NCBI GenBank assembly: GCA_945877765.1
Contig: CAMDWQ010000016.1
Coordinates: 1-32,143, forward strand
Reading direction: 5' to 3'
From: Candidatus Omnitrophota bacterium
GTDB taxonomy: Bacteria; Omnitrophota; Gorgyraeia; 2-02-FULL-51-18
Length of the DNA: 32,143 nucleotides
Shown: positions 1 through 32,143 of the stretch, one piece after another
Position numbering within the stretch: the first letter of the stretch is position 1
Layout: each line of letters starts with the position of its first letter
Notes under the pieces: model-generated
What the model was told of the DNA's origin: nothing
The model's input: the letters and a program-made list of their open reading frames with translations, nothing else
The model's database searches: none
Program-made: the position numbers and the translations under genes

Positions 1-279
1 ATAATCCACAGCCTGCCCCTTTAACATGATCCCCGATAAAAAATTTCGGGGATGACAAACTATATGTGTAACCCCTTAGCATCTACGAATACCCCCAATG
101 TCATCCCCGAAATCTTTAATCGGGGATCATACTTAAAATAATCCACAGCCTGCCCCTTTAACATGATCCCCGATAAAAAATTTCGGGGATGACAAACTAT
201 ATGTGTAACCCCTTAGCATCTACGAATACCCCCAATGTCATCCCCGAAATCTTTAATCGGGGATCATACTTAAAATAAT
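1..279. repeat. 137-bp tandem duplication carrying paired F1 palindromes
   Basis: Bases 1-137 are repeated at 138-274 with no difference that I can see, and the match continues for about five more bases before diverging at 280. Because the first copy begins at the window edge, more copies may lie upstream. Each unit holds two F1 palindromes in opposite orientation (27-57 and 99-131, then 164-194 and 236-268). Each palindrome has arms ATCCCCGA/TCGGGGAT around an A/T-rich loop and a flank ending GATGACA or starting TGTCATC. There is no open reading frame of note. The same palindromes recur at 360-390, 15348-15417, 19051-19121 and 19793-19862. Confidence 0.9.
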
Positions 280-359
280 TCGTGACTTTTAGGTTCTTTA
301 AAAAATAAGAGCTCTACCTCAAACACCGCAAAGGCAACCCATAGCTTGTCTCTTTAACA

Positions 360-390
360 TGATCCCCGATTAAAAATTTCGGGGATGACA
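360..390. repeat. Single F1 palindrome
   Basis: This is a single ATCCCCGAT...ATTTCGGGGATGACA palindrome, preceded by the same TTTAACA that precedes the first palindrome of the 137-bp unit. It lies between the arms of an imperfect inverted repeat: GGCAACCC-ATAGC at 333-345 and GCTA-GGGTTGCC at 417-428. It may therefore be nested in an older element. The rest of 391-520 is A/T-rich and I recognise nothing in it. Confidence 0.8.
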
Positions 391-521
391 TGGGCGCTTA
401 TTAATCATTCGGCGATGCTAGGGTTGCCCTGAATTGACTATAGATTAATTGTATAAATACTTAGTTATTTAATCAAATTTAAGCATCAATTGACCTCCTC
501 GGAAAACATTTTTTGGGAGTC

Positions 522-550
522 TTGAAGGTTAGAATTGAATCACGTATAAT
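522..550 (+). promoter_or_regulatory. Putative sigma70-type promoter for the giant gene
   Basis: A TTGAAG box at 522-527 (four of six to TTGACA) is separated by exactly 17 bases from a perfect TATAAT at 545-550. This would start transcription near 557 and leave a 5' leader of about 155 nt before the ATG at 713. It is the best consensus promoter that I found upstream of the first gene. A weaker alternative is TTGGTT at 631 with TATTAT at 652. Confidence 0.55.
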
Positions 551-595
551 TCGTTGACTAATAAGCTTGCATCAATACATACGGCTTTAAACCAG

Positions 596-635
596 CCCTA
601 TTTTTTGAGGTTTTAATAGGGTCAATTTTTTTGGT
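596..635 (+). terminator. Terminator-like hairpin in the leader of the giant gene (possible attenuator)
   Basis: CCCTATT (596-602) and AATAGGG (615-621) form a 7-bp stem around a 12-nt loop, and a T-rich tract follows at 626-643. No gene lies upstream to be terminated, and the predicted promoter at 522-550 is only about 45 bases before the stem, so the hairpin would sit in the 5' leader. A short competing stem, GGCT (583-586) with AGCC (594-597), overlaps its left arm. That is compatible with attenuation, but the pairing is short and could be chance. Confidence 0.35.
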
Positions 636-712
636 TTATTTTTTTACGAGATATTATATTTCTTTTGAATGTAATGACGTGTACTTGACCGACAAGGGAT
701 GAAATTAATTTG

Positions 713-3700
713 ATGAAGAAACCATCTATGTCTAAAAACGCTTTGCGCGGTATCTCGGTTTTTTTACTGGCCTCCTTATTTTCTCAGGAAATTATTTTTG
801 CTCAGGGCACTTTGCCATCCAGCCCCATTGCCATTCCGGATCAATCAGGAATCACCCGCAAGTCCGTATCAAAAAAGGGGCAAGACGTTATCATCAATAT
901 CCAAGACGCCCATTCCAAATTGGGCGCGCAGGAATCTATCAGCCAAATTCTCGACAGCCTTGTCAAAAATTATGATCTAAAACTGATTGCGCTGGAAGGC
1001 GGATCGGGCGCTATCGACACTTCGATTATTTCCAGTTTTCCCATCGAAGAGACCCGAAGAAAAGCGGCCACGTCTCTGATGCAAGAGGGAAAAATATCCG
1101 CCGGGGAATTTTACGCCATGGTTTCGGGTGAGCCGGTCACGCTATACGGCGTCGATGATCCGGCTCTTTACCGCGAGAACCTGGACGTTTTTCGAGCGCT
1201 TGTGGAAAAGAAAGTGGTGGTGCGTCAAGAGCTAAAAGGACTACAGCGCGCCTTGCACGAACTGGAGACCAAAATTAATTCTCCCGAGCTTATCGATTTT
1301 GCCCGTCACAAACTTTTACACCAAGAAGGGTCTTTTAAATTTACCGAGTACTGGGATTATTTTAGCCAAAAAGCAAAAGAAAAAGGGGTTGATCACACAC
1401 GTTATCCCAATCTTCAAAAATTATCCCAGATTGTCACGCTTGAAAAAAAGATCGATTTCAAAAAAGCGAGCGTGGAGAGAGGGGCGCTGATTGGGGAGTT
1501 AAACGGCCGGCTTTCGAAGTCCGATCTTGAAAAATTGATCTTGGAGTCTCTGCGATTTAAGCAAAACAAAACCTCGTCCGGCCGTTTCCATGAGCTGGTG
1601 GCAACTCTTTCACAAAAGACGGGGATTAGCCCCGAGTCCTACTCCAACATCATTCTTTATGCCGAATATGCCGTGATCTACGAGTCCATTGATCTTCTGT
1701 CGGTGCTGGAAGAAACCGCGGCATTTGAAAATGATATCCGTGAGAAAATTTTCCGCAATGACGATGAGCGGCAGCTTTCAAACCTCGTTCACTCAATCAG
1801 CATTCTTTCGCAGCTAGCGGACACCACTCTCTCCTCAAAAGATTACGAATTTTTTGTCCAAAATGAAGCCTCGTGCGAAATCGCCTCGATTCGCCGGGTT
1901 TTGCGCACACTCGGGGATAAATACCAAGTGCCCGCCCAGTCGTATGCCAATTTTGAAATTTTAGAAAATGCTATCCCCAACGCGAAACAGTTTTATAAGT
2001 TAGCAACCCTGCGTAACCAAGCGCTCATGGAAAATACGCTTAAGCGGATGAAAAAATCAGGTGTCCACGTCGCGGCGCTGGTGACGGGAGGATTTCACAG
2101 CGAAGGGATCTCCTCACTCATGGACAATGAAAAACTTTCGTACCTGGTGGTCATGCCGAAGTTTGACGAAAAGAGTGCTGATAGACCGTACATCACCATC
2201 CTGACGCGCAAACCCAAAGAATACGAAGAGCAGTTTAAAGATTCTGATTTTTATTTGGCTTATAGTATTGCGTCTGTGACCGAGGGGAGCCCCAACGCAG
2301 AGGCAGCGGTGAAGGAAAGAGTCGAGAAGATATTTCTCTGGGCCAATACCCAGAGCGGGAAATTATCGCCTTCTAACAGACGAGAATGGGTGGCGGAGTA
2401 TAGCAAGCAGACACAACTCTTTTATGAGACCACCGGCGAACGATCCTATCTAAGCCCTAAACAACTCGATGAATTGTACCTTCAAAAAGGGCGAGTCGCT
2501 CCTGATGGGAAGGTGACATTTACTACCGAAGCGCCTGTTTTTGACATTTTACCAAATCCGACAAAACCTGACAGGCGGTCTCCGCAAGCGTCTGCACCAG
2601 TTCTTGCACCTGTTTTGGCGCCTGCCATAGCATCTCCCAAACGAGTTCTCGCACCCATTTCAGCGCTGGTCCCCGCGCTTAACGCGGCAAGGTTGGCAGT
2701 ATCGGCTGAAAGCGCGCCACGTTTTATGTCCGATTCAACACTTTATCCCGGGATGGACATGAGAAACCCTGATCAGAGCCTGGGAAACCACTGGCTTAAA
2801 ACCCAGCTTGTGCTTTCCACGATGCTCAGTTTTTATGCCAACCCTCATATAGCCAAAGCGATTGAGGGAAGGCGGGGATATATTCCCTTTATCAGTATTG
2901 AGGCTAAAGCTAATCAGTTATTCGTTAGTCGTGGCTTATCTGCCACCAACGGTCGTTTTGGGTCTGATTTCACGGTATCCAAATACTTGGACCATCTAGA
3001 GGAAAAAGGAATTGTGCAGAGCTGGGTGAACGGCAAAGGTGTTGTCATGTTTCGTTTAAATGCCATTGCCGGTGACATGCAAGCTATTGCGGCACTCATG
3101 GCACAAGATGTGGATTTTGTGAAGCGAGATTTTGAGAATACGATGCAACCATCTTCCTCTTCGATAAACCGGTTTATCGGTGTCAACGAGCTCATGAAAT
3201 CATACACCCAGGCAACGGATACATTTTACCGGATGCCGGTGGAGGCTAAATGGACGGTGTTAAAAGCAGTTAGCCGTATGGACAGGGCTCTGCGAGATAA
3301 ATTTATCGATGAGCTTGATAAATCAGATTATGCCAATAGCCCTCTTGCGACCGCCATTCGAGAAATGATGGATTTGCCGGTTCCGCCAGATGCTGTGATG
3401 GATATCATCAATGCGCTTGAGGGGTCGGAGATTGCGTGGTTTTCGGCCGAGATGTCGGTTATTATGGGCGGATTAGGTCGTGTGAACATGTTTCACACCT
3501 CTGACATTCAGGCGGTGAAAGTATTTGCCGAGAGCCTCGGAAAGCATTTTGATTTTTGGACTTTCGAGCCTTTTTATCAATACGATGGCGCCGGCAATAA
3601 ATTATATGGCGTAGAGAATCAGGGTGCCAATGAAACTCTAAGCAATCTAAAATACAATGAGCTGCCCGACGGATTAAGTGATATTAGGATGCTAAAATCT

Positions 3701-6700
3701 TATCCAATCACGGTGGCGGGAAGACCGGTGACAGCGATTATTTATGAAGGCAAGACCAGGGACGGGCAAACCCGCTACTTTGCCGCTGATGCAGAGCGTC
3801 ATTTTGTCAAACAGATTTATTATTACCTCAACGAAACCAATGCGGATGCCCCGAAGCAGTCCGAATTTGAAGAGTTTTTTGCCAAGGCGGCTGAAATGCA
3901 TATGCTTTTTATGCAAGAAGAGAGGCGAAGGAGGTACAAAGAAGAAGGGAAAGCTAATAAGTGGAAGCCCTCCGTCTACCACTTTCATGATGGGCAAACC
4001 GCCCTTTTGTCTTACCGGCTTTCTGCCCGCAGAAGACATGCTAAGTTAGATCTTAATCCAGAGTCTGGGGAGGCATTGCTTAATCGTTCAATTGGTGGCC
4101 ATCAGACACACACCGTCGGTAATCGAGGAAGTTGGGAGAAAAACGATGTGATGACAGCTATCGAGGATGTTGTGCCAACCGCTTTCATGCAGAGTGAACT
4201 TCATTTTTGGGAAAGGTTGGGCCGTTTCGATCCAACGAGCGCCGCCCAGAGGACGTCCATGCTTCCGCCGACAAAAGTGTCAGGCAACCATCTTCAGCAA
4301 ACGGATAAATTTGATCCAAAAATACAGAGCATCGCGCTAACCAACGGGATGCATGTGGCGATCATGGCCAAATATTTCCAACTTTATATTGATGAGGTTC
4401 TGGGACCGGGCAAGTCCATCTGGGATTTAACCGTAGAGGATCTTCCGCGTGTGCGGGACTATGCCAGGAAAGTTTTGCTCCAAAATGGTAAATTTAAAGC
4501 ACTCTACAAAAACGCGAATAGGGTTGACGGTGAAGCGGACCTAAATTTACCCGACGAGCTTGACGCAAATATTCCCTTGGATATTTTTACCGGCAGAGGG
4601 GTGACGGAAAAAGCTAGCGGGAAAAGAGCCCATTATGAAAACTCTCTAAGGCACAGAGTGCTCGAATTGGATCGAAATGTGATTATTTATGCCAATGAAC
4701 AGACAAACAGCAGCTCCAAGCGGCTATGTCTAGAACTTGTTGAATCTGCACGAAAAGTCAACGCGAAGGCGGCGGCGCAAGGTAAACGCGGACGCGTGGT
4801 GGTGGTGACACGCTGGAATTTTGATGACCAATTAATGCTGGAAACCGCAGCTGATACCGGGATTAATGATTGCGATCCGGAAACGGGGGCGGCCGAATAC
4901 ACAGAGCTTGCATTTGGTCTTTTTGGACTTTTGGTGGTTGCTCCAACGCAAATGGAAGGGATTTTGCAATCTCATGGAGTGGTCGGTCGTACGGTATTCG
5001 TCCCCAGTCAACATAATTGGGAGGGATTTCGAGACCTGTTTGAAGAAATTAACCGTCTCCAGAAAAAAGACAGTAAAGGGTATTGGGAGCGGGCAGTGGA
5101 ATCTATCGCATACGCGAGAATCTTAAATTCTAAAAACACAACTTGGGAATTATTACGTCATTACAGCCGTGGTCTTGAGGCTTACCGGGATCCCGTGGGG
5201 TTGGTGAACCAGTGGATTGATCAAGCGGGAAGTATGGCGTCATTTAGAGCCCAAACTCAGCTGATTCCAGATTTATTCCGGGCAGAATTGGAAGCGCGAC
5301 TTAAGGCTGATGGGAACTTTAAAGCGATCGACTTGGGAGGTCAATCCCCCACGCAAGTTTATGTCAGGGCTGATCAGGGGCAATCAAAGCCTGTTATTTT
5401 GGCGGTAAGCAGGGCGTCTGTCCATGATCCCCAATCCCCAGTTGGAAGAGAACTTTATATCAGGTTAGCTCAAGAGCAAGTTAGCCAATTCGTCGGGGAT
5501 GCCCTTTTTGTTCGTCTTGTTGATGCTGTGACTGGGGAGTCATTGGGTCTTTTTGATCGCGCCGAGGTGACCCAAGGGAGCGGTGTCCCTATTTCTGCGA
5601 ATCCTGCTTTGGGTATTAGAGCCTTAAAACTTGAAGAGGCGCTCGTCCCGGGATTGGGACCACACATAAAAGAAGGTTCTGCATTTGGCAAAATTGTTGA
5701 AATGAAAAGGCGTGAGTTTGAAGCGTCTCTTAGAGCTGACCACGCCGATGTGAAGCCTTTCTGGAATGCCTTGCTTCAAGCAAAACGAAGGAATGATGAG
5801 CCCCAATACAAATGGAACGGCGGCGTAACGTATACGCGCCTGCCTTCTATTTTAGGGTTTGTGGATGCTTGGCTTAAGCTTAAGTCGGAGCCTATTCATT
5901 ATTCTAAACTTGTCGGACCTACAATTATCAAAAATGGTAATCATCTTGAGTCTTTTATTTTAAGGTACTTAAGTGAATTTGAGAGTAGCCAAGACTTATT
6001 TTCGCTTTTACCAGCATTAAGGGATCTCTTAGCAAGCAACCAAAAAAATCTTTCAGAGCTAAGTGATCCAAGTAGCCGAGAAGCGGTTGAAACCGTTGAG
6101 TATTCAATTGCCTATGCGGTAGCAGCTCTCCAAGCGGTTGAAGCAGTCTTGCGGGAAGGGCTCGAAACTCGTGGCGCCCGATTAGCATCATCCCCCGCCG
6201 TAACTGATTCTATCGTGGTAACAGCATCCGCAAGTCCTTTTCTCACACCTTCAGGTGTCTCGGCAGAGAATCCCGACGCCGCCCGTTTAGCGTCCGCACC
6301 CGCTGCTATCGCAACATCCGCAAGTCGTTCTCTTCCATCTTTAGATGTCTCGGCAAAGAAATTCAGCGCGAGCGTATCAAAACCTTCAAATCGTCTTCCC
6401 GCACCTTTTATTGCCCCGAACGAGAATCGCGTCGCTCTCGCATCAAACCGTCGCACACCGGACAAAACCCGTCGCGTTAGCAGAGCAAGCACTGGAAATC
6501 CGCGGCAGTTAGATCTGGCCCGAGTCATGCCCGAGGTGATCGTCGCGCTTAAGACAAACTCCGGCACGCACAATGAGCCGCTTTTGGTTAAAGCGCAAAG
6601 AGATTTGAGAGCCTATATGACCAACAAAGATGGCGGCGCTGTGGCCGAGAAATTTCGTGTGCATGCCGCCGGCGATACGGTTTTGTATGCCCAAAAAGCC

Positions 6701-7765
6701 GAAGCGGGATTTATGCACGTTATTGTCGGGGAAGATGAGTTAAGCGCGGCTAATATTTCTCAAACAGTTGATCAGATCTTTGGCGCGGTGGGCCGCCATC
6801 TCCAAGCGAAGGGCGAGGTGTTAAGTCTTTTGAATCGAATTCTTCTACGGCAGGAAGAAGCTGATGACGATCTGCAAGCCGAGCTGCGATCAGAGTCTAT
6901 TGCTTCATTACGCCAGATCGAGGCAAGCTTAGAGAAGAGTTTCTCTGCCGCGTCACCGTTTGTATTTCAAATCTCCGGCGGAAAATTAAGGGGGCTTTCG
7001 AGCACCAGCCAAGCCGTTTCTTTGAAGGATGTTTCTGCGCAACTTGCCGAGGCGTTTGCCAGCCCTGATACTACCGCTCTTTCAAGAGCAGCGGATTCTT
7101 TAGTGGAGCACCTAGCTTCGGGAACTGTCAATGTGACGGCACTTTATGATGCAATACAAAAGACGGTCAACCGACAATACGATGCCACGATCGCTGCTCT
7201 AGAACTTCGTTCGGGAAATTATTCTATTACGCTTGATGAGAGTATGTTGAGTAGTGGTGGGGTGGACTCTTTTGCCAAAAATATGCGGGAGATGGCATTG
7301 GAGATGCAGCGAGTTTTAGATAAAACTGAAGGCTCAGGGGCCAAGGTTCGGTTTAATTTTAGCGCTCTAACAGAGAACGGCGAAGAGCTTGCCAGTTCAC
7401 TTGGGCTTTTCAATGAAGTGCGCTTATTTCCAGAGGGTTCTAACAGGGCGGGGGAAATCAGGAAAGTTTTTGGAAGTAGTGCTCTTGGGAGTTCACACAT
7501 GATGGTGGCTCGCGGTCTGACGATCCCCAATCTCCAGAGCGGAGAATATTTGTTCAATATTGTACCGGTAGAAGACGGCCACGGAATTAGCGGTTCAGTT
7601 ATTTTTGCGGCCGCCCTGGCTTTGTCCGGCGGGCAGGCGCAGTTGCCACGCGTCAAAAGAACTCGCGACAACCGCACCTTTATGTACACGCCTTTAACAG
7701 AGGTCTTCAGCGATCTCATCGCCGCAATCCAGAACCAAGAGCTGGCGATAGGCACCGCCGCGTAA
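713..7765 (+). CDS. Giant secreted protein with EreA/TraB-like and degenerate GT5-like regions
   Basis: The product is 2350 aa from the ATG at 713; a TTG directly before it at 710 is an alternative start, and AAGGG at 694 is a distant Shine-Dalgarno. A signal peptide is clear: basic start, hydrophobic SVFLLASLFS, likely cleavage near IFA-QG. Residues 50-500 contain IQDAH (H67), ALEGG (E95) and VTGGFH (H462). This spacing of His, Glu and His resembles the EreA/ChaN/TraB superfamily (inference). Residues about 905-1440 resemble GT-B glycogen/starch synthases: SAEM..GGLG at 912-922, HFHDGQT at 1090, GGHQTHT at 1128, and a late E...TELAF.LFGLLVV block. The lysine of the family KxGGL motif is absent. 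Ala/Pro/Ser-rich linkers lie near 620-680 and 1815-1930. The last 400 residues are unrecognised. Function unknown; an extracytoplasmic, possibly inactive, carbohydrate-binding role is a guess. Confidence 0.85.
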   Translation: MKKPSMSKNALRGISVFLLASLFSQEIIFAQGTLPSSPIAIPDQSGITRKSVSKKGQDVIINIQDAHSKLGAQESISQILDSLVKNYDLKLIALEGGSGAIDTSIISSFPIEETRRKAATSLMQEGKISAGEFYAMVSGEPVTLYGVDDPALYRENLDVFRALVEKKVVVRQELKGLQRALHELETKINSPELIDFARHKLLHQEGSFKFTEYWDYFSQKAKEKGVDHTRYPNLQKLSQIVTLEKKIDFKKASVERGALIGELNGRLSKSDLEKLILESLRFKQNKTSSGRFHELVATLSQKTGISPESYSNIILYAEYAVIYESIDLLSVLEETAAFENDIREKIFRNDDERQLSNLVHSISILSQLADTTLSSKDYEFFVQNEASCEIASIRRVLRTLGDKYQVPAQSYANFEILENAIPNAKQFYKLATLRNQALMENTLKRMKKSGVHVAALVTGGFHSEGISSLMDNEKLSYLVVMPKFDEKSADRPYITILTRKPKEYEEQFKDSDFYLAYSIASVTEGSPNAEAAVKERVEKIFLWANTQSGKLSPSNRREWVAEYSKQTQLFYETTGERSYLSPKQLDELYLQKGRVAPDGKVTFTTEAPVFDILPNPTKPDRRSPQASAPVLAPVLAPAIASPKRVLAPISALVPALNAARLAVSAESAPRFMSDSTLYPGMDMRNPDQSLGNHWLKTQLVLSTMLSFYANPHIAKAIEGRRGYIPFISIEAKANQLFVSRGLSATNGRFGSDFTVSKYLDHLEEKGIVQSWVNGKGVVMFRLNAIAGDMQAIAALMAQDVDFVKRDFENTMQPSSSSINRFIGVNELMKSYTQATDTFYRMPVEAKWTVLKAVSRMDRALRDKFIDELDKSDYANSPLATAIREMMDLPVPPDAVMDIINALEGSEIAWFSAEMSVIMGGLGRVNMFHTSDIQAVKVFAESLGKHFDFWTFEPFYQYDGAGNKLYGVENQGANETLSNLKYNELPDGLSDIRMLKSYPITVAGRPVTAIIYEGKTRDGQTRYFAADAERHFVKQIYYYLNETNADAPKQSEFEEFFAKAAEMHMLFMQEERRRRYKEEGKANKWKPSVYHFHDGQTALLSYRLSARRRHAKLDLNPESGEALLNRSIGGHQTHTVGNRGSWEKNDVMTAIEDVVPTAFMQSELHFWERLGRFDPTSAAQRTSMLPPTKVSGNHLQQTDKFDPKIQSIALTNGMHVAIMAKYFQLYIDEVLGPGKSIWDLTVEDLPRVRDYARKVLLQNGKFKALYKNANRVDGEADLNLPDELDANIPLDIFTGRGVTEKASGKRAHYENSLRHRVLELDRNVIIYANEQTNSSSKRLCLELVESARKVNAKAAAQGKRGRVVVVTRWNFDDQLMLETAADTGINDCDPETGAAEYTELAFGLFGLLVVAPTQMEGILQSHGVVGRTVFVPSQHNWEGFRDLFEEINRLQKKDSKGYWERAVESIAYARILNSKNTTWELLRHYSRGLEAYRDPVGLVNQWIDQAGSMASFRAQTQLIPDLFRAELEARLKADGNFKAIDLGGQSPTQVYVRADQGQSKPVILAVSRASVHDPQSPVGRELYIRLAQEQVSQFVGDALFVRLVDAVTGESLGLFDRAEVTQGSGVPISANPALGIRALKLEEALVPGLGPHIKEGSAFGKIVEMKRREFEASLRADHADVKPFWNALLQAKRRNDEPQYKWNGGVTYTRLPSILGFVDAWLKLKSEPIHYSKLVGPTIIKNGNHLESFILRYLSEFESSQDLFSLLPALRDLLASNQKNLSELSDPSSREAVETVEYSIAYAVAALQAVEAVLREGLETRGARLASSPAVTDSIVVTASASPFLTPSGVSAENPDAARLASAPAAIATSASRSLPSLDVSAKKFSASVSKPSNRLPAPFIAPNENRVALASNRRTPDKTRRVSRASTGNPRQLDLARVMPEVIVALKTNSGTHNEPLLVKAQRDLRAYMTNKDGGAVAEKFRVHAAGDTVLYAQKAEAGFMHVIVGEDELSAANISQTVDQIFGAVGRHLQAKGEVLSLLNRILLRQEEADDDLQAELRSESIASLRQIEASLEKSFSAASPFVFQISGGKLRGLSSTSQAVSLKDVSAQLAEAFASPDTTALSRAADSLVEHLASGTVNVTALYDAIQKTVNRQYDATIAALELRSGNYSITLDESMLSSGGVDSFAKNMREMALEMQRVLDKTEGSGAKVRFNFSALTENGEELASSLGLFNEVRLFPEGSNRAGEIRKVFGSSALGSSHMMVARGLTIPNLQSGEYLFNIVPVEDGHGISGSVIFAAALALSGGQAQLPRVKRTRDNRTFMYTPLTEVFSDLIAAIQNQELAIGTAA
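6178..6369 (+). repeat. In-gene imperfect tandem repeat encoding the Ala/Ser-rich linker
   Basis: Two adjacent stretches (6178-6282 and 6283-6369) encode related peptides. Each begins ARLAS(S/A)PA, then has a TASAS or TSASR block, and ends with GVSAE or DVSAK. The unit is about 30-35 residues. It lies in the low-complexity linker between the GT-B-like region and the C-terminal region of the giant protein. A further ARLA-VSAES occurs in the earlier linker near 2689. Confidence 0.6.
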
Positions 7766-7781
7766 AAAAGTTTTTTTTACG
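7761..7781. terminator. A/T-rich hairpin at the stop codon of the giant gene
   Basis: CGTAAAAAA (7761-7769, containing the stop codon) is complementary to TTTTTTACG (7773-7781). The stem is nearly all A/T, and a T-run forms part of the right arm. It could help end transcription, but there is no G/C-rich stem, so this is weak. The rest of the gap to the next gene (7782-7901) shows only the AGGGAG Shine-Dalgarno at 7891. Confidence 0.25.
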
Positions 7782-7901
7782 TAATTTTAAGCATCCCGAC
7801 CGATTAATTCCAATTTACAATTCCTTCCGGTTGTATCACAATAGTCCTGTCACCTTCTTACCTAAATTTTCTTGGACTCATTTTTTTAAAAGGGAGTTGT
7901 C

Positions 7902-8642
7902 ATGCAAAAAAGGAATCTTTTTTTTAAGGCTCAATTGGCTTCTTTGGTCATTTTATTGTCATCAATACCAGCTTCTGCCGCGGTCTCGGCTGCTAATACC
8001 CCAGCGCCGGGCAGCGTTGGGGATCAGGTAGCGACTTTATGGCAGTTGATTGTCGCCGGCGGCGTGTGCATGATTTTTCAGGGACTTTTGTCAATTTTGG
8101 GGTTAGCGCTTATCCTTTATCACTTTAAAACGATCAACGTTAATCGTTTGGTGCCGGTGGATTTTTGTGAAAATCTGATGCTTCTTTTGGAAAAAAAAGA
8201 ATATGACAAAGCCATTTCTATCAGCAAGCAACAGGATAATCTGGTGTCCCAGATCGCTTTAAAAGTCCTGCCGCGTGTGGCTCGGGGGAAGCTGACACCC
8301 GCACAAGTGGAGGGTGTGATTCAAGCAGAGGGTAAAGCGCCTATTGAAAAAATGTGGCAAAACCTGGCATATCTTGGGGATGTCGCGGTGGTTTCGCCTC
8401 TTTTGGGTCTTTTAGGAACGGTGCTAGGCATTGTCAACGCGTTTCATTACTTTAAGGGCGGCTCGATTCATCCGGGAGTATTGACGCAAGGGTTGGCCAA
8501 GGCCATGGTTAACACGGTGTTTGGTTTGATTGTCGCGGTGGTCTGCCTTGTGTTTTATGCTTATTTTCGAGGGAAAGTAAGCGAAGCGACGTCTCGCGCG
8601 GAATCCGCGGCGACGGAAATGGTTCACGCGCTTTCGCGCTAA
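7902..8642 (+). CDS. exbB: MotA/TolQ/ExbB proton channel family protein
   Basis: The product (246 aa) is the channel subunit of a proton-motive-force-driven envelope motor in the inner membrane. It has an N-terminal signal-like hydrophobic stretch ending SSIPASAA, then a transmembrane segment at about 47-73. A cytoplasmic loop follows (EKKEYDKAISISKQQ...), then two C-terminal transmembrane segments. The loop leads into the family signature LAYLGDVAVVSPLLGLLGTV and then GLAKAMVNTVFGLIVAV. The ATG is preceded by AGGGAG at 7891 with good spacing. The extra N-terminal periplasmic segment is typical of ExbB forms rather than MotA. It begins a four-gene operon with exbD, a TPR gene and a VWA gene. 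ExbB, TolQ and AglR-type proteins cannot be separated by sequence reading alone. Confidence 0.9.
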   Translation: MQKRNLFFKAQLASLVILLSSIPASAAVSAANTPAPGSVGDQVATLWQLIVAGGVCMIFQGLLSILGLALILYHFKTINVNRLVPVDFCENLMLLLEKKEYDKAISISKQQDNLVSQIALKVLPRVARGKLTPAQVEGVIQAEGKAPIEKMWQNLAYLGDVAVVSPLLGLLGTVLGIVNAFHYFKGGSIHPGVLTQGLAKAMVNTVFGLIVAVVCLVFYAYFRGKVSEATSRAESAATEMVHALSR

Positions 8643-8662
8643 CCAAGAGGGGACTCGAAACC

Positions 8663-9082
8663 GTGATTAATTTTAAATCCCGCGAATCTTCTCGAGCGTT
8701 GCCGGCGGTGCAGGTGGTCGCGCTGATTGACGTGTTGTTTGTGCTGCTTTCTTTTTTTATGTCGATGTTTATCCACTTAAATTTTGAGTCTCAGCTGGGG
8801 ATCTCGGTACCGCAGGCAAGTTCTTCCATCGAGGCCAAAGAGGCGTTTCAGGAGATCGTCATCAATATTCTCCGTGACGGCACGACGGTGATTAACGAGA
8901 AAAGTTTTTCGCCAGCTGCTCTAGAAGCACTTCTTATTAAAACAGCACAAATCTATCCTGGGCAATCTGTGGTCGTGCGCGCGGATGAAAAAACTTACCA
9001 TGAATTTGTGGTCCGGGTGCTGGATGCCTGCGCCAAGGCAAAAATATGGAACATCTCTTTCGCCACTACGAAAGAGAAATAA
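8663..9082 (+). CDS. exbD: ExbD/TolR family protein
   Basis: The product (139 aa) starts with GTG at 8663, 20 bases after the exbB stop, behind AAGAGGGGA (8645). It is the partner of the ExbB-type channel: a short cytoplasmic tail, one transmembrane helix (VVALIDVLFVLLSFFMSMFI) and a periplasmic domain. The membrane Asp that carries protons in this family is present as D23 in ALIDVLFVLL. The C-terminal half has the family layout, with IVINILRDGTTVIN followed by VVVRADEKTYHEFVVRVLDACAKAKI. The following TPR gene may begin inside its 3' end or just after its stop, so the two are co-transcribed. Confidence 0.92.
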   Translation: MINFKSRESSRALPAVQVVALIDVLFVLLSFFMSMFIHLNFESQLGISVPQASSSIEAKEAFQEIVINILRDGTTVINEKSFSPAALEALLIKTAQIYPGQSVVVRADEKTYHEFVVRVLDACAKAKIWNISFATTKEK

Positions 9083-9096
9083 GAGGCGTACGCGCT

Positions 9097-11487
9097 GTGC
9101 TGAATGTGCTGCGACAGGGCCTGTCACTGCGGGAGCCCATTGCGTCCTCGGGCTTTCGCCCTGCGGGTCAATGGGCGCCCACCCTCCGCGCCACCCGTCG
9201 CTGGAGCTTTCTAGTGATTGTGAGCTTATTTTTTTTATTGGGATTATTTGCAGGCGAAAATAAATGTTATGCGGAGACTCAGAACCAAAATTCTTCCGGG
9301 TCGCTGGATTTTGCGAATGGGCTTTATGCGCGGAAGATGTATGGGCCGGCGATCAGTGAATACCAAAAATTTATTCAAGCAAGTCCCGAGTCTGCGGATG
9401 CTGCCTCTGCCTATTATCGCCTGGCGGAATCTTATTATTTTTTAAAAGAGTACGCAAAAGCGATTAATAGTTTTGAGTCCTTCCGGAGCAAATTTCCCAC
9501 GGATGAAAGAAGCCTGGCGGCCCTCCTTCGTATCGGCACGGCTCAGTATTTTCTTAAAAATTACCCCGCCGCTCACCGCGTTTTTTCTGATATCGCTGCC
9601 GTGAAGGCGGATGACAATATCCAAGCCGGCGCCTTATTTTATAGTGCTAAAACGAGTGAGGCGGAGGGTAAGCTGGATGAAGCGATTTCGACGCTGCGGC
9701 GGTTGACCGACGATTATCCCGAGACGGACTACACGATGTATGCGTGTCTTTTTGCGGGAGATATTTTTGCGGCTCGTAAAAACGAGGACGAAGCGATTCG
9801 TGTTTACCGTTTGGTCGCCGATGGGGTGGTGAGTCCTCCCAAGGCTCAGGCGGCTGAATCGGCGGTTGAGGAAGCCACCCTTAAGGCGGCAGACCTCTAC
9901 TTTTTTCAAAAAAAATATTCTAACGCCAGGGCTTATTACCAAAAAGCCTATGACCGGCCTAAGCGGGCTTCGCTTGATCGGATCTTGACGGGATTGTTTT
10001 TTGCCAATTTTTATTTAAAAGATCTCGAGGCTTCCAAAAAACTTCTTTTGGCGAATGAGGCCTATTTAAATAAAAGCCCAGGCCACGTCGACATTGATTA
10101 TCTTCTGGGAGTGTTGGCCCATGAAAAAAAAGATTTTGTATTTTCATTGGAGCGGCTAGATCAGATTCTAAAAGATCCAAAGGCTCCTGGGGATATGAAG
10201 GCGAAGGCTTTGGCGGCGCGCGCGTATATTCAGGCGGAAAGTTTGAGGGATGAAGGAAAACTCGAGGAGGCTCTCCCTAGCTATCTGGAGGCGGCCAAGA
10301 GCGGCGATAGCCTGTATTCACTGCCCGCACTTTATCAGGCGGGATTTTTGAGTGCCCAGCTTAAGAAAAATGAGGACGCGCGACAGCTCCTTGCCAGCTA
10401 CATGGAAAAAAACCCAAAAAGCGATGAAGCCGCGCGCGCCGCGCTAGAAAAAATCCAGCTAGACCTTGACGAGGAGAAATGGGATGCCGTGGTGCTCGCC
10501 TCGAATCAATTTCTTGAAACGTACCCTAAGAGCCGCTATGAAGATGTGGCGCTCTATAAACTGGGCATGGCGCTCGGCGGGCAGAAAAACGATGACCGCG
10601 CCGCGTTGATTTTTGAAAAATTAATTTTGAATCAAAAAAATTCGGTACTTTACCCTGAAGCTCTTTACGGCGCCGCCGCAAGTTTTGACAACGCGCAAGA
10701 TACGCGCAAGGCGATTAAATACTACGAAGAATTTACGCAAAAGTACCCTTCTCACCCGCTGTATCCAGGAGCGCTGGCGCGGCTTGGTTTTCTTTATGTC
10801 CGTGACAAAAACTATGAGACAGCGGCTCGGTTTTATGAAGATATCTTGCTCAACAAGCCCGAGATTCCCCTGGAATCTAGCGCGGCTTTTTGGGTGATCC
10901 GGCATGATTTAAACCATTCGCAATACGACCGGATGAGGGCGGTGCTTACTCTATTATCCCGCCGGTATCCGGATGAGGTGTTGACGCATGAGATTAATTT
11001 TTTTCTCGGTGAGAGCTTGATGGGTTTAAAAAATTATACGGATGCTTTGCAGTATTATTCCAAATCGGTGGAAGCCAAGCCCGACGGTCCCTACGTGCCG
11101 TATGCGTATCTAGGGATGGGAATCGCCGCCGCGGCCCAAGACCACCTCGATACGGCGGAGAATTTTTTTGTCAAAGTGCTGGGTTTTGAAAGCGGCTTGG
11201 ATGCGGCGCTGCGTGCACGATTTGAGCTGGCTAATTTGTATTTGAAGCGGGGCAATCTCCAAGAGGCTTCCAAAGCTTTTATGCACGTGGCCATTTTGTA
11301 TGATGATGAAAAATATAGTTCGGCCGCCCTTTACAAAGCCGGGGAATGTTTTGTCAAACTCGGCAATAAGGATGAGGCTCAAAAAGTATTTGAGGAGCTG
11401 GTCAAGCGCTATCCCAAGTCGCCCTGGGCGCGCCGTGCCACGCATTTTTTTAACCAGGAAAACCTAAAGGCACCCCATGGACACTAA
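9097..11487 (+). CDS. Secreted tetratricopeptide-repeat protein of the ExbBD-VWA operon
   Basis: The product is about 796 aa. A hydrophobic segment (SFLVIVSLFFLLGLFAG, then KCYAETQ) looks like a signal peptide or anchor, and a continuous array of TPR-type repeats follows to the C-terminus. Typical units are SAYYRLAESYYFLKEYAKAI and ALYKAGECFVKLGNKDEAQ. It is probably a periplasmic scaffold. Three starts are possible: ATG 9046 inside exbD, GTG 9097 behind AGAGG (9082), and GTG 9214 behind GGAG (9203). I chose 9097 for its Shine-Dalgarno and lack of overlap. The first 36 codons are largely an F5 repeat, giving an unusually long pre-hydrophobic region, so the original start may have been displaced. 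Its 3' end overlaps the VWA gene by 11 bases. Confidence 0.85.
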   Translation: MLNVLRQGLSLREPIASSGFRPAGQWAPTLRATRRWSFLVIVSLFFLLGLFAGENKCYAETQNQNSSGSLDFANGLYARKMYGPAISEYQKFIQASPESADAASAYYRLAESYYFLKEYAKAINSFESFRSKFPTDERSLAALLRIGTAQYFLKNYPAAHRVFSDIAAVKADDNIQAGALFYSAKTSEAEGKLDEAISTLRRLTDDYPETDYTMYACLFAGDIFAARKNEDEAIRVYRLVADGVVSPPKAQAAESAVEEATLKAADLYFFQKKYSNARAYYQKAYDRPKRASLDRILTGLFFANFYLKDLEASKKLLLANEAYLNKSPGHVDIDYLLGVLAHEKKDFVFSLERLDQILKDPKAPGDMKAKALAARAYIQAESLRDEGKLEEALPSYLEAAKSGDSLYSLPALYQAGFLSAQLKKNEDARQLLASYMEKNPKSDEAARAALEKIQLDLDEEKWDAVVLASNQFLETYPKSRYEDVALYKLGMALGGQKNDDRAALIFEKLILNQKNSVLYPEALYGAAASFDNAQDTRKAIKYYEEFTQKYPSHPLYPGALARLGFLYVRDKNYETAARFYEDILLNKPEIPLESSAAFWVIRHDLNHSQYDRMRAVLTLLSRRYPDEVLTHEINFFLGESLMGLKNYTDALQYYSKSVEAKPDGPYVPYAYLGMGIAAAAQDHLDTAENFFVKVLGFESGLDAALRARFELANLYLKRGNLQEASKAFMHVAILYDDEKYSSAALYKAGECFVKLGNKDEAQKVFEELVKRYPKSPWARRATHFFNQENLKAPHGH
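9106..9204. repeat. F5 repeat copy inside the 5' end of the TPR gene
   Basis: The ends are GCTGCGACAGGGCCTG (from 9108) and CACCCGTCGCTGG (to 9204), forming imperfect terminal inverted repeats. Both ends match a second copy at 28237-28336, as does an internal TGCGGGA. The inner stem GCCCATTG (9135-9142)/CAATGGGC (9169-9176) differs in sequence from the equivalent stem of the other copy but pairs equally well. The smaller GGGC-TTTC-GCCC hairpin at 9150-9161 lies inside it. The copy is translated as part of the TPR protein's N-terminus. Confidence 0.65.
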
Positions 11488-13276
11488 CGGACGGTATTTT
11501 TACGAAAAAGAATGGTTTGGGCCTCTGGCCGCTTCTTTGTCATTTCATCTTCTTTTAATTTTAGCGGCTGTTTTTCTTCGTTTGGGTGTGCTCGAGGAAA
11601 AACCCCAAGATAAGCGTTTGGAGTTTCATTTAAATAAAGTGCAAGCAGGCACCTCGCTTTCGGGGCAGCCCGGCGGTGGCGGCTCGGGATCTTTGGGACG
11701 AAGCCAAAAAGAAACTTTTTTTTCTACGGGGCAGGCCGTCAATGACAACAAAGCGTTGAGACAAGTACAGGCGCGAATACTTGATGAGAAAACAGACACG
11801 GATAACGAGGCCACGCGCATTCCGATGGAAAGCCAGCTTCATCCGCTTCCCTCGTCTTCGAGAAACCTTGATTCTCTTATCTTTGAAAATGAAAAAGAAG
11901 ACGCCACGCGTCAATTGAAGGTCCGGCAGGAATCGCTTCGGGATTTTTATCAAAAAGATGCCGAAAAAAGCATCAAGGCTATTCCTCCTTCGGGAGAGGG
12001 CCTGATGAATAGCCTTTCGCAGTCTCTGAGCAAGGTACGTCTGTATTCTCCTGAAAACATGGCGGTGGACCCCGAGGAGGGGATGCCTGGATTTACCCCG
12101 TCGCGGTCTAGCGGCAGCGGTCCGGGCGGCATCGGAAGCGGCGATGGGCGGGGGATTGGCAATGGTGTCGGCGATGGTCCGGGTGGGCTGGGGGTCGGTG
12201 AGGGTGGTGGTGAGGGTCCTGGCGGCGGCGCTTCGAAGTATGAGCCCCTTGATAATTTTATGGATATCCAGGTGTATACCTATGAAGCTCCCAGCGATCA
12301 TCAAAAGTATTTTATGATCAAGATTTATGCGAAGCCGGGCTCCCAGAGCCTCCAGGTGATGCCAAAAGAAATCCTGTTTACTATCGACTGTTCGCTGAGT
12401 ATTTCCAAGGACCGGTTGGATGAATTTAAAAGGGGCATTCGTTATTGCCTGACTCATTTAAACCGCGGCGATGTTTTTAATATCATCGCCTTTAAAGATC
12501 AGGTTCAATTTTTTTCCGAAAAGTCGGTTACCGCTGATCCAGAAACGATCAAACGCGCGGAAAAATTTGTCTCGGATCTGACGGCCAGCCAGGCCACCGA
12601 TGTCTACAGTGCTTTTTCAAAAATCATCGAAAAGCCCGCCGCCTACGAGCCCTCGAATATTATCCTGATTTCGGACGGCCGCCCCACCTACGGGGTGGTC
12701 AATTCGCGTGAGCTGATTAACTCCGTCACACGATTGAATAAAAAATCACGCCCAGTGTTTGCTTTCACCGGAGGCGCTAAGGTCAACCGCTATCTTTTGG
12801 ATTTCATTGCTTATCAAAATCGCGGATGGTCTGAGTTTGTGCGTAAGACAGGGGATCTAGATGAAGGCCTGGGAAGTTTTTATGACAAAATTAAAGACCC
12901 TATTTTTCTTAATTTGCGTTACCGGCTCAACAATCTTGACGCGGAGGATGTTTTTCCTAAAGCACTGCCTGATTTTTACCGCGGCGCTGAGTTTACGCTC
13001 TATGGGCGCTATGACAGCCAAAATGATTTTTCCATGCAGCTTTTAGGGGACATTGATCGAAAAACCAAAGAGCTTATTTTTAGCCGCGCGCTCCAAGAGG
13101 CCAAAAAAGGCACGGAAGAAATCAAGCGGGGATACGCTTTCAACAAAATTTATTATTTGATCAGCCGGATGACGGCAGAGGGTCAGACACCGAAGCTGCT
13201 TGCGGAAGTGGACGCATTGAGCCGCGAGTACGGGATACAGACGCCTTATTCGTCGGAGATGGAAAAGGTAGACTAA
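11477..13276 (+). CDS. Membrane-anchored von Willebrand factor A domain protein
   Basis: The product (599 aa) has one N-terminal membrane helix (residues about 15-37) like a TonB-family anchor. A long polar region follows, then a Gly-rich linker (about 205-255, many GGxG units). A VWA domain begins near residue 300. Its MIDAS is complete: D304-C-S306-L-S308, T374 in ATDVYSAF and D400 in SDGRPT. The VWA domain should bind a divalent metal and a partner protein in the periplasm. The ATG at 11477 overlaps the end of the TPR gene by 11 bases, so the genes are translationally coupled. With exbB and exbD upstream, the anchor and flexible linker suggest that the protein receives mechanical energy. 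This role is inferred. CglB-like adhesins and Bat-type VWA proteins are alternatives for comparison. Confidence 0.88.
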   Translation: MDTNGRYFYEKEWFGPLAASLSFHLLLILAAVFLRLGVLEEKPQDKRLEFHLNKVQAGTSLSGQPGGGGSGSLGRSQKETFFSTGQAVNDNKALRQVQARILDEKTDTDNEATRIPMESQLHPLPSSSRNLDSLIFENEKEDATRQLKVRQESLRDFYQKDAEKSIKAIPPSGEGLMNSLSQSLSKVRLYSPENMAVDPEEGMPGFTPSRSSGSGPGGIGSGDGRGIGNGVGDGPGGLGVGEGGGEGPGGGASKYEPLDNFMDIQVYTYEAPSDHQKYFMIKIYAKPGSQSLQVMPKEILFTIDCSLSISKDRLDEFKRGIRYCLTHLNRGDVFNIIAFKDQVQFFSEKSVTADPETIKRAEKFVSDLTASQATDVYSAFSKIIEKPAAYEPSNIILISDGRPTYGVVNSRELINSVTRLNKKSRPVFAFTGGAKVNRYLLDFIAYQNRGWSEFVRKTGDLDEGLGSFYDKIKDPIFLNLRYRLNNLDAEDVFPKALPDFYRGAEFTLYGRYDSQNDFSMQLLGDIDRKTKELIFSRALQEAKKGTEEIKRGYAFNKIYYLISRMTAEGQTPKLLAEVDALSREYGIQTPYSSEMEKVD

Positions 13277-13284
13277 CCCAGACA

Positions 13285-13373
13285 CCAACGCCCCCTAGCC
13301 CCCTCTTTAGCAAAGAGGGGGGAGCGTGCTTATTCCCCCTCTTTAGTTAAAAGAGGGGGTTAGGGGGCGTTGG
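13285..13373. repeat. F2 inverted-repeat element (double hairpin)
   Basis: Outer arms of 24 bases (13285-13308 and 13350-13373) are complementary with one mismatch, beginning CCAACGCCCCCTAG and ending GGGGGCGTTGG. Each half also forms its own hairpin. The first has CCCCCTCTTT (13299-13308) against AAAGAGGGGG (13312-13321). The second has CCCCCTCTTT (13335-13344) against AAAGAGGGGG (13350-13359). It lies just after the VWA stop and just before the next promoter, so it could also act as a bidirectional terminator. A half copy is at 16661-16698. Confidence 0.8.
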
Positions 13374-13379
13374 GTAGAG

Positions 13380-13388
13380 TGTTATAAT
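13380..13388 (+). promoter_or_regulatory. Extended -10 promoter directly before the GT4 gene
   Basis: TG-T-TATAAT at 13380-13388 is a perfect extended -10 motif. The ATG of the glycosyltransferase is only seven bases after it, at the expected transcription start. No Shine-Dalgarno is visible before that ATG. The -35 position (TTAGGG at 13360) lies in the F2 element and is poor. A leaderless transcript is the simplest reading. Confidence 0.5.
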
Positions 13389-13394
13389 ATCCAC

Positions 13395-14519
13395 ATGCAT
13401 TCAACCCGAAAACTTAAGATACTTCACCTAACCAGCCACCTGGATACAGGGGGAATCACTAGTTACATCCGCCTTTTGGGATTGGCCATGTCCGAGCGGG
13501 GACACCGCATTTCAGTTTTGTCCGCCGGCGGTGCCCTTGCGGGAAAATTTGCTGCCAATGGGATTAAGACGCCTATTTTCCCCGTGCGCAAAAAAAGTAT
13601 TGTGGACCCCTCCTTATACATGACACTTCCCGGGATTTCAGCCCTGATCCAGAAAGAGAAATATGATATTCTCCACGCTCATACGCGTGTGACGCAGGCA
13701 CTTTCTTTTTTTCTCGGCCGTGCGAACAAGGTCCCGGTGGTGACGACCTGTCATGGTTTTTATAAGCGCAATTTAGGAAGAAAGCTTTTTCCGGCTTGGG
13801 GCAGCCGGGTCGTTGCTATCAGCGAGCCTGTAGCGCAGGAATTAAAAAAAGTTCACCGGGTTTTGGAGTCCAAAATTCGTGTGGTGCCCAATGCAATTGA
13901 TCTCAAGGAAAGCGTTTTCCGTTTTTCACAGCATAATGCCCAAGAAATAAGGCTCCGGCACAAGATTCCTGAAGGTTCGATAGTGGTGGGCTGCACTGCG
14001 CGCCTAGTGCGTGACAAAGGCCAGGAAATTCTTGTACGCGCCATTGCGGAACTTCTTCCCACACACCCTGAAATTTTCCTTCTTTTGGTGGGATCTGGGC
14101 GAGAGAAAGAAAATCTTGAGAAAACCATCCGTGATTTGCATCTTAAGGGCCGCGTGGCGCTTGTCGGGCAGCTTGAAGATATATCCGAGGCTTTGGCGGT
14201 GACGGATATCTTTGTGCATCCGGCATTTCATCGTGAGGGTTTTGGTTTGGGGATTGCGGAGGCGATGGCAGTGGGGCGTCCTGTGGTGATTACTGATATT
14301 CCCGCAATAAACTCTATTTTTCGGCCCGGTGAGTGCAGTGTGATGGCCAAACCCGCGGATGTGTCGTCTCTGGCTGGAGCGATTCGCTTTCTAATGGAAG
14401 CTCCCGGTGAGAAAGTGCGAATCGCGCAAGCCGGCCGGCATCTGGTCGGTTCTCTTTGCGATGTGGACCGTATGGCGGATCAGATGGAAGCAATTTATCG
14501 GGAGCTAGCGCCCTCATGA
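13395..14519 (+). CDS. GT4-family glycosyltransferase
   Basis: The product (374 aa) is a retaining GT-B glycosyltransferase that transfers sugar from a nucleotide-sugar donor, probably to a lipid or cell-surface glycan. The N-terminal acceptor domain starts ILHLTSHLDTGGITSYI, with HAHTRVTQ near residue 97. The C-terminal donor domain has VVPNAIDL, then GCTARLVRDKGQEIL. The EX7E motif is E281-GFGLGIA-E289 followed by AMAVGRPVV. All of this is normal for the family, and the length is typical. The stop overlaps the start of hemDE in an ATGA, so the two genes are coupled although no functional link is obvious. The start is chosen by homology, because the conserved beta-strand begins at residue 8. 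Confidence 0.9.
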   Translation: MHSTRKLKILHLTSHLDTGGITSYIRLLGLAMSERGHRISVLSAGGALAGKFAANGIKTPIFPVRKKSIVDPSLYMTLPGISALIQKEKYDILHAHTRVTQALSFFLGRANKVPVVTTCHGFYKRNLGRKLFPAWGSRVVAISEPVAQELKKVHRVLESKIRVVPNAIDLKESVFRFSQHNAQEIRLRHKIPEGSIVVGCTARLVRDKGQEILVRAIAELLPTHPEIFLLLVGSGREKENLEKTIRDLHLKGRVALVGQLEDISEALAVTDIFVHPAFHREGFGLGIAEAMAVGRPVVITDIPAINSIFRPGECSVMAKPADVSSLAGAIRFLMEAPGEKVRIAQAGRHLVGSLCDVDRMADQMEAIYRELAPS

Positions 14520-16465
14520 AGCTGGCCAATCTAAACGTCGTTTCTTTTGAGAGCCGGCACGCGGAAACCATTGGAAGTCTTGTACGCGTCCAGGGAGGAC
14601 TGCCGTTTTTAGCGCCGTCGATGAAGGAAGTGCCCCTGGAAAACAATCCTGAGGTTTTCTTATTTGGTGAAAAAATTTTTGCGGGAAAAATAGATATTTT
14701 GATCCTCCTTACCGGCGTGGGCACTAAAGCGCTTCTGTCAATTTTGGAAATGCGTTATCCGCGGGAAAAGATTTTGGAGATTTTTTGCAAGACCACGATT
14801 GTTCCCCGCAGTCCCAAACCTATCCGCGTACTCCAGGAATGGAAAGTCCCCTTTGCCATCACCGTGCCAGAACCTAATACCTGGCGTGAGCTAATTGAGT
14901 CTCTGGATCAAAACAAGGAAATACTTCCTCTTTTAGGAAAAACCGTCGCCGTGCAGGAATATGGAGTCACTAACCACGAGTTGACCGATGCCCTTGAAAA
15001 AAGAGGGGCAACTGTTTTACGTGTGCCAGTCTACCGCTGGGCGCTTCCCGATGATCTAGAGCCTTTGAAAGCAGCCATTCGCGCGATCAGTGACGGCAAA
15101 ATGGAAGTGGCGGTATTTACGACGGCCGTCCAAATCGAACATGTCTTGCAGGTGGCTAAAACGATGGGGTTGGAGCAAGCCCTCTTAAGCGCTTTTAAAA
15201 CCATGGCGGTTGCTTCCGTGGGTCCTGATTGTTCAGAGGCATTACGCGCCCGCGGCGTATCGGTGGATATTGAGCCTGAAAGTCCGAAAATGGGTCCCTT
15301 GGTGCTGGAGATTGCCTTAAAAGCTAAAAAAATTCTGGCAAATAAAGTGTCATCCCCGAATTTATTTATCGGGGATCAAACTGGGTATGATTCCCGATTA
15401 AAACTTTCGGGAATGACGAGTGATGGTGAGTCGCTTAAAAACAGCACATTCTTAAAAGCCTGCCGCCGCCAAAAATCATCTTTTACGCCCGTGTGGTTGA
15501 TGCGTCAAGCAGGCCGTTATATGAAAGATTATCGGGATATCCGCGAAAAGACTCCGTTTCTCGATCTTTGTAAAAATACAGATCTTGTCACCGAAGTAAC
15601 CGTCCATGCCCAGGAAAAAATAGGAGCGGATGCGGCTATTATTTTCTCTGATATTCTTTTGCCTTTGGAGCCGATGGGATTGAACCTTTCCTACGTCAAA
15701 GGAGACGGACCTTCTATCAGCAATCCCGTCCGTGGAAAAAAAGAGGTGGAAGTGCTCAAGGATACTTTCGAGCTTGAAAAACTTTCCTTTGTCTATCAGT
15801 CGATTCGTCAGACGCGCCGCGCGCTAAAGTCTGATGTGCCGCTCATTGGGTTTTCGGGGGCACCCTTTACACTGGCGTCCTACATGATTGAGGGGGGCGC
15901 CACGAAAGATTTCTCAAGAACCAAAACCATGATGGTTTCCGATGAGGGTTTGTGGAAAATATTAATGCAGAAAATTGTAACCGTTTCGGTGCGGCATCTG
16001 AATGCGCAGATAGAGGCCGGGGCCCAGGTGGTGCAGATTTTTGACAGTTGGGCGGGAGTGTTGACCCCGCAAGAGTACCGGCAATACGCCATGCCTTATT
16101 CGGCTGAATTGATACGGGGCATCCGAAAAGGAATTCCTGTCATTCATTTTGGAACCAAGACAGGTGATTTTTTGGACTCTATGCGTCAGGCTGGGGGAGA
16201 TGTGATTGGTGCTGATCATCGGATTAGTTTAACCGAGGCTTGGAAAAAAATTGGACACGACCGCACCATCCAGGGAAATCTAGATCCCGAAATTTTATGT
16301 GGATCGCTTATCGAAATAAAAAAGCACGTGGAAAGAATTTTAAAAGAAGCCGATGGACGCCCAGGACATATTTTTAATCTGGGGCATGGGGTATTGCCGC
16401 ATACACCGGAAGAAAATGTGATTGCGCTGGTGGATATGGTGCATGAAATGAGCAGGAGAGAGTGA
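14516..16465 (+). CDS. hemD-hemE: HemD-HemE fusion: uroporphyrinogen-III synthase / uroporphyrinogen decarboxylase
   Basis: The product (649 aa) should catalyse two successive heme steps: ring closure of hydroxymethylbilane to uroporphyrinogen III, and decarboxylation to coproporphyrinogen III. Residues 1-275 are HemD-like (LLTGVGTKAL, VAVFTTAVQIEHVL, VASVGPDCSEALRARG). Residues about 310-645 are HemE, with MRQAGRYM, IFSDILLPLEPMGL, GFSGAPFTLASYMIEGG, HFGTKTGDFL and FNLGHGVLPHTPEENV. Residues 278-301 between them are encoded by an F1 repeat (15348-15417). An in-frame ATG at 15413 lies in that repeat and could allow separate HemE translation, but no Shine-Dalgarno is evident. The ATG at 14516 overlaps the GT4 stop (ATGA). 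Fused HemD proteins are known, but a repeat-built linker is unusual. Confidence 0.92.
   Translation: MKLANLNVVSFESRHAETIGSLVRVQGGLPFLAPSMKEVPLENNPEVFLFGEKIFAGKIDILILLTGVGTKALLSILEMRYPREKILEIFCKTTIVPRSPKPIRVLQEWKVPFAITVPEPNTWRELIESLDQNKEILPLLGKTVAVQEYGVTNHELTDALEKRGATVLRVPVYRWALPDDLEPLKAAIRAISDGKMEVAVFTTAVQIEHVLQVAKTMGLEQALLSAFKTMAVASVGPDCSEALRARGVSVDIEPESPKMGPLVLEIALKAKKILANKVSSPNLFIGDQTGYDSRLKLSGMTSDGESLKNSTFLKACRRQKSSFTPVWLMRQAGRYMKDYRDIREKTPFLDLCKNTDLVTEVTVHAQEKIGADAAIIFSDILLPLEPMGLNLSYVKGDGPSISNPVRGKKEVEVLKDTFELEKLSFVYQSIRQTRRALKSDVPLIGFSGAPFTLASYMIEGGATKDFSRTKTMMVSDEGLWKILMQKIVTVSVRHLNAQIEAGAQVVQIFDSWAGVLTPQEYRQYAMPYSAELIRGIRKGIPVIHFGTKTGDFLDSMRQAGGDVIGADHRISLTEAWKKIGHDRTIQGNLDPEILCGSLIEIKKHVERILKEADGRPGHIFNLGHGVLPHTPEENVIALVDMVHEMSRRE
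15348..15417. repeat. Composite F1 element inside hemDE
   Basis: Two F1 palindromes are joined head to head by a short spacer (AACTGGGTA). The element starts TGTCATCCCCGAA, has TCGGGGATCA mid-way, then TGATTCCCGATTAAA, and ends TTTCGGGAATGAC. It is 70 bp long and matches 19793-19862 in the same orientation and 19051-19121 in reverse. It is read as SSPNLFIGDQTGYDSRLK and following residues, with no stop. Confidence 0.9.
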
Positions 16466-16471
16466 TGTGCT

Positions 16472-16637
16472 CGACAGGTGTCAGGTAATTATTTTTGTGC
16501 CGGCGCTCAAAATTGCCCCTCCGAGGCAATTTTTTGCTCGAATGACGAGGCTTCGCTCTCCCTCGACCATTGTCTCGGGAACCGTGGCCGCTTCGCCTCG
16601 TCAACGCGTCACAAAAATAATTACCTGACACCTGTCG
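16472..16637. repeat. F3 inverted-repeat element between hemDE and hemH
   Basis: A perfect 28-bp inverted repeat bounds a 166-bp element (arms 16472-16499 and 16610-16637, beginning CGACAGGTGTCAGG). Inside it are a 9-bp hairpin, AAAATTGCC (16509-16517)/GGCAATTTT (16525-16533), and a stem GACGAGGC (16544-16551)/GCCTCGTC (16595-16602). It has no coding capacity. The layout resembles a non-autonomous MITE or REP-type insertion. The internal hairpins recall substrates of REP-associated tyrosine transposases (inference). Confidence 0.85.
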
Positions 16638-16660
16638 GACATTTAATCTGATAGCGCGTT

Positions 16661-16698
16661 CCCTCCGCTTTACTAAAGAGGAGGCTAGGAGGAGTTGA
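16661..16698. repeat. F2 half-element upstream of hemH
   Basis: TCCCTCCGCTTTACTAAAG followed by AGGAGGCTAGGAGGAGTTGA matches the right half of the F2 element at 13333-13373 in order and spacing, with about ten substitutions. It contains AGGAGGAG (16687-16694), the only Shine-Dalgarno-like sequence before hemH. Confidence 0.55.
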
Positions 16699-16708
16699 GA
16701 AAATAAAT

Positions 16709-17641
16709 ATGAAACCACTTTTAGATAAAAAAGCAGTGATGTTGATCGGTTTTGGCGGTCCTGAAGCGATGGACCAAGTGCGCCCATTTTTGGAGAGCGT
16801 GCTCAAAGGGGTGAGAATCCCGCAAGCGCGGTTTGAGGAGGTGGTGCATCACTATGAAATTGTTGGAGGCGTATCTCCATACAATGCAATTACTTACACT
16901 CAAAAAGAAGCCTTAGGAAAGGAGCTTCTTGTCCGTGGGTTGGAGTTGCCTATTTTTGTGGGATTTCGTCATTCGACGCCCTCCAATGCGGATGCGCTTA
17001 GCCAGATGAAAGCTCTGGGAATTAAACAGGTGGTAGGATTTGTGCTGGCCTCGCTTCGTTCGCATGCAAGTTTTGAGAAATATATTGAGCGAATTGAAGA
17101 GGCCAAAAAAGAAGTCGGGGCAGAGGAAATAACCTTTAGCTATACCGCACCTTTTCATGAACACCCGCTATTTATCGAGGCGCAGGCGGATGAAGTTACC
17201 CAGGTGATTCAAAAAATTAATCCCAGCGAGCTGGATAAAACTTTTTTTATTTTCTCTGCCCATTCCATCCCCGTAGGAATGGCCAAAGAGAGTGGATACG
17301 ACAAACAGTTTGAAAAAACTACCGAGTGTATCGTCAAAAAATTAAATCTCTCTTCTTGGTCGGTTGCCTACCAGAGCCGCAGCGGAAATCCCGCCGACCC
17401 ATGGCTTGAGCCTTCGGTGGAAAAGACGATCCAAGAAATCGACCGGGACAAATTTAAAAATGTAGTCCTGGTGTCCGCGGGATTTCTATGTGACAACGTG
17501 GAAGTCATTTTTGACCTCGACTATGAGTGCCGAAGGCTTTGCGAAAGTCTGGGTCTAGGCTACTTTCGAGCCAAGACAGTGACGGATCATCCGAAATTTA
17601 TTCATCTTGTCGCGGATTTACTCACCAAGTCACTATCATGA
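16709..17641 (+). CDS. hemH: Ferrochelatase, probably coproporphyrin type
   Basis: The product (310 aa) inserts Fe2+ into a porphyrin, the closing or next-to-closing step of heme synthesis, in the cytoplasm or at the membrane face. The start MLIGFGGPEAMDQVRPFLESV is typical. The catalytic pair is visible: H185 in FSAHSIP and E265 in CDNVEVIFDLDYEC. This agrees with H183/E264 of the Bacillus subtilis enzyme, and the DYEC ending resembles the Gram-positive coproporphyrin ferrochelatases (CpfC) more than the E. coli type. No extra Fe-S-binding C-terminus is present. The ATG at 16709 lies 14 bases after AGGAGGAG, and the stop overlaps hemY (ATGA). Whether the substrate is coproporphyrin or protoporphyrin cannot be settled from the sequence alone. 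Confidence 0.92.
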   Translation: MKPLLDKKAVMLIGFGGPEAMDQVRPFLESVLKGVRIPQARFEEVVHHYEIVGGVSPYNAITYTQKEALGKELLVRGLELPIFVGFRHSTPSNADALSQMKALGIKQVVGFVLASLRSHASFEKYIERIEEAKKEVGAEEITFSYTAPFHEHPLFIEAQADEVTQVIQKINPSELDKTFFIFSAHSIPVGMAKESGYDKQFEKTTECIVKKLNLSSWSVAYQSRSGNPADPWLEPSVEKTIQEIDRDKFKNVVLVSAGFLCDNVEVIFDLDYECRRLCESLGLGYFRAKTVTDHPKFIHLVADLLTKSLS

Positions 17642-19107
17642 CAACACCGCGGGTCGCGATCCTTGGTGGGGGCATTTCCGGATTAGCGGTTGCGTATTTC
17701 TTAAGAAAGATTTCCAAAGAAAATAATCGACTGATCGAGGTGCGTCTATTTGAAGGCAGTCCAAGAGCGGGGGGAGCCATCAAGACGGAAATAGCGGAGG
17801 GCTTCCTGCTCGAAAAAGGTCCCGACGCGTTTATAACCGATAAACCTTGGGCGTTGGCACTAGCCAAGGAACTGGGCCTTGAAAATGAATTAATTAGCAC
17901 GCAAGCGGTTAATCGCCGTAGTTTTATTGCCAGAAACGGGAAGCTCTTGCCGGTGCCGGAGGGGTTTTATTTAGTCGCGCCGCTTTCTGTGCGGGCGTTT
18001 CTAAATTCGTCAATTATTTCGTGGCCCGGAAAATTACGTATGATCGCTGAGCCTTTTCTGCCAAAAAAATCCGATGACCGAGACGAAAGCATTGCTTCTT
18101 TTGTGCGGAGGCGTTTTGGCAGCGAAGCGCTGGAGCGCGTCGCACAGGCGATGATTGGAGGAATTTACACGGGGGATCCAGAGGTATTGAGCCTAAGAGC
18201 GTCGATGCCCAGATTTTTTGAGTTGGAGCAAAAATACGGCAGTCTGATTCGCGGCTTACAAATTGAAGTTAAGAGCAAAAAAAATCCTTTTGCGCAAGCC
18301 AGCGGTCCGCGTTATAGCCTCTTTGCCAGTTTTCGCCAAGGGATGAGCGTGTTTTCTGATGCGCTGGTAAAATCAGTTCCCGGAAATTTGATTCGGACAG
18401 GTTTTTTGGCGCATGGCATTGATTATGAGCCACGGACACGTAAATGGCAGGTTGATTTCGGAGAAAAGGGCCTAAAAGAGTTTGACGCTGTCTGTATTAC
18501 CTTAAGCGCTGGGCGTGCAGCCTTACTTTTGCAAAAGTCCCTGCCGGATATTTCAAAAAAACTTGCCAACATTTCCTACGAATCGGTAGCAACGGTCAAC
18601 TTGGCGTACAAAAGAGAGCAAATCTCTCACTCGTTGGATGGTTTTGGTTTTGTGGTGCCAAAATCGGAAAACAAAACGGTGATTGCTTGCTCTTTTTCCA
18701 GTCAAAAGTTTGCGGGAAGAGCCCCGGAAGGTCATGTGCTCCTAAGGGCTTTTGTGGGGGGCGCTTTTGGGCGGGAATCTTTTAAAAGAAACGATGAGGA
18801 GCTTCTCTCGGCCGTGACCTCTGAGCTTAAGGAATACCTGGGAATTCACGGAAACCCGGTTTTAACGCGCCTCGAACGTTATCCAGACGCCATGGTACAA
18901 TACCGCCTAGGTCACACAGAGCTGGTGAGAGATATTCGCAAGGATATTTCCTTATTTCCAGGCCTTTCGCTGACAGGGTCAAGCTATGATGGCGTGGGGA
19001 TTCCGGATTGTGTACGAGCGGCTGAAATAGAGGCTCAGAAAATTTTTCAAGTCATTCCCGAGAGTTTTAATCGGGAATCAAACCTGGGTATGATCCCCGA
19101 TAAATAA
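17638..19107 (+). CDS. hemY: HemY-type FAD protoporphyrinogen/coproporphyrinogen oxidase
   Basis: The product (489 aa) oxidises a porphyrinogen to a porphyrin, using FAD and oxygen. The N-terminal dinucleotide-binding motif is VAILGGGISGLAVAYFL, followed by LFEGSPRAGGAIKTE and FLLEKGPDAFI, all standard for the HemY/CgoX family. The C-terminal FAD motif is LSLTGSSYDGVGIPDCVRAAE. The ATG at 17638 overlaps the hemH stop (ATGA). Pairing with a CpfC-like ferrochelatase suggests the coproporphyrin-dependent route (CgoX). No hemN, hemF or chdC is present in this window to confirm that. The last 18 residues (472-489) and the stop codon are encoded by an F1 repeat copy, so the native C-terminus has been replaced or extended. 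Confidence 0.9.
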   Translation: MTTPRVAILGGGISGLAVAYFLRKISKENNRLIEVRLFEGSPRAGGAIKTEIAEGFLLEKGPDAFITDKPWALALAKELGLENELISTQAVNRRSFIARNGKLLPVPEGFYLVAPLSVRAFLNSSIISWPGKLRMIAEPFLPKKSDDRDESIASFVRRRFGSEALERVAQAMIGGIYTGDPEVLSLRASMPRFFELEQKYGSLIRGLQIEVKSKKNPFAQASGPRYSLFASFRQGMSVFSDALVKSVPGNLIRTGFLAHGIDYEPRTRKWQVDFGEKGLKEFDAVCITLSAGRAALLLQKSLPDISKKLANISYESVATVNLAYKREQISHSLDGFGFVVPKSENKTVIACSFSSQKFAGRAPEGHVLLRAFVGGAFGRESFKRNDEELLSAVTSELKEYLGIHGNPVLTRLERYPDAMVQYRLGHTELVRDIRKDISLFPGLSLTGSSYDGVGIPDCVRAAEIEAQKIFQVIPESFNRESNLGMIPDK

Positions 19108-19121
19108 ATTCGGGGATGACA
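19051..19121. repeat. Composite F1 element forming the 3' end of hemY
   Basis: This is the same double-palindrome element as in hemDE but in the opposite orientation: GTCATTCCCGAG at the start, then TATGATCCCCGAT, ending CGGGGATGACA. It is read as VIPESFNRESNLGMIPDK and the stop TAA (19105-19107). The remaining bases lie in the short gap before the GST gene. Confidence 0.88.
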
Positions 19122-19148
19122 CTGGGATAACAGGAGTAACAGAAAACC

Positions 19149-19757
19149 ATGATAAAACTTTACTGTTTTCCACGTTCGGGTAATTCCCGCGAAGTGAAGT
19201 TGGCCCTTTTTGAAAAAAATATTCCCTTCGAGCCAGTCAATACGCACGCCCCTGATTTTAATAAAGAAGATGTGGAATTTAAAAAAGCCAGCCCAAAAGG
19301 AAAGGTGCCCGCGATTATTGATGGCGATGTGTATATGTCCGAAGCGTTTGAAATCAATCAATACCTGGATAAAAAATATCCAGCACCATCCTTGTCTCCC
19401 CAGGATGACGCCGCCGCGGCAAAGATTCGCGAGTGGGTGGGGATCAATGATAAGCGCTTTGTCCTTAAAATTGGACTCCTGGTAATCGAATGTCTCCTAA
19501 AGCCCAAGGACCAGCAAAAAGAAGAGACCAAGCAAAAACTTCGCGCCGAAATTAGTGATGTGTTGAAAGAAATGGATACAATGCTGGAAGGTCGAGAGTA
19601 TCTTTTTGGTGATTATTCGCTGGCAGATATTTCGGTGACACCGCATATCGCAGCGCTTCCGATTTTAGGCACAAGCATTCCCGCTGAGCTTAAAAATGTG
19701 ACGGCCTGGTTTGCGCGTATTCAGGCAAGACCCAGTTTTAAGCAATCGGCGAGCTAG
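19149..19757 (+). CDS. Glutathione S-transferase family protein
   Basis: The product (202 aa) has the two-domain GST layout. The thioredoxin-like N-terminus is IKLYCFPRSGNSREVKLALFEKNIPFEPV, with the cis-Pro and Ser-binding region GKVPAIIDGDVYMSEAFEINQYL. An all-helical C-terminal domain contains YLFGDYSLADISVTPHIA. The length is normal. The ATG follows AGGAG (19132) after 12 bases. The substrate is unknown, and whether this organism makes glutathione is not shown here. It lies downstream of hemY, separated only by the tail of an F1 repeat, so it may be read from the heme operon. Confidence 0.85.
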   Translation: MIKLYCFPRSGNSREVKLALFEKNIPFEPVNTHAPDFNKEDVEFKKASPKGKVPAIIDGDVYMSEAFEINQYLDKKYPAPSLSPQDDAAAAKIREWVGINDKRFVLKIGLLVIECLLKPKDQQKEETKQKLRAEISDVLKEMDTMLEGREYLFGDYSLADISVTPHIAALPILGTSIPAELKNVTAWFARIQARPSFKQSAS

Positions 19758-19792
19758 TGTTATGCCAGTGTCATCCTGGCGTCGTCCTCTGA

Positions 19793-19862
19793 TGTCATCC
19801 CCGAAATTATTTATCGGGGATCATGTCCAGGTTGATTCCCGATTAAAGATTTCGGGAATGAC
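19793..19862. repeat. Composite F1 element, intergenic copy
   Basis: This is a 70-bp copy nearly identical to the one in hemDE: TGTCATCCCCGAA, TCGGGGATCA, spacer TGTCCAGGT, TGATTCCCGATTAAAG, TTTCGGGAATGAC. It lies between the GST gene and the coiled-coil gene. It is an example of the element outside a gene. Around it (19758-19922) I see no gene. Confidence 0.9.
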
Positions 19863-19922
19863 GGTTGGGGTGGTGTTTGCGAATAACGGTGGGAATGACG
19901 TAAAGAGAAAAAACAAGCACTT

Positions 19923-20537
19923 ATGAATAAATCTAAATTGATTATCTCCTTCCTGGGATTTGCCGTCCTGGGGCTTGTTTTGCTTTTGGTTCGTGAAAAC
20001 GAAGGACGAGTCAAGGCAGAGACTAAGCTTAATGATTTAAAATACAAAATGGAATCAACTTCCAACGAAAACGAATCGCTGGTGATGGACCTTAAGAACA
20101 CAATTCATGATCTTGAGGTCCAAGTCATTGACCTAAAGGACAAGCACCAGGTCCAGATGGCGGAAAAAGCAAATGAGATCCAGGTGCTGAATAGCCAATT
20201 GGAAGACGCCGCTAAAAAGTATGACGCGACCGTTAGCGATAAAAATTTAGAAATCGCTGACACCGAAGCGAAATCGAAAACACAATCGGATGAGCTAAAC
20301 CGTATCATCAAGGACAAGAGCGCCAAAATCAGCGAGCTTGGCTCGGAGCTTGAAAAAGCCTCCGCGCGGTACTCGACACTCTTAAAGGAAAAAGAGTCTC
20401 TTGAAGCTAAAACCATTTCGATGGATGCGGATCTTGCAAGTCTGCGCGCTGATTTAAAGAAAGTTCAGAGGGAAAAAGAACGTCTAACCGAAGCTGTGGC
20501 CGCTCTGACAAAGAAGCCAGAAACGGCGCATGACTAG
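19923..20537 (+). CDS. Membrane-anchored coiled-coil protein, function unknown
   Basis: The product (204 aa) has a single N-terminal membrane segment (LIISFLGFAVLGLVLLLV, residues about 6-23). Almost uninterrupted coiled coil follows to the end, rich in Lys, Glu, Leu and Ser (KLNDLKYKMES..., LGSELEKASARYSTLLKEKESLEAK). I recognise no catalytic motif. The helix would keep the coil on one face of the membrane, and similar small proteins act as spacers or scaffolds. The ATG at 19923 has only a poor upstream AAAGAG. The 3' end overlaps the next gene, an RNA methyltransferase, by eight bases. The two are therefore co-transcribed, without obvious functional meaning. Confidence 0.75.
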   Translation: MNKSKLIISFLGFAVLGLVLLLVRENEGRVKAETKLNDLKYKMESTSNENESLVMDLKNTIHDLEVQVIDLKDKHQVQMAEKANEIQVLNSQLEDAAKKYDATVSDKNLEIADTEAKSKTQSDELNRIIKDKSAKISELGSELEKASARYSTLLKEKESLEAKTISMDADLASLRADLKKVQREKERLTEAVAALTKKPETAHD

Positions 20538-21726
20538 TAGTAGTGAGCCGCTTGAGCTATTTGTTGATAAAACAGTATTTGGCGGTGACGGGCTAGCGCA
20601 CTATCAAGGCAAAGTGTATTTCATTGAAGGAGCACTGACAGGCGAGACGGTGTTGGCGCGCGTTGTGGCTGAAAAAAAGAATTTTTCTCGCGCTGAAATT
20701 ATCCGTATCCTCGAGCCTTCCAAACACCGCATCAACCCTCCGTGCCGCTACGTGGCCCACTGCGGCGGCTGCCAGTATCAACATGTCGAATATTCTCAAG
20801 AGCTTCGGATGAAAGAAGCGCAGCTTCTTGAAATCCTAAAAACCGTGCCCGGTCTTGATGTTGAAAAAATCTCTCCGATTGCTTTCTCCGAAAAAGAGTA
20901 TGGCTATCGCAACAGCGTGACTTTACACCCCATCTATTCCAAAAAAAAGAAGAGCGCCATCCTAGGTTTTATTGGCAAAGATAATGTGACCAAGATTCCT
21001 ATTAAAAGCTGCCTTCTTTTGGACGATCGGTTCACTGAGATTTTTGATAAAGAGCTTTTGTTTAAGGATAAGCCCGAAAAAATAACATTCAAACTGTCTG
21101 AAAATGGAGAGATCGTGCCCGACATCGATGAAATTTTTTATCGTGTCCGGATGGGCGAAGAATCTTTTTTGGCGGGCTCTCAGGGATTTTTTCAAAATAA
21201 TCTTGCCGTTGCGTCTCTTTTGGCTGACAAAGTAAGCCGGTGGGTTGCGTCATGTAAGCCGGATACCTTTTTTGACCTTTATTCCGGTGTGGGGGTTTTT
21301 TCAATTCTATGCGCCAAGACGGCTGCTAGGATTGTCTGCATCGAAGAAAGCGAGGCCAGTGTCCAGGCGTTAAAGATGAACCGTGAAGAAAAAAAGATTC
21401 AATCCATGGAAATCATCCAGGGCCGTGTTGAGAAATTGTTTCCTCAAGCCTATGAGAGTAATAAGTCGGGTACTTCTATGGTGCTTTTGGACCCGCCGCG
21501 GCAAGGGCTATCCGCGGAATTAGCCTTTAATTTAGCCAAAAAACAGGGGATCCACTCTTTGGTTTACATTTCATGCGACCCGGTGACCCTAGCCCGCGAC
21601 TTAAAAATCATTCTATCGTTGGGGCAGTGGCAGGTGAGTGAGATAGCGCCGTTCGACATGTTTCCTAGAACTAAGCACTTAGAAGTGGCTGTAATTCTAT
21701 CCGTAATCGCCCCTTCCCAAAATTAA
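20530..21726 (+). CDS. rlmD: TrmA/RlmD family 23S rRNA uracil-5-methyltransferase
   Basis: The product (398 aa) methylates a uracil at C5 with S-adenosylmethionine, probably in 23S rRNA. A TRAM-like N-terminus (VFGGDGLAHYQGKVYFIEGALTGETV) is followed by the [4Fe-4S] cysteines C72, C78 and C81 in CRYVAHCGGC, with C161 as a likely fourth. The methyltransferase domain has FFDLYSGVGVFSI (SAM binding) and LLDPPRQGL. The nucleophile is C349 in YISCDPVTLARDL. The length is normal for RlmD/RlmCD. The exact uracil position cannot be read from the sequence. The ATG at 20530 lies inside the previous gene's last codons. Confidence 0.88.
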   Translation: MTSSSEPLELFVDKTVFGGDGLAHYQGKVYFIEGALTGETVLARVVAEKKNFSRAEIIRILEPSKHRINPPCRYVAHCGGCQYQHVEYSQELRMKEAQLLEILKTVPGLDVEKISPIAFSEKEYGYRNSVTLHPIYSKKKKSAILGFIGKDNVTKIPIKSCLLLDDRFTEIFDKELLFKDKPEKITFKLSENGEIVPDIDEIFYRVRMGEESFLAGSQGFFQNNLAVASLLADKVSRWVASCKPDTFFDLYSGVGVFSILCAKTAARIVCIEESEASVQALKMNREEKKIQSMEIIQGRVEKLFPQAYESNKSGTSMVLLDPPRQGLSAELAFNLAKKQGIHSLVYISCDPVTLARDLKIILSLGQWQVSEIAPFDMFPRTKHLEVAVILSVIAPSQN

Positions 21727-21742
21727 TCTATTATGCTATACT
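21714..21742 (+). promoter_or_regulatory. Putative promoter of the acyl-CoA dehydrogenase gene
   Basis: TTCCCA (21714-21719), a 17-base spacer, and TATACT (21737-21742) preceded by TGC form a -35 plus extended -10 promoter. Transcription would begin near 21749, leaving a leader of about 37 nt with AAGGGGGAC as Shine-Dalgarno. It overlaps the end of the rlmD-like gene. Confidence 0.5.
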
Positions 21743-21785
21743 TTAATCAATATTAAGCAAAAACATACCATAAGGGGGACTCCCG

Positions 21786-23645
21786 ATGGATCTGCTCAAA
21801 GGTAAGGAAAACGCGGAAAAAAATAAATCTTTGGACGTTGCCGAGGACGCGCGGGAACATGCTTGGACTTATCCTAGTTTTGTCGGCGAGCTTTTTACTG
21901 GCAAAGTCAATTGGGGCCTCATATTTCCATTTCCTGAACAGTCAGTGGAAGATAAAAAAATTGGTGACTCATTTTGCGCGAAGCTTGGCATCTTTTTAAA
22001 AAAAGAGCTGGATGCCGATGCGGTGGATCGCACGGGGATTATTCCTGATACGGTAATGAAGGGACTGGCGGAGTTGGGTTGTTTTGGGATGAAGATTCCC
22101 AAAGAGTACGGCGGCCTAGGACTCTCCCAAATCAATTATAACCGCGCCATTGCGCTGGTTGCCAGCCACTGCGGTTCGACGGCGGTGCTTCTTTCCGCTC
22201 ACCAGAGCATCGGAGTCCCGCAGCCGCTCAAACTTTTCGGTACGCCGGAGCAGAAGAAAAAATATTTTCCTATGTTTGCTAAAGGCGCTGTATCGGCGTT
22301 TGCCCTGACGGAGCCCGAAGTGGGTTCTGACCCCGCAAAGATGGGCACCACGGCGATACCCACGGCTGATGGAAACCATTATTTGATCAACGGATTGAAG
22401 CTTTGGTGCACCAACGGCGTGATTGCCGATGTTTTGATTGTCATGGCCAAGACACCCCCGGTCATTGTTCGCGGGAAAGAAAAAACGCAGATCACGGCTT
22501 TCATTGTGGAAAAAGGCGCGCCGGGATTTGAAGTTTTGAACCGGTGCAATTTTATGGGGCTCAAGGGAATTCAAAACGGGCTTCTAAAGTTTACGGATGT
22601 GAAAGTGCCTAAGGAGAATATCATTCTCGGCCTGGGGCAGGGACTAAAACTGGCCTTGGTGACGCTCAATACCGGACGCTTGACGGTGCCAGCGGCGTGC
22701 GCGGCGATGGCTAAGACATCGCTTTCGATTGTACGTGTGTGGGCCAATAAGCGTGTGCAATGGGGTGCTCCGATCGGTCAACACGAAGCGATTACCGCCA
22801 AGATTTCAATGATGGCTGCCAATACGTTTGCCATGGACAGTGTGACATGGCTTTCTTCAGCGATGGTGGACCGGGGCGGCAGTGATGTGCGCCTGGAAGC
22901 GGCGATGGCCAAGCTTTTTTGTACGGAGTGTGCTTGGAGGATTGCCGATGACACGGTACAGATTCGAGGCGGGCGTGGCTATGAGACCGCGGACTCACTC
23001 AAGGCGCGTGGAGAAGAGCCTATACCGGCTGAGCGATTAATGCGGGATACACGCATCAACCTCATTATTGAAGGCACCAGCGAAATCATGCGCCTTTTTA
23101 TCGCGCGCGAAGCAATGGACCCTCACTTAAAGCGGATTTTCCCGCTTTTAAATCCGCGGACCCCAATCGGTGAAAAGATAAAGAAATCGTTTGAAATGGC
23201 GCTGCACTACGCATTCTGGTATCCGCGGCAGTGGGTGTACATGGGCCGTTGGAAAAATCACACCAAAGTTTCGGGAAAAATACGCACTCACATTTCGTAT
23301 GTGGAAAAAACAAGCCACAAGCTAGCTCGCGATCTTTTCCATTCGATGGTTCGCTATCAGCAAGGATTGGAAAAGCATCAACAGCTGTTGGCGCGTTACG
23401 TGAACATCGGCACGGATCTGTTTGCGATGGCAGCCACCTGTTCCAGAGCAGCGTATCTTTTGGGTGAAAACCCGTCTGATAATGGGCCGGAAGAATTGGC
23501 GGATCTTTTTTGCAAAGAAGCGGCTTTGCGCATTCGCCGGGAATTTGACGCACAAAAGCGTAACGATGATAAAATGATCTACAAGCTTGGCCGCAACTAT
23601 CTTGAGGGGAAATACAATTGGCTTGAGGATGGTATTTTAAAATAA
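21786..23645 (+). CDS. Acyl-CoA dehydrogenase, long (VLCAD/ACAD9-like) form
   Basis: The product (619 aa) is an FAD enzyme for alpha-beta desaturation of an acyl-CoA. Conserved blocks are LGCFGMKIPKEYGGLGLSQ, AFALTEPEVGSDPAKM (FAD and acyl binding), NGLKLWCTNG, and QIRGGRGYETADSL...ERLMRDTRINLIIEGTSEI. The catalytic Glu is E429 in EGTSEI. It is about 220 residues longer than ordinary acyl-CoA dehydrogenases. The extra part is a C-terminal helical domain rich in Arg/Lys, and the length matches the VLCAD/ACAD9 class. The ATG follows AAGGGGGAC with good spacing. No other beta-oxidation gene or ETF gene is in the window, so the substrate and electron acceptor are unknown. Confidence 0.9.
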   Translation: MDLLKGKENAEKNKSLDVAEDAREHAWTYPSFVGELFTGKVNWGLIFPFPEQSVEDKKIGDSFCAKLGIFLKKELDADAVDRTGIIPDTVMKGLAELGCFGMKIPKEYGGLGLSQINYNRAIALVASHCGSTAVLLSAHQSIGVPQPLKLFGTPEQKKKYFPMFAKGAVSAFALTEPEVGSDPAKMGTTAIPTADGNHYLINGLKLWCTNGVIADVLIVMAKTPPVIVRGKEKTQITAFIVEKGAPGFEVLNRCNFMGLKGIQNGLLKFTDVKVPKENIILGLGQGLKLALVTLNTGRLTVPAACAAMAKTSLSIVRVWANKRVQWGAPIGQHEAITAKISMMAANTFAMDSVTWLSSAMVDRGGSDVRLEAAMAKLFCTECAWRIADDTVQIRGGRGYETADSLKARGEEPIPAERLMRDTRINLIIEGTSEIMRLFIAREAMDPHLKRIFPLLNPRTPIGEKIKKSFEMALHYAFWYPRQWVYMGRWKNHTKVSGKIRTHISYVEKTSHKLARDLFHSMVRYQQGLEKHQQLLARYVNIGTDLFAMAATCSRAAYLLGENPSDNGPEELADLFCKEAALRIRREFDAQKRNDDKMIYKLGRNYLEGKYNWLEDGILK

Positions 23646-23666
23646 AGAAGATCGAAAAGAGAGCAC

Positions 23667-24596
23667 GTGGGATATCTTGAAAATGTATTTTCCTGGTCCA
23701 AATCACGGGATGAACAATTTCGTGACTGTCAGCGGAAATATTTTTATGACAAGTACGCTTCCTGGGGTGGGTGGGACAAGACAGCAGAGCCGGATATCCG
23801 CCTGGCTTACGTCCTCAAGAATTTAAAAAATCGCTGGGCCTGGAAGGGTGAGTCCGTTCACCATGTGATTGAAGAAGTCCTAAAATCTTACCGCGCGAAT
23901 CAACCGGTTTTGCTAGAAGAAAAACTTTCACGCCTGACAGATCGGATGCGCTCCGATTACCGCAACTCAAAAGCTAAGAAATATTTTGAGGATCCCAAAA
24001 GAAATCTAGGGCTTTTTGAGCACGAATACGAGAAGCCTATTACCGATGATACTTGGAAAAAAATTCACGAGGAGTCCAGCAACTGCCTCAAAAACTTTTT
24101 TAATTCTGAGTTTTTCAAGGAGTTAAGCGCAGATGATAAAAAATCCTGGCTAGTGATCGAGGACCTGGAAGAGTTTGATTTTGAGGGAGCTAAGATTTAT
24201 GTGAAGCTTGATTTTGCCAGGAAAAAAGATAATTTCATTGAAATCTACGACTGGAAAACGGGTAAGGATGAATCCACCGACGCGACGGTGCAGATGGGCG
24301 CTTATGCCGTCTATGCGATGCACAAGTGGGGGATCAAGCTCTCGGATGTCAGGATGTATCTATTTAATTTAAGCTCTCCGGGTGCTGTTGCCAAAGAGCA
24401 TCCGATGACCGAGGCGAATCTGGAAACGGCCAAAAAATTTATGCGCGAAAGCATCGCGGGCATGAAAAAACTTCTGTTAGATGCCAAAAGAAATATTCCT
24501 CTGCCCCGGGCAAATTTTAAATACACGGACAACACTCGTTTTTGCGACTTTTGTAATTTCTATAAAATATGTGAGAAGTATCAGAAGCCGTCCTAA
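23667..24596 (+). CDS. Fe-S PD-(D/E)XK nuclease, Cas4/AddB/RecB-like
   Basis: The product (309 aa) starts with GTG at 23667, behind an AAGAGAG, 21 bases after the previous stop. The nuclease core is D182 in VKLDFA followed by D195-W-K197 in EIYDWKTGK, the PD-(D/E)XK metal and catalytic residues. QMGAYAVYA, the typical RecB motif helix, comes after. Four cysteines are placed as in Cas4/AddB Fe-S nucleases: C21 in DCQRKYFY near the N-terminus, and C293, C296 and C302 in FCDFCNFYKIC. It should cut DNA, probably with exonuclease activity. There is no helicase domain, no CRISPR array and no cas gene nearby, so it is more likely a stand-alone repair or processing nuclease. Confidence 0.85.
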   Translation: MGYLENVFSWSKSRDEQFRDCQRKYFYDKYASWGGWDKTAEPDIRLAYVLKNLKNRWAWKGESVHHVIEEVLKSYRANQPVLLEEKLSRLTDRMRSDYRNSKAKKYFEDPKRNLGLFEHEYEKPITDDTWKKIHEESSNCLKNFFNSEFFKELSADDKKSWLVIEDLEEFDFEGAKIYVKLDFARKKDNFIEIYDWKTGKDESTDATVQMGAYAVYAMHKWGIKLSDVRMYLFNLSSPGAVAKEHPMTEANLETAKKFMRESIAGMKKLLLDAKRNIPLPRANFKYTDNTRFCDFCNFYKICEKYQKPS

Positions 24597-24619
24597 GTAA
24601 AGCGCCATCTTTAAACGTT

Positions 24620-24737
24620 CAACCACCCCGTCGCCTTCGGCGCCACCCCTCCTTCGGAAGGAGGGGAAATAGTGCATAATTCCTTCGGCTGCTCTTTCCT
24701 CCCCTTTCGAAGGGGAGGTGCCGGAGGCGGAGGGGTT
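24620..24737. repeat. F4 inverted-repeat element
   Basis: Outer arms CAACCACCCCGTCGCC (24620) and GGCGGAGGGGTTG (to 24737) are imperfectly complementary. Inside are two strong hairpins with 3-nt loops: CCCCTCCTT/AAGGAGGGG (24646-24666) and CCTCCCCTT/AAGGGGAGG (24698-24718). It occupies most of the 271-base gap between the nuclease and the DHH gene and could stop transcription in either direction. The remaining A/T-rich 24738-24867 shows no convincing promoter. Confidence 0.75.
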
Positions 24738-24867
24738 GTAGGGTTGTTTTCGATTACCCTTGATTTGAATGTCTGCATTTGATAACCTGTGATGTATTCT
24801 TAAATACCCACTATTTTCCCGTAATTAAATTACTTTAACTTAATTAGATTCAATAGGTTACATCAAT

Positions 24868-25842
24868 ATGGTTTCTTCGACGAAATACGGCTTAGACCTT
24901 CGCATTGACGAGGCGGTTCGTGCCATCCGCCGCGCTAAAAAAATTCTCGTGGTGTGCCATGTGAATCCTGATGGCGATACACTGGGTTGTTTATTGGCGC
25001 TGGGGCTGGCATTTTTACAAATGGGAAAAAAAGCCACACTTTTATCGCAAGACGGTGTTCCGACGCGTTTTCAGTTTCTCCCGGGGAGCGAACTGATTCT
25101 TTCCGAAACAACCGAAGCCGCCGATGTCGCGATCGCCGTCGATTGCGGAAGCCGCCAGCAAATGGGGACGGCGCAGAAGGCTTTCTTTCGCGCGAAGACG
25201 ACGGTTCAAGTGGACCATCATGATTTTGGCGCGTCTTTTGGAAAAATTCAAATTCTTGAAAATGAGGCTTCCGCGGTGGGGGAGATTGCTTATGAACTTT
25301 TGCATGCCCTTAAAGCGGAAATTACCCCGGCAATCGCCACTTGCCTATTGACTTCCATCATCATCGATACGGGGTCGTTTCGTTTTTCAAATATTCGAGC
25401 CAAGACATTTGATATTTGCGGGAAATTGATTGCCTGTGGTGTTGATTTACAGCACCTGATTGAAGAAGCTTATTGGACGCGGAGTGTGGCGAGCATTAAG
25501 CTCACTAGCCACGTCATGCTCAATATGGAATCCTCAGCGGACGGGGCGCTCGTCTGGGCGGTTGCTTATCAAAAAGATTTTAAGCGTTTTGGCGCCAAAA
25601 TTTCAGACGCGGATGCGGTGGCTGATGATTTGCGATCTGTTGAAGGTTCTAAAATTGCGGTTGTTTTTCGTCAGACGGAAAAAGGCAATTATCGCGTGAG
25701 TTTGCGCTCCAAGCACGGGATCAACGTGGCGGAAGTCGCCAGAGAGTTCGGCGGCGGCGGCCATCATAATTCGGCGGGCTGCTCCATCCAGCCTTCCCAG
25801 AAAAAGAAGTTACTCCAGAGCCTTCAATCGCTCAACGGTTAG
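24868..25842 (+). CDS. nrnA: DHH-family phosphoesterase, NrnA-like nanoRNase / pAp phosphatase
   Basis: The product (324 aa) should degrade very short RNAs or dinucleotides and may remove the 3'-phosphate of pAp. The DHH domain has VCHVNPDGDTLGC (metal ligands), AIAVDCGS and VQVDHHDFG, then IIIDTGSFRFSN. The C-terminal DHHA1 domain ends GINVAEVAREFGGGGHHNSAGC, the substrate-binding signature. The length is normal for NrnA. The ATG has only a weak upstream AGG, which is odd for the first gene of an operon. The FAD oxidase gene begins two bases after its stop, so four genes (24868-28205) appear to form one unit. Confidence 0.9.
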   Translation: MVSSTKYGLDLRIDEAVRAIRRAKKILVVCHVNPDGDTLGCLLALGLAFLQMGKKATLLSQDGVPTRFQFLPGSELILSETTEAADVAIAVDCGSRQQMGTAQKAFFRAKTTVQVDHHDFGASFGKIQILENEASAVGEIAYELLHALKAEITPAIATCLLTSIIIDTGSFRFSNIRAKTFDICGKLIACGVDLQHLIEEAYWTRSVASIKLTSHVMLNMESSADGALVWAVAYQKDFKRFGAKISDADAVADDLRSVEGSKIAVVFRQTEKGNYRVSLRSKHGINVAEVAREFGGGGHHNSAGCSIQPSQKKKLLQSLQSLNG

Positions 25843-25844
25843 CC

Positions 25845-27002
25845 ATGCGCCCGTCGAAAGGAAATCTCCAAGCGGATATTGTCATCATCGGCGCGGGAGT
25901 CGCCGGTCTTTCAACTGCCTATCACTTGGCACGCGATTCGCGGTCACGCATCCTTATTCTTGAGAGCGAAAAAATCCTTGGCGGCCACGCTTCCGGCCGC
26001 AATGCCGGCATGATTCGTCAGACAGTTTCCGACCCTTTCCTTGCGCGCATGTCCTTACTGGGGCGCCAAGCGTTTGTCAGGGCATCCAAAAGCGGCTGGG
26101 AAAGAATCAAATTCTTATCCAATGGTTCGCTTCTTTTGGCGGGAAAAGACAAACTCCATGAAATAAAAAAAATTAAGAGGGTCACCGAGCGTCTTGGAAT
26201 CGCAACACGCTGGCTCTCTAAAGAGGAAGTGGCTGCCAAAGCGCCTCTCGTGGGAGAAGCTTCTTATCAGCGAGCTCTTTTTTGCCCCAGCGATGCGCTT
26301 TTAGAAACAAAACCCCTTCTTGAAAGCTTTCAGGCGAAATTAAGAAGGTTGGGTGTTGGCCTTCTTTTAGGAGTGACGCCGCTTAAAATTACCTCGTCCG
26401 ATGGGGCTTTTGATATCGACTTGGGAAATAAAATTATTCAGGCAAAGAAAATTGTCAACGCCACCGGCGCTTGGTCTTCCCTTCTGGCGGCTGGGATTCA
26501 AGCCCAAGAGGTTCCCTTGCAGGCTTATCGCCGCCACCTCTATGTGACTCATGCGCTTGGGATGAAACACGGCCAGTGGCCTTTTGTGTGGGACTTAAGC
26601 CGCGATTTTTATTTCAGACCCGAAGGAAAAGGAGTACTGCTAAGTCCCTGCGATAAAGCCGTGGTAGGCAGAAAAATTTTGAGTAAGAAAAAAGAAACAA
26701 CCGATGCGGGCATCAAAAAAGTTTTAATCCAAAAGATGAAAAATTATTCCCCCCAGATGGGCAGGCTAAAAATAAAATTTACAAAGTCGGGATTAAGAAC
26801 CATGGTGCCCGATGGAAGATTTGTCATTGGAGAAGATGCGAAGCTTGCCAATTTTTATTGGGTAGCTGGTTTAGGGGGGCATGGGGTGACTACATGTTTC
26901 TCGGTGGGGAAGCTGTCTAGTGATATAATTTTAGGCAAACGGGTCGATGCTGGGCTCGTAAAAGCTTTTAGTCCCAAGCGATTTTTGAAGAAAAAAAGGT
27001 AA
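25845..27002 (+). CDS. DAO-family FAD-dependent oxidoreductase
   Basis: The product (385 aa) has an N-terminal FAD-binding motif, DIVIIGAGVAGLSTAYHLA, and the acidic ribose-binding end ILILESEKILGGHASGRNAGMIRQ. This pattern is typical of D-amino-acid and glycine oxidases or dehydrogenases. Mid-protein KKIVNATGAWSSLLA and C-terminal TMVPDGRFVIGEDAKLANFYWVAGLGGHGVTTCFSVGKL are the usual second FAD-contact motifs. The substrate is probably a D-amino acid or N-substituted glycine, but this cannot be read directly. Membership of an operon with a DHH phosphoesterase and a PHP phosphatase does not point to one pathway. The ATG is two bases after nrnA's stop. Confidence 0.85.
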   Translation: MRPSKGNLQADIVIIGAGVAGLSTAYHLARDSRSRILILESEKILGGHASGRNAGMIRQTVSDPFLARMSLLGRQAFVRASKSGWERIKFLSNGSLLLAGKDKLHEIKKIKRVTERLGIATRWLSKEEVAAKAPLVGEASYQRALFCPSDALLETKPLLESFQAKLRRLGVGLLLGVTPLKITSSDGAFDIDLGNKIIQAKKIVNATGAWSSLLAAGIQAQEVPLQAYRRHLYVTHALGMKHGQWPFVWDLSRDFYFRPEGKGVLLSPCDKAVVGRKILSKKKETTDAGIKKVLIQKMKNYSPQMGRLKIKFTKSGLRTMVPDGRFVIGEDAKLANFYWVAGLGGHGVTTCFSVGKLSSDIILGKRVDAGLVKAFSPKRFLKKKR

Positions 27003-27006
27003 AAGC

Positions 27007-27810
27007 ATGCCACTTCCAAAAGTTGATTATCACATGCACACGCCGCTTTGTAACCATGCGGTGGGAGAGCCGGAGGCTTATGTGCGGCGTGCGATGGAAG
27101 TGGGCCTGGAAGAAGTGGGATTTTCGGACCATGCTCCTTTGGTTGCTTATGACGACTCTCGCTATACCATGAGGCACGAAGAGCTGCCGCAGTATTTAGA
27201 AATGATGCGCCGCGTGAAGGAGCAGTTTAAAAATTTTACGATAAAAGTTGGCATCGAGGCCGACTACATCCCTGGCTATGAAGAAAAAACGCGCGCGATC
27301 ATCGCCTCTTATCCCTATGATTTTGTGATCGGCTCAATTCATTTTATTGATGCGTGGGCTTTTGATGACCCGGACCAAAAAATCCGGTGGAAGGATAAAG
27401 ACGTCGATACGGTTTACCGGGATTATTATGAACTTTTGAGAAAATCAGCAAGCTCGCGGCTTTTTGACATCATGGGCCACGTGGACCTAGTCAAAAAATT
27501 TGGGCACAAGCCCGTGACTGATTTTTCTTCTGAAATAGATAAAACAGCCAAGGTTTTCAAAGAGTCCGGTGTTACCGTCGAAATTAATACCTCGGGATTA
27601 AGAAAACCCGTCAAAGAAATTTACCCGTCGCTGGATGCGCTTAAAATTTACCGCAAGCATGAGGTGCCCATCACGTTTTCATCCGATTCGCATGACCCAC
27701 AGGACGTGGGGCGTGATTATGACGTCGCCCGGCAGTGGGCGCTCGACGCGGGCTACAACGAATACCGTGTGTTTCGTCAGAGGAAAGTAGAGAGGGTGGA
27801 AAAACTATGA
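27007..27810 (+). CDS. hisK: PHP-domain histidinol-phosphatase (HisJ/HisK-like)
   Basis: The product (267 aa) is a metal-dependent phosphatase of the PHP fold. Metal-binding motifs are visible in order: DYHMHTPLCNHAVG, GFSDHAPL, GIEADYIPG, IGSIHFIDAW, DIMGHVDLVKKFG, VEINTSGLRKP and TFSSDSHDPQDVGRDYD. The length and motif series match class-III histidinol-phosphate phosphatase. No other his gene is nearby, so the in vivo substrate could differ. AAAAGGTAAAAGC gives a fair Shine-Dalgarno, and the gene starts four bases after the DAO gene. The stop overlaps the VOC gene in an ATGA. Confidence 0.85.
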   Translation: MPLPKVDYHMHTPLCNHAVGEPEAYVRRAMEVGLEEVGFSDHAPLVAYDDSRYTMRHEELPQYLEMMRRVKEQFKNFTIKVGIEADYIPGYEEKTRAIIASYPYDFVIGSIHFIDAWAFDDPDQKIRWKDKDVDTVYRDYYELLRKSASSRLFDIMGHVDLVKKFGHKPVTDFSSEIDKTAKVFKESGVTVEINTSGLRKPVKEIYPSLDALKIYRKHEVPITFSSDSHDPQDVGRDYDVARQWALDAGYNEYRVFRQRKVERVEKL

Positions 27811-28205
27811 TTCGCGTCTTGGGGATAGATCATGCGGCGCTTAGCGTGAAGGATCTGGAAGTCTCGCGTAAATTTTATGAGGATGTGCTGGGTCTGAAAG
27901 TAAGTCCGAGGGAATACCAAAAGCCCGGGGTTGAGTATTTTCTGGATTGTGGGACGTCGCTCATCGGCTTGATTCAGGGAGACCCCGCGGGGGAGAAACA
28001 TTTTTTGCAAGACGCAGGTCTTGGTGGCAATCACGTCTCGTTTCGTGTGCCGACAAAGGATTTTGACGCGGCAGTCCAAGAGCTTAAAAAACAAAACGTC
28101 GTCATTACATTTGAGAAAAAAAGAGAGAAATCCTGGTCGGTCTATTTTCTCGACCCAGACGGAAACAAACTCGAGCTCACCGCTTGGCCGCTTGAAGATA
28201 AGTAA
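27807..28205 (+). CDS. Glyoxalase/VOC superfamily protein
   Basis: The product (132 aa) is a single VOC fold with paired beta-alpha-beta-beta-beta modules. The first module starts GIDHAALSVKDLEVSRKFYEDVLGL, and the second has GGNHVSFRVPTKDFDAAVQELKK and YFLDPDGNKLELTAW. Candidate metal ligands are the H in GIDHAAL, H in NHVSF and E in NKLELTAW, as in lactoylglutathione lyase and methylmalonyl-CoA epimerase relatives. The exact reaction cannot be assigned. The ATG at 27807 overlaps the PHP gene stop (ATGA); an upstream in-frame start at 27735 would lie inside the PHP gene and lacks family homology. Confidence 0.82.
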   Translation: MIRVLGIDHAALSVKDLEVSRKFYEDVLGLKVSPREYQKPGVEYFLDCGTSLIGLIQGDPAGEKHFLQDAGLGGNHVSFRVPTKDFDAAVQELKKQNVVITFEKKREKSWSVYFLDPDGNKLELTAWPLEDK

Positions 28206-28236
28206 TTAGGTATAGGTGTAAAAGGTGCAGGTGTAG

Positions 28237-28484
28237 GTGCTGCAACGGGTCCTGCCACCTGCGGGACTCCGCTGTGCTCATGTAATTCTTCATTCCGCGC
28301 AGCGGAGGCCTCCCCTCCGGCGTCACCCGTTGCTGACGCTGATACTGGTGCTGTAGAATGTGTTTATTGATAAAAGAAATATTTGGAGAGCTTGGGCTCT
28401 AGCGACAGGTGACGACGCGAAGGCTATCAATGCCGAAGCGAAGTGCCGACTGTGCGGACAGTCGGCCAGGACCCGTTGCAGCAC
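28237..28484. repeat. F5 repeat region with 18-bp terminal inverted repeats
   Basis: The 327-base gap 28206-28532 holds this element. GTGCTGCAACGGGTCCTG (28237-28254) is perfectly inverted at 28467-28484. A shorter F5 copy, 28237-28336, ends CACCCGTTGCTGA and matches the copy in the TPR gene at both ends. Its inner stem is CTCCGCTG (28267-28274)/CAGCGGAG (28300-28307). A further hairpin, CCGACTGT-GCGG-ACAGTCGG, is at 28446-28465. No reading frame in it looks coding. The rest of the gap carries the CAGGAGAG Shine-Dalgarno of the peroxiredoxin. Confidence 0.75.
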
Positions 28485-28532
28485 ATTACTCTGATTTAAT
28501 GTTTAAACATTTTCATAAAACAGGAGAGTGCA

Positions 28533-29006
28533 ATGTCAATTCCCAAAGAAGGTGTGAAGGCCCCGCAGTTTACTCTTGTGTCGTCCAGTGGTAAGGAAGT
28601 GTCGCTTAAAGATTACGCGAAGAAGTCTCGAGTGGTTTTGTATTTTTATCCTAAGGATGATACGCCGGGATGTACGGTGGAGGCGTGTGGGTTTCGGGAT
28701 GGAATTAAAAAAATTGAGAAGCAGGGGGCGGTGGTGCTGGGGGTAAGTCCGGATCCGGTGAAGACGCATAACAAATTTATTGAGAAATTTAAGCTGCCGT
28801 TTCTTCTTTTGGCGGATGAGGAAAAGACGGTGTGCAAGGCTTATGGCGTGTGGGTCAAAAAGAGCATGTATGGGCGTGAGTACATGGGGGTGGCGCGAAC
28901 GACATTTATTATCGGAAAAGATGGGAAGATTGAAAAGATTTATGAAAAAGTAAAACCTGCTGAGCACACCCAAGAAGTGTTGGAATTTTTGACCGCGAAT
29001 GCCTAA
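28533..29006 (+). CDS. bcp: Peroxiredoxin, BCP/PrxQ type
   Basis: The product (157 aa) is a thiol peroxidase that reduces hydrogen peroxide and organic peroxides in the cytoplasm. The fold signature is APQFTLVSSSGKEVSLKDYAKKSRVVLYFYPKDDTPGCTVEACGFRD. The peroxidatic C47 is in TPGC and the resolving C52 is five residues later, the spacing of E. coli Bcp (C45/C50). ARTTFIIGKDGKIEKIY is the normal C-terminal block. The ATG has a strong CAGGAGAG Shine-Dalgarno (28521). The last eight bases overlap the ferredoxin gene, a sign of coupled expression and perhaps a redox link. Confidence 0.95.
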   Translation: MSIPKEGVKAPQFTLVSSSGKEVSLKDYAKKSRVVLYFYPKDDTPGCTVEACGFRDGIKKIEKQGAVVLGVSPDPVKTHNKFIEKFKLPFLLLADEEKTVCKAYGVWVKKSMYGREYMGVARTTFIIGKDGKIEKIYEKVKPAEHTQEVLEFLTANA

Positions 29007-29325
29007 GATTTCTTTTGTGGGGAAGCGGGAGGTGGTTGTTGATGAGGGCACTTCCATTTTGGAGGCGGCGCTTTCTTCTGGAGTGGCGCTGTACCATTCT
29101 TGCGGCGGCAATGCCTCTTGCAGTACCTGTCGCGTGCGCGTACTTAAAGGCCTTGGAAATCTCTCTGTCATTGAGGACGCCGAAGCGCAAATTTTGGATT
29201 CATTTGATTTGAAATCACCGCTTCGCCTTGGCTGCCAGGCGCAAGTGTTGCATGGCGATGTAGAAGTGGAGATTCCCGCTTGGGAGAAGGCTCCCCGTCC
29301 AAACAAAACCCCCAAAGTCCCGTGA
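28999..29325 (+). CDS. 2Fe-2S ferredoxin
   Basis: The product (108 aa) is a small electron carrier. Cluster ligands are C35, C41 and C44 in HSCGGNASCSTCRVRVLKG and C79 in RLGCQ. This C-x5-C-x2-C...C spacing fits the adrenodoxin-like ferredoxins. A short tail rich in Pro and Lys follows (EKAPRPNKTPKVP). The ATG at 28999 lies inside the end of the peroxiredoxin gene, and its stop overlaps the GTG start of the TonB-like gene. The redox partner is not shown. The overlap with a peroxiredoxin suggests a role in peroxide defence, but this is inference. Confidence 0.9.
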   Translation: MPKISFVGKREVVVDEGTSILEAALSSGVALYHSCGGNASCSTCRVRVLKGLGNLSVIEDAEAQILDSFDLKSPLRLGCQAQVLHGDVEVEIPAWEKAPRPNKTPKVP

Positions 29326-30281
29326 TACGTCCTTTTGTTTACTGTCTAGCAGCTTCGGTTGCGCTTAATTCGATGATGATTCTTTCCGCGGACCAAGTTT
29401 TTTTTGATGGGAAGCAAAAGGCTGAAATTTTAAAAAGCCAGCGACTCTTGCAAGATGAGCGCGATAGACTTCCGTTTGAATTTATTGAGACGCCTGTTTT
29501 AGCGCCGGCGCAAAAACCCGCCCGCGCCAAAAAAATGTCCAACCGAGATTCCGTGAATCGGGACCCTTCCAAAGAAAAGACGATTACTGACCGCCGTCCT
29601 CAAATTAAAAATATTGGGCCCTCGGATCAGCTCGAACAGCTTCGTGCTAAGCCCTCGCAAGCTCCAAGTATTGCTTCCGAGCCTCAGCAGGAAACAAGAA
29701 AATCAGAGCCAGCCAAGAAAGCGGATGCTTCTGAAGATAAGGAAAAGGAGCCCAGCTCTGATCCGGGCGTGCCGGATCAGGCTCCCGCCGCCGTGCCGGT
29801 CAAGGCGTCAACTGTCGCAACACCCGCTCCCAACAATCAAAAGCAAGCCGCGGCTCAGCCGTCCAAGCCCGGTACTCAGGAAGCCGCTGGTTTGGACAGG
29901 ATTACCACGCAGGCAACGGCGCGGGCTAAGTCCCGAGGCGCCTCGCTGTCAGGCGTTACTTCCTATGACGCGATGGGTTCTGACATGGGAATCTACATGA
30001 AAAATGTAAAGGAGAGGGTGTGGCTGGCCTGGTTTCCTTATTTGTCTTTTCAATATCCCAATGATTTTCAGGCGGCGGATGCGACGATTCTATTTACCGT
30101 CGACGCCAAGGGTGAAGTCAAGACGGTAAAAGTGCTGGATAGTTATGGGAGCCCTCTATTTTCTACATTCTGCACACAAGTCATTCAACGAGCTTCAGGG
30201 TTTGGGGAGGTTCCTAAAGAGATTCTGGCTCTATTGGGAAAAGACGAGTTAGAAATTCGCTTTGCATTTCACTATCGTTAG
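29322..30281 (+). CDS. TonB-like energy-transducing protein
   Basis: The product (319 aa) starts at GTG 29322, overlapping the ferredoxin stop as GTGA; a TTG at 29280 is a less likely start. It has an N-terminal membrane helix (FVYCLAASVALNSMMILSA). A long Pro/Ala/Lys/Glu-rich, low-complexity periplasmic stretch follows (about residues 50-200). The C-terminal domain resembles TonB/TolA C-termini: GIYMKNVKERVWLAWFPYLSFQYPNDF, TILFTVDAKGEVKTVKVLDSYGSPLFS and ELEIRFAFHY. It would span the periplasm and pass energy from an ExbB-ExbD motor to an outer-membrane partner. The only such motor genes here are at 7902-9082, 20 kb upstream, so a functional link is possible but unproven. Confidence 0.78.
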   Translation: MIRPFVYCLAASVALNSMMILSADQVFFDGKQKAEILKSQRLLQDERDRLPFEFIETPVLAPAQKPARAKKMSNRDSVNRDPSKEKTITDRRPQIKNIGPSDQLEQLRAKPSQAPSIASEPQQETRKSEPAKKADASEDKEKEPSSDPGVPDQAPAAVPVKASTVATPAPNNQKQAAAQPSKPGTQEAAGLDRITTQATARAKSRGASLSGVTSYDAMGSDMGIYMKNVKERVWLAWFPYLSFQYPNDFQAADATILFTVDAKGEVKTVKVLDSYGSPLFSTFCTQVIQRASGFGEVPKEILALLGKDELEIRFAFHYR

Positions 30282-30360
30282 CAAATTTAAGCGGTAGTAG
30301 CTTTTTTTAAGCGAACCTAATTTTCAGGGTACTCTTCGGTGGAAATTTATTATTAGGCTC

Positions 30361-30389
30361 TTGCTTTTTTTAGGGGCGTCAAGTAGAAT
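30361..30389 (+). promoter_or_regulatory. Putative promoter of the terminal secreted-protein gene
   Basis: TTGCTT (30361-30366), a 17-base spacer, and TAGAAT (30384-30389, five of six to TATAAT). Transcription would start near 30396, inside the palindrome described next. The gap 30282-30360 shows no other feature. Confidence 0.5.
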
Positions 30390-30393
30390 TCTA

Positions 30394-30409
30394 ATGTAAA
30401 CGTTTACAT
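30394..30409. promoter_or_regulatory. Perfect LacI/GalR-type operator palindrome
   Basis: ATGTAAACGTTTACAT is a perfect 16-bp palindrome with the central CG and the shape of LacI/GalR-family operators (AANCGNTT core, as in PurR, CytR and CcpA sites). It begins four bases after the -10 box and covers the predicted transcription start, so bound protein should repress. The ATG is 51 bases downstream. Confidence 0.7.
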
Positions 30410-30460
30410 GAGAGAGAATTCAAAGCCGCGCGAATCAATGAATAGGGGAGCAAACGCATC

Positions 30461-32143
30461 ATGAAAATTAAAAAAATGAAAAAAAATCTGCATCAAATAG
30501 GTGCGTTTGTTTTGCTGACTACTTTTATCATTTCCCAGCCCGGCTACTGCGCGGGACTTTTGGTAGAGGAGAAAATAGAGCCAGCGGGCGCACCCGCTCA
30601 ACAAGTGCAGAAAAGCCAGGACGTTGCGGTGGCACTCGTTGACAATAAGAATGCCGTGTCAAATCTTCAGCCGCTTCAACTAGGTCCGACAAGTACAACC
30701 ACCATAACTACCAACAGAATCTATGATGACAGAACAAGACTTACCAGTTTTAAAGTCACCACGTACTGTGTTCAGTCGGATGGTCAGCTGGGCCCTGTGA
30801 TGTCGAGTTATGTGGTATCTAACATTCAGTACCAGGGTGATACCATTAATCGGTCGCGGTATGTCGTCACGTTTAAGAATGCGGTTGGAATAGTCACTCT
30901 GGAGAGAGTTTTTACCAATTTGACTTACGACGCCAAGGGGGTCGCAACGGCGTGGACGGCTACCGTCAAATCGGCATTTAAGTATGGCGCAGACGGACGA
31001 GCGACAAGTTACAAAATGACCATCAACAATGAAAAAGGTGACATTTCATATATTGCGTTTTTTTCGAACATCACCTATGACAGCAACAACCAGGAGAGCG
31101 GGTATAAAAAAGAGCTTAAAGACCCGAAAAATCCTGCGATTACTACCTGGATGACCGAAGTTTCAGATATTCGTTATAATGCTGCCTGGAAAATTATTTT
31201 TTACGCCGCAGTCAAGCGCAATGCAGCCGGGGTTCTGACAGGTAAACATTATTTTGATAACAATAAGCAAGTGATGATCGAAGTTTACACGGAAGGCAGA
31301 CTCTCGAAGGCGTCTTTTTACGATGAGAAAGGGCTTGTCGATGTAATTTTTTATGACCCCTTGACCGGGAAAAAAACTCAGCATGACTGGATCTATTCTC
31401 TGCAAGTGGTTAAGGGGGGAGTTGTCTCAAGACGATGCAGTTATGATGTGAATGAGGTGCTGGTTCGCATTGAGACTTTTAATACAGCGGGCAACCTTGT
31501 AAAGAGCTATGGTACCGATGCTATCGGTGGTCTTAGTGCGATAGAAGCGTGGTTTCTTCAAGCCCAGGCGCCCAATGATAGCGGTCTTATCGCCAGTCAC
31601 CCGGATGAGGCCTCTTTCATTTGGCATGAAGGCAACGTCAACCAGGAATGGGCCAGGATTCCCCTCTCCACTCAGGCCTTCACTTATGACCAGGCGATTG
31701 TCGGGATAGCGATGTCGGCTCAGGGAGATACGGCTGCCGCCAAAAAGATTCTGGACTTCTTCTATACTGAATGGCAGAGCGAAGGTGCTAGCTTTTCAGG
31801 TTTCTGGTCTGTTTACAACATTAATAATCTGTTTGCCTGGAAAAAATATGAGTATCAGAAGCAAACCGGTCCTAATTGCTTCATGGCTCTGTTCTGCTTG
31901 CGTTATGCCGCGTCAGTAACAGATCCCGCTGAAAAGGTGCGCGCGACAGCGCTAGCCACGGCGATAGCAAAGTGGATTGCATCTGTACCTCGCTACACGG
32001 GTGCGATTGCAATGACCCCGGATAGTCCTGGCGGCCAACCCAATTTTGGCGAAATTGTTTCGACAGAGGGCAACCTTGATTATTATGCTGTGACGAAAGA
32101 TCTTTCGCAGACTGCTACGACTCAGATCGATCGTGATTATTTT
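30461..32143 (+). CDS. Secreted protein with beta-rich N-terminus and alpha/alpha-toroid-like region (partial, runs off the end)
   Basis: My translation of this frame stays open from the ATG at 30461 to the window end, giving at least 561 aa. AGGGGAG (30444) is the Shine-Dalgarno. A signal peptide is clear: MKIKKMKKNL, hydrophobic FVLLTTFII, cleavage near YCA-GL. Residues about 70-360 carry YD-type repeats such as YDDRTRLTSFKV, NLTYDAKGVATAWTA, NITYDSNNQESGY and SFYDEKGLVDVIFYD, like RHS or wall-associated beta modules. From about residue 400, TYDQAIVGIAMSAQGDTAAAKKILDFFY, NCFMALFCLRYAA and EIVSTEGNLDYYA suggest a six-hairpin glycosidase-type (alpha/alpha) toroid. A sugar-related role agrees with the LacI-type operator upstream. 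Catalytic residues cannot be named. Confidence 0.8.
   Translation, partial: MKIKKMKKNLHQIGAFVLLTTFIISQPGYCAGLLVEEKIEPAGAPAQQVQKSQDVAVALVDNKNAVSNLQPLQLGPTSTTTITTNRIYDDRTRLTSFKVTTYCVQSDGQLGPVMSSYVVSNIQYQGDTINRSRYVVTFKNAVGIVTLERVFTNLTYDAKGVATAWTATVKSAFKYGADGRATSYKMTINNEKGDISYIAFFSNITYDSNNQESGYKKELKDPKNPAITTWMTEVSDIRYNAAWKIIFYAAVKRNAAGVLTGKHYFDNNKQVMIEVYTEGRLSKASFYDEKGLVDVIFYDPLTGKKTQHDWIYSLQVVKGGVVSRRCSYDVNEVLVRIETFNTAGNLVKSYGTDAIGGLSAIEAWFLQAQAPNDSGLIASHPDEASFIWHEGNVNQEWARIPLSTQAFTYDQAIVGIAMSAQGDTAAAKKILDFFYTEWQSEGASFSGFWSVYNINNLFAWKKYEYQKQTGPNCFMALFCLRYAASVTDPAEKVRATALATAIAKWIASVPRYTGAIAMTPDSPGGQPNFGEIVSTEGNLDYYAVTKDLSQTATTQIDRDYF

What the first reader, a model, noticed from the sequence alone, without database searches (positions are those of the whole stretch)
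713..7765. Giant exported protein combining an EreA/TraB-like and a glycogen-synthase-like region
A clear signal peptide sends a 2350-aa protein out of the cytoplasm, yet its middle third looks like a nucleotide-sugar-using GT-B enzyme, whose donors are not available there. The N-terminal His/Glu/His layout (H67, E95, H462) looks like a hydrolase fold. I know no named system with this arrangement.
Basis: inference. Interest (0 to 1): 0.68.

Follow-up and report, generated by a model that had tools for sequence, protein, structure and literature searches.

The report
Punctuated exported polyproteins with Tiki-type head
The window gene belongs to a family of about two dozen giant exported proteins that fill some 14% of this small Omnitrophota genome; they share one protease-like head but carry different cytoplasm-type enzymes separated by a recurring five-residue tag, which suggests polyproteins cut into separate enzymes after export.

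Summary
In detail: 713-7765 is one intact 2350-aa ORF with a signal peptide, a TIKI-type (EreA/ChaN/TraB) head and a glycogen-synthase/phosphorylase-like GT-B region. It is one of about 24 giants (1.8-5.5 kaa) in the same 1.65-Mb Omnitrophota genome. All intact ones start with a signal peptide and the same ~440-aa head, in which D65-x-H67, E95, R434 and H462 are invariant or nearly so. Tails are mostly unrelated: hexokinase, 4-alpha-glucanotransferase, PPDK, FBPase here; intact phosphoglucose isomerase, transketolase and SecA-like domains in relatives.

(1) The pentapeptide [GA]AR[LM]A occurs 153 times in the giants, in 125 DNA spellings, never in a head or recognised domain, and in only 4 other ORFs. 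(2) 24 of 28 C-termini end in [AS]A, against 1.9% of other ORFs.

Best reading: an exported modular polyprotein. A TIKI-type endopeptidase head, or a partner protease, cuts at [GA]ARLA to release enzymes that work outside the producer's cytoplasm, where a host supplies nucleotide sugars, as for Chlamydia's secreted GlgA. Architecture is shown; cleavage, delivery and the protease are inferred. Giant Omnitrophota ORFs are published; I found no report of this organisation.

The parts
713..7765 (+). giant exported protein, 2350 aa (P0001), constant head / variable cargo family
713..802 (+). signal peptide, residues 1-30 (predicted cut FA|QG)
   Evidence: hydropathy and family consensus; no trained predictor available
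878..2203 (+). TIKI-superfamily (EreA/ChaN/TraB-like) head, residues 56-497, with a large all-helical insertion
905..913 (+). D65-x-H67, predicted catalytic (RRSP E3900-x-H3902)
   Evidence: invariant in 74 heads; comparison with PMC6254334
995..997 (+). E95, predicted catalytic (RRSP E3930); 28 residues after H67
   Evidence: invariant
2012..2014 (+). R434, candidate for the conserved active-site Arg (RRSP R4001)
   Evidence: invariant
2096..2098 (+). H462 of the GG[YF]H motif, predicted catalytic (RRSP H4030)
   Evidence: invariant
2684..2698 (+). AARLA punctuation motif 1 (residues 658-662), between head and GT module
3086..5170 (+). GT-B glycosyltransferase-like region (GT5/GT35 relationship), residues 792-1486; H1133, R1295, K1300, E1415 correspond to GlgA H161, R300, K305, E377
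6173..6187 (+). GARLA punctuation motif 2 (residues 1821-1825)
6278..6292 (+). AARLA punctuation motif 3 (residues 1856-1860), at the start of a Ser/Ala-rich linker
6293..7762 (+). C-terminal module, residues 1861-2350, no recognisable relatives; ends in AIGTAA-COOH

Best explanation
The gene encodes an exported modular polyprotein. Shown by sequence: a Sec-type signal peptide, a TIKI-superfamily head with a complete predicted active site, a GT5/GT35-like enzyme module, a C-terminal module, [GA]ARLA pentapeptides in the linkers between them, and a C-terminus ending in Ala-Ala. About 24 paralogs in the same genome have the same head and layout with other cargo. Inferred: after Sec export, an endopeptidase recognises [GA]AR[LM]A and releases the modules; the head, whose superfamily includes sequence-specific endopeptidases (Tiki, RRSP), is the prime candidate. 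The freed enzymes then work outside the producer's cytoplasm, most likely in or at a host or prey cell that supplies ATP and nucleotide sugars, so for the window protein as an exported glucan-modifying glycosyltransferase.
For: Head shared by ~24 giants of one genome and found in 41 of 59 relatives, with invariant D/H/E/R/H residues that match the TIKI 2His/2Glu plus Arg site of RRSP, with the same 28-residue His-Glu spacing as RRSP and Bcr135 (PMC6254334). Fold support. [GA]AR[LM]A: 153 sites in 77.7 kaa of giants against 4 other ORFs of at least 120 aa genome-wide; ARLA is the most over-represented tetrapeptide of the tails (129 copies, 41-fold); 125 distinct DNA spellings, so the selection is on the protein; 0 sites in heads and 0 in recognised domains (7.5 expected); usually the first site lies 36-161 aa after the head; median spacing 349 aa, about one domain; the hexokinase module (1043-1431) is bracketed by sites at 998 and 1439. 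C-termini [AS]A in 24 of 28 against 18 of 964, p 7e-33. Cargo is cytoplasm-type and partly intact: PGI at E 5.7e-191 with both signature motifs, eukaryote-type hexokinase found nowhere else in the genome. The genome keeps ordinary GlgA and PPDK, so the giant copies are extra. Precedent: Chlamydia, in the same PVC superphylum, secretes GlgA, GlgB, GlgX, GlgP and MalQ, and GlgA works on host UDP-glucose (PMC4829429).
Against: No cleavage, expression or localisation data. A short motif in linkers could be a docking or sorting signal. Only 3 sites in the window protein, and some close head relatives have none (L248: 0 in 6058 aa; L250: 0 in 4154 aa); giants of other families of the class have the head without the motif (G020, G029, G043, G055), so the motif is not required by the head. 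TIKI members also include esterases and haem binders. A Sec signal gives export only to the periplasm; no second translocation step was identified. Foldseek E-values for the head are weak (best 0.022).
Confidence: 0.45

Rival explanations
1. [GA]ARLA and the [AS]A C-terminus are docking or sorting signals: an exported or periplasmic receptor or translocase binds the repeated pentapeptides to chaperone, thread or anchor the giant, which stays full length; the head is a structural or ligand-binding TIKI domain.
For: Linker position, roughly one site per module and unconserved flanks suit a docking motif as well as a cleavage site; the C-terminal helices often hold the same A-A-R-[LM]-A pattern close to the end, where a cut would release almost nothing (e.g. 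LSQAARMAEQSA).
Against: The complete TIKI active-site set is invariant, which suggests catalysis; giants of other families have the head and large tails without the motif, so export as such does not need it.
Confidence: 0.28
2. The giants are surface or adhesive coat proteins, as proposed for other Omnitrophota giants; the enzyme-like modules are degenerate and serve as folded building blocks or binding domains.
For: Published proposals for giant ORFs in Omnitrophota (PMC10066038); HEAT, TPR, FHA, LysM and LRR modules in some tails; the K15 equivalent of GlgA is missing in the window GT family.
Against: H/R/K/E catalytic residues of the GT family are invariant; PGI in L085 is intact; the window protein has no transmembrane helices beyond the signal peptide; no adhesin domains in the own-genome giants.
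Confidence: 0.15
3. The enzymes act in the producer's own envelope: the giants remain in the periplasm and the cargo forms an envelope-located sugar pathway without a host, with substrates leaking or transported in.
For: A Sec signal peptide leads to the periplasm and no delivery apparatus was found; sugar metabolism enzymes are over-represented.
Against: ATP, ADP/UDP-glucose and SAM are not normally available in the periplasm; ordinary cytoplasmic GlgA, PPDK and PGI exist in parallel.
Confidence: 0.1

Closest known systems
TIKI superfamily (EreA/EreC, ChaN, TraB, Tiki, RRSP, HopBA1)
   Same: Predicted beta-sheet core, D/E-x-H, His-to-Glu spacing of 28, a conserved Arg and a late His
   Different: Large all-helical insertion between strands; fused to a signal peptide and giant variable tails; Asp in place of the first Glu; activity untested
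GT5 glycogen/starch synthases and GT35 alpha-glucan phosphorylases
   Same: Motif order GGLGRV, DxQ, THT, NGD, GRLVxEK, E-G; equivalents of GlgA H161, R300, K305 and E377 kept
   Different: GlgA's K15 is replaced; the phosphorylase PLP lysine is not kept by my reading of the alignment; below the Pfam cut-off in hmmscan, at the cut-off in the genome search; embedded in exported giants
MARTX autoprocessing toxins
   Same: Giant exported proteins whose separate enzyme modules are meant to be released proteolytically; RRSP, one of their modules, is a TIKI endopeptidase (PMC6254334)
   Different: No RTX repeats or MARTX protease domain hit in Pfam scans; the TIKI domain is the constant N-terminal head, not cargo; Sec signal peptide; pentapeptide punctuation
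Polymorphic toxin systems
   Same: Constant N-terminal region, interchangeable tails; 80-93% DNA identity confined to heads whose tails differ
   Different: Tails are metabolic enzymes several modules long, not one small C-terminal toxin; no immunity genes looked for or seen
Chlamydia secreted glycogen enzymes (GlgA, MalQ and others)
   Same: PVC bacterium exporting glycogen synthase and 4-alpha-glucanotransferase so that they use host nucleotide sugar (PMC4829429)
   Different: Type III secretion of ordinary-sized enzymes, not Sec-exported giants
Giant ORFs of Omnitrophota (PMC10066038)
   Same: Same phylum, very long exported ORFs; the window's GT family also lies inside a 39,687-aa ORF, close to the 39,678 aa reported for V. 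archaeovorus
   Different: Published as poorly conserved with few domains; the passages read name no shared head, punctuation motif or C-terminal signal

Membership tests
TIKI superfamily | Core fold shared with EreC/Bcr135/ChaN | tested here: met
   Model pLDDT 92; best PDB matches EreC, then Bcr135-type, HopBA1, ChaN (probability 0.94 but E 0.022); Pfam PF04187 in 7 of 74 members, best 3.7e-5
TIKI superfamily | 2His/2Glu active site plus conserved Arg | tested here: met
   D65 (acidic, Asp for Glu), H67, E95, R434, H462 invariant in 74 heads, spacing as in RRSP and Bcr135; equivalence by pattern and spacing, not by a residue-level superposition
TIKI superfamily | Hydrolase (peptidase or esterase) activity | not testable with these tools
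   needs purified protein
GT5 (glycogen synthase) | Profile similarity over both GT-B halves | tested here: met
   hhalign to the genome's own GlgA: probability 94.6, E 6.5e-8, 328 columns; control probability 0.3; PF08323 22.8 bits against cut-off 22.7, 18.8 bits in hmmscan
GT5 (glycogen synthase) | KxGGL donor-binding lysine (GlgA K15) | tested here: not met
   GGL kept, Lys replaced by varied residues in 19 members; therefore called GT5-like, not a GT5 glycogen synthase
GT-B fold | Predicted structure with two Rossmann domains | tested here: inconclusive
   AlphaFold failed with 2 sequences, pLDDT 37.6
MARTX toxins | RTX repeats and cysteine protease domain | tested here: not met
   no such domains in Pfam scans of P0001 and the own-genome tails
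Polymorphic toxins | Conserved N-terminal region with recombining, unrelated tails | tested here: met
   only 19 of 69 relative tails share similarity with another tail
Polymorphic toxins | Toxin domain plus adjacent immunity gene | tested here: not met
   no toxin domain in Pfam scans; the gene after the window giant is ExbB; neighbourhoods of the other giants were not surveyed for immunity genes
Chlamydia-type T3SS effectors | Type III secretion apparatus and signal | not tested
   the giants carry Sec-type signal peptides instead

The most novel reading that the evidence does not exclude
A bacterial polyprotein system: dozens of exported giants per genome, each made of a TIKI endopeptidase head and interchangeable metabolic enzymes, cut into separate enzymes at a lineage-specific [GA]AR[LM]A code and delivered into host cells to remodel host sugar metabolism.
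Probability: 0.3. Interest if true: 0.95.

Novelty: new variant of a known kind. Interest (0 to 1): 0.8.

Why it matters
Giant ORFs are among the least understood features of Omnitrophota. A shared head, a pentapeptide code and a C-terminal signal turn 'poorly conserved giants' into one family that can be recognised, split into modules and tested. If [GA]ARLA is a cleavage code, this would be a systematic polyprotein strategy in bacteria, about one seventh of this genome's coding capacity, and it would offer a second route, beside Chlamydia's type III secretion, by which PVC bacteria put glycogen and sugar enzymes outside their own cytoplasm.

Tried and rejected
PDB sequence search with P0001 and with the head profile: no credible relatives. 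GARLA as a DNA repeat or recombination site: rejected, 125 spellings among 153 sites. GARLA as composition bias: rejected, shuffled mean 1.5 against 161 for the related pattern [GA]ARL[AST]. Giants as sole copies of core enzymes: rejected, ordinary GlgA, PPDK and PGI present. Conserved operon with ExbB/ExbD/TPR/VWA: not seen next to other giants apart from ExbB and TPR hits on one relative locus, L129. Literature searches for the motif returned only unrelated uses of the letters and none for the shared architecture; no preprints are held, so novelty is not fully tested. NCBIfam for the C-termini: nothing convincing.

Full report
Observation. The ORF at 713-7765 is intact, 2350 aa. Its N-terminus is signal-peptide-like. 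Pfam gives only a weak starch-synthase hit (residues 998-1109, E 0.0014); NCBIfam and the PDB give nothing credible for the whole protein.

The protein is one of a family. A search of its own genome (1.65 Mb, 39 contigs; the window is the whole of contig C16) finds 29 matches, nearly all to residues ~55-500 and nearly all in very long ORFs. After fetching the genome in stretches (C4:40001-109024 reads as N) I find 27 ORFs with at least part of this head, most of 1.8-5.5 kaa; several contigs end inside heads or tails, so some ORFs may be two ends of one gene and the count is about 24. These ORFs make up about 13% of the readable sequence, about 14-15% with head-less tail fragments included. A genome-collection scan with the head finds 120 loci; the 80 kept are Omnitrophota apart from one Auribacter, and 41 of 59 related genomes have it, in ORFs up to 12,701 aa.

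The head. 74 heads are as little as 19% identical to the window's, yet D65, A66, H67, E95, G146, Y153, Y428, R434, G459, G460, H462, P482 and Y493 (P0001 numbering) are invariant. The AlphaFold model is confident (pLDDT 92) and its best PDB matches are erythromycin esterase EreC, with Bcr135-type proteins, HopBA1 and ChaN lower down. The E-values are weak because a ~300-residue helical insertion dominates, but Pfam's ChaN/Tiki family hits 7 members on its own. In the TIKI endopeptidase RRSP the essential residues are E3900, H3902, E3930 and H4030, with R4001 also required (PMC6254334). The head offers D65-x-H67, E95, R434 and H462, with the same 28-residue His-to-Glu spacing as RRSP (3902/3930) and Bcr135 (85/113). 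The head is therefore probably an active hydrolase; the residue equivalence is by pattern and spacing.

The GT-like region. A relative lies in 26 of 292 genomes of the class, including one inside a 39,687-aa ORF, close to the 39,678 aa reported for Velamenicoccus archaeovorus (PMC10066038). The profile of 19 members aligns with the genome's own GlgA over 328 columns (control) and with phosphorylases. Equivalents of GlgA's H161, R300, K305 and E377 (P0001 H1133, R1295, K1300, E1415; residue names of E. coli GlgA from my own knowledge) are kept. GlgA's K15 is not, and by my reading the phosphorylase PLP lysine is not either. So it is a retaining GT-B-like enzyme of its own family, not simply a glycogen synthase. 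The same genome has an ordinary GlgA.

Other cargo. Own-genome tails hold PPDK, FBPase, GH77, hexokinase, beta-CASP MBL, M23, DnaJ, FHA and HEAT domains, and many stretches without any hit. Relatives' tails add phosphoglucose isomerase (E 5.7e-191), transketolase, SecA-like domains (3 members), methyltransferases, GHMP kinase, NUDIX, L-PSP, YkuD, LysM and others. The PGI sits in one ORF with signal peptide and head (L085) and keeps both PGI signature motifs, beside an ordinary divergent PGI elsewhere in that genome. The hexokinase family is absent from all 14 control prokaryotes. Tails are mostly unrelated to one another, while DNA identity of 80-93% is concentrated in the heads, as expected if heads spread by duplication or conversion and cargo is exchanged. 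The C13/C27 pair is the main exception, with similar tail blocks.

Punctuation. The summary alignment of tails showed recurring RLA/GAR motifs. Counting gave 161 matches of [GA]ARL[AST] in giants against 7 in 386 kaa of other ORFs and 1.5 in shuffles. For [GA]AR[LM]A: 153 sites, 125 DNA spellings, none in heads, usually first 36-161 aa after the head, flanks without consensus but rich in Ser/Thr/Pro/Glu; none in recognised domains, 7.5 expected; only 4 other ORFs of at least 120 aa in the genome, some of them probably not genes; ARLA is the top tetrapeptide at 41-fold, and median spacing is 349 aa. The pattern was found by looking at these sequences, so it was then checked on giants of other genomes: GARL/ARLA is again the most enriched motif in G002, G005 and G010 and is enriched in G001 and G009, while giants of G020, G029, G043 and G055, from other families of the class, have the head but no site. 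Within the window's own head subtype the motif is sparse (3 sites here, 0 in L248). The motif is thus a property of this family of genomes, not of the head as such.

C-terminus. 24 of 28 giants or tail fragments end in [AS]A, against 18 of 964 other ORFs; one of the four exceptions is cut by a contig end. The last ~15 residues often look like a helix with AAR[LM]A in it. Among complete relatives of at least 1500 aa, 10 of 14 end so.

Mechanism. Shown: architecture, conservation, statistics of the two motifs. Inferred: export, processing at [GA]ARLA, the head as protease, release of enzymes outside the cytoplasm, and a host that supplies substrates. Chlamydia provides a precedent for the last step: its GlgA, GlgB, GlgX, GlgP and MalQ are secreted, and GlgA uses host UDP-glucose (PMC4829429). 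Omnitrophota are considered host-dependent or predatory (PMC10066038). The main rival is that the pentapeptide is a docking or sorting signal; the C-terminal copies, where a cut would release almost nothing, speak for that rival.

Novelty. Giant ORFs in Omnitrophota are known and described as poorly conserved. I found no report of the shared TIKI head, the pentapeptide or the C-terminal signal, with the caveat that no preprints and few subscription papers are held. I call it a new variant of a known kind (constant-head, variable-tail exported proteins) because the processing that would make it categorically new is not shown.

Noticed in passing
window 20-400: Short repeats upstream of the giant match at 116 places across the genome, on both strands, so probably palindromic interspersed elements; runs such as RMEDGG, HPPSSILHPPS inside several heads look like in-frame insertions of similar elements.
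   Followed up: partly
window 7902-13276: ExbB, ExbD, a long TPR (YbgF/BamD-like) protein and a VWA protein follow the giant in a row, possibly an energised envelope operon.
   Followed up: partly
window 14456-16465: Single ORF with both HemD (uroporphyrinogen-III synthase) and HemE (uroporphyrinogen decarboxylase) domains.
   Followed up: no
G000 C10:44640-57356 and C26:83-6967: Two further giants (4239 and 2295 aa) without the head share an ~830-aa N-terminal region and a similar signal peptide: a second family.
   Followed up: no
L057, L062, L066 (tails): SecA-like DEAD/P-loop domains inside exported giants (three members); these loci match the genome's SecA-sized ORF C3:106141-108714. A translocase-like domain behind a signal peptide is odd.
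   Followed up: no
L085 (G292/G011 C21): Intact phosphoglucose isomerase fused in frame inside a 3145-aa signal-peptide-bearing giant.
   Followed up: yes
L212 (G068:C1:85443-87299): The GT-like region also lies in a 39,687-aa ORF, near the length reported for the V. archaeovorus giant protein.
   Followed up: no
G000 C1:47063-57391: PPDK domains in reversed order (PEP-utiliser mobile domain before the ATP-grasp domain) in a giant.
   Followed up: no
G000 C4:40001-109024: Reads as N in the held genome, so giants there, if any, are not counted.
   Followed up: no
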